Shown here piece by piece: positions 1 to 64,000 of a DNA stretch of 64,000 nucleotides. Where the stretch lies: contig WRHM01000001.1 of NCBI GenBank assembly GCA_009783265.1, positions 1 through 64,000 on the forward strand, read 5' to 3'. The notes beneath the pieces were generated by a model. The model made no database searches and was not told the origin of the DNA. It saw nothing but the letters and a program-made list of their open reading frames with translations. The position numbers and the translations under genes were made by a program. The stretch is from Oscillospiraceae bacterium. Its GTDB lineage: Bacteria; Bacillota; Clostridia; Oscillospirales; WRJC01. Position 1 is the stretch's first letter, and the number at the start of each line of letters is the position of its first letter.

Positions 1-1070
<1,070 letters not shown>

Positions 1071-1366
1071 TCGTATTATCTCAACCTCTCGGTTGTTCTA
1101 ATCCCTTAGAGTTTCTTTCCTCTCAAGCTCTCGCTTGCGCTTGTTACGCTTTTTTCCGTAACTCTCCTGTGTAAAGTTTCCTGTTCAAAAGAATCTTTCT
1201 CGACGGAAACGCCTCTCCTCGAATATCTCTATCCGCTCTTCGTTGTTCCCACCTTTTCTTTCTCCTTGGTTCGTTGTTCGGTTTTCAAGGTTCCATTCCC
1301 TCCCGGGCTTATTGACACGCCTCAATGGCACTCAGCTCTATTCCCTCTCGCAAGGGCAGCTTGTCT
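1071..1366 (-). other. 16S rRNA leader region
   Basis: About 300 nt lie between the predicted transcription start (near 1360) and the mature 16S 5' end. No protein gene is supported; the 61-residue plus-strand ORF here has no ribosome binding site or recognisable content. The stretch should hold the antitermination box and the upstream strand of the 16S processing stem, but I could not identify these exactly. Confidence 0.55.
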
Positions 1367-1396
1367 ATTATATCATAAATCTATATCGTTTGTCAA
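1367..1396 (-). promoter_or_regulatory. rRNA operon promoter
   Basis: On the minus strand the sequence is TTGACA, 18 nt, TATAAT, a consensus sigma-A promoter reading into the 16S gene. The -10 is at 1367-1372 and the -35 at 1391-1396. Upstream (1397-1500) is AT-rich, as expected of an UP element. Confidence 0.85.
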
Positions 1397-1502
1397 GTTC
1401 TTTTTTTGTTTTTTTTAATTTTGTGTAATATATATATATTTACAATCATTTTATAAATATATATTATATATCTTGCACAAAATACGACATTATTATATAT
1501 TT

Positions 1503-3044
1503 TTATTGCTTTAATTTAAGCCTTTTGCCGTCATGCTCGTAAAAATCATTTTCAAGCAGTTTAATCAAATAACATAAATCATTTTTATTAAAATCCCCTG
1601 ATTCTTCAAATGCCTTAAAAAACGCTTCAAACGCGACTTTCTGAGACACCGGTTTGTCAAATAAATTATTTTTTCTCCAGTATTCCGCAAGAACCCTTAA
1701 TATCTCAAAAATATTTTCATATATATTATATATATAATTAAAACTTTTTATATATGCGCCTGAAAAATATCTTTTATATATTTTTTCTATATCGCGTAAA
1801 AAAATAATATCCTCAAAACTCATATATTTGTTTTGCAGCACAGTATACGGCGAATTTTCTTCGTATATATACCCATGAATCTCAGCTTCTTCCCGTATTC
1901 TTGTGCCGCGCAGCAGTTTTAAAAATCCTACCTGTATAAAATCAACTTTTGTTTTTTCGTATAATAAATTAAATCCGTTTATGAAACTTTCCAGATTTTC
2001 ATACGGCAGCCCCGTGATTAAATCCGCATGAACATGAATATTGTCAAAACTTTTGATTCTTGCGATATTTTCAAGTATTTGAGTTATATCAAAATTTTTT
2101 CTGCCTATTGCGTCAAGTGTTTTTGAATTTAAGCTTTGCACGCCGATTTCAAACTGAAATAAATTTTTCGGAGCGTTTTTTAATATATCAAAGCTATTCT
2201 CATCAAATAATACCGGATATATTTCGAACTGATACGGCAATAATTTTTTATTATATATTTTTTGATACTCTTTTGCGTGTTCAATTAAATTATTATATAT
2301 TTCATTTGTTCTTTTAATATCAAAATTAAACGTCCGGTCACAAAATTTTATTATATTTATTTTTGAATTTTCGCAGTCATAATATTTATTTTCGATGATT
2401 TTCAGTTCGTCCATAACTAAATCGACGCTCTTTGCCCGGACTTTTTTGTTATCTATGCCCGATAAGCAATATGAGCACCTAAACGGGCATCCCCTCGACG
2501 ATTCATAATATACAGTATGATAATTTTCGCAATTTTTATACAGATCCGATAAATAATTCTCCGTAGGGGCGACCCTTGCGGTCGCCTTTGATATATATTC
2601 GCGCAAATTTTTACGCGGGCGACCGCAAGGATCGCCCCTACAAAAAGATTTATACAATTCAAGCAAAGCCTGTTCGCCCTCGCCCTGTATCAGAAAATCG
2701 ACAAACGGATAGAGCGAATAAAATTCTTTTATATCATAAAAACTCACTTCCGGCCCTCCGAATACAATATATATTTCAGGCAAAAGTTTTTTTAAATTCC
2801 CGGCGAATTTCAGCATTTTTTCTATGTTCCAGATATAACACGAAAACCCGGTTATCTTTTTATCTTTTGAATTTTTATAAAGCTTATAAAAAATTTCGTC
2901 GTCTCTTTCGTTTATATTGCATTCCAGAACATCGCAGACCTGTGAATTTATACTTATATTTATATGCGCCGCAAGAGTTAAAACGCCAAGCGCATGATGC
3001 GCGAAAGACGCGTTTAGAGCGAATAAAAGCATATCGTTTTTCAT
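1503..3044 (-). CDS. B12-binding-domain radical SAM protein (DUF4080-type)
   Basis: The 513-residue protein has an N-terminal cobalamin-binding-like Rossmann domain (about 1-140), a radical SAM core with the 4Fe-4S motif CPFRCSYC near residue 186, and a C-terminal extension typical of the DUF4080 class of B12 radical SAM proteins. Such proteins are cytosolic and usually of unknown substrate. The gene is 8 nt downstream of the Nif3-like gene and probably cotranscribed with it. A stretch of about 26 residues (RGDPCGRP...ARVAPTE) between the two domains is encoded by a palindromic DNA element (2563-2641) inserted in frame, so the real domain linker is shorter. The family is clear; the reaction is unknown. 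Confidence 0.85.
   Translation of the reverse strand: MKNDMLLFALNASFAHHALGVLTLAAHINISINSQVCDVLECNINERDDEIFYKLYKNSKDKKITGFSCYIWNIEKMLKFAGNLKKLLPEIYIVFGGPEVSFYDIKEFYSLYPFVDFLIQGEGEQALLELYKSFCRGDPCGRPRKNLREYISKATARVAPTENYLSDLYKNCENYHTVYYESSRGCPFRCSYCLSGIDNKKVRAKSVDLVMDELKIIENKYYDCENSKINIIKFCDRTFNFDIKRTNEIYNNLIEHAKEYQKIYNKKLLPYQFEIYPVLFDENSFDILKNAPKNLFQFEIGVQSLNSKTLDAIGRKNFDITQILENIARIKSFDNIHVHADLITGLPYENLESFINGFNLLYEKTKVDFIQVGFLKLLRGTRIREEAEIHGYIYEENSPYTVLQNKYMSFEDIIFLRDIEKIYKRYFSGAYIKSFNYIYNIYENIFEILRVLAEYWRKNNLFDKPVSQKVAFEAFFKAFEESGDFNKNDLCYLIKLLENDFYEHDGKRLKLKQ
2563..2641. repeat. Palindromic element inserted in frame in a CDS
   Basis: The 79-bp element begins GTAGGGGCGACCCTTGCGG and ends with its inverted copy CCGCAAGGATCGCCCCTAC; about 23 of 25 terminal bases pair. 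The two arms flank an AT-rich centre. It stays open in the reading frame of the radical SAM gene. A related element with the same GTAGGGG...CCCCTAC ends lies at 43748-43830. It resembles a non-autonomous MITE- or REP-like element. Confidence 0.8.
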
Positions 3045-3052
3045 AAATTTAT

Positions 3053-3874
3053 TTATATTTCCCCGATAAAACAGTCTATTTTCGCTTCCGGGAATTTATC
3101 GAGTATTTTTTCTTTCATAAACGGCAGGACGACTGCTTCAGTTTCAAAATGCCCGGCTGTTATTATATTCATATCAAACGATTCGTATGCGTCAAGAATA
3201 CCGTGGTATTTGCCCTCGCCGGTCAAAAAAGTATCCGCTCCCATTTTTGCCGCGGCTTCGGCGAAATCCATTCCGCCGCCCGACACTACCCCGATTTTTT
3301 TCACTTTTCCGCTTCGGCTTATGCAACTTATACCGAATTCAAAATCGCACGAAAAATTTATTTTATAAAATTTCCTCAGCGATTTTCTTAAATCACTTAT
3401 AAAATCAGATAAATTTATCTCTTTATCAAGAGTAACAAATCTGCCTATCGGGATATTTTCGTCCTGAAGCGCGTATAAAAACTCTGTTTTTTCAATATTA
3501 TCCGATTTATTTGAAATATTAAAAGCGTTTAACAGGCTGTCGTTCACCCCTCCGTTTACAGAATCAAGCCTTGTATGATAAGACGCGGCGCAGATATTAT
3601 GGCTTGCCAGCATTACGGCTTTTTTTATCGCGGTACTGCTCAAATCAAGTTTTTTCAGCGGCTCGTAAATCATAGGATGGTGCGACAATATACAGTTATA
3701 TCCGTTTGTTATCGCGTAGTTTATAACTTCAAACGTTATATCTACAACTGCCAGTATGCGCCTTATCTCAAGATCATAGTCAACGCAAACCTCAACTCCG
3801 TCTTTGTCCCCTGAAATCGACAGGCTTCTTGGAAACTGCTCGTCTAAATAATTTATTAAATCTTTAAATTTCAT
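3053..3874 (-). CDS. Nif3-like dinuclear metal centre protein
   Basis: At 273 residues this matches the short Nif3/YqfO form without the inserted PII-like domain. Metal-binding features are visible: the ILSHHP motif at 62-67, a YHTRLDS segment near residue 98, and a C-terminal TAGHFETE motif. Members form toroidal hexamers with two metals per subunit and are often labelled 'GTP cyclohydrolase I type 2', a function that is not well established. The neighbour upstream in most Firmicutes is a TrmK-type methyltransferase, which is absent here. Translation starts at an ATG with a modest upstream AAAGGG. Confidence 0.88.
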   Translation of the reverse strand: MKFKDLINYLDEQFPRSLSISGDKDGVEVCVDYDLEIRRILAVVDITFEVINYAITNGYNCILSHHPMIYEPLKKLDLSSTAIKKAVMLASHNICAASYHTRLDSVNGGVNDSLLNAFNISNKSDNIEKTEFLYALQDENIPIGRFVTLDKEINLSDFISDLRKSLRKFYKINFSCDFEFGISCISRSGKVKKIGVVSGGGMDFAEAAAKMGADTFLTGEGKYHGILDAYESFDMNIITAGHFETEAVVLPFMKEKILDKFPEAKIDCFIGEI

Positions 3875-3931
3875 GATTTTATATCCCTTTCACTTAAAAT
3901 TTTTATTTAACTTTGTAGTTATACTCTCCCT

Positions 3932-3952
3932 GCCCTCTTTGGTAAAGAGGGC
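3932..3952. repeat. Short palindrome GCCCTCTTT-n3-AAAGAGGGC
   Basis: This perfect 9-bp inverted repeat sits between the Nif3-like gene and the 3' end of the methionine-gamma-lyase-like gene. On the minus strand it is not followed by a clear T run, so it is not a classical terminator. Near-identical cores recur at 10069, 42003 and 42136. Confidence 0.7.
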
Positions 3953-3966
3953 TTTGGAGATATGCA

Positions 3967-5229
3967 CTACAAATCCTCTCTCTCCAACGCTTTCATCAAA
4001 CACAGTTTCCCCGATTCATAAGTCAGCCCGCCCTGCATATACGCGATATACGGCGGCTTTATCGGCGCGTCAGCCGAAATTTCTATAGACGAGCCCTGAG
4101 TGAACGACCCCGACGCCATTATTATTTTATTGTCATATCCCGGCATATCAGACGGTTCGGGGACAACATGCGAATCTATCGCAGACCCCGACTGTATTCC
4201 TCTGATAAAATTTATAAGTTTACTCTCGTCATTAAATTTTACCGTCTGGATAATATCATATCTTTCGTCGTAATATTTCGGGCTTACTTCATAGCCGATT
4301 TTTTCGTAAATATAAGCCGCGAGACACGCAGTTTTCAGGCTCTGCGCGACTACATGGGGAGCGAAAAACAAGCCTTTATATATATTTATAGTCTGTCCTA
4401 ACATCGCCCCAACTTCTGTCCCTACAAGCGGCGAAGTCAATCTATACGATGCGAGGTCGACTGCGTTTTTCGTTCCCGCGATATATCCCCCGTATTCCGC
4501 GATTCCGCCGCCGGGGTTTTTTATCAGCGACCCGATTATCATGTCCGCGCCGTAATACGCCGGCTCATGTTCTTCCACAAATTCGCCGTAGCAATTATCT
4601 ACTATTATATATATACCGGGATTTACCTGTTTAACAAGTTTGACAAGTTCCCCGATTTCACGCGAACTTATTGTCGCCCTGTCTTTATATCCTTTTGATT
4701 TTTGAACAAATACAACTTTTATTTTTTCGGTTTCCTCATAATCCTTCAAGCAGCCGGCAATCTCGTTCAAATCCAATTTATTATCGCGTAACTCTACCTG
4801 ACCGTACCGTATGCCGAAATCCGTCAGCGCGCCTATATCGTCTCCGCGTTCGTTGTATCCGATCACTCCCGTTAAAGTATCGTAAGGTCTGCCCGTGACT
4901 GACAGCATTATATCTCCGGGACGCAATAGCCCGAACAGTCCGATCGTTATGGCGTGCGTCCCCGAAACGATATGCGGTCTGACAAACGCCGCTTCGCTCT
5001 CAAAAACATCCGCCCATACTAAATCGAGCGCGTCCCTGCCTTTGTCGTTATATCCGTAGCCTGTGCTGTAATTAAAATGGCTGTCCGAAATTTTATGTTT
5101 TTGAAAAGCGTCTAAAACTTTTTTTTGATTTGCGAACGCAATTTTATCAATTTCCACGAAATACGGCAGAATTTCCGATTCCGCCCGTTCGATTAAGTTT
5201 TGTATTTTTGTTGTGTTTTTACGGCTCAA
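3967..5229 (-). CDS. Methionine gamma-lyase family PLP protein (aluminium-resistance family)
   Basis: The 420-residue protein belongs to the fold-type I PLP family annotated as 'methionine gamma-lyase family' or 'aluminium resistance protein' (YnbB-like). The body has the expected cofactor features: a SGTHAI segment that binds the PLP phosphate, IIVDNCYGEF containing the Asp that pairs with the pyridine nitrogen, and GSLIKNPGGG carrying the Schiff-base lysine. Substrate is not known from sequence. Its start overlaps the DUF1273 gene stop by 11 bp, so the two are translationally linked. Confidence 0.85.
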   Translation of the reverse strand: MSRKNTTKIQNLIERAESEILPYFVEIDKIAFANQKKVLDAFQKHKISDSHFNYSTGYGYNDKGRDALDLVWADVFESEAAFVRPHIVSGTHAITIGLFGLLRPGDIMLSVTGRPYDTLTGVIGYNERGDDIGALTDFGIRYGQVELRDNKLDLNEIAGCLKDYEETEKIKVVFVQKSKGYKDRATISSREIGELVKLVKQVNPGIYIIVDNCYGEFVEEHEPAYYGADMIIGSLIKNPGGGIAEYGGYIAGTKNAVDLASYRLTSPLVGTEVGAMLGQTINIYKGLFFAPHVVAQSLKTACLAAYIYEKIGYEVSPKYYDERYDIIQTVKFNDESKLINFIRGIQSGSAIDSHVVPEPSDMPGYDNKIIMASGSFTQGSSIEISADAPIKPPYIAYMQGGLTYESGKLCLMKALEREDL

Positions 5230-5752
5230 TTATTATCACCTCTTTATTTTTATACCTCGCGTAATCAATCGTGTTTTTCGTGCCGCCGCTTTCGCCGTCG
5301 ATATATACTGCGATCACAAGTTCAGAATTATCCACCATGTATATATTTCGCATCATCAAATCGCGCTTGCTGTAAACCCGGTTCATGCTTAGCATTCTTA
5401 TCGAGTCCGCACGCGTCAATATACTGCTGTATCTCCTGATTTCTTCACCCGGCCAGCTCTCTGTAAACGCGTAATTCGGCACGGCGCACTCCAATTTTAT
5501 ATAAGAATATATATTTTTTAACGACAGCACGATTTCAGCGCAAATCATATCCGCGCCCATCGCCATACCTGAGATAAATTTTTTATACCCTTCTTCGACA
5601 ATCAAACTCTCAAGCGTAAATTTTAATTTGGATTTTAAAGACACGCAGCGCAAATTATTTTCGTCATATCCCCACGGCAGGGCTTTTGGCCTGTGTCCTG
5701 TAAAACAACACGTTTTTATATTATCGTCTATTATGTTTATTTCATTTATCAT
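5219..5752 (-). CDS. DUF1273 / YpsA-like SLOG-fold protein
   Basis: The 177-residue protein opens with CCFTGHRPKALPWGYDE, the signature of the DUF1273 (YpsA) branch of the SLOG superfamily, followed by SGMAMGADMICAE, the nucleotide-binding loop, and a C-terminal SGGTKNTIDYA segment. SLOG proteins bind nucleotides or nucleotide-derived ligands; Bacillus YpsA affects cell division and stress. It lies between a Gfo/Idh/MocA gene (6-bp gap) and the PLP gene (11-bp overlap), so it is part of a tight operon. Confidence 0.85.
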   Translation of the reverse strand: MINEINIIDDNIKTCCFTGHRPKALPWGYDENNLRCVSLKSKLKFTLESLIVEEGYKKFISGMAMGADMICAEIVLSLKNIYSYIKLECAVPNYAFTESWPGEEIRRYSSILTRADSIRMLSMNRVYSKRDLMMRNIYMVDNSELVIAVYIDGESGGTKNTIDYARYKNKEVIIIEP

Positions 5753-5758
5753 AACGCA

Positions 5759-6931
5759 TTAAACCGTCTCCCATTTTCCGGTTTTATCTGATAAACGGGC
5801 TTTTTCAATTATTTTCTGCACGGCCGCTCCGTCGTAAAAACTCGGCGATATTTCACTCAGGCTGTTCTGATAAACGCCGTTTAAATATATATACATGCTG
5901 TGCATGTGAAACCTCACCCATCCGACAGGGGCTTTAGGCCCCGGGAAAACATTCCCCGGTTTAGGATATCTCTGAACGCACTCTATTTTAGTAAAGCCTT
6001 TTTCGCCGCCGTAATCGCCGTCGGGCTTGGTATTATCATAAAATTCAAGATAATTGGGCTGCATAATATTATATTTTACCGCACCTTTTTCGCCGTATAT
6101 CTCAAACGACAAATCAGAATTTGTGCCTGTCGCGAGTTTGCTTGCCTCGATTGAGCCTGTTGCGCCGCTTTTTAACTGCGCCGTGATATAAAAAGCCTCG
6201 TCTGCGTCAGTATGCCAATCTTGTCCGTCCATGCCTTTTCTGACGGGGAAAAATATCTGAGATTTCCCTGAGACTGAGATAATATCGTTTTCGCCGTTAT
6301 TCCCACAGCATAAAAATCTTACTAAATCTATAGCGTGCGAGCCTAAATCAAACAGAACGCCGCCGCCGTTTCCGGCAGTCTGTTTCCAGCCGGCGTTTTT
6401 ATTCAAGTCAATATTTGAATTATGCAGGTACGCGCACCGGAACGATATAATCTGCCCTAATTTGCCATCGCTTATAAGTTGTTTTGCTTTTAATACGGCA
6501 GGCGCAAATCTGTTGTGAAAAACCATAGAACATATCAGATTTTTTGTTTTGTTTATTTCTTCGAATTTTTCTATGACTTTATCAGCCTGTTCAGACGATA
6601 TTACAAGAGGTTTTTCGCAGTATATATTTTTTCCGGCTTCGAGGGCTTTTATCACAGTATCAAAATGATATATATTCGGCGTGCATATATCTATAACGTC
6701 GATTTCTTTATTTTTGAGTATTTTATCTATATCTGTTTCCGAGTTTAAAAATCCCCAGTTATTTTTGATTTGTTCGCCTTTTTGCTTATCTCTTGAACAA
6801 ATTGTGTGCAAAACAGCCTTAAACGGCAGATTTTCGTAAAAAAACGGCAAATTCGCGCTCGAATAGCTGTGCGTCCTTCCCATAAATCCTGTGCCGATAA
6901 CGGCTATATTTATATTTTTTCCGATACTCAT
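5759..6931 (-). CDS. Gfo/Idh/MocA family oxidoreductase
   Basis: The 390-residue protein has the N-terminal NAD(P)-binding Rossmann motif IGTGFMGRTH (near residue 12), the family's YCEKPLV motif near residue 105 and the C-terminal alpha/beta dimerisation domain (VLFDLGSHAIDLVRF with the catalytic-region His). Members oxidise or reduce sugars, inositols and sugar acids. Its start overlaps the LysR stop in an ATGA, so it is translationally coupled to that regulator. The specific sugar cannot be told. Confidence 0.9.
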   Translation of the reverse strand: MSIGKNINIAVIGTGFMGRTHSYSSANLPFFYENLPFKAVLHTICSRDKQKGEQIKNNWGFLNSETDIDKILKNKEIDVIDICTPNIYHFDTVIKALEAGKNIYCEKPLVISSEQADKVIEKFEEINKTKNLICSMVFHNRFAPAVLKAKQLISDGKLGQIISFRCAYLHNSNIDLNKNAGWKQTAGNGGGVLFDLGSHAIDLVRFLCCGNNGENDIISVSGKSQIFFPVRKGMDGQDWHTDADEAFYITAQLKSGATGSIEASKLATGTNSDLSFEIYGEKGAVKYNIMQPNYLEFYDNTKPDGDYGGEKGFTKIECVQRYPKPGNVFPGPKAPVGWVRFHMHSMYIYLNGVYQNSLSEISPSFYDGAAVQKIIEKARLSDKTGKWETV

Positions 6932-7914
6932 TCTTCACTCTCCATTCCTGATTCTTTTTCAGCTTCTTCAGATTCTTCAGTAAAATTCAAATCATATCTT
7001 GCGTTCATGTCGCTTATGTCTATATCGTTATATTCGAGCAGTTTCTTGGCGGCCGACGCTAACGGGATATGCGAATGCGTAGCTATATAAAACTGCCTCG
7101 GCTGCAATTCGGGAATTAAATTAATTTTATTCAAAAATCCGTTTCTTAAATCCTCGACTACAAAATCCTCGAGAATAAAGCCTACCCCCATGCCGCGCCT
7201 TATAAACTCAATTACTAAATCGCTTGTCGCAAGCTCGATTTCCGGATTGATCTCTACATTGTTCTTTTTGAAATAATTTTCGATGTATTGTCTTGTGCTC
7301 GTGCCGTTTTCAAGCATTATAAACGGATACTTCTGCAATTCTTTAACCGGGACTTTTTGTTTGTTTTTCAGTTCTTTAAAATTATCCCCGGCGACAAGTA
7401 TATCTTTTACCGACTTCACGCTTTTAAACTTAAAATTGGGATTGTTTAAATCCACAGGTTCGGAAACCGCTCCGAAATCTATCAGCCCCTGTTTCAAATG
7501 CTGCAAAGTTTCCGGCGTTGGGGTGTCTGTGATTTTGATTTTTACCAGCGGGAAATTCCTGTGGAATTTCTCGATTAACGGCAGCAGAAAAAATCTCAAT
7601 GTCATATCGCTTGCGCCGATATTTATTTCCCCGGCCTGAAGGGCGTTAAGTTCTTTAAGTTTTTCTTCGCCCACGTTTATGAGCGTGCATCCCTGTTTGA
7701 CATAATTATAAAGCATTGCCCCTTCGGTAGTCAGAGTCACGCCTTTCTGCGTTCTGAAAAAGAGCTTGGCGTTGAGGCTGTTTTCAAGCTGTTTTATTGC
7801 GAGGCTGACCGCGGGCTGGGAGACATATAACTGATTTGCGGCTTTTGATATGCTCTGGCATTCGACTATTTTGCAAAACATTTTATAATATTCGTAATTT
7901 GCCATATTCCCCAT
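6928..7914 (-). CDS. LysR family transcriptional regulator
   Basis: The N-terminal winged helix (about 4-63) has the LysR pattern QSISKAANQLYVSQPAVSLA, and the rest is the type 2 periplasmic-binding-like effector domain (about 95-295). The tail after residue 300 is acidic and low in complexity. The ATG at 7914 follows AGGAAAGGTGA closely; the second ATG at 7905 (MANYEY) is an equally good start. Unusually for LysR, it is the first gene of the operon it presumably controls rather than divergent from it, although it also faces the LTA-synthase-like gene. Confidence 0.9.
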   Translation of the reverse strand: MGNMANYEYYKMFCKIVECQSISKAANQLYVSQPAVSLAIKQLENSLNAKLFFRTQKGVTLTTEGAMLYNYVKQGCTLINVGEEKLKELNALQAGEINIGASDMTLRFFLLPLIEKFHRNFPLVKIKITDTPTPETLQHLKQGLIDFGAVSEPVDLNNPNFKFKSVKSVKDILVAGDNFKELKNKQKVPVKELQKYPFIMLENGTSTRQYIENYFKKNNVEINPEIELATSDLVIEFIRRGMGVGFILEDFVVEDLRNGFLNKINLIPELQPRQFYIATHSHIPLASAAKKLLEYNDIDISDMNARYDLNFTEESEEAEKESGMESEE

Positions 7915-7996
7915 TCACCTTTCCTAATATCTTACTTTTCAGTATATATAATATTTTCAAATATTTTTTGTATAATCTATTAACTTTCATTATAAT

Positions 7997-8014
7997 TGTA
8001 TAAACTGTATAAAA
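7997..8014. promoter_or_regulatory. Tandem TGTATAAAM repeat between divergent genes
   Basis: The 220-bp space between lysR and the LTA-synthase-like gene is very AT-rich and holds a 9-bp direct repeat, TGTATAAAC TGTATAAAA. It is a candidate binding site or merely a low-complexity tract. No confident promoter was seen on the plus side. Confidence 0.3.
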
Positions 8015-8134
8015 TAATAAACGACAGGAAAATTTACAAAAAGGCCTTTATTTTACATTGATTTTAATGTATAATAACAAAAATCAAAAAATAAGCCTTG
8101 TATTATTTTATTTTAAAATGGATTTAATATTTTT

Positions 8135-10036
8135 ATGATAAAAAATTTCTTTCGCAAATTAAAAAATATAATAAAAAATATACAAGAAAAGCAAAATAAA
8201 ATACCGGCTTTGATATTATGCCAGCTATATATAATTTTGCTCTCTTTTTCCGCGGTTTATTTTTCGTTTCATATCAGCAAAAACATTGAAATAAGCGCAC
8301 TTTTATGGCTATGGCAGCATAAATCAGTATCTTTTCTCTCGTTTTTTATTGTCTTTTCTGTCGCCGAACTCCTGTATCTGCTTACGTTTTATTTATATGT
8401 GCCTCTATTTACAGTATATCCGGCAGTTATTTTATTTGTTTTTACTAATTATATCAAAGTTTTTTACCGGAACGAAACTTTTGTGTTTACAGATTTATTA
8501 TTATTAAAAGAAACGGGGGATATTGCGGGAAATTACGAGATAAAACCCACTAACAGCGTATATTTCGCGATTTTAGTTTTTATATTTTTTATAATAGCCG
8601 CTATATTAATAAAACGGGTAAAAATCCCGCTGATTCCCAGAATCACTATTCCCATTGCCGGCGTAATTTTATTTGCGTTTTCTTTTAACAGTATTATTAT
8701 GTCGCCTAATTCGTATCTTGAAAAAAAATATCAGTCCACGACGTGGGACTTAAAAAAAGAATATTATGAAAACGGTTTTATTCTTGGGTTTGTCACCAGC
8801 TTTAAACGCAGTCTGGTTTTCGCTCCGGACAATTATTCCAAAAATGCAGTTTTATCAAGCGCAGAAGCCCTCGGTTATGACAATGCCAGCAGCGGCGAAA
8901 ACGGCGAATTTCCTGAAGAACTGCCTAATATTATTGTAATCATGAACGAATCTTACTGGGACTGCTATAATAATTTAACCGGCGTCGCGTATAATCAGGA
9001 CCCTATGGAATCAGTCAGGGATTTAATGGGCTCTCATGGTTCTGGCCAGCTTTTATCGCCGTTGTTCGGCGGGGGCACTTCAAATATAGAATACGAATTT
9101 CTTACCGGAAAAACTATTATGTTTTATCCCCCGAATTCTATAATATATCAGCAGTATATAACTAAAAAACAGTGGTCGCTCGCGTGGCATTTCAATGATT
9201 TGGGCTACAGCACATCCGCGATTCACCCGTATTATCACTGGTTCTGGAAAAGAAGCACAGTATTTCCGCTGCTTGGCTTTGAAAACATATATTTTGACAC
9301 AGACATGAAATATAATAGGCCGGAAGATAAAAAAGGCAGTTTTATTTCTGACCTGTCGCTTACAAACGAAATAATAGACAAATACGAATTATTGTCGGAT
9401 AACGGCAGAGTTCCCATATTTAATTTTTCTATATCTATGCAAAATCACGGAGGTTACTGGAAAGGCATATACAAAGAGCCTGACGTTCAAATTCATCTGA
9501 CTTCAGGAAACGGGGACAATAGCGACGATGTATGCGAGGTTTTCGGGGAAGGCATAAGATATGCGTCCGAAGCTTTTGTCGCGCTGACCGAATATTTTGA
9601 AAACATAAGCCGTCCCACTTATATTATCATGTTCGGCGATCACGCCCCTTCTTTTGCCAACAACAAATATTTATACGCGCTGGACGAAAACGCCGAATTA
9701 TATCCGGAAGATATATTAAACCAATATCTCACGCCTATTATAATATGGTCGAACACAGGCGAAAAAACCGGCAATATCGGAACTATAACCCCGATAATGC
9801 TGACTGTTGAGATATTTGATTTAACAGGACTGCCAAAGCCGCCGTATATTAAAATGCTTTCGGATATTAAAAGTACGACGTCCGGTTTCACTCCGCTATA
9901 TTATCTTGACGATAACGGTTCTGTCGTCGAGGGCGGCGAAGTAAAACAATCAATCGAAAAAATAATAGAAAACCTGCGCTATTGCCAATACGACGCGACT
10001 CTCGGAAAGAATTATGTTATTGACGAGTTTGAGTAA
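8135..10036 (+). CDS. LTA synthase-like sulfatase-fold membrane protein
   Basis: The 633-residue protein has about five N-terminal membrane helices (residues 25 to 190) followed by an extracellular alkaline-phosphatase-superfamily domain. The metal and catalytic motifs are those of LTA synthase/MdoB: IIVIMNESYWD (Glu near 270), GGGTSNIEYEFLTG with the nucleophile Thr315, and FGDHAPSF near residue 500. The family transfers phosphoglycerol from phosphatidylglycerol to a glycolipid or cell-surface polymer. It is a single gene with its own terminator at 10069. No other teichoic-acid gene is near, so polymer identity is open. Confidence 0.88.
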   Translation: MIKNFFRKLKNIIKNIQEKQNKIPALILCQLYIILLSFSAVYFSFHISKNIEISALLWLWQHKSVSFLSFFIVFSVAELLYLLTFYLYVPLFTVYPAVILFVFTNYIKVFYRNETFVFTDLLLLKETGDIAGNYEIKPTNSVYFAILVFIFFIIAAILIKRVKIPLIPRITIPIAGVILFAFSFNSIIMSPNSYLEKKYQSTTWDLKKEYYENGFILGFVTSFKRSLVFAPDNYSKNAVLSSAEALGYDNASSGENGEFPEELPNIIVIMNESYWDCYNNLTGVAYNQDPMESVRDLMGSHGSGQLLSPLFGGGTSNIEYEFLTGKTIMFYPPNSIIYQQYITKKQWSLAWHFNDLGYSTSAIHPYYHWFWKRSTVFPLLGFENIYFDTDMKYNRPEDKKGSFISDLSLTNEIIDKYELLSDNGRVPIFNFSISMQNHGGYWKGIYKEPDVQIHLTSGNGDNSDDVCEVFGEGIRYASEAFVALTEYFENISRPTYIIMFGDHAPSFANNKYLYALDENAELYPEDILNQYLTPIIIWSNTGEKTGNIGTITPIMLTVEIFDLTGLPKPPYIKMLSDIKSTTSGFTPLYYLDDNGSVVEGGEVKQSIEKIIENLRYCQYDATLGKNYVIDEFE

Positions 10037-10068
10037 ATTTTTTGCGCTGCTATAGATTATTTTCTCTT

Positions 10069-10096
10069 GCCCTCTTTCGTAAAGAGGGCTTTTTTA
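10069..10096 (+). terminator. Intrinsic terminator after LTA synthase-like gene
   Basis: GCCCTCTTT-CGT-AAAGAGGGC is followed directly by TTTTTTAT. The stem is the same as the dispersed palindrome at 3932, so this copy serves as a terminator. Confidence 0.85.
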
Positions 10097-10135
10097 TTTC
10101 TTTCCGTTTCGCAAAAAATATTTTTTAAATTTCGT

Positions 10136-10201
10136 AATTACGTATTGACAAAATTAAAATTGTGTGTTATGATAATTATGTAATAGCGCAATTACGTAAT
10201 T
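10136..10201 (+). promoter_or_regulatory. Promoter with three AATTACGTAATT-like operators
   Basis: The promoter is TTGACA (10145-10150), 17 nt, TATGAT (10168-10173). Three related boxes surround it: AATTACGTATT at 10136 overlapping the -35, AATTATGTAATA at 10174 just after the -10, and the perfect palindrome AATTACGTAATT at 10190. The placement predicts repression of the downstream ArsR-like regulator gene by its own product. Confidence 0.7.
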
Positions 10202-10239
10202 TAAAATTTTATTTAGTTATTTTATGGAGGTAAATTTAT

Positions 10240-10815
10240 ATGGAAAGAAATCTTGAAAATGAAATCGACGAGTTAAAAAATCAGCTAAAAGAAATAAAAG
10301 AGTTGCTTATTTCAAGAAAAGAACCAAAAATAGGGGAATGGAATCCCGAAAATGAAAAAAAGATTGATGACGTAAGAGAATGGGCTAAAGAAACAAATAA
10401 CGAATTAGGCGCAATGTTTTATTATGGCTTTTTTTCGAGAGAACATTACGGAGCAAAGTGGGATTTACGCGATGGTATAAATGATCTTATGAATATGCCG
10501 CAGGAGAAACTTTCGGTTGTTTTATCATCCCTCGGCAATCAACAACGCTGGGAAATTCTGTGCGCCCTCTTAAAAAAGCCTATGACCGTTGCGCAAATCA
10601 TGGAAGAGTTTGACATGAAAACGAGCGGCAAAGCATATCATCATCTTAAAAGTTTGATAGCGGCAGATTTGTTGGAGGAAGTTAAAGATAAAGATGTTGA
10701 AAAAGGATCATATTCAGTAAAGGGACATAGAGTAGCGGGAATTATACTTGTATTGACAGGAGTTCAAAAACTAACTGACACGGTATATAGTAGCGGCGAA
10801 TGGAATTTAGAATAA
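10240..10815 (+). CDS. ArsR-like winged-helix transcriptional regulator
   Basis: The 191-residue protein has a charged, coiled-coil-like N-terminus (1-35) and a C-terminal winged helix (about 85-180) with LSSLGNQQRWEILCALLKKP and the recognition helix region MKTSGKAYHHLKSLIAADL, as in ArsR/HTH_20 proteins. No metal-binding Cys cluster is seen, so the signal is unknown. ATG follows ATGGAGG at normal spacing. The promoter carries three copies of a palindrome, which suggests autoregulation. It is monocistronic and ends in a strong terminator. Confidence 0.82.
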   Translation: MERNLENEIDELKNQLKEIKELLISRKEPKIGEWNPENEKKIDDVREWAKETNNELGAMFYYGFFSREHYGAKWDLRDGINDLMNMPQEKLSVVLSSLGNQQRWEILCALLKKPMTVAQIMEEFDMKTSGKAYHHLKSLIAADLLEEVKDKDVEKGSYSVKGHRVAGIILVLTGVQKLTDTVYSSGEWNLE

Positions 10816-10827
10816 AACAAAAATCAC

Positions 10828-10854
10828 GGGCGGCATTAAATGCCGCCCGCCTTT
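10828..10854. terminator. Terminator between convergent regulator and nifJ
   Basis: GGGCGGCA-TTAAA-TGCCGCCC with a following CCTTTTGT on the plus strand. It lies between two convergent genes and may serve both. Confidence 0.75.
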
Positions 10855-10880
10855 TGTATTATTTATCTTTATTTATCTTT

Positions 10881-13800
10881 TTAAATATTATAATAATCCA
10901 CAAGTTTAGTCAGTCTCGAATATTTTAATTTAGCGTCAATTTCGGCGTTTTCAAATAGTTTTTTCGCCCTCTCAGGGAACTTGCGCGTGAGCGAGCTGTA
11001 TCTGTTCTCAGTTTTTATAAACTCCATGAATGACCCCGTCGGCTCTTTTGAATCAAGCGAGAACGGATTCTGTCCCGCTGTGAAAAGCGTAGGATTAAAC
11101 CTGAATAAATGCCAGTACCCTGCCGCAACCGCAAGTTTTTCTTCCGCCATAGAATTGCCCATGCCGAGTTTTATTCCGTGATTGATACACGTAGAATATC
11201 CTATCACAACTGACGGCCCGTCATAATTCTCAGCCTCGACTATCGCTTTTATGCACTGGTTAAAATCTGCGCCCATTGCGATCTGAGCAACATAAACATA
11301 ACCGTAACTCATCGCGATACCTGCCAGATCTTTTTTCTTCTGGCCTTTGCCTGCGGCCGCAAACTGCGCGACTGAGCCTGTCGGGGTAGCTTTCGACGCT
11401 TGCCCGCCTGTATTCGAGTAAACTTCTGTGTCAAACACAAATATATTTATGTCAAGCCCCATTGCAATCGAGTGATCCAGTCCGCCGAAACCTATATCAT
11501 ACGCCCAGCCGTCTCCGCCGAATATCCAGAACGATTTTTTGATAAATACGTCTTTCATCGCGAGTAATTGACGTGCAAGAGTACATGCGTCACACGGACA
11601 TACATCGTCTTTTGTATAAGTCTTTCCTTCCCAAACTATGCCTTCCATATCAATTCCATCCTCAAGCACAGCGATTAACGCGGCAGACGATACTTTTGAC
11701 AGATTTCCGTCGTTCATTGTGTCAAGCCACTTCTGACCTGCCTCTTTAATATCAGCCTCTGCGTAGTCGATAGCAATAAGCTGTTTTACAAGTTCAGCCG
11801 CTTTATCGCGTCTCTGAGCGACTGCGAGAGCCATTCCCAATCCATATTCGGCGTTGTCTTCAAACAACGAGTTCGCCCACGTCGGACCTTTGCCGTCTTT
11901 ATTCAACGTATAAGGCGTAGCCGGAGCGGAACCGCCCCAAATCGACGAACAGCCCGTAGCGTTCGCTATATACATTCTGTCGCCGAACAACTGGGTGACA
12001 AGTTTTGCGTAGGGCGTTTCGCCGCAGCCCGCGCAAGCTCCCGAAAATTCAAACAACGGCTGCTTGAACTGGCTGCCTTTGACTGATTCGGGCTTGAATT
12101 TCGCAAGAACCGTTTCGTCGTCTGTATATTTATAAGCAAGTTCTATATTATCTTTTTTATCCATCTGTGAATCTATCGGCTTCATGACAAGGGCTTTTTC
12201 GCCTTTTCTTCCCGGACATACATTCGCGCATGAGCCGCAGCCCGTGCAGTCAAGAGTAGAGACTGTCATCGCGAATTTATATCCCGGAACCCCGGTCATA
12301 GCGATTGTATCAAGATTAGCAGGAACTTCGTCGTTTTCCGGTATCGCGAGAGGTCTGATAACTGCGTGCGGACAAACATAAGAGCAGAAATTACACTGTA
12401 TGCAGTTTTCCGAAACCCAGCACGGAACATCGACTGCTATGCCGCGTTTTTCATAAGCCGCCGAACCCTGAGGGAATGTGCCGTCCGCGTCTTTGAATAT
12501 AGAGACGGGGAGGTCGTCGCCTTTTTGAGCGTTTACAGGATTTAATATATCCCTGATAAAATCAGTTATTTCAGGCCGTCCGGCAATTTCTTTTGCGGTT
12601 ATATCTTCAACGGCGTTTGCCCACTCTGCCGGGACTTTTATTTCTTTTACGTTTACAAGCCCTTCGTCGATACATTTATAGTTCATGTTTACGACTTCTT
12701 CGCCCTTGCTGCCATAAGATTTTACGACTGCGTCTTTCAAGAATTTAACCGCGTCGTCTATTGGTATAATATTCGCGAGCTTGAAAAATACTGTCTGGAG
12801 AATCATATTCATGCCGAGGCCGCGTTTGTTTATGCTTCTGGCTATGCCTATGCCGTCGATAGTATAAAACTTAGCTTTTTTATTCGCGAGATCGCGTTTT
12901 ATTTTCGCGGGCAGCCTGTTTTCGCAATCGGCCAAATCCCAAGCGCAGTTTAACACGAACGTTCCGCCGTCTTTTAAATCTTTTGTTATATCGTATTTAT
13001 CGACATAAGACGGATTATGGCACGCGACATAGTCGGCTTTTGAGACATAATAAGTCGAGCGTATAGGTTTATCTCCAAATCTCAAATGCGAAATCGTCAC
13101 GCCGCCGCTCTTTTTTGAGTCGTATGCGAAATATGCCTGAGCGTATTTATCGGTATGGTCGCCGATTATTTTAATAGCGTCTTTGTTTGCGCCGACTGTG
13201 CCGTCAGAGCCCAAACCCCAGAACTTGCACGAAACCGTCCCTGCCGGGGTAGTGTCGGGATTTTCGCCCATCGGGAGAGATAAATTAGTTACGTCGTCCT
13301 CTATGCCGATAGTGAAATTACCCTGCGGAAATTCTTTTTTGAGATTTTCGTAAACTGATATAATATTAGCAGGCGTCGTGTCTTTCGAGCCTAAGCCGTA
13401 GCGTCCTCCGGCTACGGGGATATTAGCGAATTTTGAGCCGGTCAGAGCAGTAACTACGTCGAGATATAACGGCTCTCCTAAAGCTCCGGGTTCTTTTGTC
13501 CTGTCAAGCACGGCGATTTTTTTGACTTTGTCGGGTATAGCGTCAATTAATAAATCCCTGTTGAACGGTCTGTATAATCTGACTTTAACAAGCCCGGTTT
13601 TTTCGCCTTTTGAATTAAGATAATCAACGGTTTCTTCTATTGTGTCGCAGACAGAACCCATAGCGATTATGATTTTTTCAGCGTCGGGCGCGCCGTAGTA
13701 GTTAAACGGCTTATAATTTGTCCCGGCTTTTTTATTTACTTCGTCCATGTAATTTATAACTATATCTGTAATCGCGTCGTAATAGGGATTGCAGGCTTCT

Positions 13801-14486
13801 CTTGCCTGAAAGAATATATCCGGGTTCTGAGCAGTTCCCCTTAAAACCGGGTGATCGGGGTTTAACGCCCTGTCCCTGAAAGCCTGAACGGCGTCCATGT
13901 CTATCATTTCTTTAAGCTCGTCATAGTCCCATGCTTCTATTTTCTGGACTTCGTGGCTTGTTCTGAACCCGTCAAAGAAATTTAAGAAAGGCACTCTGCC
14001 TTTAATTGCCGACAGATGCGCGACAGCTCCCAGATCCATGACTTCCTGAGGGTTGGTCGCGCACATCATGGCAAATCCCGTCTGTCTGCAAGCCATAACG
14101 TCCGAATGGTCGCCGAAAATAGACAGGGCATGAGTTGCAAGCGTTCTTGCCGACACGTGAATTACGCCGGGCAGCAATTCTCCGGCTATTTTGTACATAT
14201 TGGGAATCATGAGAAGCAACCCCTGAGACGCTGTAAACGTAGTCGTCAACGCTCCCGCCGCCAGAGAGCCGTGAACAGTTCCGGCTGCTCCTGCTTCTGA
14301 TTGCATTTCCATTACCTTGACAGTCTGACCGAAGATATTTTTCAGTCCGTTAGCCGCCCATTCGTCTGCCATTTCCGCCATAACCGACGACGGGGTTATC
14401 GGGTATATCCCCGCAACTTCAGTAAATGCGTAAGCGACGTGCGAAGCGGCGGTGTTTCCGTCCATAGTTTTCTTTTTTCTTGCCAT
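10881..14486 (-). CDS. nifJ: Pyruvate:ferredoxin (flavodoxin) oxidoreductase
   Basis: The 1201-residue single-chain enzyme converts pyruvate and CoA to acetyl-CoA, CO2 and reduced ferredoxin, the key step of anaerobic pyruvate use. The domain order is complete: N-terminal POR domain with GIYPITPSSVMAE, the transketolase-like CoA domain, the EKR domain, two 4Fe-4S motifs (CIQCNFCSYVC near 693 and CTGCGSCANVC near 748), then the thiamine-diphosphate domain with the cluster Cys pair CAGCGE and GDGWAYDIG. Length is slightly above the usual 1170-1190. An AGGAGG precedes the ATG and a promoter lies at 14532-14561. It is monocistronic. Confidence 0.97.
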   Translation of the reverse strand: MARKKKTMDGNTAASHVAYAFTEVAGIYPITPSSVMAEMADEWAANGLKNIFGQTVKVMEMQSEAGAAGTVHGSLAAGALTTTFTASQGLLLMIPNMYKIAGELLPGVIHVSARTLATHALSIFGDHSDVMACRQTGFAMMCATNPQEVMDLGAVAHLSAIKGRVPFLNFFDGFRTSHEVQKIEAWDYDELKEMIDMDAVQAFRDRALNPDHPVLRGTAQNPDIFFQAREACNPYYDAITDIVINYMDEVNKKAGTNYKPFNYYGAPDAEKIIIAMGSVCDTIEETVDYLNSKGEKTGLVKVRLYRPFNRDLLIDAIPDKVKKIAVLDRTKEPGALGEPLYLDVVTALTGSKFANIPVAGGRYGLGSKDTTPANIISVYENLKKEFPQGNFTIGIEDDVTNLSLPMGENPDTTPAGTVSCKFWGLGSDGTVGANKDAIKIIGDHTDKYAQAYFAYDSKKSGGVTISHLRFGDKPIRSTYYVSKADYVACHNPSYVDKYDITKDLKDGGTFVLNCAWDLADCENRLPAKIKRDLANKKAKFYTIDGIGIARSINKRGLGMNMILQTVFFKLANIIPIDDAVKFLKDAVVKSYGSKGEEVVNMNYKCIDEGLVNVKEIKVPAEWANAVEDITAKEIAGRPEITDFIRDILNPVNAQKGDDLPVSIFKDADGTFPQGSAAYEKRGIAVDVPCWVSENCIQCNFCSYVCPHAVIRPLAIPENDEVPANLDTIAMTGVPGYKFAMTVSTLDCTGCGSCANVCPGRKGEKALVMKPIDSQMDKKDNIELAYKYTDDETVLAKFKPESVKGSQFKQPLFEFSGACAGCGETPYAKLVTQLFGDRMYIANATGCSSIWGGSAPATPYTLNKDGKGPTWANSLFEDNAEYGLGMALAVAQRRDKAAELVKQLIAIDYAEADIKEAGQKWLDTMNDGNLSKVSSAALIAVLEDGIDMEGIVWEGKTYTKDDVCPCDACTLARQLLAMKDVFIKKSFWIFGGDGWAYDIGFGGLDHSIAMGLDINIFVFDTEVYSNTGGQASKATPTGSVAQFAAAGKGQKKKDLAGIAMSYGYVYVAQIAMGADFNQCIKAIVEAENYDGPSVVIGYSTCINHGIKLGMGNSMAEEKLAVAAGYWHLFRFNPTLFTAGQNPFSLDSKEPTGSFMEFIKTENRYSSLTRKFPERAKKLFENAEIDAKLKYSRLTKLVDYYNI

Positions 14487-14531
14487 TAAAAAATCCTCCT
14501 GTATTGTTTCTTATAATATTTTAATTCTTAT

Positions 14532-14561
14532 ATCTTAGCATATTTTATAACAAAATGTAAA
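14532..14561 (-). promoter_or_regulatory. Probable nifJ promoter
   Basis: On the minus strand: TTTACA, 18 nt, TAAGAT, about 45 nt before the nifJ start. Confidence 0.55.
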
Positions 14562-14578
14562 TATAAAATGTTAAAATT

Positions 14579-15409
14579 CTAATTTAACTTGAATTTTTTT
14601 ACCTGCATTTTTGTTTTGGGCATGTTTATGTCAAACAAAGTAAACCGGGCGATATATTCGTCCTCTAAAATCTGAGCGTCAAAATCCGCCCCGTTTCCAC
14701 ACATATATAATTCAACTTTTGTTTTTGCGTAATCTATTTTCACGTCGTCGAAACTCAGGACAAAATATCTGTACCTGTCCGTATCTTTGCCAAATGCAGT
14801 TTGGTCCGCCTCTAAAAACACATAATCCGAATTTGCGCCGTATTCGTCTATTTCATCAGCAGCAATATCGTTATCGACAACAGAGACTTTAAGATAATAC
14901 TTAAAAAACGGTATCAAACTGTTTAAATCCGAATTTATATCCGCCATTCTGTTGTTTTTGCACCTTACAGTCAACTGCAGATTTTCCGCGCTTTCAAGAT
15001 AATATATTTTATCGGCAAATAACGCGTCCCCCAACGCGAAAGCATTCCGTATATCTATCCTGTACATGACAAAGTCATCTTTTAAATTTGCATAAGCTCT
15101 CTCGATTTTTTCGTTTTTTGCGATATAATTCTTTAATTCTTTTGGATCTCCTGTAGATATTAGCCTGAATACTACAATTAACAGTATCAGTATACACATC
15201 AAATATACGATCCGTTTAAACCATCGCCACATCCAGGATTGCTTTTTATCTTTATTTTCATCATATTCGCCGTCATAATTTTCATTGTGCTGGTAATCTA
15301 TAAAAATCCCCTGCCTTTTATTTAATTTTTTGCCTGATTCAAAGATACCAATAATTATATCATATATCCGTAAATAATTCAATGATAAATTAATAATTAT
15401 AATATGCAC
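14579..15409 (-). CDS. Hypothetical single-pass membrane protein
   Basis: I do not recognise the family. The protein has a short charged N-terminus, one membrane helix (YLMCILILLIVVFRLI) and an extracytoplasmic domain of about 190 residues with alternating beta-like segments. The ORF-track start at 15409 has no ribosome binding site. The best Shine-Dalgarno (AGGCAGGGG) lies just before ATT at 15307 in this frame, and the next ATG is at 15232, immediately before the helix. The true start is therefore probably 15307 (ATT) or 15232. Its stop lies about 18 nt from the nifJ promoter. Confidence 0.6.
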   Translation of the reverse strand: MHIIIINLSLNYLRIYDIIIGIFESGKKLNKRQGIFIDYQHNENYDGEYDENKDKKQSWMWRWFKRIVYLMCILILLIVVFRLISTGDPKELKNYIAKNEKIERAYANLKDDFVMYRIDIRNAFALGDALFADKIYYLESAENLQLTVRCKNNRMADINSDLNSLIPFFKYYLKVSVVDNDIAADEIDEYGANSDYVFLEADQTAFGKDTDRYRYFVLSFDDVKIDYAKTKVELYMCGNGADFDAQILEDEYIARFTLFDINMPKTKMQVKKFKLN

Positions 15410-15506
15410 TTAATTTTTTGCGTCTTAAGAAATCTCCAAAAAATTTCGCGAAATGTATAAATTTGTTGAAATTTAAAGGAATATGCTGAAATTTTATTAA
15501 AAACGC

Positions 15507-15535
15507 TTGCATTTTTATAAGTTTTGTAATATAAT
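15507..15535 (+). promoter_or_regulatory. Promoter for the giant adhesin gene
   Basis: TTGCAT, 17 nt, TATAAT. The -10 is consensus and the spacer is ideal. It is about 270 nt from the start codon. Confidence 0.6.
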
Positions 15536-15604
15536 AGACAAGATACGCTGTCTTTTTATACACAAATTTGTAAAATGTGTAAAAGTCTGCAACTTTATGT
15601 AAGC

Positions 15605-15630
15605 AAAGCCCCCTTTCAAAATGGGGCTTT
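15605..15630. repeat. Palindrome AAAGCCCC...GGGGCTTT in adhesin leader
   Basis: An 8-bp inverted repeat around CTTTCAAAAT. A similar palindrome lies at 38263. In the leader transcript it would fold as a hairpin; a role in attenuation is possible but there is no clean T run. Confidence 0.6.
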
Positions 15631-15802
15631 CCAGCAGGGCGCGTAATTTTTATAATATTTACAAAATATGGCGAAAAAACCATGGTGAATTATGGCAAGT
15701 ATTTTTTGGGTAAGCAGAGGGAAAAATAGAAAAAATTAAATGTAAAATCTCTTAAAGCGTAATTCCAAGATAATTTACATATATATTATACGGAGGTCAT
15801 TA

Positions 15803-18800
15803 ATGACAAAAATGAACAAAATAAGAAAAAAGATATTAATTTTTATAATTGTAATAAATATGATAGCCGGGATTTTGCCCGGCGGTATTATTGCGCCGCT
15901 TATATCACATGCGGAGCCAGAATTGCCGGGTGAAATAACAGAGCAAACGCCGGAAGAAACAACTGAATCAGAGCCTGAGGAGACTACAGATTATACGCCG
16001 TATACGCCCGAGGAAACGACTGAATCAAAAACCGAAGAAACCACAGAGCCTGAACCGGAAACAACTACTGAGGCTGAGCCAGAGGAAACTACAGAACCCG
16101 AAGAAGCCCCTGAACCCCCAAAAGAATTAAAGCCCATTGACGAATTGAGGGAAGAAGTCAGAGCCATATCACAACTTATGCGGGGCGCGTTTAGTCTGGA
16201 AGGCGATTTTCAGGACGTCGTTACACAGATTTTAAGTAAATCCGTAAGCGGCACCGGATTATATCTTGATGATGAAAGATTGGATTCCGGCGCGGTGGTG
16301 TCTCTTTACGATGAAATTACCCTGAGATATGACTTTGAAATTGAAACTGATGAAATTTTAGCGCTTGCCGAAAACCTATATGTGCCTTTTTTGATTCCCA
16401 TTCCGGAAAATATTGCTTTAGGGGATGATACTGCATTCCCGTTTATTATTAAAGTCAATCTGGATGGCGTTATTTATGTTATCGGGATAGCTGAAATAAC
16501 AGGCGGCGAGGCTTATATTACTTTTAAAGGCGATTATGCCGACGGTGTGGAAGAATTAAATTTCTGGGAGCAGGAGCTTGATGAATTTATATTTATTGAA
16601 TATGCATATTTTGAATTGCCTTGCGGCATAAGCGATACAGAAGATGAAACTGTCGAAATAGTTTTACTTCCGGAAGGCGACGACCCGCTTATTATTTATA
16701 TTTTGGAAAACCAGAAAAGCAAACATGAAATCGAAAAAGAATGTAAGGTTTATGATAAAGATAGCTTGATTTTTACATGGGAGATAACATATACTCCCGG
16801 AGCGATAACAGACGAATCCGATTACCCGTTGACTGTAATGGACACGTTTGATAATTCCAAGCACGTTTTTGTGCCGGGCAGTCTGGTTATTGAACGGGGA
16901 GACGAGAAACTCACCGGAAGCGTCAGTCATATTCCGGGCAAAACCGTTGTCAGTTATGAACTTGAAGAATATAACCCTGCCCCGATAACGATAACTTACC
17001 AGACAAGGCTCGCGGACGATGAGCTTGGATACCATGTAGTAAATACTACAGGATATACAAATATCTATGGAGCCCCGGATTCATTGATAACAAACAGTGT
17101 CACGCTGGTTGATGATAACGACGTAACACTTCTTGAGCCTGTGAGCGCAGAAATCATAGTGGAAGGCAAAGATAAAGTCTGGTCGTATAAAAGAGGTACG
17201 CAGTCCGGGCGTATTATCAACTGGACTGTAACGATACACACGCTTGGACGCGACCTTGATAATCTCGTGATAACCGACGATTTGCCGACAGGGTTGACTC
17301 TAACGGGCGGCGTTACGGTCACAAATCTTGACACAGGTACGGCAGCCGACGCTATAATTACGCCGACGACTACTTCGTTTGGCGTTACAATAAACGAGCC
17401 GTATGCCGAAAAAGGCTATACACTCTCTTACAGCACCACTATTGACGACAACTATTTTGATACGTCTTACGGAGGCTCGTTCACCAATACCGCGGAAGTG
17501 GACTTTGACTGGAATCATTATGATTATAACGGCGAGACCGGCACAACTGAAGAAACCAAACGCCCGGCTGCCTATAGTATTGGGGATTTTAACGTGGTTG
17601 GCAAAAGCGGTTCGTATAACCGCGCCACCCATGAAATAACTTGGTCGGTTACAGTGAACCCATATAACGTAGATGTTATATCCGGTACGATAACCGATGA
17701 TTTAAGCACGCGCGGTCAGACTTATGTTGACGGGAGTTTCAATTCGGGAAACCCTCTGATTACTCTGGATGACGTAAGCTTTGACAATAAAATATTAACC
17801 ATCGATGTCGGCAATATCGGGACTGCCAGTTATTCATACACATTTAAAACAACAGTTGACGACCCGGCGATTTTTGCAGGGAATGACTCCTATGATATAT
17901 ATAATGCGCTTGTAGGAAGATATTATTATAACTCAGTGACTTTTGTAGGCGATATACAGTTACGCGTTCCTGACCCCACTGATGAAGACCCTGAGCCTGA
18001 CCCGAGCGACTATGTTTATCACGTCACTACTTCCGCAACAGGATCGGCATGGGTCACCAGCCGCATGATTGATAAATCAGGCGTAGGTTTTAACTATAAC
18101 ACGGGCAGGGCAACGTGGCAATTAATAATAAACAAAAACAATATGGCTATGACAAACGCCGTATTGACGGATATTGTTCCGGTCGGGCAGACATTTGTCC
18201 CCGGTTCGGTAAGCATTACCGGCATGGTGGTTGATGAAGATTACACTGTAAACTATAACGGCGAGACTATAGTAGAAGACGATACCCTTATTATCATAAT
18301 TCCCGAAGTTACCGCTCAAACCACAATAACCTATCAGACGGAAATAAATCCGAATCTTAGCGCCGATTTCAAAAACCAACTGCTGGTCGATATTGAAAAT
18401 TCGGCTACATTGGTTCATGACGTTCACCCGGGGCTGACTGAGAGCGCAACGATTACGGTGGAGAACAACATCGTTGACAAAGCAGGCAGCTTTAATGCAG
18501 AAGACAGAGCAATCTCTTATGAAGTAAATTTGAACCTTAACGCCATGACGTTTGCAGGAGCGACGATAACAGATATAATCCCTCCGGGATTGCAGCTTGA
18601 TATTAGCAGCGTGACACTGTGGAACGCCAATGTTGACTCGAACGGGAATTTTACCAAAACCGATGAAAAATTTTATTATGATGATCCGGCTTTTTCATAT
18701 ACTTTGAATTCATTCACGTTAAAATTTCCGGACGGAAACGGAAGATATATATTGGCCTATGACTGCTATATCACCAATGTTTCTTTGCGTCCGTATAAAA

Positions 18801-21800
18801 ACGATATTCGTTTAAACGATACAGGCGGGGTTGACGGGCCGCCGGCCGAAAGCGAAGATGAAATTGATATAGGCAGCAGCGGTACGGGCGTAAGCAGCAA
18901 AAGGGTAAAACTGAATATCGTAAAAGTTGATAATCTACGCACCGGGGTCACGCTTCCCGGAGTGAAGTTTGAGTTATACCAGAAAATCGGCACTTCCGAA
19001 TCCGCTCCCGAAGTTAAAATCATGGAGGGCGAAACCGACGCAAACGGCGAGATTAGCTTTTATCCGTTAAAAAATGGCAACAAATATATATTGAGAGAAG
19101 TAGATGGAGTGGACGGCTATGATGATTTAACTTCAATAAACGTGGTGAAAAATATTGTTGACGGTGTAACTGTTGATCCAAAAGTACTTGGTAAAAACGA
19201 ATTAGTTCTGACGATTACACAAGATGGCGGAAACACGGAGTTTTTAGAGGTGGCAAATGAGCCGCAACTTGGTTATATTAAGTTCACAAAACTGACAGAC
19301 CGCGCGGAAAAAGGCGTTTTTGAACCCGTAGGCGAAGATGAAGCGTGCTTCCGAATCACGGACCAAACTCCGGGCAGCGACTATACAGATGAAACTTATA
19401 CAGACGAAGACGGGATAGTGTTCTTCGCGAATCTGCCGCCGTTCGGTATATATAAAGTAGAAGAAATAATAACCCCGCCATATCACACGCCTGCTGCGCC
19501 GTTTTATGTGGAAATAGATGTGTATGGAGATTCTTACATTGACGATCCTGAACACTCTGGTGAAAAAATAGAAGCTTTCGGCTTTAATGACGATTCCGTA
19601 GTGGAAAATGTTTATTTCCGTCCGGATTTGATTATCACGAAAACCAAAGCTAACGGCACAACGCCGATTGAAGACGTGACTTTTGAATTGTGCGACGCAG
19701 AGGGCGATTCTTTTGCCCCTCCGGTTACTGCAACGACGGATTCATTAGGGAAAGCGATATTTTATGACCTCTACGGCGGCGACAGTTATGTAATTAAAGA
19801 AGTAGGCACACCTCTTACAGGATATTATGAGACGGGTAAATATAATACCGGAGTTGTAAATCAGGCAGAAGATTACACGTTGCTATGGCGCAACTACGAA
19901 CATGCGGCGTCTCTGGAAGTGACGAAAGTCGATGAGATGCGTACTGGCGTATTGTTGAGTGGCGCGGAATTTGAGTTGTATCGCGACAACGGGTCAGGTA
20001 CTGCTCCAGCTGGAACTGCGATTGCTACTGAGACAACTGCCGCAAACGGCAAACTAACATTTACAAACTTGTCTCTTAATCAGAATACGACGGCATTAAC
20101 GATAAATGCAGAGCCAACGCTTTTGTCAACGGATTATTGGCTGGTGGAAACGGTTGCTCCAACCGGATATATTTTAGATCCAACGCCGAAAAAAGTTACG
20201 CTTAATCCGGCAACAGGGGGAGCGACCCCGCGAACTTACACATACACTGCAACGGTGACGAATGAGCCGATAGAACATGGTTTAATAGATTTAATATTCA
20301 CTAAGTACAGCAATAAAAGCAGTCCATATACTTTGGGGTCTCCGTTAGGAGCTACTCTCGACGGCGTTTCATTCACAATGACCGACCAAACAACGGGGAG
20401 TGATCTTGTCCGTACTGCTACGAGTGATGCTGGCGGCGTGGTTACGTTTACTGATATTCCGTTTGGAACGTATAGGATACACGAAGTTGCTCCTGTACTA
20501 TATCATAAACCTTTAGTGGATTTTTACGTTACATTTGATGATGCCGGAAATTGCACAAGTTTTAATGGGAAGTCAAATCCTGAACCCGGTGATTTTGTTA
20601 TAGTAAACGAGATATTTAATCCAAGCTTAATCATCACGAAAACTGAGGCTAACGGCACGACTGCGATTTCGGGCGTTGTATTTGAATTGTGTGATTCTGC
20701 TGGCAATTCGTTTGGTACGCCAATATATGCGACGACGAATGGAAGCGGACAAGCGACATTTACGGGACTATTGGGCGGGGACACTTATGTGGTGAAAGAA
20801 GTTGACACGCCTCTTACAGGATATTATGAGACGGGTGAATATACAATAGGACCGATTAATCAATCAGGAAACTATACTTACACATGGAAAAACTACGAAC
20901 ATGCGGCAAGCATTGAAGTGACGAAAGTAGATAAAATGCGTACTGGCGTGAAAGTAGAGGGCGCGACGTTTGAACTGTACGATAATGCGCTTTGCACTGG
21001 CGATCCTGTAGGGTCTGCGACCACAAACGGGAGTGGCATAGCGACATTCGCGAATCTACCGCTTACTCAAACAACGCCGTTAACGATAAACACAGAGCCG
21101 GTGCTGGAGTCAACGGATTATTGGCTGGTTGAAGTAGATGAAGCTGACGGGTATATATTAAACAGTACGTCATCAAAAGTTACGCTTAATACACGCACGG
21201 AAGTGAACCGTGTAACGATAGAGAACGAACCAGTTACGGCTGATTTGGACTTCACGAAATACACCGACAGAGATTCAGGCGCAACGCTTGCGGGAGCAGT
21301 GTTTAGTATAACCGACCAGACGACAGGCAGCGATTTTACACAGACAGCGTTGGTAACCGGAACAGACGGCTTGGTAAGCTTCACCGACATACCGTTTGGT
21401 CGGTATCTTGTAGAGGAGATAACAACGCCGGATTATCATACTACGGTGACCCGATTCTATATTGAAATAGATACAGCGGGTAAAATCGTCAGATTTGACG
21501 ATTTATATGACGACGGTGATGAACTTGACGGTGATTTTGAAGTGACGAATTTGATAAAGCGTACCACGCTGACAATCACGAAACGGAACGATCTCGGAAC
21601 GGCGATGAACGGCGTAGAGTTCCAATTATACCGTGTGGTGGAAGAAGCCGAAATCCCTATAGGCTCTGCATTGCTTACAAACTCGTCAGGCATCGTGCAA
21701 TTCACAGGTCTTATGGGCGGTGAAAAGTATCGGGTGAAAGAAGTAGGCACACCGCTTACAGGATATTATACAACAGGTGTATATGAGTTGACGACTGTAA

Positions 21801-24800
21801 ATCCGGATGTAGCCTATACTCACACATGGACTAACTACGCACACGCGGCGAGCATAGAAGTGACGAAAGTAGATAAAATGCGTACCGGCGTATTGTTGAG
21901 TGGCGCGGAATTCGAATTATATAGTGACAACGGGTTAGGAACGGCACCAAATTTGGTGAGCGGTCTTGTAGATACACAGACAACGGGTGCGGACGGCAAA
22001 TTAACATTTACAGGATTGGAATTAAATCAAGATACAGCAACCTTGACGACAAACGCTGAGCCAGCGTTGGAAGAGACGATATATTGGCTCGTGGAAAAAA
22101 CAGCGGCGGACGGTTATATATTAGATACAACGCCGGTCAAAGTTACACTTGCGGGCGGAACGGCGACGGCGATCCGCACTCAAAACGTGCCTGTAACAAT
22201 AGAAAACGACCCGACAAAGCATGATGATATAACTCTGACATTCACAAAATACAGCAATAAAAGCGGCCCATATACGCTTGGCGACACGCCGATTGAGGGC
22301 GTATGGTTCTGGATGAAAGACATGACTGAGGGCAGCGACTATGAACTGTGGGCTAAGAGTGATGCTACAGGTGAAGTTGAATTTACAGATATTCCGTTCG
22401 GAGAATATGAAATAAAGGAAGTCGTCGGAGACGGGAGCAAGGTATCTGCCGCAGTAGAATACCACAAATCATTGGCAGCGTTTGAAGTTGAGTTTGATAA
22501 AGACGGCTATTGTATATCATTCAACGGAATTGATGACCCTGATGAGAGCGATTTTGTTGTAATAAACGAGATATATAATCCTGACTTAGTAATCACGAAA
22601 ACCGAGGCAAACGGCACAACTCCGATTGAGGGCGTTGTATTTGAATTGTGTAAATCAAATGGCGATTCGTTTGATACGCCAATATACGCGACGACAAATA
22701 GCGGCGGCGTGGCGACATTTACGGGGCTATTGGGCGGAGACAGCTATATTGTGAAAGAAGTAGGCACGCCTCTTACAGGATATTATGAGACGGGTGAATA
22801 TACAATAGGACCGGTTAATCAACAGACAAATTACGCTTACACATGGCGCAACTACGCTCATGCCGCGTCGCTCGAAGTGACGAAAGTAGACGAACTGCGT
22901 ACTGGCGTGAAAGTAGAAGGCGCGATATTTGAGTTGCGCCTTGATAATGATGGTGAACCGGGAGGACTTGTAGGTACGAAAACGACAGACTCAAACGGAA
23001 AATTAAAGTTTGAAGGATTAACGCTTAATCAAAATACAGTGTCATTGACAACAGACTCAGAACCTATATTGGCAAAGACGACGTACTGGCTGGTAGAGAC
23101 AGAAGCGGCCAGCGGATATATATTGGATATTACCCCAGTCAAAGTCGAGCTTGATCCGGCAGCCGCAGGAGCAGCAAATCCGAGAACGCATATATACACG
23201 GCAACATTAGAGAATACGCCTGTGACTGTAGATATGTCTTTTACAAAATACACGGACAGAGATCCTGACACACCTATTATGAATGCGACGTTTAGGATAA
23301 CCGACCAGACTATTGGCAGTACTTTTTATCTTGAAGAAGATAGTACAGGGGTAGTGGATTTTACGAACGTGCCGCACGGACGGTATCTTATGGAAGAGAT
23401 TTTGACGCCGGATTATCATTATACTATGACTCCATTTTATCTTACAATAAATGACGAGGGCATACTTACCGAATTTGGGGGACTTGACGACGAAGATGGA
23501 TTATCCGGCCCATTCAGCGTGACGAATGAAATCAAGAAAACCACGCTGACAATCACAAAACAGGACGATGGCGGAACGCCGCTTGAAGATATAGCGTTTG
23601 AACTGTACCGTGTGACATATCCCGGAGAAGTCGAGACCGAAACAAAGATAGGGTCTGCGCAGACAACAGACGAATTCGGAAAAGTAACATTCACGGGTCT
23701 TATGGGCGGCGAGACTTACCGTGTGAAAGAAGTTGAAACACCATTAGACGGATATTATACTACGGGTGTGTATGAATTGACGATAGATCAACCTGATGTG
23801 GCAGATAATTCGGAAGAAGAACGTGAACTTGTGCCTTACACCTACACATGGGTCAACTATCGTCACGCGGCGTCGGTTAAAGTGACAAAGCATGATTCAA
23901 TGCGCGAAGGCGTATTGATTGAAGGCGCGGAGTTCGAGTTGTATGCAAGCGATGAAGAAGGAGATATAACAGGCGCAGTTATTGACACAGAGATTACAGA
24001 TGAATACGGCGAAATAATATTTACAAACCTGCCGATTAATCAAAATACGACATTGCTTACTACAAACACAGAGCCAGTGTTGGAAGAAACGATATATTGG
24101 TTGGTAGAAAAAACGGCGGCTACAGGCTATAATAGAACAGAAGATCCGATTGAGCTTGTATTGAACCCGGCAGACGCAGGAGAAGAAAATCCAAGAACTT
24201 ACACATACGAGTTTAAGGTAGAGAATGAACCTGCTCACCATGAAGATACAGCGTTGAAATTCACTAAGTACAGCAATAAAATCAGCGCATATACACTTGG
24301 AAATACACCGATTGAGGGCGTATGGTTCAAAATGACCGACCAGACTGCCGGCAGCGACTATGAACTGTGGGCTAAGAGTGATGAATACGGCGCAGTCACG
24401 TTCAATAATATTCCGTTCGGATTATATAAAATAGAAGAGGTTGACGGAGATGAGAGCGATACTCCGTCCGCTGTAGAATATCACAAATATTTGTCAGCGT
24501 TTTATGTTGAGTTTGATGAGGACGGAAATTGTATATCTTTCAATGGAAAAGCAAGTCCGACAACTGGCGACTTTGCGATAATAAACGAGATATATAATCC
24601 TGACTTAATCATTACAAAAATTGATGCGGACGGCACAACTCCGATTGAGGGCGTGACTTTTGAACTGTGCGACGACGACGGCGATTCATTTGATACGCCT
24701 GTATATGCGACAACGAATGGAAGCGGAATCGCGACATTTGGGCTATTAGGCGGGGACAGTTATATTGTGAAAGAAGTCACTCCGAATGGTTATTATATCT

Positions 24801-27800
24801 CGGGAGTATATGAAATTGATACTGTTGATCAGGACGAAGATTCCGAATACACATGGGTTAATTACGCTCATGCCGCGTCGCTGGAAGTGACGAAATTCGA
24901 CGCGGAATATGATACTGAACCTGTAAACGGCGCGACGTTTGCGTTATATCGTGACGATGGGTCAGAACTGGCGCCGGATTTAGTCGGCGGTCTTATAGGC
25001 GCGCAAACAACAGATGCGTCGGGAAAAATAACGTTTAATAATCTGCCTCTTAATCAAAATACAGGAACACTGACAACGGACGATGAACCAATATTGGAAG
25101 AAACGATATATTGGTTGGTGGAAACAGGTAAAGCGTCCGGTTATGAATTAAATGACAATCCAATCAAAGTCACACTTGACCCAACAGACGCAGGAGAGGC
25201 GAATCCGAGAACTTTCAAATATACGGCGAAAGTGACTAATGAACCGGAACATGTAACAATCACGTACGCGCCGCTGACGTTCGGCAGTGACTGGGTAGGG
25301 CAAACCCCTGATAATCAGGGTGGTAGCGTTGATATTGAAAGCGAGATAATTACAGCTATGGTAGAAGAAGCCGAAGGCTCGACTGCGACAGAAAAACCGG
25401 GCTACACATTCGTCGGGTGGTTCGAGTTGGGCGATGATTATGAAAATGATATGCCAATAGCAACCGAGCTTGAATTCACCCCGGCAAGAGTGAGCGGGCT
25501 TAACGTAGCGGGCAGCTATGTGGCGGTGTTCAAAGAAGACACTGATGTGACTATCACTTATGCCCCTCTGACATTCGACAGCGATTGGACTGCACAGTCC
25601 CCTGATAATCAGGGCGGTACAGTAAGCCCGAGCGGAGCGCATGATTACGCGCCATACACGGGAGAACCGGAATCGACGGCAACTGCGAATGTGGGATATA
25701 TATTCATGGGGTGGTTTTATCTGGGCGACGACTATGATACAGACGAACCGATAACGACTGCGGCGAAACTCGAGCCTGAAAGAGTGGGCGGGCTTAACGT
25801 AGCGGGCAGTTATGTGGCGGTGTTCATAGAAGACACTGATGTGACTATCACTTATGCCCCTCTGACATTCGGCAACGACTGGAGCGAACAAAAACCTGAC
25901 GATCAGGGCGGCGACGTGAGCGTATACTCGGAATCAGTTGCGCCGTACACGGGAGAGCCGGAATCGACGGCGAGCGTGAATTTGGGCTATACATTCATGG
26001 GGTGGTTTGCGTTGGGCGACGACTACGATACAGATGACCCGATAACGACTGCGGCGAAACTCGAACCTGAAAGAGTGGGCGGGCTTAACGTGGCGGGCAG
26101 TTATGTGGCTGTTTTCATAGAAGACCCTGATGTGACAATCACGTACGCGCCGCTGACATTCGACAGTGGCTGGGAACCGCAAGACGATGAATTTGGCGGC
26201 GAAGTTAGCGACGCTTCAGAAAGTATCGCGCCTGCAACGGGTACAGCGTCAGGCTCGACTGCAACAGAAAAGCCGGGCTACACATTCGTCGGGTGGTTCG
26301 AGTTGGGCGATGATTATGATATAGATACGCCGATTACAACTGCGGCGAAACTCGAACCTGAAAGAGTGGGCGGGCTTAACGTAGCGGGAAGTTATGTGGC
26401 GGTATTCAAAGAGGACCCTGATGTGACTATCACATACGGCACTAAAACGTTCGGCAGCGGCTGGACTACGCAAGCTGACAGCCTCGGTGGGTCAGTAGAC
26501 CCGAGCGGAGCGCAGAATTATGCGCCGTTCACGGGCGAGCCGGAATCGACGGCAACTTCGAACTCAGGTTACACATTCGTGGGCTGGTTCGAATCTACAG
26601 CAGACTTTACGACTGACACGCCGATAACGACTGCGGCGAAATTCGAACCGGAGCGTGACGGCGACGGCTTGAACGTGGCGGGCAGTTATATAGCGGTATT
26701 CAAAGAAAACTCAAACGTAACAATCACTTACGCGCCGCTGACATTCGGCAATAACTGGACCGCGCAGTCTCCCGATAATCGTGGCGGGACGGTGAGCGGC
26801 GGCAGTGAGACATTGGCTCCTGCAACAGATACAGCGTCAGGCTCGACAGCGAACGCGAATGCGGGATATAGTTTTGTAGGTTGGTTTAATTTGGGCGACG
26901 ATTATGAGACTACTACCCCAATAGAAACAAATCTTGAATTCACGCCTGAAAGAGTAGGCGGTTTGAATGTGTCAGGAGATTATGTAGCGGTATTCAAAGA
27001 AAACTCAAACGTAACAATCACTTATTCGCCGCTGACATTCGGCAGCGACTGGAGCGAACAAACTCCGGATAATCAAGGCGGCGAAGTGAGTATAACAACA
27101 GAAGATGTCACTCCTGCGACAGGCGAGCCGAGTTCGACATCGAGTGCGAATGCAGGTTATACATTCGTGGGGTGGTTTAATCTCGGAGATGAATATGATA
27201 CAGATGACCCGATCACGACTGCGTTGAAACTGGAGCCGGAAAAAGTGGGCGGCTTGAACGCAGCAGGCAATTATGTAGCGGTGTTCCAAGAAGACCCTGA
27301 TATGACAATCACTTATGCCCCTCTGACATTCGGGAGCGACTGGAGTTCACAGTCTCCTGACAATCTCGGCGGGACGGTAAGTCCGAGCGGAGCGAATGAT
27401 TATGCGCCGTACACGGGCGAACCGGAATCGACAGCGAGCGCAAACTCAGGCTACACATTCATCGGCTGGTTTAATCTCGACGATGATTATGAAAATGATA
27501 CGCCTCTTACTACGGACGAAGAATTTATACCGGAGCGTGACAGTTACGGTTTGAATATAGCGGGCAGTTATGTAGCGGTGTTCAAAGAAGACGCTGATGT
27601 GACTATCACTTATGCCCCTCTGACATTCGGGAATGACTGGAGTACTCAGTCTCCTGATAATAAAGGTGGGACAGTGAGTAATACCAACGAGATATTGGCG
27701 CCTGCAACAGGTATGGCATTGGGAAGCACGGCGACAGCAAATGCAGGATATAGTTTCGTGGGTTGGTTCGAATTCAGAGAAGACGGTAACTATGAAGAAG

Positions 27801-30097
27801 CCTCGCCTTTAGAAACAAATCTTATGCTCATACCGGAAAGAGACAGCGACGGCTTGAACGTGGCGAATGATTATGTGGCTGTGTTCATAGAGAACGCAGA
27901 CGTGACTATCACTTATGCGCCGCTGACATTTGGCAGTGACTGGGAGCCGCAAACGCCAAACAATCAGGGCGGCGAAGTGAGTGTATATTCGGAATCAGTT
28001 GCGCCTTTTACCGGAAATCCAAGTTCGACGGCAAGCGTGAACTTGGGATACACATTCATGGGTTGGTTTGAGTTGGGCGATGATTATGAAACTGACACGC
28101 CAATAGAAACAGAACTTGAATTCACTCCGGAAAGAGACATCTATGGCTTGAATGCGGCGAATGATTATGTAGCGGTGTTCAAAGAAAACGCTAAAGTGAC
28201 GATTTCATACGCGCCGCTGACATTCGATAATGAATGGGCCGCTCAGGAACCTGATAAAGGCGGCGAGTTGAGCAAAACGACAGAAAGTATCGCCCCTGCG
28301 ACAGGTACAGCGTCAGGCAGCACGGTTTCAGTGAACGACGGATATATTTTTGTAGGTTGGTTTAATTTGGGCGACAACTATGAAAAAGATACGCCGATAA
28401 GCACTAACGCGAAATTTGTGCCATCTAAAAACAGCGATGATTTGAATGTTTCAGGTAGTTATATAGCTGTATTTATAGAAAGCACTAACGTGACTATCAC
28501 ATACGCTCCGCTGACATTCGACAGCAACTGGGAGCCGCAGTATCCTGATGAACAAGGCGGAACCGTAGAACGCGATATAGAAAATATGCCTCCGGCAACC
28601 GGCACAGCATTGGGCAGCACGTCAGCGGCAAATGCAGGATATAGTTTTGTAGGTTGGTTTAATGCAGGCGACGATTATGAAAATGATACGCCGGTAAGCA
28701 CAGACGAAGAATTTATTCCTGAAAAAATAGACGGACTAAACGTAGCGGAAAACTATATAGCTGTGTTTATAGAAAACGCAGACGTGACTATCACTTATGC
28801 GCCGCTGACATTCGGAAATGACTGGAGTGTGCAGACGCCTGATGATAAAGGCGGCGAAGTAAGTGTGCTTTCAGAATTGGTCGCGCCGTTTACAGGCGAC
28901 CCGGCTTCTGCCGCGACTGTAAAGAATGGGTATTATTTTATAGGCTGGTTTAATTTAGGCGATGATTATGAAAACGACGCGCCGCTTAGCACGGACGAAG
29001 AATTTATACCTAAGCGGGACATCGAAGGGCTAAACGTAGCGGGAAGTTATGTAGCGGTGTTTATAGAAAACCTTGATGTGACTATCACTTATACGGCGAT
29101 AACTCTCGAAATCGGCTGGACAGAGCATTCGGGAGAAGACGGCGGTATCGTATCAACCGGAGTTGAGACTTTGCCCCCGGTTACCGGAAATGCGTTAGGC
29201 AGCATGGCAACAGAAAATTCAGGATATAGCTTTGTAGGCTGGTTTAATTTGGGCGACGACTATAAAAACGACGCGCCGCTTAGCACAGATGAAGAATTTA
29301 TACCTAAACGTGACAGCGACGGGTTGAACGTAGCGGGAAGTTATGTAGCGGTATTTATTAAAATTCCCGAAGAAAATCCCGGCGGGATTGAGCCGCCGGT
29401 TATCCCGACAAGAAGACCGCCGATAGTGATAATAACAACTGAATCTATAGAAGAATCCGAAGAATCTACAGAACCAACTGAAACAACAGAGCCGACAATA
29501 TCGGAAACCGAACCGTCAATAGAGCCGGAAGAAACTACTGAAGCAGCGACAGAACCATCAGCGTTGCTGACAGAACCGTCGATAACTTCTGAAGAACTCA
29601 CAGGAACAACAGATCTGTCAACACCGCCGACAGAACCGGCTTTAGATATACCGGAATCTACCGGAACAGCAGAGCCGACAGTTTCAGGTCCGGATGATAT
29701 TGTGGTGCTCCCCCCAGAAATAGAATTATTTGAATATAATAATTTTGAAGAATTGAGGAATAATTCTACACTGCTGTCTAACGGCTGGCTTGCGGTGGAT
29801 CTGGGCGAAGACTGGTGGCAGATATTTGATGAAAACGGGGTTGTGCTGGGCGTAATAAAATTACAGGACTATGAAAATATACAAGACTATGATATAGAAT
29901 TTATCAAATCAAAACTGACTCCAATTTCAAATGTAATGACAGCGGCTGAATACGCGGAATTAAATAAAAATAATACTACTGAAAATCCGAGAGATAATCC
30001 TCATACCGCCGATAATATAATTTTTGTATTATTTGCTTTGACGGCGATATGCGCCGCCGCCGCTATAATTATAAAAAAGAAGCTCTGGATAAGATAA
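15803..30097 (+). CDS. Giant cell-surface adhesin (collagen-binding-like, Cna-B/SpaA and InlB B-repeats)
   Basis: The 4764-residue secreted protein starts with a Sec signal peptide (MNKIRKKILIFIIVINMIAG, about 1-38) and a Thr/Glu/Pro spacer (41-105). Five Cna-A/collagen-binding-like beta domains follow (about 305, 452, 598, 755, 890 to 1030). Next come 19 Cna-B/SpaA prealbumin-like domains in the order A-B-C repeated six times plus a final A (1034-3145); conserved Lys and Glu suggest intramolecular isopeptide bonds. Then 14 divergent InlB B-repeats of about 98 residues (3150-4520), a second Thr/Glu/Pro spacer (4535-4632), a short domain, and an anchor with NPHTAD at 4732, a hydrophobic helix and a KKKLWIR tail. 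A role as a stalk-like adhesin is inferred. An excellent GGAGG precedes the ATG, and a terminator follows. It is the only gene of its unit. Confidence 0.93.
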   Translation: MTKMNKIRKKILIFIIVINMIAGILPGGIIAPLISHAEPELPGEITEQTPEETTESEPEETTDYTPYTPEETTESKTEETTEPEPETTTEAEPEETTEPEEAPEPPKELKPIDELREEVRAISQLMRGAFSLEGDFQDVVTQILSKSVSGTGLYLDDERLDSGAVVSLYDEITLRYDFEIETDEILALAENLYVPFLIPIPENIALGDDTAFPFIIKVNLDGVIYVIGIAEITGGEAYITFKGDYADGVEELNFWEQELDEFIFIEYAYFELPCGISDTEDETVEIVLLPEGDDPLIIYILENQKSKHEIEKECKVYDKDSLIFTWEITYTPGAITDESDYPLTVMDTFDNSKHVFVPGSLVIERGDEKLTGSVSHIPGKTVVSYELEEYNPAPITITYQTRLADDELGYHVVNTTGYTNIYGAPDSLITNSVTLVDDNDVTLLEPVSAEIIVEGKDKVWSYKRGTQSGRIINWTVTIHTLGRDLDNLVITDDLPTGLTLTGGVTVTNLDTGTAADAIITPTTTSFGVTINEPYAEKGYTLSYSTTIDDNYFDTSYGGSFTNTAEVDFDWNHYDYNGETGTTEETKRPAAYSIGDFNVVGKSGSYNRATHEITWSVTVNPYNVDVISGTITDDLSTRGQTYVDGSFNSGNPLITLDDVSFDNKILTIDVGNIGTASYSYTFKTTVDDPAIFAGNDSYDIYNALVGRYYYNSVTFVGDIQLRVPDPTDEDPEPDPSDYVYHVTTSATGSAWVTSRMIDKSGVGFNYNTGRATWQLIINKNNMAMTNAVLTDIVPVGQTFVPGSVSITGMVVDEDYTVNYNGETIVEDDTLIIIIPEVTAQTTITYQTEINPNLSADFKNQLLVDIENSATLVHDVHPGLTESATITVENNIVDKAGSFNAEDRAISYEVNLNLNAMTFAGATITDIIPPGLQLDISSVTLWNANVDSNGNFTKTDEKFYYDDPAFSYTLNSFTLKFPDGNGRYILAYDCYITNVSLRPYKNDIRLNDTGGVDGPPAESEDEIDIGSSGTGVSSKRVKLNIVKVDNLRTGVTLPGVKFELYQKIGTSESAPEVKIMEGETDANGEISFYPLKNGNKYILREVDGVDGYDDLTSINVVKNIVDGVTVDPKVLGKNELVLTITQDGGNTEFLEVANEPQLGYIKFTKLTDRAEKGVFEPVGEDEACFRITDQTPGSDYTDETYTDEDGIVFFANLPPFGIYKVEEIITPPYHTPAAPFYVEIDVYGDSYIDDPEHSGEKIEAFGFNDDSVVENVYFRPDLIITKTKANGTTPIEDVTFELCDAEGDSFAPPVTATTDSLGKAIFYDLYGGDSYVIKEVGTPLTGYYETGKYNTGVVNQAEDYTLLWRNYEHAASLEVTKVDEMRTGVLLSGAEFELYRDNGSGTAPAGTAIATETTAANGKLTFTNLSLNQNTTALTINAEPTLLSTDYWLVETVAPTGYILDPTPKKVTLNPATGGATPRTYTYTATVTNEPIEHGLIDLIFTKYSNKSSPYTLGSPLGATLDGVSFTMTDQTTGSDLVRTATSDAGGVVTFTDIPFGTYRIHEVAPVLYHKPLVDFYVTFDDAGNCTSFNGKSNPEPGDFVIVNEIFNPSLIITKTEANGTTAISGVVFELCDSAGNSFGTPIYATTNGSGQATFTGLLGGDTYVVKEVDTPLTGYYETGEYTIGPINQSGNYTYTWKNYEHAASIEVTKVDKMRTGVKVEGATFELYDNALCTGDPVGSATTNGSGIATFANLPLTQTTPLTINTEPVLESTDYWLVEVDEADGYILNSTSSKVTLNTRTEVNRVTIENEPVTADLDFTKYTDRDSGATLAGAVFSITDQTTGSDFTQTALVTGTDGLVSFTDIPFGRYLVEEITTPDYHTTVTRFYIEIDTAGKIVRFDDLYDDGDELDGDFEVTNLIKRTTLTITKRNDLGTAMNGVEFQLYRVVEEAEIPIGSALLTNSSGIVQFTGLMGGEKYRVKEVGTPLTGYYTTGVYELTTVNPDVAYTHTWTNYAHAASIEVTKVDKMRTGVLLSGAEFELYSDNGLGTAPNLVSGLVDTQTTGADGKLTFTGLELNQDTATLTTNAEPALEETIYWLVEKTAADGYILDTTPVKVTLAGGTATAIRTQNVPVTIENDPTKHDDITLTFTKYSNKSGPYTLGDTPIEGVWFWMKDMTEGSDYELWAKSDATGEVEFTDIPFGEYEIKEVVGDGSKVSAAVEYHKSLAAFEVEFDKDGYCISFNGIDDPDESDFVVINEIYNPDLVITKTEANGTTPIEGVVFELCKSNGDSFDTPIYATTNSGGVATFTGLLGGDSYIVKEVGTPLTGYYETGEYTIGPVNQQTNYAYTWRNYAHAASLEVTKVDELRTGVKVEGAIFELRLDNDGEPGGLVGTKTTDSNGKLKFEGLTLNQNTVSLTTDSEPILAKTTYWLVETEAASGYILDITPVKVELDPAAAGAANPRTHIYTATLENTPVTVDMSFTKYTDRDPDTPIMNATFRITDQTIGSTFYLEEDSTGVVDFTNVPHGRYLMEEILTPDYHYTMTPFYLTINDEGILTEFGGLDDEDGLSGPFSVTNEIKKTTLTITKQDDGGTPLEDIAFELYRVTYPGEVETETKIGSAQTTDEFGKVTFTGLMGGETYRVKEVETPLDGYYTTGVYELTIDQPDVADNSEEERELVPYTYTWVNYRHAASVKVTKHDSMREGVLIEGAEFELYASDEEGDITGAVIDTEITDEYGEIIFTNLPINQNTTLLTTNTEPVLEETIYWLVEKTAATGYNRTEDPIELVLNPADAGEENPRTYTYEFKVENEPAHHEDTALKFTKYSNKISAYTLGNTPIEGVWFKMTDQTAGSDYELWAKSDEYGAVTFNNIPFGLYKIEEVDGDESDTPSAVEYHKYLSAFYVEFDEDGNCISFNGKASPTTGDFAIINEIYNPDLIITKIDADGTTPIEGVTFELCDDDGDSFDTPVYATTNGSGIATFGLLGGDSYIVKEVTPNGYYISGVYEIDTVDQDEDSEYTWVNYAHAASLEVTKFDAEYDTEPVNGATFALYRDDGSELAPDLVGGLIGAQTTDASGKITFNNLPLNQNTGTLTTDDEPILEETIYWLVETGKASGYELNDNPIKVTLDPTDAGEANPRTFKYTAKVTNEPEHVTITYAPLTFGSDWVGQTPDNQGGSVDIESEIITAMVEEAEGSTATEKPGYTFVGWFELGDDYENDMPIATELEFTPARVSGLNVAGSYVAVFKEDTDVTITYAPLTFDSDWTAQSPDNQGGTVSPSGAHDYAPYTGEPESTATANVGYIFMGWFYLGDDYDTDEPITTAAKLEPERVGGLNVAGSYVAVFIEDTDVTITYAPLTFGNDWSEQKPDDQGGDVSVYSESVAPYTGEPESTASVNLGYTFMGWFALGDDYDTDDPITTAAKLEPERVGGLNVAGSYVAVFIEDPDVTITYAPLTFDSGWEPQDDEFGGEVSDASESIAPATGTASGSTATEKPGYTFVGWFELGDDYDIDTPITTAAKLEPERVGGLNVAGSYVAVFKEDPDVTITYGTKTFGSGWTTQADSLGGSVDPSGAQNYAPFTGEPESTATSNSGYTFVGWFESTADFTTDTPITTAAKFEPERDGDGLNVAGSYIAVFKENSNVTITYAPLTFGNNWTAQSPDNRGGTVSGGSETLAPATDTASGSTANANAGYSFVGWFNLGDDYETTTPIETNLEFTPERVGGLNVSGDYVAVFKENSNVTITYSPLTFGSDWSEQTPDNQGGEVSITTEDVTPATGEPSSTSSANAGYTFVGWFNLGDEYDTDDPITTALKLEPEKVGGLNAAGNYVAVFQEDPDMTITYAPLTFGSDWSSQSPDNLGGTVSPSGANDYAPYTGEPESTASANSGYTFIGWFNLDDDYENDTPLTTDEEFIPERDSYGLNIAGSYVAVFKEDADVTITYAPLTFGNDWSTQSPDNKGGTVSNTNEILAPATGMALGSTATANAGYSFVGWFEFREDGNYEEASPLETNLMLIPERDSDGLNVANDYVAVFIENADVTITYAPLTFGSDWEPQTPNNQGGEVSVYSESVAPFTGNPSSTASVNLGYTFMGWFELGDDYETDTPIETELEFTPERDIYGLNAANDYVAVFKENAKVTISYAPLTFDNEWAAQEPDKGGELSKTTESIAPATGTASGSTVSVNDGYIFVGWFNLGDNYEKDTPISTNAKFVPSKNSDDLNVSGSYIAVFIESTNVTITYAPLTFDSNWEPQYPDEQGGTVERDIENMPPATGTALGSTSAANAGYSFVGWFNAGDDYENDTPVSTDEEFIPEKIDGLNVAENYIAVFIENADVTITYAPLTFGNDWSVQTPDDKGGEVSVLSELVAPFTGDPASAATVKNGYYFIGWFNLGDDYENDAPLSTDEEFIPKRDIEGLNVAGSYVAVFIENLDVTITYTAITLEIGWTEHSGEDGGIVSTGVETLPPVTGNALGSMATENSGYSFVGWFNLGDDYKNDAPLSTDEEFIPKRDSDGLNVAGSYVAVFIKIPEENPGGIEPPVIPTRRPPIVIITTESIEESEESTEPTETTEPTISETEPSIEPEETTEAATEPSALLTEPSITSEELTGTTDLSTPPTEPALDIPESTGTAEPTVSGPDDIVVLPPEIELFEYNNFEELRNNSTLLSNGWLAVDLGEDWWQIFDENGVVLGVIKLQDYENIQDYDIEFIKSKLTPISNVMTAAEYAELNKNNTTENPRDNPHTADNIIFVLFALTAICAAAAIIIKKKLWIR
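18904..25245 (+). repeat. Higher-order DNA repeat coding for 19 Cna-B/SpaA domains
   Basis: Three domain types recur in the order A (EVTKVDEMRTG), B (FTKYSNK or FTKYTDR) and C (IITKTEANGTTPIEG). A domains begin near 18907, 19912, 20911, 21855, 22871, 23875 and 24880, a period of about 1.0 kb. B alternates between a TKYTDR form (units 1, 3, 5) and a TKYSNK form (2, 4, 6), and C units 3 and 5 differ from 1, 2, 4 and 6, so a larger two-unit period of about 2 kb is visible in the middle. Confidence 0.88.
25253..29365 (+). repeat. 14 tandem divergent InlB B-repeats
   Basis: Each unit of about 294 bp starts VTITYAPLTF, has GGxVS in the middle, then GYTFVGWF and ends GLNVAGSYVAVF. Fourteen VTITY/VTISY/MTITY starts can be counted. 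Units 2, 5 and 8 share a PSGAxxYAPxTGEP variant, which suggests copying in blocks of three. The repeats produce long antisense ORFs in the track. Confidence 0.88.
29996..30013 (+). other. Sortase-type sorting motif NPHTAD in adhesin C-terminus
   Basis: The codons for NPHTAD precede a hydrophobic helix (about 20 residues) and a positive tail, the standard layout of a cell-wall sorting signal. The motif differs from LPxTG and from the NPxTGD form common in Clostridia by Ala in place of Gly. Confidence 0.6.
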
Positions 30098-30120
30098 AAT
30101 AACAAGATATAGTAAATCAA

Positions 30121-30152
30121 AAAGACCGGATTTAAAATCCGGTCTTTTTGCG
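30121..30152. terminator. Bidirectional terminator between adhesin and rplL
   Basis: AAAGACCGGATTT-A-AAATCCGGTCTTTTTG: a 13-bp stem with T runs on both strands. It serves the adhesin gene and the convergent rplJ-rplL unit. Confidence 0.9.
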
Positions 30153-30168
30153 TTTTTATATTTTATAT

Positions 30169-30558
30169 TTATTTTAATTCGATCGTCGCTCCTGCGGCTT
30201 CAAGTTTTGCTTTAATATCATTTGCTTCGTCTTTTGACGCGCTTTCTTTAATAGCTTTCGGCGCACTTTCAACAAGTTCTTTCGCTTCTTTTAATCCTAA
30301 GCCGGTAAATTCGCGTACAACTTTGATAATACCGAGTTTTTTGTCGGCTTCAACCGGTTGAAGAACAACGTCAAATTCCGTTTTTTCTTCAGCTGCGGGA
30401 GCGTCAGCCGCGCCTGCGGCGGGAGCTGCCGCCATTGCTACGGGAGCAGCGGCGGATACGCCGAATTCTTCTTCGAGAGCTTTAACTAAATCTGCAAGCT
30501 CAAGAACTGTGAGAGTTTTTATTTCTTCTATTAATTTTAATGTTTTTTCAGATGCCAT
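30169..30558 (-). CDS. rplL: 50S ribosomal protein L7/L12
   Basis: The 129-residue acidic protein has the N-terminal dimerisation helices ([20 protein letters not shown]), an Ala-rich hinge and the C-terminal domain [24 protein letters not shown], which recruits translation factors to the stalk. The ATG follows TTGGAGG. It is the second gene of the rplJ-rplL unit. A terminator follows directly, so rpoB, its usual downstream neighbour, is not here. Confidence 0.98.
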
Positions 30559-30618
30559 TTTAATTTTCCTCCAAGTTATAATTAATTTTATAAATTTTTA
30601 GTTTTTGTTTAGTTTTGC

Positions 30619-31161
30619 TTAAGCGCCTTCGCTCTCAGCTTTTTTTTCGCATATAGCCTGTAACACGCACGCTAACCCGCGCAGGTTTCCGTTGAGAACG
30701 TTGACCAGTCCGTAAATCGGGGATTGCAGGCTTCCCAGAATTTTTGCGACAAGTTCTTCTTTTGACGGAAGAGTGGCAAGCTGTTTTACGCTCTGCGCGT
30801 CGATAACCGTGCCGTCGACGAATCCGGCTTTAATATTAAACGTCTCGATTTTAGCGGCGTACGACGTAAGTATTTTAGCGGGGGCAACGGGGTCTTTTAC
30901 GCTTACCGCTATAGCTGTCATTTTTTCGAGAACCGGCAGAAGTTCGTCAAACCCGCATTCTTTTACGGCGAGTCTCGCCAGTGTGTTTTTAAATACGAAA
31001 TAATCTACTCCTGCTTCTCTTAGTTCAACTCTCAGTTTTGTGTCCTGCTCGACGTTTATGCCCTGATAATCTACCAGAACCCCTGCCGCCGAGTTTTTAA
31101 ATTTATCCGCGAGATTCGCAACTAACTGCTTTTTTTCTTCAAGTACTTTTGCATTCGGCAT
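30619..31161 (-). CDS. rplJ: 50S ribosomal protein L10
   Basis: L10 anchors L7/L12 dimers on the ribosome. The protein (180 residues) begins MPNAKVLEEKKQLVANLADKF and has the conserved NTLARLA and AxIETFNIKAGFVDG segments. I set the start at 31161 with AGAGGTG upstream; the track's start at 31251 adds 30 residues that come from the leader and match no L10. Upstream are an L10 leader, an attenuator and a promoter, so L10 is expected to regulate its own operon. Confidence 0.96.
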   Translation of the reverse strand: MPNAKVLEEKKQLVANLADKFKNSAAGVLVDYQGINVEQDTKLRVELREAGVDYFVFKNTLARLAVKECGFDELLPVLEKMTAIAVSVKDPVAPAKILTSYAAKIETFNIKAGFVDGTVIDAQSVKQLATLPSKEELVAKILGSLQSPIYGLVNVLNGNLRGLACVLQAICEKKAESEGA

Positions 31162-31252
31162 TTTTCTAAATTCACCTCTGATCCTGTTTTGATTGACTGG
31201 CGTGAACTGCATGTGAACTGCGTTCACTTCACATTCATTCGTTGCACGCAAT

Positions 31253-31284
31253 ATAAAAAATCCCTTTCAAGAGACGAAAGAGAT
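31253..31284 (-). terminator. Attenuator hairpin in the rplJL leader
   Basis: In the minus-strand transcript ATCTCTTTC-GTCTCTT-GAAAGGGAT is followed by TTTTTTAT: a 9-bp stem with one G-U pair and a U run. It lies between the L10-binding leader and rplJ, so it can stop transcription before the gene. A small palindrome (GTGAACTGCGTTCAC, 31213-31227) lies between it and rplJ. Confidence 0.75.
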
Positions 31285-31314
31285 AACAAAACGATAAATT
31301 AAATTTATGTTTTT

Positions 31315-31385
31315 GGTTTTTCTCCTCGACAGGCAAAATTACGCGGAAAAATCTGATTTATCCGCACCTGTTGTCTCAGGATATT
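31315..31385 (-). ncRNA. Ribosomal protein L10 leader
   Basis: The transcript reads GAGACAACAGGTGCGGATAA ... TCCGCGTAATTTTGCCTGTCGAGG. ACAGG pairs with CCTGT and GCGGA with TCCGC, giving the two-helix, kink-turn-like L10-binding structure of the L10 leader family. Free L10 binding would favour the attenuator downstream. Confidence 0.8.
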
Positions 31386-31400
31386 TTTGATAACTTTAAT

Positions 31401-31429
31401 AGTATATCACAAATTTTGATCTATGTCAA
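31401..31429 (-). promoter_or_regulatory. rplJL promoter
   Basis: Minus strand TTGACA, 17 nt, TATACT, just before the L10 leader. It lies immediately after the stop of the LRR gene. Confidence 0.85.
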
Positions 31430-31447
31430 GAAAATTTTCGGGAATTT

Positions 31448-32419
31448 TTATATTTTTTTTATTTCAAACGGATTTATATCCAGCAGACCATCTTTGGCGA
31501 ACATAGATTCAAGAGCGTCTATATCCGTAGTAATATCAAACATTTTATTCTGATACATATTGTCAAGCTCTTTTTCAAACGCTTTTCTTATAAAAGGAAT
31601 CGATTCGGCTATCCTTTGTTTTGTTTCAGCCGCGTTTTTCCCATTCAAGCTGTGCGTCTCGATTTGACGGTAAGCGTCAAGAATCTTTTTAACGGTCGGG
31701 AAATAATAGCTGAAAAATTCCTCCAGCCGTTTCGAGTGGTTTTCAATATATTTTTTTTCTTTTAATAAATCGATAATTTTATCAAGTACGTTTTTTATTC
31801 CGGTAAGTTCTTTTGAGATATCAGAGTCCGCAATCGAATTTATAAATAAGTCAATTTCACAGATAAACGCGTTTATTTTTTTCTCTATATCAGTTATATC
31901 AGATATATCAGCAATCCCTTTACCTGACAGAGCCGGGGCTTCTGTTATTTTTGATATTATTTCTGGTTGCGTATGCTGTGCGGGATTTATAAATTGTAAT
32001 TTTATTTTGCTTTTTCTGCAGTATGCCTCGACTAATTTTTGAGATTCCGAACAAAACACGGTTAATTTTTTGCACCATGAAAATGCGTAATGCCCGATAT
32101 TCGTCACACTGTCCGGCAAAATTATCCCCGTTAGATTTTTGCAGCCGTAAAACGCGTAATCTCCAATGCTCTCTACATTGCCGGACATTGTTATGTTTTG
32201 CAATTTTTTGCAGTTATAAAACGCATAGTTTTCAATGTTTTTAACATTGTCTGGTATGATTATGTCCTCCAGATTTATACACTCGGAAAACGCGCTTTTT
32301 CCGATGCTTGTCACGCTGTCGGGCATTATTACGCTGTATATGCTTCTGCGCCACCTGAATGCGCCTTTCGCAATCGCCGTTTGCCCGTCCGGTATAGTTA
32401 TAATTTCCATTTTTTCCAT
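31448..32419 (-). CDS. LRR (BspA-type) and XpaC-like fusion protein
   Basis: From the ATG at 32419 (MEKMEIITIP) the protein has no signal peptide and about 323 residues. The first third holds four BspA-type leucine-rich repeats of 23 residues (IIPDNVKNIENYAFYNCKKL). After a linker, the C-terminal half (HSKRLEEFFSYYFPTVKKILD ... FDITTDIDALESMFAKDGL) resembles the C-terminal domain of XpaC, a protein usually found with the tellurite-resistance protein TelA. The combination in a cytosolic protein is unusual. The track's upstream extension to 32500 is AT-rich and lacks a ribosome binding site. Function is unknown. Confidence 0.75.
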   Translation of the reverse strand: MEKMEIITIPDGQTAIAKGAFRWRRSIYSVIMPDSVTSIGKSAFSECINLEDIIIPDNVKNIENYAFYNCKKLQNITMSGNVESIGDYAFYGCKNLTGIILPDSVTNIGHYAFSWCKKLTVFCSESQKLVEAYCRKSKIKLQFINPAQHTQPEIISKITEAPALSGKGIADISDITDIEKKINAFICEIDLFINSIADSDISKELTGIKNVLDKIIDLLKEKKYIENHSKRLEEFFSYYFPTVKKILDAYRQIETHSLNGKNAAETKQRIAESIPFIRKAFEKELDNMYQNKMFDITTDIDALESMFAKDGLLDINPFEIKKI

Positions 32420-32580
32420 TGTTCTTATTTTCTCCCGCCGTGGTTTTTGCGATAATATTTTCTTATATAAAATTATATCAAAATAAAACAAAAAATTCAA
32501 GACAGATATATAAAATATTTTTAAATATCTGTTATAATTAAATAATAAATAAAATCAGAAAGTATGTGAAAAATAAAATC

Positions 32581-32841
32581 ATGAAAAAAATAACGATGTT
32601 TACTATGCAGTCCTGTCCGTACTGCCAAAAAGCGAGAAAATGGATGAACGAAATTCTCGAATCCGATGTTAAATATACAAAAATTCCCCTGACTATAATC
32701 GACGAAGTCGAAGAACCGGATGTTGCCGCAAAATTTGACTATTATTATGTTCCGACATATTATATAGAAGGCGATAAAGTTCACGAAGGCGCGGCTTCCT
32801 TCGAGATCGTGAAAAAAGTTTTTGACGATGCTTTGAGTTAG
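32581..32841 (+). CDS. Glutaredoxin/thioredoxin-like protein
   Basis: A small protein of about 86 residues with the thioredoxin-fold redox motif MQSCPYCQKARKWM near its N-terminus and the cis-proline segment YYVPTYYIEGDKV. CPYC is the classical glutaredoxin active site. It probably reduces disulfides in the cytosol; the partner is unknown. GTG at 32566 is an alternative start, but the ATG at 32581 gives the family's usual N-terminus (MKKITMFT). Confidence 0.82.
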   Translation: MKKITMFTMQSCPYCQKARKWMNEILESDVKYTKIPLTIIDEVEEPDVAAKFDYYYVPTYYIEGDKVHEGAASFEIVKKVFDDALS

Positions 32842-32877
32842 ATTTAACGTGAGATAGCTGGAAGGGATTGTGGTGAA

Positions 32878-34131
32878 ATGCTGGGTTCTATACATTTAGC
32901 AATTATAATTTTATTTTTGATGATAGGGTGTTTGAAAAAAAATAATAAATTATTGTTCATCCTTTGCGGTTTCGCTTTTGAGCTTGCTTGGGTTATAGTA
33001 TATTTCATATTAACAACATTTTTTTTCTCTCAGGGCTTATGGCTCACTTGGGTAATTTGTGTCGCAATTTTTCTTATTATCATGTTTTGTATCGGGAAAC
33101 CGTTCTATCCAAAAACCCAAAAGTTTATTGTGTTCGGTTTAACGGCTGTAATCGTCATTTCGCTTTGCGGAGTTATTATCGCTACAGTATATTATAACAG
33201 CATACCCGAGGCTTCAGAAATAGTTTCTTTGCGCGATTATGAGCCATTTCGTGAAAACACGCTGGCTAAAAGTCTTGATGAGCCGTCGTCTCTCTGTTTG
33301 GAAGATAATCTGCCACGCATTGACGGAGCGACAGCACTTTACCCATTGTATTCGGCGTTTGTACGGGCTACATATCCAGAATCAGAGTATAATGTTCGTG
33401 GATATATAAGTCTCGACGGTTCAACTGTGGTCTGTTCAACAACATCAGACGCTTTTTATAATTTACTTAATGGATATGCCGATATTATATTTCTCGCTGA
33501 TATTTCAAACAAGCAAAGAGAAACGGCGCACGAACGCGGGATAGAATTAAAGCTTACTCCCATAGGTAAAGAAGCATTCGTTTTTTTCGTAAATAATCGA
33601 AATTCCGTGTCAAATTTATCAATAGAAGAGATACAGGGCATTTACTCAGGAAAAATAACCAACTGGCAGGAAGTCGGCGGCAAAAACAATTCAATTCGTG
33701 CATATCAAAGGTCGAAAAATTCTGGAAGTCAAACTGCCCTACAACATATTATGGGAACCGTTTCGCTTATGACTCCGCCTAAAGAAGACACGTTTGATTT
33801 CATGGGTGGAATATATGAAGTAGTGGCTGATTATAAGAACTATAAAAATTCTATTGGTTTTTCATTTTTGTATTATATTACCGGGATGATTGCGGAAAAT
33901 AAAGTCAAACTGCTTTCCATAAACGGGATTGACCCGTCTGCGGAAAGTATCGCAAACGGTACTTATCCCTTCGTTGGTGATTTCTATGCTATTACTGTTG
34001 TGCAAGAACCTGAAACAGATGAAGATAAAATGCGTGTTGAAAACACACAAAAACTTATTGAATGGATATTATCTCCGCAAGGTCAAAGCCTCGTAGAAAA
34101 AACAGGATATGTGCCATTATTTTCATATTAA
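32878..34131 (+). CDS. PstS-like substrate-binding protein with N-terminal membrane helices
   Basis: The 417-residue protein has four N-terminal membrane helices (about 4-20, 24-52, 55-77, 86-108) and then an extracellular phosphate-binding-protein-like domain (about 125-415): IDGATALYPLYSAFV, GKEAFVFFVNNRNSVSNLS, IYSGKITNWQEVGG and RSKNSGSQT are the PstS-type ligand loops. No PstCAB transporter is nearby, so it may sense an anion rather than import it. It lies 36 bp after the glutaredoxin-like gene and ends 2 bp from the stop of the convergent HAD gene. Confidence 0.82.
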   Translation: MLGSIHLAIIILFLMIGCLKKNNKLLFILCGFAFELAWVIVYFILTTFFFSQGLWLTWVICVAIFLIIMFCIGKPFYPKTQKFIVFGLTAVIVISLCGVIIATVYYNSIPEASEIVSLRDYEPFRENTLAKSLDEPSSLCLEDNLPRIDGATALYPLYSAFVRATYPESEYNVRGYISLDGSTVVCSTTSDAFYNLLNGYADIIFLADISNKQRETAHERGIELKLTPIGKEAFVFFVNNRNSVSNLSIEEIQGIYSGKITNWQEVGGKNNSIRAYQRSKNSGSQTALQHIMGTVSLMTPPKEDTFDFMGGIYEVVADYKNYKNSIGFSFLYYITGMIAENKVKLLSINGIDPSAESIANGTYPFVGDFYAITVVQEPETDEDKMRVENTQKLIEWILSPQGQSLVEKTGYVPLFSY

Positions 34132-34133
34132 AT

Positions 34134-34955
34134 TCAAAAAATATATTTTTCAGCCGCAAATAAATCCTCAAAAATTATATCCGGCCGCAAATCTTCGGGC
34201 AGGTTTATAGCCTCTTCAAGCGTAGCCTCTCCGGTCAGAAGCAAAACGGCGGTCATATTATTTTTTTTGCCCAATGCAATATCAGTATATAGCCTGTCGC
34301 CTAAAATCGCCATGTTTTCGCGATTTTCGCTGTAGATTTCCTCAATCATTTCGATAACTTCGCCATAAGGTTTTCCGAATGCTTTTGGCAATGGCTTCCC
34401 CGTAGATACTCTTATAAGCTCGTTTATCGCGCCGCAGTCGGGAATATATCCGTTTTCCACAGGGCAGTTTATATCCGGGTGAGTAGTCAGCCACTCTGCG
34501 CCGTTTCGGATATATGTGCAGGCTCTTTCAAGTTTATCATAAGTCAAAGTCGTGTCAAACGACGTGACTACTATATCGGGAACATTAACTGTTAAATTTA
34601 TGTCAAATGATTTAAACATATCTTCAAGATACGGAGTGCCGAGCAGATATATATTTTTGTCTGCCCTGTGCGATTTTAAAAATTTTATCAACACGTCGGC
34701 AGAAGTTAAAATTTGATCTTTTGACGCGGGGAATCCTAACCGGTTTAATTTTTCTAAATAATACGCCGGATTTTTTGAGGCGTTATTTGTAAAATAAATC
34801 ATGCGTTTGTTTGAGCAGTTATTTATTTTCGCGATTAAATCAATCGCATTTGGCAGGGGCGACTCTTCAAGATAAATCGTACCATCCATATCGAAAATAA
34901 AAAAACTTTTGCTTTTGAGTCCGCGTAATTTTTGCGGGTTGTTTGTAAAATTCAT
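34134..34955 (-). CDS. HAD-IIA family phosphatase (NagD-like)
   Basis: The 273-residue protein has the HAD nucleophile motif FIFDMDGTIYLEE near residue 20, YFTNNASKN (motif II Thr/Asn region), the C2A-type cap and the motif III/IV block GKPYGEVIEMIEE ... ILGDRLYTDIALG. NagD-like enzymes dephosphorylate small phosphoesters such as nucleotides or sugar phosphates. Start overlaps the kinase gene stop by 4 bp (ATGA). Confidence 0.9.
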   Translation of the reverse strand: MNFTNNPQKLRGLKSKSFFIFDMDGTIYLEESPLPNAIDLIAKINNCSNKRMIYFTNNASKNPAYYLEKLNRLGFPASKDQILTSADVLIKFLKSHRADKNIYLLGTPYLEDMFKSFDINLTVNVPDIVVTSFDTTLTYDKLERACTYIRNGAEWLTTHPDINCPVENGYIPDCGAINELIRVSTGKPLPKAFGKPYGEVIEMIEEIYSENRENMAILGDRLYTDIALGKKNNMTAVLLLTGEATLEEAINLPEDLRPDIIFEDLFAAEKYIF

Positions 34956-35554
34956 GATTTACTCCCTTTAAATATACGGAAAGCATCTTCAGCCAGCATT
35001 TTTTGTAGAATTGCCACGCTTTCGCCAACTGTTTGCCCGGTGGTGTCCACGACATGCGGTTCATATATACCAAAATCGTTAAAACTGTCCCATAAATCTT
35101 TTATTACTTCATAAGTCAGCGGGAAATAATCGCTTTCCTGACGAAAATCTTCTATAGAATCATAAGCCGCGTCCTGCCATTGACGTTTTATTACGCGCTC
35201 GACAGCCGTTTTTTTGTCCGGCCGCAGGACAACAAACCGCACGTCAACACCTTTTTTCGCTATCTTCAACCACGGTTTTATAAACCACGGGCCGATCGCC
35301 CCGGAAACAAAAACTTCATATCCGTTTTTAGCGTATATTTTTGCGCTTGCCGCGACAGCTTCAACTACTGTTTCATTCTGGCCGCCGCTGTCGTTTAACC
35401 ACGGGGCAATATATCCTTTGCGTATATATTGCCAAAAATCGTCGAGTTCGATATGCACCGCTTTTTTATATGCTGAATTTTCGGCTAATATCCGGGATAC
35501 AGTCGTTTTACCCGTTCCGGGCGATCCTGAAAGAATCACAATACGCGCTGACAT
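34952..35554 (-). CDS. AAA-type P-loop kinase (cytidylate/gluconate kinase-like)
   Basis: From the ATG at 35554 (MSARIVILSG), preceded by GGAGG, the protein is 200 residues. It has Walker A GSPGTGKTT, a HIELDDFWQYI strand-2 Asp motif as in small-molecule kinases of the zeta-toxin/gluconate-kinase type, and an Arg-rich lid. Pairing with a HAD phosphatase suggests a phosphorylation/dephosphorylation pair acting on one small substrate. The substrate is unknown. The track start at 35617 lies in AT-rich upstream sequence without a ribosome binding site. Confidence 0.82.
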   Translation of the reverse strand: MSARIVILSGSPGTGKTTVSRILAENSAYKKAVHIELDDFWQYIRKGYIAPWLNDSGGQNETVVEAVAASAKIYAKNGYEVFVSGAIGPWFIKPWLKIAKKGVDVRFVVLRPDKKTAVERVIKRQWQDAAYDSIEDFRQESDYFPLTYEVIKDLWDSFNDFGIYEPHVVDTTGQTVGESVAILQKMLAEDAFRIFKGSKS

Positions 35555-35626
35555 TATTAAATCCTCCGAAAAATATATTTTTATTATTTTATCATAAAAA
35601 TTTGAATAAAAAAACACAATTTATGC

Positions 35627-35655
35627 TTGAAGAATGATTTTAAATAGTATATAAT
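35627..35655 (+). promoter_or_regulatory. Promoter for the isomerase-lipoprotein unit
   Basis: TTGAAG, 17 nt, TATAAT, about 47 nt before the ATG at 35702. Confidence 0.7.
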
Positions 35656-35701
35656 CTGTATGTAATCAAATTTACAGATAAAAAGTTAGGAGATATATTT
35701 T

Positions 35702-36586
35702 ATGAAAAAATACGGTATTGTTTCAAGAAGCTACGGAAATATGACCGTTGCCGGTGCGGCAAAATTTATGAAAGCCCACGGTTATAACTGCACAGAGCTG
35801 TGCATGGCTCACCCGGATTTCGGCGGCTGGGCGTATAACGGCATATCTGCACTCGACGAAAACGGCATAACAAAAGAACTCACAAAAGAAAAGGCGGATA
35901 TTATGCGAGACAACGGCATAGAAGTCACGGCTTTCGGGGTATTTACGAATACTTTGTCGCCCGACGATGATTTTCGCCAGAAATGTTTGGATTCTTTTGT
36001 GCGCTGTATGGACTTCGCGGCTTATGCAGGGATAAAAAATTTAACTACTGAGCTTGGGTTCAGACCTGACAAACGGGGCATAACAACTGACGTTTACGAA
36101 TCTGATTTCCAGAGATTAAAAGAAAGCTTTATCCGGTTAGGCAGCGCGGCAAAAGAAAGAGGCGTGAATATCTGCATAGAGGCGTGTGTTATAGATGTTA
36201 TCCCATCGGCGAAAAGGCTGCGTGATTTTATTTTGCAGATAAACAAAGAAACAGGGCTTACAAATATCAAAGCCATGCTCGATATGGCGAATTTTATCGC
36301 AAATTCAGACGAGGACGATGTTTTCAAATATCTTGCGCCGTATATAGTTTATATTCATGGCAAAGACAGAAAAGTCAATGATTGTTATGGTAAAATACTT
36401 GGCGAGGGAGAAATTGACTGGGTAAAATTTTTCATGAATTATTACAGGATAACGCCGGATATACCGTTTATTTTGGAATATACAAACGAAGAGACGACGG
36501 ATTTGACGAATGAACGGGTGCATAGATTTACAAAACAGGCAAAAGCAAATCTCGCATTGATGGGATATAATATGCAGGGGTTATAG
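35702..36586 (+). CDS. Sugar phosphate isomerase/epimerase (xylose isomerase-like TIM barrel)
   Basis: The 294-residue protein is an AP-endonuclease-2/xylose-isomerase-like TIM barrel. Metal-ligand segments are visible at the barrel ends: GVNICIEACVID, AMLDMANF, YIVYIHGKDRK and IPFILEYTNEE. Enzymes of this type isomerise or epimerise keto sugars and inositols. ATG follows TTAGGAG. It is the first gene of a two-gene unit with the lipoprotein. Confidence 0.87.
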   Translation: MKKYGIVSRSYGNMTVAGAAKFMKAHGYNCTELCMAHPDFGGWAYNGISALDENGITKELTKEKADIMRDNGIEVTAFGVFTNTLSPDDDFRQKCLDSFVRCMDFAAYAGIKNLTTELGFRPDKRGITTDVYESDFQRLKESFIRLGSAAKERGVNICIEACVIDVIPSAKRLRDFILQINKETGLTNIKAMLDMANFIANSDEDDVFKYLAPYIVYIHGKDRKVNDCYGKILGEGEIDWVKFFMNYYRITPDIPFILEYTNEETTDLTNERVHRFTKQAKANLALMGYNMQGL

Positions 36587-36625
36587 ATGAAATTATATAG
36601 TCTAAGAAAGGTCAGGAATAAATTA

Positions 36626-37540
36626 ATGCTGAAAAAATTACTTATCGTTTTAAGTATAGTTATTATTATAATGCCGGCGGTCGCCGCGTGCAGTATAAAC
36701 AGGGAAAATATCAGTTCAATTTTAGATAAAATAGCGGATAATATTAATGACGCCGGAAACGAGATTAAAGACGCGTTTGATTCAATTACAGTTAAACCGG
36801 AGGCTGACGGCGATGATATAATAGAAGATATAGATATAACAGATATAAACATAAACGAAACAGTTGATAATATTAATGATATTATCAATGAAACAACTGC
36901 GGAGGAACTTACAGTGCCTGAAGCCGTTATGACAGAAGCGCCAACAGAACCTGAAACCGACGCGCCGGAAAATTTACGGTCGGGCTTTGAAGTTTACGAC
37001 AATCAGTTTTTGGGAATTAAAATACAGTATCCGGTTGAATGGATGTATATCGACGGGGGAATTTCGGCGGAAGAATTTGACAGAATGGTTTTGGGAGTAT
37101 TCGGACAGCAAGCAGCAGATTTATTTAACGAGCTTGGAGCGGACCCGTCGGCTATTACTCTTATTTGGTACGATTTCGGGAATGCGAGCGAGTATTTTGT
37201 CCCGAACGCAAATTTAGGTATCAGCGACGCTGAAGGCATCACTCAGAACGATTTTAAATCGCCGTTTAATATAATTGATTTGCAGGAGGCATTCGACAGT
37301 TATTATCCGTTTATATTCGATAATTTTCAGTCTAAAGGCATGACAGGGCAAGAAATAGGCGGCAATTATTATGCTGTATATAAATTTGACTGTGTAATCG
37401 ATTATATTGTGCCGTTGTCATGCTATCAGGCGATGACCGAAAAGAACGGGCTTTTATATACGCTTACTTTTTCGACGCACGGGGGAAAATTAGATATAGA
37501 TATTTATGAAAAAATGCTCTCTTCTCTGGAATTTTATTAA
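36626..37540 (+). CDS. Putative lipoprotein with PsbP/DUF1795-like domain
   Basis: I do not recognise a precise family. From the ATG at 36626 the N-terminus is a lipoprotein signal (MLKKLLIVLSIVIIIMPAVAAC) with AVAAC lipobox. A long acidic, Ile/Asp/Asn-rich and Glu/Pro/Thr spacer (about 25-130) follows, then a globular domain starting FLGIKIQYPVEWMY, which looks like the PsbP/DUF1795 fold used in many Firmicute lipoproteins. An ATG at 36587, directly after the isomerase stop, is an alternative start but gives an odd extension. Confidence 0.75.
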   Translation: MLKKLLIVLSIVIIIMPAVAACSINRENISSILDKIADNINDAGNEIKDAFDSITVKPEADGDDIIEDIDITDININETVDNINDIINETTAEELTVPEAVMTEAPTEPETDAPENLRSGFEVYDNQFLGIKIQYPVEWMYIDGGISAEEFDRMVLGVFGQQAADLFNELGADPSAITLIWYDFGNASEYFVPNANLGISDAEGITQNDFKSPFNIIDLQEAFDSYYPFIFDNFQSKGMTGQEIGGNYYAVYKFDCVIDYIVPLSCYQAMTEKNGLLYTLTFSTHGGKLDIDIYEKMLSSLEFY

Positions 37541-37591
37541 AATTACATAAAAAATAAATATAAAAATAAAAAAAGGAGATTATGTAATAAT

Positions 37592-38227
37592 ATGGGTAAT
37601 AACAATCCTGTTGAAATTTCAAGCAGCGGTTCAAACGAACTTATAAAAGGTTTCGCCGAATTCAGGGAATATGATGAACCGGCTGATATTAATATTAAAA
37701 CAAATTTTGATTTTCTCGCGCTATCAAAATCGAGAAGAAGTATAAGAGGATTCAAAGAAAAAGACGTATCAAAAGAACAGCTCATGAAATTAATAGACGC
37801 GGCGCAGTCCGCGCCGAGCGGCGGGAATTGCCAGCCGTGGCATTTTTATGTGATAAAAAATAAAAAACTGCAATCTGAAATAAAAGAAAAATCATGCGGT
37901 CAGGACTGGATATTGACTGCTCCGGCATTTATAGTCGTATGTTCAGAAAGCAGGCGGAGCGAAAAAAATTACGGCGAAAGAGGCAGGGATTTGTATTCTG
38001 TGCAGGATACCGCCGCGGCAATCCAGAATATTTTATTATGCGCGAAGAGCATGGGTCTCGGAACATGCTGGTGCGGCGCGTTTAACGAAGAAAAACTTAA
38101 AGAAGTTTTGAATCTGCCTGAAGCTTTCCGCCCGGTCGGTCTTATCCCGGTAGGTTATCCGGCGAATGATTCTTATCCCCCGCAAAACAGACGTCCGATA
38201 GAAGAAATCGTCACGTTTATTGAGTGA
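37592..38227 (+). CDS. Nitroreductase family protein
   Basis: The FMN-binding motif SRRSIRGFKEK, the PSGGNCQPWHFYVI loop and the C-terminal GLGTCWCGAFNEE segment identify a nitroreductase-family flavoprotein of 211 residues. About 45 residues precede the usual start and are of unclear role. Substrates range from nitroaromatics to quinones and flavins. ATG has AAGGAG at good spacing. Confidence 0.9.
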   Translation: MGNNNPVEISSSGSNELIKGFAEFREYDEPADINIKTNFDFLALSKSRRSIRGFKEKDVSKEQLMKLIDAAQSAPSGGNCQPWHFYVIKNKKLQSEIKEKSCGQDWILTAPAFIVVCSESRRSEKNYGERGRDLYSVQDTAAAIQNILLCAKSMGLGTCWCGAFNEEKLKEVLNLPEAFRPVGLIPVGYPANDSYPPQNRRPIEEIVTFIE

Positions 38228-38262
38228 TAATACCAACATTGGATAAAAACGCAATTTCCCGG

Positions 38263-38292
38263 AAAGCCCCTTTTGAAAAGGGGGCTTTTGGC
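38263..38292. terminator. Palindrome AAAGCCCCTTTT-GAAAAGGGGGCTTTT
   Basis: Stem of about 12 bp ending in TTTT downstream of the nitroreductase gene. Acts as a weak intrinsic terminator and belongs with the palindrome at 15605. Confidence 0.65.
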
Positions 38293-38398
38293 AAAAATTT
38301 TATGTTTATGTTCAATTTATAATTAATTATAAATATAAACAAGAAAATATTATTTTAATAATTTTTAAGAAAGGTAAAAAATAAAAACAAACTAATTT

Positions 38399-39490
38399 AT
38401 GAAAGAAAAATTTGAAAATTTAATGAAATTATACGGCATAAACGGCAGTATAAAAAATTACAGCCCTATAACCAACGGTCATATCAATGAAACATATTAT
38501 GTTTCAATAGATAATCACCCGTATGTAAATCCGTATATATTTCAGAAAGTAAATACTTATGTGTTCAAAAATCCCGTTTACGTCATGAATAATATCATGA
38601 TGATAGATAATTTTATCAAGAATAATAATAAAAAAAGCGCGTGCAAAATCGTCACTTTTCTTGTAAACGAAGAGTACAAGAATTATACGGTAACCGAAAA
38701 CGGCGAATTCTGGCGTTTATGCATTTTTGAAGAGAACACCGTTACGTTTGACGTAGTTGAAAACCCGGAGATTTTACACAGTTCGGGTTACGCGTTCGGA
38801 GATTTTCTTAATGTGATCTCTGATTTCCCGGCAGAAAAACTTAATATAACAATCCCTGATTTTCATAACACCAGAAAACGTCTTGAAAATTTATTCAGGA
38901 TAATTAATCTCGACGAAAACAACAGGGCGAAAGACGTTAAAGATGAGATAAGCATATTTGAAAAATATCACGATTTCTGCTGCAAACTCACAGACATGAC
39001 AGATAAAGGCGTACTCCCGCTCAGGCCTGTGCATAACGATACAAAATATAATAATATATTATTAAATAAAAATACCTTTGAGCCTGTATGCGTGGTTGAC
39101 CTTGATACTATAATGCCGGGGCTTGTCGCTCACGATTTCGGCGACGCTATAAGATTTGCCGCAAACAAAGCAGCAGAGGACGAAACTGACCTGAACAAAG
39201 TGTATCTCGATTTTGAATATTTCAAGGAATTCACGAAAGGATTCACCGGAGCAATCGGGCAGTCGATGACTGATATTGAAACAGAAACTCTCGCGCTGGG
39301 CGCGCCGATTATAACTTTTGAATTGGCATCGAGGTTTCTCGCGGATCACATCGACGACGACAAATATTTTGCGATACACCGCGAGAATCATAATCTTGAC
39401 AGGGCGCGCTGTCAGATGAAGCTGGCTTGTGATATGATGGAAAAGCTGGACGATATGTGCGGGTTTGTACAGGAGTGCATAGGGAAGTAA
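38399..39490 (+). CDS. Phosphotransferase, N-acetylhexosamine 1-kinase-like
   Basis: The 363-residue protein has the aminoglycoside phosphotransferase-like kinase fold. The catalytic loop RPVHNDTKYNNILL and the metal motif VCVVDLDTIMPGLVAHDFGD match NahK/LnpB kinases, which phosphorylate GlcNAc or GalNAc at C1 in mucin and milk-glycan pathways, rather than drug-modifying enzymes. No lacto-N-biose phosphorylase is in the window. The upstream region lacks a strong Shine-Dalgarno, so the start is less certain. Confidence 0.85.
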   Translation: MKEKFENLMKLYGINGSIKNYSPITNGHINETYYVSIDNHPYVNPYIFQKVNTYVFKNPVYVMNNIMMIDNFIKNNNKKSACKIVTFLVNEEYKNYTVTENGEFWRLCIFEENTVTFDVVENPEILHSSGYAFGDFLNVISDFPAEKLNITIPDFHNTRKRLENLFRIINLDENNRAKDVKDEISIFEKYHDFCCKLTDMTDKGVLPLRPVHNDTKYNNILLNKNTFEPVCVVDLDTIMPGLVAHDFGDAIRFAANKAAEDETDLNKVYLDFEYFKEFTKGFTGAIGQSMTDIETETLALGAPIITFELASRFLADHIDDDKYFAIHRENHNLDRARCQMKLACDMMEKLDDMCGFVQECIGK

Positions 39491-39552
39491 ATATATATCT
39501 GAATAAATAACGCAGGAAATTTATATTATGTACGATAGGGGGCTTTGAGTAA

Positions 39553-39831
39553 TTGAATGAAAAAATAATAATCGCTGATTCCGCAGTAACAGTCGAAATT
39601 CTTTCCTCGGCATATAAACACGGACAAAACAAAGAGGACATTCTTTTGGCACTTGAGCGGAGCGTATATGACGAAACTCTTGAAACAGACCCAAATAAAA
39701 CGCTGTCTATTGGCTATGACCCAAACGCTAAGTTGTTAGAAATAATATTTCATGTTTTATCAGACGAACACATTGTGGTTTTTCACGCAATGCCTTGTCG
39801 AAAATATTATATTGAAAGGATGGTGCAGTAA
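39553..39831 (+). CDS. Toxin-like small protein (DUF4258/BrnT-like)
   Basis: The 92-residue protein has a helical N-terminus (ADSAVTVEILSSAYKHGQNKEDILLALE) and a C-terminal beta sheet: LSIGYDPNAKLLEIIFHVL ... IVVFHAMPCRKYY. The pattern, with a final HAMPxR-type strand, resembles small RNase-fold toxins of the BrnT/DUF4258 kind. It is followed with no gap (stop then ATG) by a small RHH-like protein, the usual antitoxin partner. Toxin function is inferred from size, fold pattern and pairing. Confidence 0.6.
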   Translation: MNEKIIIADSAVTVEILSSAYKHGQNKEDILLALERSVYDETLETDPNKTLSIGYDPNAKLLEIIFHVLSDEHIVVFHAMPCRKYYIERMVQ

Positions 39832-40077
39832 ATGAACGCAAACGATAGATTATCAGATAAAGAATATGAAGAATTAAGTCTTGAATATGAACAAAATCCG
39901 CCGGAACTATCCGGTAAACCGGGGTTTTTAACTGCTATGCGCGAAAGAACGCTTGTAGCGGAATTACTACCCCCTGACTATGCACGTATTATCAATATGA
40001 AAGCGAAAGCTATGTCGTTGTCGCCCTCGGAAGTAATCCAGTATGCAATTAAAGAACAACTGGTAGAAAAGGCTTAA
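39832..40077 (+). CDS. RHH-type antitoxin-like protein
   Basis: The 81-residue protein ends with a ribbon-helix-helix-like segment (LPPDYARIINMKAKAMSLSPSEVIQYAIKEQL). Its N-terminus is acidic, as expected of the toxin-binding half. It starts directly after the stop of the toxin-like gene. Order toxin then antitoxin is that of BrnT-BrnA and HigBA systems. Probable DNA-binding autorepressor. Confidence 0.6.
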   Translation: MNANDRLSDKEYEELSLEYEQNPPELSGKPGFLTAMRERTLVAELLPPDYARIINMKAKAMSLSPSEVIQYAIKEQLVEKA

Positions 40078-40102
40078 TTTATATTTTCAGGAGGTATGAG
40101 AA

Positions 40103-40519
40103 ATGCAAGGATATAACGTGTTAGTCGTGTTTAATTCTGATAAAAGTCAGCTTCTCATGTGCAAGCGCAAGAAAGAGCCTTATAAAGGACTTCGTAATTT
40201 AGTAGGTGGCAAAATAGAACCGAATGAAAACGGAGATGATGCCGCATACCGCGAGCTTTTGGAAGAAACCGGAATTTCTCACAAAGATATAAAACTTACG
40301 CATTTAATGGATTTCACATACCACTTATCGGACTGTTACGTTGAAGCCTATGTTGGAAAATTAAATCGTGAATTAATCGTATCAGGGGACGAAAATGAAT
40401 TATATTGGTCGGAGTTATCCTGTAATTTTTTTGATATGAATTTATTTGCAGGAGAAGGAAACATCGGACATATATTGGAACAAGTTAAAATACGCGAAGA
40501 GAAGTTATTTGCAAATTAA
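40103..40519 (+). CDS. Nudix hydrolase
   Basis: The Nudix box GGKIEPNENGDDAAYRELLE followed by ETG is complete in this 138-residue protein. Nudix enzymes hydrolyse nucleoside diphosphates linked to another group, for example oxidised dNTPs. ATG follows AGGAGG. It lies 25 bp after the RHH gene within candidate cassette 1. Confidence 0.92.
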   Translation: MQGYNVLVVFNSDKSQLLMCKRKKEPYKGLRNLVGGKIEPNENGDDAAYRELLEETGISHKDIKLTHLMDFTYHLSDCYVEAYVGKLNRELIVSGDENELYWSELSCNFFDMNLFAGEGNIGHILEQVKIREEKLFAN

Positions 40520-40593
40520 CTTCGGGTTATAAGCATTTTCTACGTTAATAAATTTTATTAAATATATAAAAATATACAGGAGGATTTATTAAA

Positions 40594-41394
40594 ATGATTA
40601 AACTTGGAGTAAACTCGGTTTTATTCAAGACCGTTGACTTTGCGACTGCGGCTAAATATATCAAAAAAGCTGGATATGACGGACTTGGTATCTCTGCTCT
40701 CAAAGGCATGGGAATCGACCATTTTAATACAGATACATGGAAACAGGATAAAAATGATTTAAAGGCTATAATGGCAGACAACGGGCTTGAGTTTCTCTCG
40801 TCTGAAATCGCTTCGCAGGAATCTGAAAGATTTAAAATCGCGTGCGAGGGCGCGTCTGAAATCGGCATACCTGTGTTATGTATCGGCCCCGGCGGCAAAA
40901 TGGATGACGAGGAAACTATGAAGCAAAGTTTTGAATCTATAAATAAACTCGCTGAAACGGCGGCTGAATATAAAGTCACGCTTGTGTGTAAGGCTCACGT
41001 AGGCAACGCAGTATATAATACCCCGACTTCAATTAAAATGCTCGAAGCCGTAAAAAATCCGTATTTCGGACTCGATATGGACCCGTCTCATGTACACAGG
41101 GCGGGCGAAGTGCCGAAAGAAGCTCTCGCAAGCGTGATTCACGGTATTAAACACGTGCATATAAGAGACTGCAAGGGCGCGGGCCCATCTCCGGGAGACC
41201 CCGAAGACCAGGCGTGCGGACGCGGCAATATTGATTTATTCGGCTATATAAAAGCAATGGCTGACGCAAATTATAACGGCCCGTGCGTTCTTGAAGTCAT
41301 CGGGCGTGACTTGGATATTGCGGAAGCGTCTATTATTGCGGCTGAGTCTTATGGATATATGAACGCGTGCCTGAAAAAATTAGGGGCAAGGTAG
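40594..41394 (+). CDS. Sugar phosphate isomerase/epimerase (TIM barrel)
   Basis: The 266-residue protein shows the xylose-isomerase-like TIM-barrel ligands: VCKAHVG, FGLDMDPSHVHRAG, HVHIRDCKG and CVLEVIG. It is distinct from the paralogue at 35.7 kb. Such enzymes act on ketoses or inosose. ATG follows CAGGAGG. The R motif (40529-40545) lies 48 nt upstream. The GNAT gene starts 6 nt after its stop. Confidence 0.87.
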   Translation: MIKLGVNSVLFKTVDFATAAKYIKKAGYDGLGISALKGMGIDHFNTDTWKQDKNDLKAIMADNGLEFLSSEIASQESERFKIACEGASEIGIPVLCIGPGGKMDDEETMKQSFESINKLAETAAEYKVTLVCKAHVGNAVYNTPTSIKMLEAVKNPYFGLDMDPSHVHRAGEVPKEALASVIHGIKHVHIRDCKGAGPSPGDPEDQACGRGNIDLFGYIKAMADANYNGPCVLEVIGRDLDIAEASIIAAESYGYMNACLKKLGAR

Positions 41395-41399
41395 ATATT

Positions 41400-41942
41400 A
41401 TGATTATAAAAGTGCGTGAAAATTTGGAAATGCGCGTCCGTGAGGCAACTCCCGAAAACGCGGAGGAATCATATAATATAATTGACAAAAACAGAAATTA
41501 TCTGCGCGAATACCTGCCGTGGGCTGACGGTACAGAGTTGTCCGGTCATTTGGTTACGCTCGAAAAATGGCAGAAAGCGTGTGAAGATAAAAACGAATTT
41601 GTATTTGGAATCTGTCTTGACGGTAAATATATCGGCAATATCGGTCTGCACGATGTAAAATCCAATAACAACAGCGCAATGATAGGCTACTGGTTATCAG
41701 AAGACTGGCAGGGCAAAGGCATCATGACGGACTGCGTAAAGGCTTTGGCTAATTTCGGGTTTTATGAGCTTGATTTAAACAGGATATGGATAAGCTGCGC
41801 TTTCGAAAACAAAAAAAGCCGCGCGATTCCTGAAAGATTGGGTTTTGTTCAGGAGGGTATTTTTCAGGACGGAACGATTTTGCACGGCGTATATCATGAT
41901 TATGTGATTTACGGCGTTGTCAAAAGAAACTGGGGAAAATAA
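41400..41942 (+). CDS. GNAT acetyltransferase (RimJ/RimL-like)
   Basis: From ATG at 41400 (MIIKVRENLEMRVREATPEN) the protein has 180 residues and the RimL/RimJ pattern: NRNYLREYLPWAD at the N-terminus, the acetyl-CoA motif A near YWLSEDWQGKGIMTDCV, and NRIWISCAFENKKSRAIPERLGF. These enzymes acetylate ribosomal protein N-termini or small molecules. The track start at 41367 lies inside the isomerase gene and has no better ribosome binding site. Confidence 0.9.
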   Translation: MIIKVRENLEMRVREATPENAEESYNIIDKNRNYLREYLPWADGTELSGHLVTLEKWQKACEDKNEFVFGICLDGKYIGNIGLHDVKSNNNSAMIGYWLSEDWQGKGIMTDCVKALANFGFYELDLNRIWISCAFENKKSRAIPERLGFVQEGIFQDGTILHGVYHDYVIYGVVKRNWGK

Positions 41943-42002
41943 AATAATACAAATAATAATACAGAGCATTAATTTAAAAGCACACTGTGAGGTTTACTCC
42001 TT

Positions 42003-42158
42003 ACCCTCTTTAAATTAAAGAGGGTGCCGACCGCAGTCGGCGGGTGTTTTTGGAGTTTTATTTATGTTCGAGGATAAAACACCCGTCACGCGGACTAACG
42101 CGATTTTACAGAACCGACGCAACATCTCGCGTGCCACCCTCTTTAATTTAAAGAGGGT
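42003..42158. repeat. Compound palindromic element bounded by ACCCTCTTT-AAAGAGGGT hairpins
   Basis: Two near-identical 23-bp palindromes, ACCCTCTTTAAATTAAAGAGGGT (42003-42025) and ACCCTCTTTAATTTAAAGAGGGT (42136-42158), bracket about 110 bp. Inside are a GCCGACCGCAGTCGGC hairpin and the inner pair GGGTGTTTT/AAAACACCC. It fills the 311-bp gap between the GNAT and sulfatase-fold genes. No ORF. It looks like a MITE or REP-type composite. Confidence 0.75.
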
Positions 42159-42253
42159 CTTGGTACAGATTTTATAAATCGTTCTGTTACTCGTTATTAG
42201 CATATCAAAATATCAAAAATAAATAAATTAATTTAATAGAGGAGAAAAAATTT

Positions 42254-43693
42254 ATGTCATGCTGCGATAAAAATAATAAAAAAATCAATCTTGTGTTTTT
42301 TGGTATTGACTCGCTAAGGCGCGACCACATGTCTCTTTACGGCTACAAACGCCAGACTACCCCGAATATCACGAAATATTTACTTGACGGAGTAGTTTTT
42401 GAAAACTGCTTTTCCCCGTCTGTTCCGACTACTCCCGGTTATAGTTCTATGATGACCGGACTTGATATTTTCAGCACCGATGTTGTAGCTTTACGACATC
42501 AGGGGGATTTGGCTCCGGGAGTTAAAACACTCGCGGAGATTTTGGGCGAACGCGGATATAACACGACCTGCGTAGGATTTCAGGGCAACGTCGGCGGCAG
42601 AGGCTATCAGAAGTATTTGGATTTTGACGGCTGGATGGGAGAACGCAACGGCGACGGCAGGGCACACAAAGCCGAAAATCTCAACGATGTCGCTCTCCCT
42701 GAGCTTGACAGGCTTGCCAATATCTATAAAGAAGAAGATAAACCGTTTTTCTTGTTTCTGAGGCACATGGACCCCCACGCGCCTTATCTTCCCCCGTACC
42801 CGTTCTCAAAAATGTTCTATCAGGGCAACGAATTTGACCCGAATAATAAATCTTTAAATAAATGCTATGAATTCAAGCCGTTCAGAGATTTTCATATATC
42901 ATGGTTCCCCGCAGGCTGCACGGATTCTGAATATGTAATAGCGCAGTATGACGCGGAAGTCGCGTATATGGATTTATGCATACAAAGCATACTGGAAAAG
43001 CTTGCGGCTTTGAATATCGAAGAAGAAACCCTTGTTGTATTTACGTCCGACCACGGCGAAACTTTAAACGATCACGACTGTTTATATGATCATCACGGAA
43101 CTTACGACCCGACTCTTGTCGTCCCGTTTGCGTTTAAATTAAAAGGCTGCGAATGCGGGGGTCAGAGATTCACTGATTTCTGTCAGCTTAAGGATATTAC
43201 GCCGACTATCCTCGAAATACTCGGCATAGACCCGGGAATAAAATTTGACGGGCGCAATTTAGTCGAACTTGTAAAAGGCAACGCGATTAAACAGGAGCCT
43301 GAAATGTACATAACCGAAGCGACATGGATGAGAAAACACGGCTGGAGAACCCCCGAATGGAAATTAATTATCGCGCTTGAGCCTGATTTTCACTTCAAGC
43401 CCGAAATCGAATTATATAATTTAGTCAAAGACCCGGAAGAAAATAATAATATCGCCGAAAAAGAGCCTGAAGTCGTGAAATTTTTAACTCAGCGAATGAA
43501 TGATTTTATCGCCAAACGCGAAAAAGAAACGGGCAGGACAAATCCTATGATAACTAATGCGACAAAATGGAACGGGTTTGACAAAGCGTTTGAATCGAGC
43601 GAAGAAGCGTATAATTCTCTGCACATCGGCGACCCGGCGGAAGCGCAGAAATTGCAGGCGAAACTGGCTGAGATAGGCGTGGAGATTGAATAG
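42254..43693 (+). CDS. Sulfatase-fold protein with Thr at the nucleophile position
   Basis: The 479-residue protein has the alkaline phosphatase/sulfatase fold: VFFGIDSLRRDHMSLYGY (first metal Asp), SMMTG, FLRHMDPHAP and FTSDHGETLNDH (metal Asp-His). In true type I sulfatases the core is C/S-x-P-S-R; here residues 59-63 are TTPGY, so the formylglycine Cys/Ser is Thr59 and the Arg is missing. Thr nucleophiles are used by phosphodiesterases and phosphotransferases of this superfamily. Cytosolic: no signal peptide. ATG follows GAGGAG. Confidence 0.88.
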   Translation: MSCCDKNNKKINLVFFGIDSLRRDHMSLYGYKRQTTPNITKYLLDGVVFENCFSPSVPTTPGYSSMMTGLDIFSTDVVALRHQGDLAPGVKTLAEILGERGYNTTCVGFQGNVGGRGYQKYLDFDGWMGERNGDGRAHKAENLNDVALPELDRLANIYKEEDKPFFLFLRHMDPHAPYLPPYPFSKMFYQGNEFDPNNKSLNKCYEFKPFRDFHISWFPAGCTDSEYVIAQYDAEVAYMDLCIQSILEKLAALNIEEETLVVFTSDHGETLNDHDCLYDHHGTYDPTLVVPFAFKLKGCECGGQRFTDFCQLKDITPTILEILGIDPGIKFDGRNLVELVKGNAIKQEPEMYITEATWMRKHGWRTPEWKLIIALEPDFHFKPEIELYNLVKDPEENNNIAEKEPEVVKFLTQRMNDFIAKREKETGRTNPMITNATKWNGFDKAFESSEEAYNSLHIGDPAEAQKLQAKLAEIGVEIE

Positions 43694-43714
43694 TAATTTG
43701 TGTTGATTTGATAT

Positions 43715-43849
43715 GTAGGAAATTTATATAATGTACGGATATGAATTGTAGGGGCTGGCGTCCCCGACAGCCCGCAAATATGATTTAACGCCGGTTTTTT
43801 CGGCGGGACGTCGAGGACGCCGTCCCCTACTAATAAGCATTTTCTACGT
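43715..43849 (+). mobile_element. Candidate cassette 2 with L and R end motifs (no gene)
   Basis: L motif GTAGGAAATTTATATAATG at 43715 begins 21 nt after the sulfatase-fold stop; it matches L1 at 21 of 23 positions. R motif ATAAGCATTTTCTACGT (43833-43849) is identical to R1 over 17 bp. Between them lies only the GTAGGGG palindromic element (43748-43830), which abuts R. Confidence 0.5.
43748..43830. repeat. GTAGGGG...CCCCTAC palindromic element
   Basis: The ends GTAGGGGCTGGCGTCCCCGAC and GTCGAGGACGCCGTCCCCTAC are imperfect inverted repeats around an AT-rich centre with a GCCGG...CGGC stem. Same ends and size as the in-frame element at 2563-2641. Confidence 0.75.
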
Positions 43850-43901
43850 AAGTCATATTTTTAAAATAAAAATAAAAAATTATAAAAAGGTGAAACAAAA
43901 A

Positions 43902-44927
43902 ATGTTAAGAGTGTGCGTAATAGGCATGGGCCCTATCGGGAATATACACTCGTGGGCGTATTCTAACTGCCCTGATGCAAAACTTGTCGGGGTTTGCGAT
44001 ATTCGCGAAGACAGGGCAAAATCGGGCGGCGAAAAATTTGGCGTGCCTTATTTTCTCGACGCTGAAGAAATGCTCGAAAAATTAAAGCCGGATTTATGCT
44101 CTGTCGCAACGGGAGGTTTTGAATATTCTTCTGACCATTATAAGCCGACAATGCAGGCGTTAAAATCCGGTTGCCATGTTCTCGGTGAAAAGCCCATATC
44201 TAACGATTTGCAATGCGCGGCAGAAATGGTCGAGACGGCTGAAAAACTTGGCTTGTGTTACGCGACTGACTTAAATCACAGATTCACCCCTGCGGCAAGG
44301 CAGGCAAAACAATGGCAAATCGACGGCAGGGTCGGCGATTTACTGTTCTGCAATATGGCCCTGTGGATCGGCAAGACAATGCCTCTTGATTCTATATATT
44401 ATCAGTTAAAGGCGTTAAACCCCCACAGCATTGATATAATGCGGTATTTTATGGGCGATGTTGACGAAGTGCAATGTTACGCGATGGTTGCTCCAAACAG
44501 AATTGACGAGGGGACGAAAATATATTCGACGACTTCGGTTAATATGAAGTTTGCAAACGGGGCAGTCGGGCATCTTACTTCGTCTTATGATATAGTCCGG
44601 GGACACCCGATGGAGCGTTGCGAAGTCGCGGGGATAAACGGCAGGATAGTATTCGAGGATATGTGGCGGCAGGCGACTTTATATCCGGCTGAAACTTATC
44701 TTAAAGAGCAGTACACAAATCCTGTGTTCGGCGGATTCAGGGATTTCGACGACACGTTCAGGGACAGGATACACAGTTTTGTCAGGGAGATAAACTCTAA
44801 AATCAAGCCTGAGAATATCGACGGGAAAGCGAGAGACGGGCTTGAAGCATCGAGAGTTATTCACGCCGCGATAGAGTCGATAAAATGCGGGGGCAATCCT
44901 GTGAAAGTAATGAGCGTGACGAAGTAG
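43902..44927 (+). CDS. Gfo/Idh/MocA family oxidoreductase
   Basis: From ATG at 43902 (AAAAAGGTG upstream; the track's GTG at 43890 overlaps this ribosome binding site) the protein has about 341 residues. Rossmann motif IGMGPIGNIH, GEKPIS near residue 95, and DLNHRFTPAARQAKQ then HSIDIMRYFMGDVDEVQ in the C-terminal domain. NAD(P)-dependent sugar or sugar-acid dehydrogenase; substrate unknown. It is related to the enzyme at 48.5 kb. The RCC1 gene follows after 19 bp. Confidence 0.92.
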   Translation: MLRVCVIGMGPIGNIHSWAYSNCPDAKLVGVCDIREDRAKSGGEKFGVPYFLDAEEMLEKLKPDLCSVATGGFEYSSDHYKPTMQALKSGCHVLGEKPISNDLQCAAEMVETAEKLGLCYATDLNHRFTPAARQAKQWQIDGRVGDLLFCNMALWIGKTMPLDSIYYQLKALNPHSIDIMRYFMGDVDEVQCYAMVAPNRIDEGTKIYSTTSVNMKFANGAVGHLTSSYDIVRGHPMERCEVAGINGRIVFEDMWRQATLYPAETYLKEQYTNPVFGGFRDFDDTFRDRIHSFVREINSKIKPENIDGKARDGLEASRVIHAAIESIKCGGNPVKVMSVTK

Positions 44928-44946
44928 GATAGAGAAGGAGATTTTA

Positions 44947-46119
44947 ATGAAAGCGAAACTTTTAAGTTTAATGCTTGTGTTATTTATCATTTTTTCTGTT
45001 TTGCCCGTAAACGTAAACGCGGAGAATGATAATTTTATCGCAGTGAGCCCGGGAGCATATTATAGTATGGTATTAAAAAGCGACGGTTCTCTTTGGGCTT
45101 GGGGAAATCTTTGGGCGTGGATAGGATATAATGGCGATGGCACTACTGAAAGCAAATCGACCCCAGTAAAAATAATGGACGGTGTAACAGCCGTCAGCGC
45201 GGCAGTGTGTCATAACTTGGCAATAAAAAATGACGGTAGTCTTTGGGCTTGGGGAAGTAATTATCACGGACAAATTGGCGACGGTACAAAGATTGACATA
45301 TCAACCCCGATAAAAATAATGGACGACGTAAATACAATCAGCGCGGGAGGTTGTCATAGTTTGGCGATAAAAAATGACGGAAGCCTATGGGCTTGGGGAA
45401 ATAATTATCACGGACAAATTGGCGACGGCACTACTATTGACAGACCAACCCCGATAAAAATAATGGACGACGTAAAAGCAATCAGTGCAGGAATGAGCCA
45501 TAGTCTGGCGATAAAAAGTGATGGAAGTCTATGGGCTTGGGGATATCTCGCTGGATTAACTCCTGTAAAAATCATGGATAATGTTATACAGATTTCTGCG
45601 GGAGGAAATTATACAACAGTGATAAAAAATGACGGCAGCCTTTGGGCGTTTGGCGATAATGAATACGGACAACTCGGCGACGGTACTACAAGCGCAAAAA
45701 CAAAATCCGTAAAAATAATGGACGACGTTATACAAGTTTCCGCGGGAGAGCGTTACACAACAGCGATAAAAAGTGACGGCAGTCTTTGGACTTGGGGAAA
45801 GAATGACCACGGACAACTCGGCGACGGCACCACAGACGCCAAGTTAAACCCCGTAAAAATAATGGATAGCGTTATACAAGTTTCTGCGGGGTCAAATCAC
45901 GCAATGGCATTAAAAGAAAACAGCATTTGGATTTGGGGAATAAATGATGTCGGACAAATAGGCGATTTTACTACGTCTTATAAGGCAGTAACGCCTTTGG
46001 AAATTATACTGCCGGTATATTCCCCTAAAAACGGCGATAATATGGCGGTTATGGTTTTGTTTGCTGTTATTATGCTTGTGGCGACATGGTGGTTTCTGAA
46101 TAGGAGAAGATTTATATGA
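44947..46119 (+). CDS. Secreted RCC1-repeat protein with sorting-like C-terminus
   Basis: Signal peptide (1-26, cleavage near VNVNA), then about seven RCC1-type beta-propeller repeats of about 50 residues (DGSLWAWGNNYHGQIGDGTT) that are highly alike at DNA level (45050-45990), suggesting recent duplication. The C-terminus has SPKNGD at residue 359, a hydrophobic helix and NRRRFI, a degenerate sortase signal or plain membrane anchor. Probably a seven-bladed surface propeller. Its stop overlaps the next gene start by 4 bp. AAGGAG precedes the ATG. Confidence 0.85.
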   Translation: MKAKLLSLMLVLFIIFSVLPVNVNAENDNFIAVSPGAYYSMVLKSDGSLWAWGNLWAWIGYNGDGTTESKSTPVKIMDGVTAVSAAVCHNLAIKNDGSLWAWGSNYHGQIGDGTKIDISTPIKIMDDVNTISAGGCHSLAIKNDGSLWAWGNNYHGQIGDGTTIDRPTPIKIMDDVKAISAGMSHSLAIKSDGSLWAWGYLAGLTPVKIMDNVIQISAGGNYTTVIKNDGSLWAFGDNEYGQLGDGTTSAKTKSVKIMDDVIQVSAGERYTTAIKSDGSLWTWGKNDHGQLGDGTTDAKLNPVKIMDSVIQVSAGSNHAMALKENSIWIWGINDVGQIGDFTTSYKAVTPLEIILPVYSPKNGDNMAVMVLFAVIMLVATWWFLNRRRFI

Positions 46120-48086
46120 AAAAGAAATTTTCAGGCGTAATCGTCGTAATATTTATAGTTGCTATTATGTTATATATAACCGTGAGCGCGGCAAATGAAG
46201 AAGAAGTTTACCTGCATAATTTAAAAATATACGAGTCTCAGCCGACAGATCCGGCTGCGCTTGAATTTTATAAATTGCCGTCGAGAAATGACGATATAAA
46301 AAGCGACGCCGGTGAAATCGCTGATTTGGCCAAATTAATTACTGCAAATATACCGGACGATTACGAAAAAATAAAAGCCATACATGATTGGGTCGCAAAT
46401 AATATTTATTTTGATTACGACGCGTCAGTCAGCAAAGATTATGAAGATACTTCAGCATTGAGCGTTTTGGAATTAAAACGCAATGTGTGCGAAGGGTACG
46501 CAAAATTGACTGTGGCGTTGCTTCGGTCGGCGGGGATTCCGGCAAAATATATTGACGGGTTTGCCTTAGGCGTACACGGAATCGAACAAACCGATGTATT
46601 TTACGATTTAAACAATGATGAGATAAACCACGCATGGTGCGAAGCGTTTGCTGATAACAGATGGATTATCATGGATCCTACATGGGACAGTTTGAACAAA
46701 TACATAAACGGAGAATTTAAAAAATCTCCCTGCGCGGATAAATATTTTGACATATCGTTAAAAGATATTTCCGGTAATCATAAATATAAAGATTATTTAT
46801 TTGATTTTCGTTTATTTGATTTATCGGGTTATACAAGTATAACGGTACCTGAGAGCATTACTGTTATCGGGGATTTGGCGTTTAATAACTGTGTGGATTT
46901 GGAAAATATAATAATGCATAACGGAATTACAAGAATTGGAGTCCTCGCGTTTCAGAACTGCATAAATTTAACGGATATAACGATACCCGGCAGCGTTGAA
47001 ACTATCGAAAGCAGAACATTCAAAAATTGTACGGGCCTCACAAATATAATCATACCTGACAGTGTTACAAACATTGGAAAGCAGGCATTTGAAAGTTGCG
47101 TAAGCCTGACAAGCGTTAAAATACCTGACGGCGTTACAGTTATTGAAAGCGGGTTATTCAGTAATTGCGCAAATTTGAAATATGCGCCGATACATGGCGG
47201 CATTACAAATATAGAAAGCTCGGCATTTCAGGATTGCGTAAGCCTGACAAGTGTTAAAATACCGGAAAGTGTTACAAGCATTGAAAACAACGTATTTAAT
47301 AACTGTACAAATCTGAAAAATATAATTTTACATAACGGCATAACAAGAATCGGTAACCGTGCGTTTAATAACTGTATAAGCCTGACTGAAATGATTATAC
47401 CTGACAATGTTCAAAGTATTGGCCCGAGGGCGTTTCAAAACTGTATAAATTTAATCAGTGTAACAATGCCTGACGGTATTATTATGATTCGGGAGGGTAC
47501 ATTTCAAAATTGCGCAAATCTAACAAATATAACAATACCCCAAAACGTCAGGACGATTGCAGATTATGCATTTCAGGACTGCGCGAGCCTGACAAGTATA
47601 ATAATCCCTGACTGCGCTTCATATATTGGAAGATGGGCGTTTAGTAATTGTATAAATTTAACAAATATAGAGATACCTGAATGCGTTACTTCTTTGGGAT
47701 ATAGTTTTGTTAATTATTATTATCTTATGCTGGACATTGACGTTGAGGTTTCACAGATGAGATTTTATGATTATACGATATTTGAGGGGTGCGATAACGA
47801 TAAGCTGACCATATATGGCGAAGCAGGGTCAATTGCGGAAGAATACGCGGAGCAAAACGGAATTAAATTTATAGCGGGTAAAGTTCCTGTATCCGAACCT
47901 ATTATAATTTCGGAAACCCCGGCTTTTGCGAAAATTTCCGTCCCTGTAACAGGCGACGCCGAAAAAGCCTCACCCGGAATTATCGCATTTATTATAGTCA
48001 GCATATTATTGCTGTTGACGATTGGCGCAGCCACGGTTTTTATAATGCTTAAATTAATCAGAAAATATAATTTCACAAAAAATTAA
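46116..48086 (+). CDS. Surface transglutaminase-like protein with BspA-type LRRs
   Basis: The 656-residue protein has a signal helix (4-25), a transglutaminase-like cysteine-protease-fold domain (about 65-200) with the triad visible as Cys125 (NVCEGYAKL), His172 (NHAWCEAF) and Asp187 (IIMDPTWDS), then about 14 BspA-type leucine-rich repeats (240-590) and a C-terminal anchor: VPVTGD at 609, a hydrophobic helix and a basic tail. It may process or cross-link surface or host proteins; the LRRs likely bind a partner. It overlaps the RCC1 gene by 4 bp, so the two are coupled. Confidence 0.88.
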   Translation: MKKKFSGVIVVIFIVAIMLYITVSAANEEEVYLHNLKIYESQPTDPAALEFYKLPSRNDDIKSDAGEIADLAKLITANIPDDYEKIKAIHDWVANNIYFDYDASVSKDYEDTSALSVLELKRNVCEGYAKLTVALLRSAGIPAKYIDGFALGVHGIEQTDVFYDLNNDEINHAWCEAFADNRWIIMDPTWDSLNKYINGEFKKSPCADKYFDISLKDISGNHKYKDYLFDFRLFDLSGYTSITVPESITVIGDLAFNNCVDLENIIMHNGITRIGVLAFQNCINLTDITIPGSVETIESRTFKNCTGLTNIIIPDSVTNIGKQAFESCVSLTSVKIPDGVTVIESGLFSNCANLKYAPIHGGITNIESSAFQDCVSLTSVKIPESVTSIENNVFNNCTNLKNIILHNGITRIGNRAFNNCISLTEMIIPDNVQSIGPRAFQNCINLISVTMPDGIIMIREGTFQNCANLTNITIPQNVRTIADYAFQDCASLTSIIIPDCASYIGRWAFSNCINLTNIEIPECVTSLGYSFVNYYYLMLDIDVEVSQMRFYDYTIFEGCDNDKLTIYGEAGSIAEEYAEQNGIKFIAGKVPVSEPIIISETPAFAKISVPVTGDAEKASPGIIAFIIVSILLLLTIGAATVFIMLKLIRKYNFTKN

Positions 48087-48097
48087 AAAAAAGTTCA

Positions 48098-48128
48098 TTG
48101 ACTTTGGAGTTACCCGATAGATTATAAT
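48098..48128 (+). promoter_or_regulatory. MerR-type promoter with 19-bp spacer
   Basis: TTGACT, 19 nt, TATAAT. Both hexamers are near consensus but the spacer is 19 bp, the hallmark of promoters activated by MerR proteins through DNA untwisting. The spacer TTGGAGTTACCCGATAGAT has only weak dyad symmetry. It reads into the MerR gene and the following Gfo/Idh/MocA gene. Confidence 0.75.
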
Positions 48129-48169
48129 TTAATAATAAATAAAAAAACAACAAAGGAGGGACGGTTGAT

Positions 48170-48502
48170 ATTTATTCAATAGGCGAAATTTCAAAAATGT
48201 TAAAAATCAGCCTTGACACGCTTCGTTATTATAACGAAATTCAGTTATTTAATCCGGATTATATCAATCCGTCCAACAATTACAGGTTTTATTCGGAAGA
48301 ACAGGTAAATGATCTTTTGTATATAATAGATTTGAAAGAATGCGGGTTTAATCTCGACGAAATCAAAACGATTATAAATTTAAGCGACAAAACGGAAATG
48401 AAAAAAATATTTGAAAAAAAGAAAACCGATTTGTTAGACCAAAGAAAAAAAATCAATTTATCGATTGATAAAATCGAAACCAGTATAAAAAATATAATTT
48501 AA
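48170..48502 (+). CDS. MerR family transcriptional regulator
   Basis: The MerR helix-turn-helix begins YSIGEISKMLKISLDTLRYYNEI, and a short coiled coil (residues 75-110) follows. There is no effector domain, so it belongs to the small MerR group. The ATG in the track (48197) would cut off the first helix. The reading frame extends upstream to ATT at 48170, 10 nt after AAAGGAGG, giving the expected M-YSIGEI start; no ATG, GTG or TTG exists in frame there. ATT initiation or an unnoticed sequence error are the two explanations. It is 21 bp upstream of a sugar dehydrogenase gene. Confidence 0.8.
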   Translation: MYSIGEISKMLKISLDTLRYYNEIQLFNPDYINPSNNYRFYSEEQVNDLLYIIDLKECGFNLDEIKTIINLSDKTEMKKIFEKKKTDLLDQRKKINLSIDKIETSIKNII

Positions 48503-48523
48503 AACGAAAGGTGTAAATTAATT

Positions 48524-49606
48524 ATGGGCAAAAAACTAAACGTAGGCGTAGTAGGGATGGGCGGCATAGGAAACACCCACGCCACATGCTATAAAAACGA
48601 CGAACTGGCTAATCTTGTCGCGGTATGCGATATTATCAAAGAAAAAGCCGACGAAGCGGCTGAAAAATTTGGCGTCCCAGCGTTCTATTCTCTTAAAGAA
48701 ATGCTTGCGGCTCACCCTGAAATCGACAGCGTGTCTGTTACTACTTCAGGTTACGACAACGGCTCAATGCACTTTTTACCCGCAATGGAAGCAATCGACG
48801 CAGGCAAAAACGTTCTCGTTGAAAAGCCAATATGCCACGAAGTCACAGACGCGAGGGAACTTGTAGCTTACGCGGCAAAAAAAGACGTGTATCTCGGCTG
48901 CAATTTAAATCACTATTTCTCAGAACCCGCAGATAAACTGAGAGAATATATCAAAAACGGCGGAATCGGCGAACAGGTTTATTCTATACATAAAGTCGGG
49001 TTTAACGGCAGTTCGGCAGGCTACGGCGGAAGCGGCGGGGCAAGATGGAACCGTCCGTATTCGCACACTAAAGCGTTTTTAACGCATCCGTTTTCTGTTA
49101 TGCGCGCATTTCAAGGAGACGTCACGCATGTTCAGGCATTTATGGATAAACCCGGCGTGAGAAAATCACACGAAGATTTAATGCTCTCGATTCAGAGCGT
49201 GCATGTAAAATTCCAGAACGGCAGCATAGGATATTTGTTATCGCAGAGAGGCGACGCGCATTTTGGCTTGGGCGGCTGGTGGAGTTACGAGCTTGCCGGG
49301 ACAAACGGCACAGCCTGCATAGAAAACTGCGTGGAAAAATTAACTTACTGGAAAACAGGCGAAGAGCCTTTGATTTTAAACACAGGCGTTGACGATTTCA
49401 GCGCGACTTTCCCGATAAGAATACACGCGTATCTTGAAGACGTGACAAACGAAGTCCCGAAAGAATATCTTAGAGCTTCGGGAAGAGACGCTCTTGCAAC
49501 GATAGAATATATTTTCGCCGCTATCGAGTCATACGAAAACGGCGGCGCGTTAGTGCGGCCTCACGCGCTTCCTGCGGTTCACGGCGATGTGAAATACGTG
49601 AAATAG
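48524..49606 (+). CDS. Gfo/Idh/MocA family oxidoreductase
   Basis: The 360-residue protein has the Rossmann motif GVVGMGGIGNTHA, VEKPICHE near residue 105 and NLNHYFSEPADKLREYI in the C-terminal domain, as in the paralogue at 43.9 kb. An NAD(P)-dependent sugar or sugar-acid oxidoreductase. ATG follows GAAAGGTG. It is the second gene of the MerR unit and so probably induced through the 19-bp-spacer promoter. A strong terminator follows. Confidence 0.92.
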   Translation: MGKKLNVGVVGMGGIGNTHATCYKNDELANLVAVCDIIKEKADEAAEKFGVPAFYSLKEMLAAHPEIDSVSVTTSGYDNGSMHFLPAMEAIDAGKNVLVEKPICHEVTDARELVAYAAKKDVYLGCNLNHYFSEPADKLREYIKNGGIGEQVYSIHKVGFNGSSAGYGGSGGARWNRPYSHTKAFLTHPFSVMRAFQGDVTHVQAFMDKPGVRKSHEDLMLSIQSVHVKFQNGSIGYLLSQRGDAHFGLGGWWSYELAGTNGTACIENCVEKLTYWKTGEEPLILNTGVDDFSATFPIRIHAYLEDVTNEVPKEYLRASGRDALATIEYIFAAIESYENGGALVRPHALPAVHGDVKYVK

Positions 49607-49637
49607 TATAATTAAACAACATCAAAAACAATAAACG

Positions 49638-49682
49638 CCACCCCGTCAACGCTCATTGCAAACGGCGGGGTGGTGTTGTTTT
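49638..49682. terminator. Terminator between convergent Gfo/Idh and DUF4838 genes
   Basis: CCACCCCG and CGGGGTGG form an 8-bp GC stem around a 20-nt loop, followed by TGTTGTTTTC on the plus strand and TTTATTGTTTTT on the minus strand. Confidence 0.75.
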
Positions 49683-49696
49683 CATGCCCGACTATT

Positions 49697-51427
49697 TTAT
49701 TTTCCCATAAGCGTCATGCGTTCGGACTGATTTTCAAGCAGATTCAAAACGCTCCACTCTCTGATATGCGTTATTCCCATAACTGTGCATTTACGTATAA
49801 AACAATCTATTTCGTTACTGTCTGCGCCTGTATGCCTTTTGTTAAATAATCGCGTATATTCTATTCCAAGCGCGAATATTTCCACATGATTTTTTGTTAT
49901 ATCGCTCTCGTATAATACTGCTTCTTTAGCTTTTTTCACAAGTTTTTCGGCTTTATTTAATATATCTTCCGAATATACGGGATTATCCGGAAAAGCGAAT
50001 GTCCCGACGCAAATATCTTTATTTATGACTTCTGCCGCAAATAAATCTATATACGAACGCACGGTTTTATTCGCTTTGCCGTAATAATAAAATAAAAATT
50101 CGTCTATCAATTTATCTAAATCAAGCGATGGTTCCCACATGAGTTTTGACAGCACATAAGATCTGAGTGCGCCGAAATCGCTGTTTATAGTATCTCCGCA
50201 TCCCTGCTCAAACAAGCCTGTGACATTATGCTCGACAAAAAAATTTATGTTGTCTTTTAATATATAAATATTCGGGTGCGGCAATAAATAATGGCAGAAA
50301 TCCGTGACATAATCCCAGACATAGAGGCGTTTTGATATTTTTGACCATTCGTCAAAATCGTCGGTTATGGTATGCTTTCTGCCGAAATCCTCAAGCGCGC
50401 CTGTTTTGTCGCAATATTTTAGCGAATGCGAAAAACAGCACTCGATTGTGCATAATCTCACAGCTACGTTTTCCCTCGGCTTTGTTATTTTTGGGCATGC
50501 CCTCGTATATTGATAAGCGAGGGTATCTATGATAACATCGGGATAATCGTTTTTTATTGAATCTGCGACGGCGTTGACAAAACGTATAAGAGTCCCGGCA
50601 TGGCTGCCTTCTTCCTCGTCGATTTTATTGCAGTTTTCGCATTCGCACGGATTATACCAGTCGTTCTGTGAAACAGAAATAATATTTGTCTCAGGCTTTT
50701 TATCAAGTATATCCCTGACATATTTTTTTGCTATTTCCAATACTTCGGGGTTAGTCAGGCATAGCTGAGTATGCTCTGATATTCTCCCGCCTTTTTTTGA
50801 CACAAATGAAAAATATTCCGGATGCTCAGAAAAATATTTTTCAGGAGGGACTATACTGTTAAAAGTATGAACAAATCCCGCGTAAATAAATTTGCCGCCG
50901 TGTCTGTCAGATAAAGACCCGTGAAATCCGTTGCATTTTCTTCTCGCGGAAAAATCGGGATTCCCGATAATCTCACGGTAATATATATCCCTGTATTCAA
51001 AAGGCGGTATCTGAGTATTATTTATCTCACCGGGGATTTCGATTTTATCTGTTACCGGGATATATGTATAATCATAAGATATAAATTTAACGCCAATATA
51101 TTCTTCCAAAAAAGAATATACCCCGTATAAAATCCCCCTGCCTGTTTTGCCGCTTATAAATATATCGCCGTTTTGTGTTTTTATAATAAACCCGTCATTT
51201 TTTAAACTGTCTCTTGGGATAAAATTATCCGGTTCTCTTTCCGTCGTTCCCAGAACTATTTCGCAGCCTGTTTTTTCGCTGTCGTCAAAGCCTACAGTAA
51301 ACGCGGTTTTAGTTGTTTTATATAAAAACACAGAGAGTTCTTCCGCCGCGTAGCAAGTGGCCGCTTCATAATTTTTCGGGATAATTATCCTGTAATCCGT
51401 ATGACCGTTTTCGCATAATTTAATCAT
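49697..51427 (-). CDS. DUF4838 domain protein (GH-like)
   Basis: The 576-residue protein has an N-terminal alpha-glucuronidase-like small domain (about 1-120: CYAAEELSVFLYKTT, ILYGVYSFLEEYIGVKF) and a TIM-barrel-like DUF4838 domain with HTQLCLTNPEVLEIAK, ISVSQNDWYNPCECENC and DTLAYQYTRACP. DUF4838 is common in glycan-degrading operons and is probably a glycoside hydrolase; no signal peptide is present, so it acts inside the cell. It is the last gene of the alpha-galactosidase operon, 6 bp after the SIS gene stop. Confidence 0.85.
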   Translation of the reverse strand: MIKLCENGHTDYRIIIPKNYEAATCYAAEELSVFLYKTTKTAFTVGFDDSEKTGCEIVLGTTEREPDNFIPRDSLKNDGFIIKTQNGDIFISGKTGRGILYGVYSFLEEYIGVKFISYDYTYIPVTDKIEIPGEINNTQIPPFEYRDIYYREIIGNPDFSARRKCNGFHGSLSDRHGGKFIYAGFVHTFNSIVPPEKYFSEHPEYFSFVSKKGGRISEHTQLCLTNPEVLEIAKKYVRDILDKKPETNIISVSQNDWYNPCECENCNKIDEEEGSHAGTLIRFVNAVADSIKNDYPDVIIDTLAYQYTRACPKITKPRENVAVRLCTIECCFSHSLKYCDKTGALEDFGRKHTITDDFDEWSKISKRLYVWDYVTDFCHYLLPHPNIYILKDNINFFVEHNVTGLFEQGCGDTINSDFGALRSYVLSKLMWEPSLDLDKLIDEFLFYYYGKANKTVRSYIDLFAAEVINKDICVGTFAFPDNPVYSEDILNKAEKLVKKAKEAVLYESDITKNHVEIFALGIEYTRLFNKRHTGADSNEIDCFIRKCTVMGITHIREWSVLNLLENQSERMTLMGK

Positions 51428-51433
51428 ATAATA

Positions 51434-52162
51434 TTATATTCCCTCCCCATCGTATCTTTTGTAAAGCTTGTTGTTATATTCAATATTCGGGGGATAATTC
51501 ACGCTCTTTAATATACTGGGCGTGATATTTTTTTCTATTAGTTTTTCCACTAACTCAGCGCATAAAGCCCAGCATATATAAGCCGCCGCAAGTCCCGAAG
51601 CGGGTATAAACGGGGCCTCGATACCGTCAATATCGAGCATTGCGTCGCCGAAAGGCGCGCAGTTATCAATAGTCACATCGGCTAATTCAAAAAGCCTTTT
51701 TTTACATGAATGACCGGATTCAAGCGTTTTTGAATATTCTATAGAAGTTATCCCGATAACTTTCACGCCCATTTTTTTGCACTCAACTGCCAGATCTATG
51801 ACATTAAGCGTTTTTCCCGACACAGAGCCGATTACCATAATATCGCCCGGTAATATATTCCCGCTTCTCAGAGCATATTCCGCAAGCCCTTCCATTGATG
51901 TGTTTTTACCGTCCATTGAGCGTTTCCAGCCGGACGATTCAACGCCGTTATGATACCTGAAACGGCGCATCAAAACAAGCCCTCCCGCACGGTTCAATAA
52001 TTCAGAGTCGATTATATGCCCCGTGTCAAACAAGTGAATACAGCCGCCGTTTGCCACGCTGTCCGCCATAATTTGCCCGGCGGCTTCGATATTTGCTTTC
52101 TGTGAATTGCGAATTTTCTCAAAAAGCCCCGACGACGCGTCAAAAAACCGTTCTTTTAACAT
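51434..52162 (-). CDS. SIS domain sugar isomerase-like protein (UPF0309-type)
   Basis: From ATG at 52162 (MLKERFFDAS), preceded by AAAGGTGAG, the protein has 242 residues. The SIS fold is seen in GGCIHLFDTGHIIDSELLNRAGG, VIGSVSGKTLNVIDLA and VIGITSIEYS. SIS domains bind phosphosugars. It is paralogous to the gene at 53363-54109. An R motif lies 92 nt upstream, after the membrane-protein gene. The track's GTG start at 52174 lies in the ribosome binding site. Confidence 0.88.
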   Translation of the reverse strand: MLKERFFDASSGLFEKIRNSQKANIEAAGQIMADSVANGGCIHLFDTGHIIDSELLNRAGGLVLMRRFRYHNGVESSGWKRSMDGKNTSMEGLAEYALRSGNILPGDIMVIGSVSGKTLNVIDLAVECKKMGVKVIGITSIEYSKTLESGHSCKKRLFELADVTIDNCAPFGDAMLDIDGIEAPFIPASGLAAAYICWALCAELVEKLIEKNITPSILKSVNYPPNIEYNNKLYKRYDGEGI

Positions 52163-52254
52163 AATTTTTCTCACCTTTCACGTTTTAATATATTTTTTTA
52201 TTTTATTGTGTTGTTTGTGTTAGAAATATATTTATAAATAATCTTTGATAGTGA

Positions 52255-53352
52255 AGAAAATGCTTATTAGTAGTATTATTTCTTATTTTCAGATGCAAAT
52301 AAGGGCATGATTGTCATATTAAACCGTGCCGGAGTTGCTTCCCACTCCTCGGGAGTTAAATCTATTATAACCGTGTAGATTCCGGCCTTAAAAAGCATCG
52401 GTTGGACTTCCTCGTTGATCTCAACGCCGGTCGTATAATATATAGTTTTAACTTCCCCGAAAGCATTGCCGGTGATATGCACAATCCCAAAAACATCCCG
52501 ACTTCTGCTGCTTATAATAAGACAGTAATCGCCCTCTTGCGTGATTTCAAAATTATACTCTCCATGAAATTCATTCGAGGTGAAACTGATTTCAAATATG
52601 GGTTCCGGTTCAGAGGGCAAAGACCAAATAATCAATACTGCATTAAGCGGTACTAAAAGAGCCATACTGACAAAAGCGATAATTTTGATATTCCTGTTGT
52701 TTTTTATTGCGTCGTTTACTTTCGGCTTATTAATAAATTTATAAATCATACGTGAAATAAATATTAACAGCAATGCCCACAAAACAGAAATTACGCCCTT
52801 AAATATCGACTGGTAGAGAATAAATAACCCAGTTTCGGAAAAATCATTTATCATTAAAAAACTAATAAACAAACTTATAATAAACATTAAAAAAGGCGTA
52901 AGCGCAACAAATATTTCCCGTTCTTTTCCGGCAAATGCGATACAATACAGAGCAGGGACAGAAGAAATCAATATGTATTGCGTGAAAACAAAAATCCAGT
53001 TATTATCGTTTATTTTTGTTCCCGGCACGGCGATATTTATACAATATATTATGGCAAGAGCAGTTGTGGCAAGTATAATCCATTTGACCGCTTTAAACTC
53101 AAATTTAACGCGTAATACAGCAACAGGTACGCAGATTGCGGAATATAATAATATTAAAAATAAATGATTTAATAAATCAAAAGAAGATAATATATATATT
53201 AAAAAAAATCTGTTAGAATAAATAAAACTTAAACCGACAATACAAAGCAAAACTATAAACGCGATTATTCCTATTCTTCTTTGTTGTTCTTCCAAAACCT
53301 GCCACTCCTTCTCCCGACTTGTTTTACTATGTAAAATATAAATTCTCTGCGT
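52255..53352 (-). mobile_element. Candidate cassette 3 with L and R end motifs (membrane-protein gene)
   Basis: Read on the minus strand, L motif ACGCAGAGAATTTATATT (ending at 53352) lies 10 nt after the stop of one SIS gene, and R motif CTACTAATAAGCATTTTCT (52273-52255) lies 92 nt before the next SIS gene. R is identical to the copy at 43827-43845 over 19 bp. L matches L1 at about 18 of 21 positions. The cargo is one membrane-protein gene of low similarity to its neighbours, which separates two paralogous SIS genes. Confidence 0.45.
52276..53295 (-). CDS. Hypothetical polytopic membrane protein
   Basis: I do not recognise it. The 339-residue protein has about seven or eight hydrophobic helices in residues 8-235 and then a beta-rich extracytoplasmic domain of about 100 residues (FEISFTSNEFHGEYNFEITQEGDYCLIISS ... 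YTVIIDLTPEEWEATPARFNMTI), resembling a PPC- or carbohydrate-binding-like sandwich. Start is TTG with AGGAG upstream. Its content is unlike the sugar genes on both sides, and it sits within candidate cassette 3. Confidence 0.75.
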   Translation of the reverse strand: MEEQQRRIGIIAFIVLLCIVGLSFIYSNRFFLIYILSSFDLLNHLFLILLYSAICVPVAVLRVKFEFKAVKWIILATTALAIIYCINIAVPGTKINDNNWIFVFTQYILISSVPALYCIAFAGKEREIFVALTPFLMFIISLFISFLMINDFSETGLFILYQSIFKGVISVLWALLLIFISRMIYKFINKPKVNDAIKNNRNIKIIAFVSMALLVPLNAVLIIWSLPSEPEPIFEISFTSNEFHGEYNFEITQEGDYCLIISSRSRDVFGIVHITGNAFGEVKTIYYTTGVEINEEVQPMLFKAGIYTVIIDLTPEEWEATPARFNMTIMPLFASENKK

Positions 53353-53362
53353 TTTAATTTTT

Positions 53363-54109
53363 TTATAAATATTTTATCCTGTTTCTGTATCTTTTCATAA
53401 GCACGGCGTTTTTTTCGTCGCCGCCGTCAATATTCGCGCTGATAAATACCGGAGGGGTTATGCCCCGGTCTATAAATATCCCCGCAGCCTGCGCAGTCAC
53501 AGCGTTTATTATCGCCGCTCCGGTAACAGTCGAAGTCGGCGATGTTTTTTGCACAAACCCGTCGATTTCAATTGCCGCGTCGCCGGTTTCGCCGCAGTTA
53601 TCTATAACCAAATCCACGACTTCATATAAATTTTTGCCGCTTGTTGAGCGCGATTTCGACGCTTTTGAATATTCAAGCGACGTTATCCCTATAATATATG
53701 CCCCAAGTTCACGCGCCCTTATAGCCATATCGACAGGCACGGCGTTTCTTCCCGAAACTGAGTGAATTATAAGCAAATCGCCCTTTTTTATATTATATTC
53801 GTCCGCGATTATCGCCCCGTAGCCGTCAATTCTCTCAATTTTGCTTGTCAGAGTCGAAGGCGTAATATCGCACATCAATCCGGGCGGGAAAATCGGGTTT
53901 ATCACCGCAAGCCCGCCTGTCCTGTAAAAGGCCTCCTGCGCTATTATCCCGGCGTGCGTACACCCGAATATGTATATAATATTATCGTCGCTGTCTGTGA
54001 CCGTATCGACAATTTTTTCCGCTGCTTTTTGCATATTTTCGCCCTGTTCGTCAAATAAACGTTTTAATACGGCGTTTATCTTTTCATAGTATTTTATAAT
54101 ATAATCCAT
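53363..54109 (-). CDS. SIS domain sugar isomerase-like protein (UPF0309-type)
   Basis: The 248-residue protein shares the family layout with the gene at 51434: IYIFGCTHAGIIAQEAFYRTGG, LIIHSVSGRNAVPVDMA, IIGITSLEYSKASKS and VIDNCGETGDAAIEIDG. It binds phosphosugars, possibly as an amino-sugar phosphate isomerase or deaminase; no MurQ signature is present. ATG follows GGAAAGGTGA. It lies 31 bp after the BadF-type kinase gene, a natural partner. Confidence 0.88.
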   Translation of the reverse strand: MDYIIKYYEKINAVLKRLFDEQGENMQKAAEKIVDTVTDSDDNIIYIFGCTHAGIIAQEAFYRTGGLAVINPIFPPGLMCDITPSTLTSKIERIDGYGAIIADEYNIKKGDLLIIHSVSGRNAVPVDMAIRARELGAYIIGITSLEYSKASKSRSTSGKNLYEVVDLVIDNCGETGDAAIEIDGFVQKTSPTSTVTGAAIINAVTAQAAGIFIDRGITPPVFISANIDGGDEKNAVLMKRYRNRIKYL

Positions 54110-54140
54110 TAAATAATTATCACCTTTCCGTTAAAATTTG

Positions 54141-55163
54141 TTATTTATTAAATTTAAATAAATAATCTTTAAATTCTTTTTCTAATCGCTTTTGATCCTT
54201 CCCCGAAATTTTATATTTTCCGGTTTTATCAAAAATAAACTTGACTACACCGCTCATTACAGGGTCAAAAAGCCCGTGCCTGCATATTATACCGGGATAA
54301 ACGCCGCTTATTGTCTCAGCCATTGTCTCAAGCATATACGGCGTGCCTTTCCATGCGCCGCCGCTCGCGTATATCACGGGATTTTCTTCCGCAATATCCG
54401 TCATGTTTTCGCTTTCGGCTTTTTTTAATACGCTGATAACCTGAAGTCCCATATCCCTGCCCGCCGAATATATTATTTCTTTCGCGATTTTATCCCCCGC
54501 TTTTTCACATTCGGCCACAGATGGGCAAAATCCGGCAAACAAAACGCGCTGGTTTAAATTTTTTTTATATAACGTTTTTGTAATTAAATACGGCTTGTCA
54601 ATATTCAGATATTTATATAATCTTTCAGTCAGCAATGTCTTTTCTCCCCAGTTATTTATATTTTTTATAGCCGCAGACATGCCTTGTATGCCTATATATG
54701 CTCCGCTGCCCTGATCGCCTACCGGTATGCCGTAACCGCCCAAATGCAATATTTTATCTTTATCGCAGTATATTGCGCCCGAACCTGTTCCGGCAAGAGC
54801 GACGACGCCTTTATCTCTCAATGACGCGGCATAGACATGACTGTGGCCTTCGGATATGACGTGAAATATTGCATCTTTGACAAATCCGCCGCATTCGCGC
54901 TTTAATATATTATTAAAAAAGCTGACCGAGCCGACTATTGTTTCGTATATATCTTTTATTTTGAAATCCCCGGTTAAATCATATAAAATCGCAATTAATA
55001 ATTTTACCGCTTCGGATATATTTTCGCGGATTTTTTTATCGCTTTCAAAATTCGGGTTTACCGAGCCGGATTTACTTTGCGCAATAAAATTCAAATCATC
55101 GTCAAAGGCTATAATTCTTAAACTTGTCCCTCCGCCGTCCACAGATAAATTTATATTTTTCAT
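54141..55163 (-). CDS. BadF/BadG-type ATPase, N-acetylglucosamine kinase-like
   Basis: The 340-residue protein has the ASKHA-fold phosphate-binding loop LSVDGGGTSLRIIAFDDD at its N-terminus, the second loop VALAGTGSGAIYC and GGYGIPVGDQGSGAYIG, as in NagK-type kinases of the BadF/BadG/BcrA/BcrD family. It probably phosphorylates GlcNAc, GalNAc or a related amino sugar released by the operon's glycosidases. ATG has AAGGG upstream. Confidence 0.88.
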   Translation of the reverse strand: MKNINLSVDGGGTSLRIIAFDDDLNFIAQSKSGSVNPNFESDKKIRENISEAVKLLIAILYDLTGDFKIKDIYETIVGSVSFFNNILKRECGGFVKDAIFHVISEGHSHVYAASLRDKGVVALAGTGSGAIYCDKDKILHLGGYGIPVGDQGSGAYIGIQGMSAAIKNINNWGEKTLLTERLYKYLNIDKPYLITKTLYKKNLNQRVLFAGFCPSVAECEKAGDKIAKEIIYSAGRDMGLQVISVLKKAESENMTDIAEENPVIYASGGAWKGTPYMLETMAETISGVYPGIICRHGLFDPVMSGVVKFIFDKTGKYKISGKDQKRLEKEFKDYLFKFNK

Positions 55164-55223
55164 TATATTTTTTCCCTTAAATGACTTTAAATCAAACGCA
55201 GTTTTTATGTTTGATTATTATAA

Positions 55224-57251
55224 TTATTTTCCGGTTATAAAAATCAGCGAAGCCGAACGCGGTTTATCATGGCTGAGCGTATATCCGTTTATCAAATCGC
55301 CGCCCTTAAAACAGCCTATAACGCCTTTGTCAGCGTCCCTCAATTCATATTCTTTTTCAGTATTTAACATTGGCAGCTTGATTTTACATGACGGCATTTC
55401 GCAATCTTCCATTCGAAAAGCGAATAATACGCCTTTGTCAGCTTCCGGGTCATAATACATATAACTTGTCCAGTTTGTTTTATCAGTTTCCGGTTTCCAG
55501 TCTGTCAGGACATAAAAATCTTTAAGTAAAAATTCTTTTACAGAATCCCATTCGTTTAATCCAAAACGCAGCATATCAAAATCGGTGTCCGGGTCTTGCG
55601 TCCACTGGGCAGACAAATGAAAAACAGGCGTATAAGAAGCCCTGAATATATAAACGTCGCGTTTCCCGTCGGCGGCAAGCTGTTCGTTCTGTTCTACCGA
55701 AGCCGCTCCGCATAACGGTATCCATTTATTGAACGACGTAGTCATAGAAAGCCTCAGCGAAGTAGTAGTACGGTCAGAATCGCTCCGCAGCAGCGGCACG
55801 CCGCGCCGCATTGATTCTAAATCGTTGCGTCCCCCGCCGCTCGCGCAGGAATCCACAAACGTGTCTTTGTTATTTTTGCCGCAGTATTCTATGATTTTAT
55901 CCCAGAGCTTATAATGCCCGACTACGGCCTTATTTTCAGTTATTCCCATACGGTTTTCGCCTTCGGATTGGTCTGCGTCCGTCCAGCACTTAGTCGGATA
56001 GCAATTATTATCTTCGCGGTACATGTCCACGCCGTTTTTATCCATCATTGATATAATTCGCCCCGCAGTCCATTCTAAGCATTCGGCATTGCCGATATTG
56101 TTCGAGATAACGCCGTTGCCGTCGGGCATTGCCCATTCGGGTTTATAACCGTAATTTTCGATAAGCCCGTCTACGTGCGTGACGCGTTCCGGCTCGAACC
56201 ATGTAAGGGTTTTCATGCCGTGGTCACGGGCGAAATCTGTCGATTCCCTGAAAGTTTTGTCAGGCCATTTAATTGTGTCAAGTTCCCATGTGCCGACAGT
56301 TCCCCACCAATCGGTATCGACTGTTTTGCCGTAAGGGTCAAAATACCAGCCCGCGTCAAACCATCTGTAACCGGATTTTATTTTTTCGCCGAGCATTTTT
56401 TCAAGCGACGGTTTCCACGTAAAATAACGTTCTGAGATGCTCCCGTCTGAATTAGGGAGACCAGTATCGCCTGATATACAGGTAGTGCTGAACGGTTTTA
56501 GGGGATCTCCTTGCGCGTTCAGGCGCGGCATATTGCAGTTGATATACCAGCTGCGCCATAAATTAGTCGCGTAGTTTTCGTTGCGAATTGTGTATGGAAT
56601 AAATAACATCAGGGCAGTCCTGACGCTTTCGCCCGGCTTGAGATATGCGCATAAATCGTTGGTTCCCGCACCTATGAAATGTGTTTTGCCGCATGCCCCG
56701 ACGTGAAAATCGGCTTCCCATGTCCCTCCCCAGCCAAGCGCAATCAGAGTTCCGCCGTTGCCATGTTCAAGATTATAATACGGGAAATAAATATGCGTGG
56801 GTTTGCCTATACCAGATTTATGATTTACGCCGCTGTCGCTTAATTTATGCTCATAAGGCCTGTATTGGTTCTGATGATCGCCGAGTATTCCGCGTAAAAC
56901 GGGATTTTCACCGGAGAATATCATATCCGCGGACTTTAGGTTGCTTATTATTTCTGTATTTACGCTGCCTGTATTCTGAAACCATATAGTCCATTCATAC
57001 GCTCCGTAATTTTCATAATACGCGGTTTCAACAGTTATTGTAAGATTATCGTCGGCGTTTAAAATAAATATATTTTCTTCTTTTTCGCCTTTGGTTACAG
57101 TTGTTTTGCTCAACTGCCTGAATATATTCCGGTCAAACCCATAATAAGCTGTGCCGTCATATACAAAACTGACAGGCAGAGTTCCGAGATTGCTAATATA
57201 TCCGTCGTATACTTCTCTTGACGCAGGATTTTTGTAATTTGCTGCTGACAT
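55224..57251 (-). CDS. Alpha-galactosidase, GH36 family
   Basis: The 675-residue protein has the GH36 pattern: N-terminal beta-sandwich, then the barrel with YRWFDAGWYFDPYG, MKTLTWFEPERV, the nucleophile-region GVDMYREDNNC (Asp near 405) and the acid/base region SCASGGGRNDLESMRRGVPLLRSDSDRTT (Asp near 490). The usual KxDxNR is MYREDNN here, so the substrate may differ from melibiose. No signal peptide: intracellular. First gene of a six-gene minus-strand operon with a consensus promoter at 57291-57319. Confidence 0.9.
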   Translation of the reverse strand: MSAANYKNPASREVYDGYISNLGTLPVSFVYDGTAYYGFDRNIFRQLSKTTVTKGEKEENIFILNADDNLTITVETAYYENYGAYEWTIWFQNTGSVNTEIISNLKSADMIFSGENPVLRGILGDHQNQYRPYEHKLSDSGVNHKSGIGKPTHIYFPYYNLEHGNGGTLIALGWGGTWEADFHVGACGKTHFIGAGTNDLCAYLKPGESVRTALMLFIPYTIRNENYATNLWRSWYINCNMPRLNAQGDPLKPFSTTCISGDTGLPNSDGSISERYFTWKPSLEKMLGEKIKSGYRWFDAGWYFDPYGKTVDTDWWGTVGTWELDTIKWPDKTFRESTDFARDHGMKTLTWFEPERVTHVDGLIENYGYKPEWAMPDGNGVISNNIGNAECLEWTAGRIISMMDKNGVDMYREDNNCYPTKCWTDADQSEGENRMGITENKAVVGHYKLWDKIIEYCGKNNKDTFVDSCASGGGRNDLESMRRGVPLLRSDSDRTTTSLRLSMTTSFNKWIPLCGAASVEQNEQLAADGKRDVYIFRASYTPVFHLSAQWTQDPDTDFDMLRFGLNEWDSVKEFLLKDFYVLTDWKPETDKTNWTSYMYYDPEADKGVLFAFRMEDCEMPSCKIKLPMLNTEKEYELRDADKGVIGCFKGGDLINGYTLSHDKPRSASLIFITGK

Positions 57252-57290
57252 AAATTATTGACCCCCTGATTTTTATTCTGTTTGAATAAT

Positions 57291-57319
57291 ATTATAATAT
57301 AATATAGTCCCGCTGTCAA
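57291..57319 (-). promoter_or_regulatory. Promoter of the alpha-galactosidase operon
   Basis: Minus strand TTGACA, 17 nt, TATAAT: both hexamers consensus. The -10 sits in an AATATTATAATATAATAT-type near-palindrome, a possible operator. Confidence 0.85.
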
Positions 57320-57349
57320 TAATATTACATCAATAAATCATAGTATTTG

Positions 57350-57397
57350 AGCAAAAACAAATGCCTCAGTTCCTGCTTAAACAAGAAATCGAGGCAT
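57350..57397 (-). terminator. Terminator after the MBOAT gene
   Basis: ATGCCTC and GAGGCAT form the base of a hairpin with an inner TTCTTGTTTAAGCAGGAA stem, followed on the minus strand by TTTGTTTTTG. It separates the MBOAT unit from the alpha-galactosidase operon. Confidence 0.75.
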
Positions 57398-57434
57398 CTA
57401 AATATTTATATTTATTTAACGCGCGAATTATTTA

Positions 57435-58883
57435 TTAAAATCTGAAATACAGGAAAGGATTGAAATCTGACCCGGTCAAAAATATAACGGAAAGTATTAA
57501 TATCGCTATGCAGCCCGCAATACTTACCCAGCTTGCGGCTTGTTTCAGAGGGGATAAATCTTCGCATTCAAAATGATTCTTTTCCTCTCCAAACAACTCT
57601 TTTTTTATAAACGGCAATATGGGCGCGCTGAACAGCATTCCCGATAATATCGCGATTAAGATTATTATATTTAAACTGGCAAGCACGGTATTTAACCCGC
57701 CCGTTGAAAAATTAAACATGCACTTTATATATTCAAGCGCTTTGCCCAAAGTTTCAGCCCTGAAGATAACCCAGCCGATCAGTACGACAAACATAGTATA
57801 AACCCATGTGACGGCGCGGGGAAGTTTTCTCAGGATTTTTCCCCATGCTCCGCGTTCGAGCATCAAAAATACACCGTGATACAATCCCCATACCACAAAC
57901 GACCAGCTTGCGCCGTGCCATAACCCGGTCACCGTAAAAACAATCAAAAGATTTATATATGTCCTGAAAACGCCTTTTCTGTTTCCGCCTAAGGGTATAT
58001 ATAAATAATCCCTAAACCAGCTTGACAGCGATATATGCCATCTTCTCCAGAAATTCTGGACTGTATTTGATATATACGGATAATCAAAGTTTTCTAAGAA
58101 CTCAAACCCGAACATTTTACCCATGCCTATCGCCATGTCCGAATATCCCGAAAAATCGAAATAAATTTGCAGAGCGTAACATATCGCCCCAATCCATGCC
58201 ATAACCGAAGCCGGCGAAGAAGCGTTAAAAGCCCGGTCGGCAAATACGGAGACCTGATTTGCTATAAGAACTTTTTTTGAAAGCCCTATAATAAATCTCT
58301 GCATTCCCGAAGCTATATTGTTTATATTTGATTTTCGGTTTTCAAGCTGTTTTTCTATATCTATATATCTCACGATCGGTCCGGCGATTAATTGCGGAAA
58401 AAAAGATATATATAATGCGAGATTAAAAATATTCTTTTGGAATTTTACTTTGCCGCGATACACGTCGATTACGTAAGACATAATCTGAAAAGTAAAAAAC
58501 GATATGCCTATAGGCAGGGCTATATTTGACTTAATATTTGTTTTGAAAATCCAGTTCAGGTTTTCCGTTAAAAAATTAAAATATTTATAATATCCCAAAA
58601 GATATATATTAAATATAACTGTTGCAGCCAGAGCCAGTCTCTGATAAACCGGCTCAAAATTATTTTCTTTTAAATTATGTATCAAAATACCGAAAAGATA
58701 ATTCATAAGTATAGAATAAAGCATCAGCAATATAACTCTTGGTTCGCCCCAGCCGTAAAAAATCAGCGAAGCGAAAAGCAATAATATATTTTTTGCGGTT
58801 AATAGCTTTTGCGGTATGATATGATACGCCAGTAATACGGCAGGCAGAAATATAAAAAGAAACAGCGTTGAACTGAAAATCAT
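57435..58883 (-). CDS. MBOAT family O-acyltransferase (AlgI-like)
   Basis: The 482-residue protein has about eleven membrane helices and MBOAT signatures: LPIGISFFTFQIMSYVIDVYRG, the RRWHISLSSWFRDYLYIPLGG segment and TGLWHGASW with the catalytic His. AlgI-type MBOATs move acyl groups, usually acetyl, across the membrane for O-acylation of polysaccharides. It is paired with an AlgX/DHHW-like gene, 33 bp upstream in the same unit. Confidence 0.93.
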   Translation of the reverse strand: MIFSSTLFLFIFLPAVLLAYHIIPQKLLTAKNILLLFASLIFYGWGEPRVILLMLYSILMNYLFGILIHNLKENNFEPVYQRLALAATVIFNIYLLGYYKYFNFLTENLNWIFKTNIKSNIALPIGISFFTFQIMSYVIDVYRGKVKFQKNIFNLALYISFFPQLIAGPIVRYIDIEKQLENRKSNINNIASGMQRFIIGLSKKVLIANQVSVFADRAFNASSPASVMAWIGAICYALQIYFDFSGYSDMAIGMGKMFGFEFLENFDYPYISNTVQNFWRRWHISLSSWFRDYLYIPLGGNRKGVFRTYINLLIVFTVTGLWHGASWSFVVWGLYHGVFLMLERGAWGKILRKLPRAVTWVYTMFVVLIGWVIFRAETLGKALEYIKCMFNFSTGGLNTVLASLNIIILIAILSGMLFSAPILPFIKKELFGEEKNHFECEDLSPLKQAASWVSIAGCIAILILSVIFLTGSDFNPFLYFRF

Positions 58884-58916
58884 AAATTTTAGATACCTTT
58901 CGATATTATTTTTAAA

Positions 58917-60329
58917 TTATTTCACAGAATTAAAAATTAAATACTCCCATAGAGAATCAATAATATTAGGTCCCAAATCTAATATTACAATATCGTTTTG
59001 ACCCCATGACGGCGCGTTGCCGCCAATATTATAAATAAACTGTTCGTTGACTTCAAGCAGCACAAATTTTGTTTTATCTATTTCGTGTTTCCAGTTTATG
59101 TCTATATCCCCGCCGTTATTGTAATAATAACCGGACATCTCAGACGCTATCCCGAACGAGCCGAAATAATGATAAAAATCCCCTGTGAAACTGCCTCCCT
59201 GAATAAGCATGTGTTTTATTGCGGGTTTGCCTGTGTTTGACGTGTATGCGTCATGCCAGTAATATTTTTCGTCAACTATGGCGTTTTGCTTTTCTTTTTT
59301 CTTGCCTGAATAAACTATGCCGAAAATATCCATTTCAGGGTTTCCGAATCCGGGAGGGTTTTGGCTGAACCGGATTTCGTCTGCGGCAAGATGCTTGATT
59401 TCTTCGCCTGTCTGACGTTCATATTCTGCGATTATTGCGACGCATGTCTCAAACGAGGCGAATTTGTTCCAGTGTATGCCTGTTTTCGGGAAAGTATTTG
59501 TCAATCCCAAAGATTTATAAAGCGCCGACGAATCAACAAAATAAACTTCTGCTTCTTTAAGAAAATCCACAAATCTCAGATACGGGCGAATATAATCTTC
59601 GGAAATAGTTTTGTTCTGAGCGATATACCAGTCCGGGATATAATCCGGCATGGCCGAGGCTTTGCTTGGGGAAATCGCAACGCAGAAAGCTATATCCCTC
59701 AGGGCGAGTTCGTTCTGGATTTCTTTTAATATTTTAACCCTTGATTTAAGTTCTATGTCAGTTACGTTTATATATTTTTGTGCGTAGCCGTAATATTCGT
59801 TTATATAGCCGTTTTCATAAAGGCAGCCGTTTTTGCCGATTATGACATGCTCCGTCCCCCTGTATCCGTCAGGGTCGTAAAGAATTTCCTGAGGCAGGTT
59901 ATATTCAGGGAATCTTGGCTCGATTATTATAATTTCTTCCGGTTCTTCTTCAGGCTCTTCCTCGGGCGGCTCAATGATGTTATCCGGAGGGACTTTAAGA
60001 AAATTTATATTTACGCTGTCTTTTTTTGCGTCCAGTACCCCGTATATTTCTACTATTTCAGGTCTCAGGGGATATTTTGTGGAAAACCAGTTTTCAAAAT
60101 CTTTTTGAAATTTTCCGATAAAAAACGTACTGATACTGAAACCGGGCAGCTCATAATCTTTTTCGCCATCCAAATCATGCGGCGCCTCGCCTATAATAAA
60201 AAGTAAAATTAAAGGTATTGCTATTATATAAACGAACAGCGTGATCATAACTGCGCTCTTAATGATTTTCAAGTCCGTTTTACTTTGCGGGGGTGAATCC
60301 GTTGTTTCGTTAGATTCGAATTTCGACAT
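58917..60329 (-). CDS. AlgX/DHHW-like extracytoplasmic acyltransferase partner
   Basis: The 470-residue protein has an N-terminal membrane anchor (about 25-50), an acidic low-complexity insert near residue 130 (EEEPEEEPEEIIIIEP) and an SGNH-type domain. Motifs are VIGKNGCLYE, ISPSKASAMPDYIP, TGIHWNKFA (the HW motif of AlgX/AlgJ/DHHW) and LIQGGSFTGDF, which contains the probable Ser nucleophile. It should accept the acyl group from the MBOAT and place it on an exported polysaccharide. First gene of the two-gene unit. Confidence 0.85.
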   Translation of the reverse strand: MSKFESNETTDSPPQSKTDLKIIKSAVMITLFVYIIAIPLILLFIIGEAPHDLDGEKDYELPGFSISTFFIGKFQKDFENWFSTKYPLRPEIVEIYGVLDAKKDSVNINFLKVPPDNIIEPPEEEPEEEPEEIIIIEPRFPEYNLPQEILYDPDGYRGTEHVIIGKNGCLYENGYINEYYGYAQKYINVTDIELKSRVKILKEIQNELALRDIAFCVAISPSKASAMPDYIPDWYIAQNKTISEDYIRPYLRFVDFLKEAEVYFVDSSALYKSLGLTNTFPKTGIHWNKFASFETCVAIIAEYERQTGEEIKHLAADEIRFSQNPPGFGNPEMDIFGIVYSGKKKEKQNAIVDEKYYWHDAYTSNTGKPAIKHMLIQGGSFTGDFYHYFGSFGIASEMSGYYYNNGGDIDINWKHEIDKTKFVLLEVNEQFIYNIGGNAPSWGQNDIVILDLGPNIIDSLWEYLIFNSVK

Positions 60330-60381
60330 AAAAAACTCCTTGTTTCCGTTCTGAAAAAATTATTTGAATTATATATTATAT

Positions 60382-60410
60382 ATAATATCATGGTTTTCGT
60401 GAAAATTCAA
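60382..60410 (-). promoter_or_regulatory. Possible promoter of the AlgX-MBOAT unit
   Basis: Minus strand TTGAAT, 17 nt, TATTAT, about 50 nt before the start codon. Confidence 0.45.
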
Positions 60411-60558
60411 TTTATTTTAAAAAATATCGGCGGATAATATTGTTTTATTTAAACCGGAAATGTGAAAAACGCAAATAATCGTTGCTTTACTTTATAATTT
60501 TTTAATGATAGAATATAAATATATGCTTATATTTTATAATACGGAGATTATATATTTT

Positions 60559-62139
60559 ATGAAAAGGCTTAATATAATGTTTGCCTCAGAAGAGAATTTC
60601 AATAAATGGATTTATAACAGGTCGGACTGGGAACAAACCAGAAAAGATTTGAATATGACGGAAGTTATAAATTATTTTGAAAAAAGCTCAAAAGATTTCC
60701 CGGCCGAATATTTGTATAAGCCCTGCTTAGAGCAAACAGACGCGGATTACAGATTGGAAATAATGGACGAACTTTTGGCCGATGGGGAATTGTTTAAAAA
60801 TATATCTGATTTTTGTATTCTTATAAGAAGATTCAAAATGCTTCTGCGCGATTTTAAAGAAGAAAAACATGAAATTCAAAAGCAATACAGGTTTTTATTG
60901 CTATGCGGAGAATTTACGGTAATAGCAGGCAATTTAAAAATAATACTTTCAGAAGCCAAGTCCGGGGGTCTGAAAGCATTATATGATTTCTGTTCTGAAA
61001 TTACAGGCGATGAAAAAATTAAATTTATGGATAAAGAATCCGGCTGCCTGATTAACGAGATAAATATTATATTAAAAAATACGGGAACCGCAATAAACCG
61101 GGCTGAAAAGATACTCACAGTTATTGACTGCGAAGAAGCTGGAGAAGCCGATCTCCTAAAAGAAGAAATTTTTGACTTGTACGGGATAAAAATAAAAGAC
61201 GGGTTTTCAATAGTAGACCCGCTGCCTTTATCTTATCTTGAGGAAAAAGTTTTGGGAATTTTAATAGAAAATCATGAAGAAACTTTTTTGAACCTGAAAG
61301 CATTTTTTGACGTTTATAATTCCGACGGGCAAATTATGGATAACATAAAAATTATCGCGGATCTGCTTCCGCAGTTTATATTTTATATCACATATCTGGA
61401 ATTTGTCAAAAATGCCGGACAAAACAGATTGCCGGTATGCAGGCCGGTTTTCGGCGAGGACGGTTTTTATGCTGTTGATGGCGCGGGAATTGCCCTGATT
61501 ATAAAATTTTTCGCCGAAAAATATCCTGTTGAAAATATTATATGCAATGATATAAAACTGCCAAAAAGCGGGACGTTTATTTTATCGGGACCAAATCAGG
61601 GAGGGAAAACTATTTATCTTAAAATGGCAGGGTCTTCAGCTTATCTGGCAAAATGCGGCTGTTATGTATTCTGCAGGGAATGCCGCTTGCCGTTTTACGA
61701 TAATATCCTGACTCATTTTTTGCAGAAAGAAATTTTAGGTAAAAGCCGTTTAATTGAAGAAATCGAAAGAATAGAAGTGCTTTCCCGGCAATTCAGCAGG
61801 GACAGTCTTGTTTTATTAAACGAAAGTTTTACAAGCACAAGAAGAAAAGACAGCGTAGATATTGCAGTTCACTATATCAAAAAATTTGACGAAACCGGCT
61901 GTTCTGTGGGGTTTGTCAGTCATTTTTATGAAATACCGGAGATATATAAAAACGGTGAAAATAATATTATCTCTCTGAGGAGCGGAATCGGCGAAAACGG
62001 CATGAGGACATATAAAATTTCAGAGCAGAAAGGCGACGGTTTCGCATACGCGCGCGATATAGCGCAAAACTGCGGCATGACATATAAACAGTTGATTGCC
62101 GATATAACAAATAATATAAAAACAGCGGGGAAAAAGTGA
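60559..62139 (+). CDS. MutS-core ATPase, first of a pair
   Basis: From ATG at 60559 the protein has about 526 residues. The N-terminal half is helical, like MutS domains III/IV (lever and clamp); the C-terminal half is a MutS-type ABC ATPase with Walker A LSGPNQGGKT near residue 344 and Walker B SLVLLNESFTST, then SHFYE as the H-loop. It lacks the mismatch-binding domain I and the MutS2 Smr domain. The Walker B Asp is Asn (LLNE for LLDE). A second ATG (60577, AAAAGG upstream) is possible. Its stop overlaps the next gene's start by 4 bp. Confidence 0.83.
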   Translation: MKRLNIMFASEENFNKWIYNRSDWEQTRKDLNMTEVINYFEKSSKDFPAEYLYKPCLEQTDADYRLEIMDELLADGELFKNISDFCILIRRFKMLLRDFKEEKHEIQKQYRFLLLCGEFTVIAGNLKIILSEAKSGGLKALYDFCSEITGDEKIKFMDKESGCLINEINIILKNTGTAINRAEKILTVIDCEEAGEADLLKEEIFDLYGIKIKDGFSIVDPLPLSYLEEKVLGILIENHEETFLNLKAFFDVYNSDGQIMDNIKIIADLLPQFIFYITYLEFVKNAGQNRLPVCRPVFGEDGFYAVDGAGIALIIKFFAEKYPVENIICNDIKLPKSGTFILSGPNQGGKTIYLKMAGSSAYLAKCGCYVFCRECRLPFYDNILTHFLQKEILGKSRLIEEIERIEVLSRQFSRDSLVLLNESFTSTRRKDSVDIAVHYIKKFDETGCSVGFVSHFYEIPEIYKNGENNIISLRSGIGENGMRTYKISEQKGDGFAYARDIAQNCGMTYKQLIADITNNIKTAGKK

Positions 62140-63707
62140 TGAAAAATATAGATTTGCTTTATTTTGACAATAAAAATAATAATTATCAGCCTGCCGACGC
62201 AGGGCGCGTGAATGATTTATTTATATCTGACATGGGAATTGAGCATATTAAAAATTTAGAGGGATTTTTCGGTTCTGAAACATATAATATTTTTATAAAT
62301 ACTATAAGCGTCCCGTTGACAGACGCCGAGAAAATAAAAGAACGCCAGAATATTTTGAAAGATTTTATGGAATATCCGGGGATTGCCCAAAAAATGAAAT
62401 CTATATGCGACGAGATAAAAATAAACAAATGCCAGTCTCCTGAAACCGACGCAAAACAAAGGATGATAGATTTTCGGAATATTTTATATAGTTCGATGGA
62501 TGTTTCGCATGAGCTTGCCAAACAGCTTACGCACAGGGACTTTCAAAGCGATTCGCTTAAAGATTTGAGAAATCAGCTTGATTGCCGCGAAAAAACAGAA
62601 AAAGTAAAAGAACGCATAAACGCTATAGTTGATCTGTGTTTAAATGACAATCTTGTTTTAAATATAGAATACGGCTCCGGGTTTAAATTTAAAAACGCGT
62701 ATATATATTCCGGCGAAAATAATAATAAGCAGGAAATAAAAGAAAACGCTATATTAAAATTTTTTCAAAACAGAATCCCCAAACAAAAAGAAATCGTCAG
62801 CGGTTTTTATTACAACGAAAACTTTTTAGTGGCGGAAGAAGTAGAGGGAGAAAAAGGAATAATACCGTTGATAGCTCCGTATTTTGTATCTGTAATCTCA
62901 AATTTGAACAGGCATATACTTAATTTTTGCGCGTCATTATCCAAACATCTTTCGTTTTATATAGCTTGTATAGAAATCGTAAAATTCATGGAAAACAATA
63001 ATATAAAAACAGTTTATCCTGAATTTCACGGCGGCGAAAAAGGCATAAACGCGAAAAATCTATACGATTTTGGGCTTCTGCTGCCCAAACCAGACCAAGA
63101 GAATAATAATATTAATTCCGTAACTCCAAATGATTTTGACGACAGCGGAAATAATATATATTTAATTTCCGGGGCGAATCAGGGAGGTAAAACAACTTTT
63201 TTGAAAAGTATCGGAATCGCGCAGTTATTTGCGCAGGCAGGATTAAAAATACCTGCCGAAGAATATAAATGCCCGGTATTCAATAATTTTTTCAGCCATT
63301 TCCCGAAAGACGAAGACGAAGCTTTAAATTTCGGCAAATTAGCCGAAGAACTTACCCGTCTAAAAAAAGATATGCCGATAATAACGGACAACGCTCTTGT
63401 TTTATTAAACGAATCGTTCGCGACTACAACAGAAACTGAAGGATTTGAAATTGCGGCGGATATGCTTAAGGCTGTATCTGCATCTGAAACGCCGCCGAAA
63501 ATTTTATTTGTTACGCATAATTATCAGTTATTGAAAAAACGTCATGAAATCGGCAGGCTTTTAGAGCGTGAAACAAAAATAAAGAGTCTGATTGTATCAG
63601 AAGGGAAAAACACAACAGACAGGACATATAAAATAATCGAGGGCGAACCGCAGGAAAATATTAATACCGCAGGTTTTTTAAATAATCTGTTTTTTACAGG
63701 GTCTTGA
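62136..63707 (+). CDS. MutS-core ATPase, second of a pair
   Basis: The 523-residue protein has the same plan as the gene before it: helical N-terminal half and MutS-like ATPase with LISGANQGGKTTFLKS near residue 346, Walker B ALVLLNESFATTTETEG and a THNYQ H-loop. Sequence identity between the two is modest, so they diverged long ago but kept synteny. The 4-bp overlap suggests stoichiometric production and a heterodimer, like MutSalpha or MSH4-MSH5. No MutL is near. Role in DNA repair or recombination is inferred only from the fold. Confidence 0.83.
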   Translation: MMKNIDLLYFDNKNNNYQPADAGRVNDLFISDMGIEHIKNLEGFFGSETYNIFINTISVPLTDAEKIKERQNILKDFMEYPGIAQKMKSICDEIKINKCQSPETDAKQRMIDFRNILYSSMDVSHELAKQLTHRDFQSDSLKDLRNQLDCREKTEKVKERINAIVDLCLNDNLVLNIEYGSGFKFKNAYIYSGENNNKQEIKENAILKFFQNRIPKQKEIVSGFYYNENFLVAEEVEGEKGIIPLIAPYFVSVISNLNRHILNFCASLSKHLSFYIACIEIVKFMENNNIKTVYPEFHGGEKGINAKNLYDFGLLLPKPDQENNNINSVTPNDFDDSGNNIYLISGANQGGKTTFLKSIGIAQLFAQAGLKIPAEEYKCPVFNNFFSHFPKDEDEALNFGKLAEELTRLKKDMPIITDNALVLLNESFATTTETEGFEIAADMLKAVSASETPPKILFVTHNYQLLKKRHEIGRLLERETKIKSLIVSEGKNTTDRTYKIIEGEPQENINTAGFLNNLFFTGS

Positions 63708-63776
63708 AATATTATAAATAAAAAATATTTATTTTTAAGGCTTAAAAGAGGTCTATTGCTTATTTACAGAAAACAG

Positions 63777-63998
63777 CTAACAAAACTCTTTTAAAATATC
63801 TTTTTTGATTTCTAATCGCATGGTTTTATTAACAAGTTCGCATACCCGTAAATTACCGTAAAAACCTATAACAAGCCCCGCGTCAACATGCGACAGATTA
63901 TAATATGCTTCGAGTATATACCGCATATCCGAAACTGCAAACGCGCTTGCTTCTTCAATCGTAGCCGCCGACGCCGTCGTTGAGATTATATCGTCTGA
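63777..63998 (-). CDS. C-terminal fragment of an unrecognised protein (runs off the window)
   Basis: The minus strand is open from the right edge to a TAG at 63777-63779, giving 73 residues (SDDIISTTASAATIEEASAF ... MRLEIKKDILKEFC). It is missing from the ORF track because its start is outside. Codon use and composition look like coding sequence. I do not recognise the family. It converges with the MutS-core pair. Confidence 0.55.
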   Translation of the reverse strand, partial: SDDIISTTASAATIEEASAFAVSDMRYILEAYYNLSHVDAGLVIGFYGNLRVCELVNKTMRLEIKKDILKEFC

Positions 63999-64000
63999 TA

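Follow-up and report, generated by a model that had tools for sequence, protein, structure and literature searches.

Integron cassettes are small units of one or a few genes with little room for a promoter, which lie in one orientation, end in a single 3′ attC and stand in an array next to attI. Their cargo is exchangeable and includes GNAT, Nudix, toxin-antitoxin and Cass2-type genes; the structure of Cass2 from a Vibrio cholerae integron cassette has been solved (PMC3048380). Integron cassettes are also known to enter genomes at non-classical attG sites (a title cited in PMC11023631). The dif modules of Acinetobacter (Xer/pdif) hold toxin-antitoxin and adaptive genes between two short, oppositely oriented sites with an organisation of 11+6+11 bp, and additional chromosomal sites are known (PMC6449649). 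Mobile insertion cassettes (MIC/MICE) and MITEs occur in gene-bearing and gene-less versions with the same ends and no transposase inside (PMC5444012). Among the REP/RAYT elements (REPINs, REPtrons, and TIRtrons), RAYT genes flanked by terminal inverted repeats, the TIRtrons, have already been described (PMC3733652).

Here we analysed units bounded by a left motif (L) and a right motif (R), three of which lie in the window (the whole 64-kb stretch of DNA under study). Like integron cassettes, the L/R units are small, carry one or a few genes of the same exchangeable types, occasionally form tandems linked at core sites, and combine one gene orientation with little promoter region (29 of 29 ORFs; the absence of promoters is predicted). 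However, they stand singly in operons, are conserved at both ends, and no IntI was found among the recombinases scored. They share with dif modules the two short, oppositely oriented sites, the toxin-antitoxin cargo, and the presence of a host Xer recombinase (a 338-aa XerC/D-like protein at C1:684.5 kb), whereas a Bacillus-type pattern found no dif-like site, the units are found all over the chromosome, behind stop codons, and L and R are not assigned to the 11+6+11 bp layout. As in MIC/MICE and MITEs, gene-bearing and gene-less versions have the same ends, but the L/R units have no target duplication, no identified parent IS, and hypervariable tips. The GTAG...CTAC palindromes of the short units and two RAYT genes behind L recall REP/RAYT elements, but gene-bearing units hold neither palindrome nor transposase, and most RAYTs in the genome lack L/R. 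Since integrase, attC, array, and target duplication were missing and no link to a parent IS or to dif was established, we filed the L/R units in none of these families and call them mobile gene cassettes of a new sort. A literature search, partial in coverage, found no description of such units. Our main reading is that small mobile gene cassettes form a family here, with L and R as their ends; taken as a whole, it has a probability of roughly 85%.

L and R form paired ends throughout the genome

The earlier note on this DNA had placed L and R at three loci, and all placements were confirmed. L is present as GCAGGAAATTTATATTATGTACG at 39512, as GTAGGAAATTTATATAATGTACG at 43715 (21 of 23 positions identical to the L at 39512), and, inverted, as ACGCAGAGAATTTATATTTTAC at 53352; R is present as ATAAGCATTTTCTACGT at 40529 and 43833 and as CTACTAATAAGCATTTTCT at 43827 and, inverted, at 52255 (Table 1). 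The spacing given in that note also held: L starts about 11–21 nt past the stop of the upstream gene in all three units, and R ends roughly 50–90 nt before the next gene start. With up to 3 mismatches, the L pattern matched twice in the window (mean of shuffles, 0.00), and R matched three times (mean of shuffles, 0.05). ACGYAGRAAAT, the short piece common to L and R, gave 10 window matches against 7.0 expected when searched alone, which is not significant; therefore, the case rests on the full motifs.

Table 1 Features of the three L/R units in the window.
Feature	Position	Strand	Remarks
Unit 1, L end	39512..39535	+	Upstream gene stop at 39490
Unit 1, cargo gene 1	39553..39831	+	92 aa; probable toxin of a toxin-antitoxin pair, by position
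Unit 1, cargo gene 2	39832..40077	+	81 aa; RHH/antitoxin-like by inspection
Unit 1, internal L-type core AATTTATATTTT	40076..40090	+	At gene 2 stop; identity with the G002 cassette ends there
Unit 1, cargo gene 3	40103..40519	+	Nudix hydrolase, PF00293, E=1.4e-14
Unit 1, R end	40525..40547	+	Motif match and L→R pairing
Unit 2 (short, palindrome only), L end	43715..43738	+	Motif match
Unit 2, filling: GTAG...CTAC REP-like palindrome pair	43750..43830	+	
Unit 2, R end	43829..43851	+	Motif match
Unit 3, L end	53327..53350	-	Motif match and pairing
Unit 3, cargo	52276..53295	-	339 aa; several membrane-spanning stretches by inspection
Unit 3, R end	52249..52271	-	Motif match and pairing

We searched the source genome (2,587,607 bases, 2.59 Mb, in 17 contigs; about 91% complete) with both motifs. 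R with up to 2 mismatches matched 26 times (reversed-pattern control, 0), and L with up to 3 mismatches matched 54 times (control, 7). Scoring matrices were built from 25 units; members scored 25–38 for L and 22–35 for R, and the reversed window scored at most about 13. In the stretches of the genome taken around motif matches, nearly every R had an L upstream on the same strand, giving at least 38 L→R pairs, each with both motifs on the same strand. The outcome that the earlier note had named as a refutation, L and R unpaired throughout the genome, was thus not seen. All 38 units have conserved motifs at both ends; 17 are short (135–170 bp, palindrome only) and 21 bear genes (449–3014 bp, 1–3 genes). 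They are spread over at least 11 contigs, mostly singly, and form no array.

By mechanical gene calls, each of the 29 ORFs in the gene units runs in the L→R direction. The upstream neighbour was co-directional in all 21 gene units, an outcome with a probability of about 0.002 if co-direction is assumed for 75% of neighbouring genes by default. L begins a median of 14 nt past the upstream stop codon in these 21 units. The cargo probably lacks a promoter of its own, since its ribosome-binding site follows closely on L and its stop lies only a few tens of bases ahead of R.

Ordinary L ends are also paired with a second R type, AAGCATWATATWCGT (source genome G000, C1:720.2–720.8 kb, locus L369; loci L200, L204, L207, and L226). 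The inner arm of R falls into a few types (GTTCAAA-, GAATAGT-, and ACCGA-) that are common to units with different cargo. Another intergenic repeat of the window, at 42005–42165 before a sulfatase gene, consists of two CCCTCTTTAAATTAAAGAGGG-type palindromes and is unrelated to L/R.

Cargo and neighbouring genes share no theme

Pfam families among the cargo of the source genome are GNAT acetyltransferases, Nudix, HIT, APH-type phosphotransferase, HD, methyltransferase, Phd/Doc, DUF3795, and HTH, and the cargo includes toxin-antitoxin pairs and kinases. In the genus-mate G002, cargo included BrnT, PemK-like, AlkZ-like, chloramphenicol-phosphotransferase-like, alpha/beta hydrolase, and Cass2, whose Pfam name is 'integron-associated effector binding protein'. 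In the window, the 92-aa product of unit 1 gene 1 had no match in Pfam, NCBIfam, or PADLOC, and the 339-aa protein of unit 3 had none in Pfam; the product of unit 1 gene 2 is 88.6% identical to a protein in a G002 cassette (locus L221). The cargo list has neither a glycan theme nor a common function. The three window units do lie at glycan loci, as had been proposed, but this link proved to be an accident of the window: other units adjoin recR, rapZ, dxr, prs, uvrA, galU, and many unrelated genes.

Units are absent, exchanged, or multiplied at different sites

Unit 2 has nine near-identical relatives elsewhere in the genome. These ten short units are nearly identical inside and unrelated outside, and their similarity stops at L and at R. 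We located and read the orthologous junctions in two other genomes of the genus, G001 and G002, with gene names taken from translations; the compared genomes are draft assemblies, one per species, and the empty junctions lie between species, not strains. The earlier note had pointed to empty orthologous sites as a check, and such sites were found. The murB/rapZ junction holds a 135-bp unit in the source genome and measures 11 bp in G001 and 23 bp in G002; the recR/recD2 junction of G001 is likewise empty (51 bp). The cdsA/dxr junction has no room for a unit in G001 and contains an unrelated small gene in G002. At the spoIID/galU junction, the source genome has a GNAT cassette; in G002 the place is taken by another gene, which has L-like and R-like ends of its own.

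The toxin-antitoxin genes of unit 1 are also present in G002 (DNA 85% identical) at a non-orthologous site, between the alanine dehydrogenase gene and dnaX. The identity ends exactly where the stop codon meets an L-type core, TTAATTTATATT, past which the third gene differs: Nudix in the window and another gene in G002. An L core is thus one point where cargo is joined. Some ORF pairs inside units have no internal site. Together, the 38 pairs, the empty and refilled junctions, the toxin-antitoxin genes at non-orthologous sites, and the multiplied short copies bear out the proposal, made from the window, of non-autonomous mobile cassettes with exchangeable cargo.

The sampled contigs of G002 contain about 15 more units, the automatic pair L223 having proved on reading to be two separate units. 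One unit was found in another family of the order (locus L063, G146). A further one, in the Oscillospiraceae MAG Th196P3bin109 (locus L183), combines an exact R with a weaker L. Across 85,462 species genomes, exact R occurred in 24 stretches, only one of which (L183) had a fitting L-like sequence. Viral contigs that contained exact R or L gave no paired unit. Immediately before dnaX, both L221 of G002 and L183 of MAG Th196P3bin109, which belong to two different families, have an L/R cassette at the junction, each with its own cargo.

The tips of L and R are hypervariable

Among the ten near-identical copies, the interior differs by a pairwise mean of 1.6% over 93 bp. In contrast, L positions 1–9 differ by a mean of 24%, all of it in positions 2–6, and L positions 16–18 by 43%, while positions 7–15, AATTTATAT, are invariant; R is variable towards its outer end. 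Since the ends vary far more than the interior, the tips are probably exchanged or acquired at each move, with core and interior kept. Such variable tips are less easily explained by a transposon whose terminal repeats are fixed than by site-specific recombination that creates hybrid sites at the ends.

The ends have the form AAC.../...GTTA, and L and the reverse complement of R have AACGNAGRAAAT in common at their outer ends. The earlier note had compared this likeness to transposon ends. The likeness itself stands, but a transposon-end nature was not borne out: a strict terminal-inverted-repeat transposon does not predict the hypervariable terminal positions, and a search for target-site duplications gave, at every length and offset tested, no convincing number of units with direct repeats in excess of shuffled flanks.

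A pre-existing palindromic target, CGNAGRAAATTTTCTNCG, was not above background in the source genome (49+57 matches vs 60+62 in the control); in G001 it was about twofold over the control, without evident meaning. The empty orthologous junctions in relatives hold no palindromic target. Outer arms derived from palindromic targets would leave visible empty targets, and the lack of any above background is a difficulty for that origin. Tip exchange between resident units is an alternative to pre-existing palindromic targets. Inspection of paired ends revealed no hairpin-type covariation of L and R tips, and Rfam gave no match up to E=1.

Proposed route of movement

Our preferred mechanism is conservative site-specific recombination; its main rival is movement by a Y1 transposase of the RAYT type. 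A tyrosine-recombinase-type reaction is our tentative choice of enzyme class. Each unit consists of L, one accessory gene (sometimes two or three) or a palindrome only, and R, and would insert whole, in the transcribed direction, just past the stop codon of a resident gene; in this position, the resident promoter presumably drives the cargo by read-through. Crossover, catalysed by an enzyme acting in trans, would take place at the invariant cores, AATTTATAT in L and AATAAGCAT in R, and the recombination partner would contribute the outer ~9 bp (GNAGRRA... and ...TTTCTNCG). Tandem cassettes and swapped genes would both result from exchange at L cores. A circular intermediate is predicted, whose R-L junction would be AATAAGCAT joined to TTATATTATG.

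The units may, with somewhat less than an even chance, represent an integron-like cassette system without an array, with short cores, a trans-acting recombinase, and operon junctions throughout the genome as insertion points; each captured gene would then be expressed from a different resident promoter. If the units do move, they would provide a gene-capture route in which accessory genes, toxin-antitoxin pairs and Cass2-like genes among them, are placed one at a time behind a stop codon and can do without a promoter. L and R give a defined end signature for listing such genes in any genome, and they raise the question of the enzyme that acts on these ends and of the reason why every move alters the tips.

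Candidate enzymes and competing explanations

The source genome has six tyrosine-recombinase regions (PF00589), one of which is the host XerC/D-like protein. NCBIfam scoring took in two of the six, and the other four were judged by inspection; the better of the two scored 97 bits and was XerC/D-like (cut-off of the integron integrase model TIGR02249, 265). Xer-like was the only evident type in common among the recombinases compared in three genomes. No convincing L-R pair surrounded a recombinase among the tyrosine-recombinase loci listed for these genomes, and RAYT in two units was the only recombinase gene found between L and R. A dif-like site, for which only the Bacillus-type pattern was tried, was not above background in the three genomes. 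The host XerC/D-like gene (locus L087, C1:684.5 kb) is preceded, at a distance of 22 nt, by a short L/R unit. On two short contigs of G002, C314 (L332) and C347 (L333), three tyrosine recombinase genes lie in tandem and resemble recombinase trios, with neither L nor R nearby.

RAYT-type Y1 transposases gave 6 matches at 4 places in the source genome. One RAYT of G002 (C288) lies right behind an L, with L only, at the junction where the window has unit 2; a broken RAYT in the source genome (C1:720.2–720.8 kb) lies right behind L and is followed by an R-type end, this being the one of the four places flanked by L and an R-type end. These two RAYTs, together with the GTAG...CTAC palindromes inside RAYT ORFs that also fill the short units, make a RAYT element the main rival: L and R would be the ends of a RAYT/TIRYT transposon whose autonomous form carries a Y1 (HUH) transposase, the L-palindrome-R units would be MITE-like deletion forms and the L-gene-R units mobile insertion cassettes, and the transposase would move all of them in trans, through single-stranded DNA and without duplicating the target. 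The lack of target duplication and the precedent of TIRtrons agree with this. However, the other RAYTs of the genome are not flanked by L/R, so that RAYT may equally be just another cargo; the palindrome is absent from gene units, no strong hairpin was seen in L or R by inspection, and the outer tips of L and R vary independently. We consider this explanation unlikely on balance, though ahead of the other rivals.

RAYT genes of the source genome and G002 (L371, L369, L365, and L364) and of G146 (L353) contain a GTAG...REP / iREP...CTAC pair within their own frame, and these internal palindromes match the free ones of the genome, which may have arisen from RAYT genes by deletion. At L063 (G146; 1000–2200, reverse strand), an L/R cassette and a RAYT lie together between the inverted repeats TTGTTGATAGGGATATA...TATATCCCTATCAACAA in a TIRtron-like arrangement.

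Clearly less probable is an origin as mobile insertion cassettes or MITEs of a DDE transposon with terminal inverted repeats, whose parent IS was lost. AACGNAGRAAAT at both outer ends and the same ends on gene-less and gene-bearing copies, as in MITEs and mobile insertion cassettes (PMC5444012), would agree with it. The absence of target duplication at the tested lengths and offsets and the hypervariable tips of near-identical copies argue against it, as does the fact that no transposase gene was seen between L and R. A true integron system with cassettes scattered to secondary sites is very improbable: single, promoterless-looking genes, integron-type cargo including Cass2, the AAC.../...GTTA ends, and the known entry of cassettes at attG sites (a title cited in PMC11023631) speak for it, but neither of the two recombinases scored came near the integrase cut-off, there are two different conserved ends and not one 3′ attC, no array is formed, and L-R covariation was not seen by inspection. 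Finally, that L and R are separate regulatory motifs of a regulon (a promoter or leader and a 3′ element, both of which would be transcribed, as ribosome-binding sites follow closely on L and stop codons closely precede R) is hardly credible beside gene-less units multiplied as L-palindrome-R, orthologous junctions without units, cargo that lacks a functional theme, the same cargo at unrelated places, and no Rfam match, and its narrower form in the earlier note, regulatory motifs of glycan genes, is ruled out by copy multiplication, empty junctions, and varied neighbours.

At locus L103 (C5:12481–15494), two paralogous genes (33.6% identical) are each preceded by the same leader of ~70 bp. Both leaders open with ATAAGCAATTTCCCACATCG, which is possibly a second site type.

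Follow-up and report, generated by a model that had tools for sequence, protein, structure and literature searches.

A widespread tandem pair of short MutS-fold ATPases with asparagine in Walker B, and the link of its main branch to fluoride stress

Several lines of work frame what can be expected of a protein built on the MutS core. MutS2 acts on collided ribosomes, and KamC is the ATPase that reactivates lysine 5,6-aminomutase. From a different direction, Weinberg 2010 named mutS among the gene classes associated with the crcB motif, classed it as DNA repair and proposed DNA-damaging stress as the occasion for its expression (PMC2864571). In a 2024 review, by comparison, fluoride resistance is put down to exporters, antiporters and overproduced target enzymes, inhibition of enolase by fluoride is treated as established, and DNA repair goes unmentioned (PMC11139923). 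Here we describe two short MutS-related proteins encoded side by side. Literature searches on KamB/KamC, on MutS7/MutS8 and on fluoride together with MutS turned up no description of the pair, and the pairing itself, the missing mismatch domain and the asparagine discussed below are undescribed in the literature that could be searched.

The window, by which we mean the whole stretch of 64,000 nucleotides analysed here, carries two overlapping genes close to its end, both on the forward strand. Gene A (60559..62139), the first subunit, encodes 526 residues counted from the ATG at 60559 (the longest frame, from 60505, would give 544), and gene B (62136..63707), the second subunit, encodes 523 residues from a GTG start; each comprises MutS domains III, a short IV and V, as judged from the ORF call, Pfam, a structural model and its position in clade A or clade B of the trees. 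The stop of A and the start of B share the four nucleotides GTGA (62136..62139), and an overlap of exactly 4 nt recurs in 60 of 78 relatives, a count in which the start closest to the A stop was taken and which may thus be biased toward overlap. The arrangement is probably one of translational coupling. A sequence-only reading of this DNA had called an overlapping pair of about 525 residues each, with a GGKT Walker A motif near residue 345 and an asparagine for the Walker B aspartate in both, and in all these respects it was right. Walker A reads GPNQGGKT at residues 344-351 of A (61588..61611) and GANQGGKT at residues 346-353 of B (63171..63194), as placed by the ORF translations and the family alignment. 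Walker B is LVLLNES in both proteins, its LVLLNE portion lying at residues 417-422 of A (61807..61824) and 421-426 of B (63396..63413), so that Asn421 and Asn425 replace Asp, and the glutamate that follows is retained. Across the families, 54/54 A and 61/62 B sequences have the asparagine, and the glutamate is conserved in the same proportions (54/54 and 61/62). In a small branch represented by two loci (L043 and L044, genomes G015 and G037), gene B reads LLNDSF, the asparagine being retained and the catalytic Glu changed to Asp. The equivalent of the MutS signature loop is GKSRLIEEIER in A (394-404; 61738..61770), where MutS has GKSTFMVEM, and GKLAEELTR in B (400-408; 63333..63359), with the Gly and Glu405 conserved in 62/62 B sequences and the Arg in 61/62; in both subunits the STF signature of MutS has given way to GK-L-(D/E)E-x-x-R.

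Both proteins also have a reduced clamp-like insert, delimited by model and conservation at residues 174-225 of A (61078..61233; low confidence at 196-214) and 170-242 of B (62643..62861; low confidence at 195-240). In the AlphaFold single-chain models, which were built with family alignments (A: pLDDT 88, pTM 0.87; B: pLDDT 80, pTM 0.82), this small insert accompanies lever helices and the ATPase; it is the least conserved internal part of A and B, and confidence is low in its core. The lever helices that had been read from the sequence are therefore in the models, and the clamp is there too but shortened. Pfam matched MutS_V in A (1.9e-15) and B (6.5e-17) and MutS_III in B below threshold. 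The claimed absence of domain I and Smr stands, since the Pfam search returned neither of them, nor domain II, in A or B, and the proteins are too short for the mismatch-recognition domain I. With NCBIfam, A and B fell below every cutoff, their best weak matches being KamC, MutS1 and MutS2. The top Foldseek matches of the two models are MutS, MSH2 and MSH3, and the lists also hold 3k0s, the engineered E. coli MutS D693N, and 1nne, an ADP-BeF3 form.

Other genes of the window were noted in passing. The neighbours at 57435-60329, an MBOAT acyltransferase and an AlgX/SGNH-like protein forming an O-acetylation pair, are divergent from the MutS pair. A cluster at 51434-57251 encodes two SIS-like proteins, a BadF/NAGK-like ATPase and an alpha-galactosidase-like enzyme, named by sequence reading only, and a 4764-aa ORF at 15803-30097, with 13 SpaA/prealbumin-like domains, collagen-binding domains and InlB/List-Bact repeats, is a giant surface adhesin. 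The genome further contains one MutS1 and, on contig 12, a second and distant tandem pair of short MutS genes with Asn in both (L036, C12:55001-66128, at 7476-10898 of that locus), upstream of which a two-gene unit (405/447 aa plus 176 aa) occurs in two copies on the opposite strand.

The obligate pairing of A with B, which had been read from this one locus, is strongly supported by its relatives. Gene A is followed in tandem by gene B in 79 of 80 loci from named genomes, which were retrieved with a profile of B and hence chosen by similarity to B; the remaining locus is cut by a contig end. The recurrent overlap, the single ancient duplication described below and a natural fusion, in which two short MutS modules share one 1116-aa frame (L197:3037-6387, genome G099, contig C55), all point the same way. 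That genome additionally carries an unfused tandem (L198). Within the order of the host, 59 genomes were surveyed; most of their short MutS genes form adjacent pairs, and the single ones seen carry Asp. Frequent single occurrence was thus not seen when co-occurrence was surveyed, the single-copy relatives forming an Asp-type outgroup. These singles, exemplified by L040, L041, L046, L052 and L056, make up an uncharacterised family of their own, distinct from the pairs, and several of them adjoin or follow a small gene that, judged by eye, resembles a membrane protein. The suggestion that the family belongs to Clostridia proved too narrow: the named relatives span 18 phyla of Bacteria and Archaea, two of them archaeal, and the main branch is connected with fluoride stress. 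Viral contigs contained no relative of the pair and phage matches were confined to the ATPase region, and a phage or virus origin was accordingly rejected; an anti-phage defence system was likewise rejected, PADLOC being empty for A and giving only P-loop-level matches for B.

Placement in the MutS family tree put A and B in clades of their own, apart from MutS1, MutS2 and KamC. In an IQ-TREE analysis of 60 ATPase cores, with which a larger FastTree tree agrees for the A protein of the window, MutS1, MutS2 and KamC lie on one side, followed by the Asp-type singles and then by all pairs. The A protein of the window falls in clade A (96/88) and its B protein in clade B (96/94); KamC groups with MutS2, and neither A nor B shares a clade with MutS1. 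The first genes of the other pairs join A (98/89) and their second genes join B (91/78), with the Asp-type singles outside, which implies that a single duplication founded all pairs. A and B therefore derive from one ancient duplication, and asparagine in Walker B marks the pairs. The subunits also differ from each other: the switch His is invariant in B (62/62) and mostly replaced by Phe in A (38 Phe, 16 His; the A protein of the window has His).

The main branch of the family belongs to the fluoride stress regulon. Rfam placed fluoride riboswitches (RF01734) in at least 10 of the 18 loci scanned, and directly upstream of gene A in four of them (L087, L094, L097 and L102). A covariance model of our own, built from the riboswitch sites that Rfam had found in the pair loci, gave 83 matches in 1.07 Mb, distributed over 44 of the 80 loci and standing directly before A in 28 of the 68 that were testable; this model recovers exactly the three riboswitches annotated by RefSeq on an E. 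coli plasmid, and it found none around MutS1, MutS2, KamC, the gut pairs or other pairs. Because the 80 loci were picked by similarity to B, an evenly drawn sample matters as a check. Among 243 Clostridia genomes the model gave 72 matches, 59 genomes having any switch at all, and in all four genomes with a main-branch B a switch lay no more than about 1.7 kb from the pair; in three of these it stood before A. Plasmids of Klebsiella, Rhodococcus and E. coli carry the pair within complete fluoride-resistance islands together with crcB, enolase and pyrophosphatase, to which some islands add CLC and phosphoglycerate mutase, and one has the riboswitches annotated by RefSeq. Neighbours in the named loci comprise enolase (13 of 80), CrcB, universal stress proteins, cation/proton antiporters, hydrogenase-type subunits and a dynamin-like GTPase, the last found beside the fluoride-linked pair at L153:10371-12158 and in 10 further loci (11 of 80). 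A homologous fluoride-resistance operon, that of Enterobacter cloacae FRM, functions without the pair (PMC5533749), which counts against the stress model set out below.

The pair in our window belongs to a gut-Clostridia branch with a different context. Neither Rfam nor our own model found a fluoride riboswitch above cutoff in window positions 57000-64000 or in the rest of this genome, and the genome, about 91% complete, had no match to the fluoride exporters CrcB and CLC, so that fluoride may play no part in this host. The gut Bacillota pairs as a group have neither the riboswitch nor any of the fluoride neighbours, and no gene neighbour recurs among them. Without the switch, the trigger in this branch would be a different one, or the pair would be constitutive. 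Since the fluoride-linked members form a derived clade in the IQ-TREE tree, fluoride control may have been recruited to an older function.

We give about even chances to a model in which A and B make up an obligate heterodimeric stress ATPase of the MutS fold that does not serve mismatch repair. The two subunits would pair head-to-head like MSH2-MSH6, and each ATP site would be completed by the GK-L-(D/E)E-x-x-R loop of the partner. The Walker B asparagine would weaken magnesium coordination and thereby prolong the ATP state, for which the D693N form of E. coli MutS, reportedly altered in its handling of magnesium, would be a precedent. By its context, and by analogy with MutS2 and KamC, such a complex may work as a remodeller, slow and gated by ATP, that releases a jammed protein or ribonucleoprotein complex, and it would be called upon by stress that disturbs phosphoryl-transfer enzymes and not by mismatches. 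In the main branch this would amount to a function in the fluoride response, often controlled by the riboswitch; in the gut-Clostridia branch the complex would run without one. In a more far-reaching version, toward which we are doubtful, the pair would stand as an additional functional class among the MutS proteins. It would be an obligate heterodimer, founded in a single duplication together with the loss of the Walker B Asp and spread widely over bacteria and archaea; its dedicated task would be recovery from poisoning by fluoride or phosphate analogues, and mismatches would never have been its business.

The fold, which is nearest to MutS, MSH2 and MSH3, can also be read as that of a DNA-repair clamp, in which the heterodimer would encircle branched, stalled or damaged DNA and recruit repair under stress. 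This would agree with the listing of mutS as a DNA-repair class of the crcB motif and the DNA-damaging stress proposed with it (PMC2864571), and the charge of the lever/clamp region of B resembles that of MutS1. However, domains I and II are missing, the clamp has shrunk and shows little conservation, repair genes are absent among the identified recurring neighbour families, and the lever region of A is acidic, at -3.9 per 100 aa in the family and -6.5 in the A protein of the window against -0.2 in MutS1. We regard a repair clamp as unlikely.

Two further alternatives draw on relatives of known function. The enolase, phosphoglycerate mutase and pyrophosphatase genes that adjoin the pair in fluoride islands could be taken to indicate a KamC-like enzyme reactivase pulling Mg-fluoride-phosphate or a dead cofactor from an enzyme such as enolase or pyrophosphatase, the more so as KamC provides the precedent of a short, Smr-less, MutS-side ATPase within an enzyme operon and the 2024 review regards fluoride inhibition of enolase as established (PMC11139923). 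Yet KamC clusters with MutS2 rather than with A and B, no enzyme partner is constant across loci, enolase included with its 13 of 80, and these enzyme neighbours are absent in gut members, so that we consider this alternative quite improbable. A role in ribosome rescue like that of the MutS2 core, in which ribosomes frozen by translation GTPases trapped with fluoride and metal would be split, could appeal to the levers and ATPase that the pair has kept and to MutS2 itself, a relative from outside the family for which solved entries exist (8qpp and 7qv3); but the pair has neither KOW nor Smr, it has a shortened clamp and falls apart from MutS2 in the tree, and translation genes are not recurrent neighbours. 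This last possibility seems to us very unlikely.

Under the far-reaching version given above, what the fluoride regulon calls 'mutS' would in fact be this recovery machine, and its label as a DNA-repair gene would be a misnomer. An always-paired, widespread MutS-fold ATPase under a fluoride riboswitch is an unexamined component of fluoride resistance. For work on MutS proteins it provides a naturally occurring family in which both subunits have Asp changed to Asn, the substitution made by design in the E. coli protein (D693N, PDB 3k0s), and an asymmetry between subunits that resembles eukaryotic MSH heterodimers.

With MutS1 and the MSH2-MSH6 heterodimers the pair shares the fold of domains III-(IV)-V, MutS_V and two non-equivalent subunits, but it differs from them in having no domains I and II, a short clamp, Asn for Asp, the GK-L-E-E-R pattern in place of STF and a clade of its own. 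MutS2 likewise does without domain I and has the lever core and ATPase in common with the pair, which for its part has no Smr or KOW, is arranged as two genes and forms its own clade. That neither MutS1 nor MutS2 follows this plan had been correctly remarked; yet KamC, on the MutS2 side, is also short (about 510-540 aa) and Smr-less, with a MutS-side ATPase. KamC differs in being a single gene in an aminomutase operon, in retaining Asp and in grouping with MutS2. Against the KamC model NF052383, with its cutoff of 300 bits, the window pair scored 59.4 and 56.7 bits, and identity with KamC or another aminomutase reactivase was rejected on this weak score and the wrong clade; lysine aminomutase (PF09043) had no match in the pair's own genome or in any control genome. 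The nearest counterparts are the 'mutS' class of the crcB motif (RF01734) and the pairs that RefSeq calls 'MutS-related protein'. That listing has a single mutS, termed DNA repair, and the branch in our window has no riboswitch, but the A and B clades, the gene order and the asparagine in Walker B are shared.
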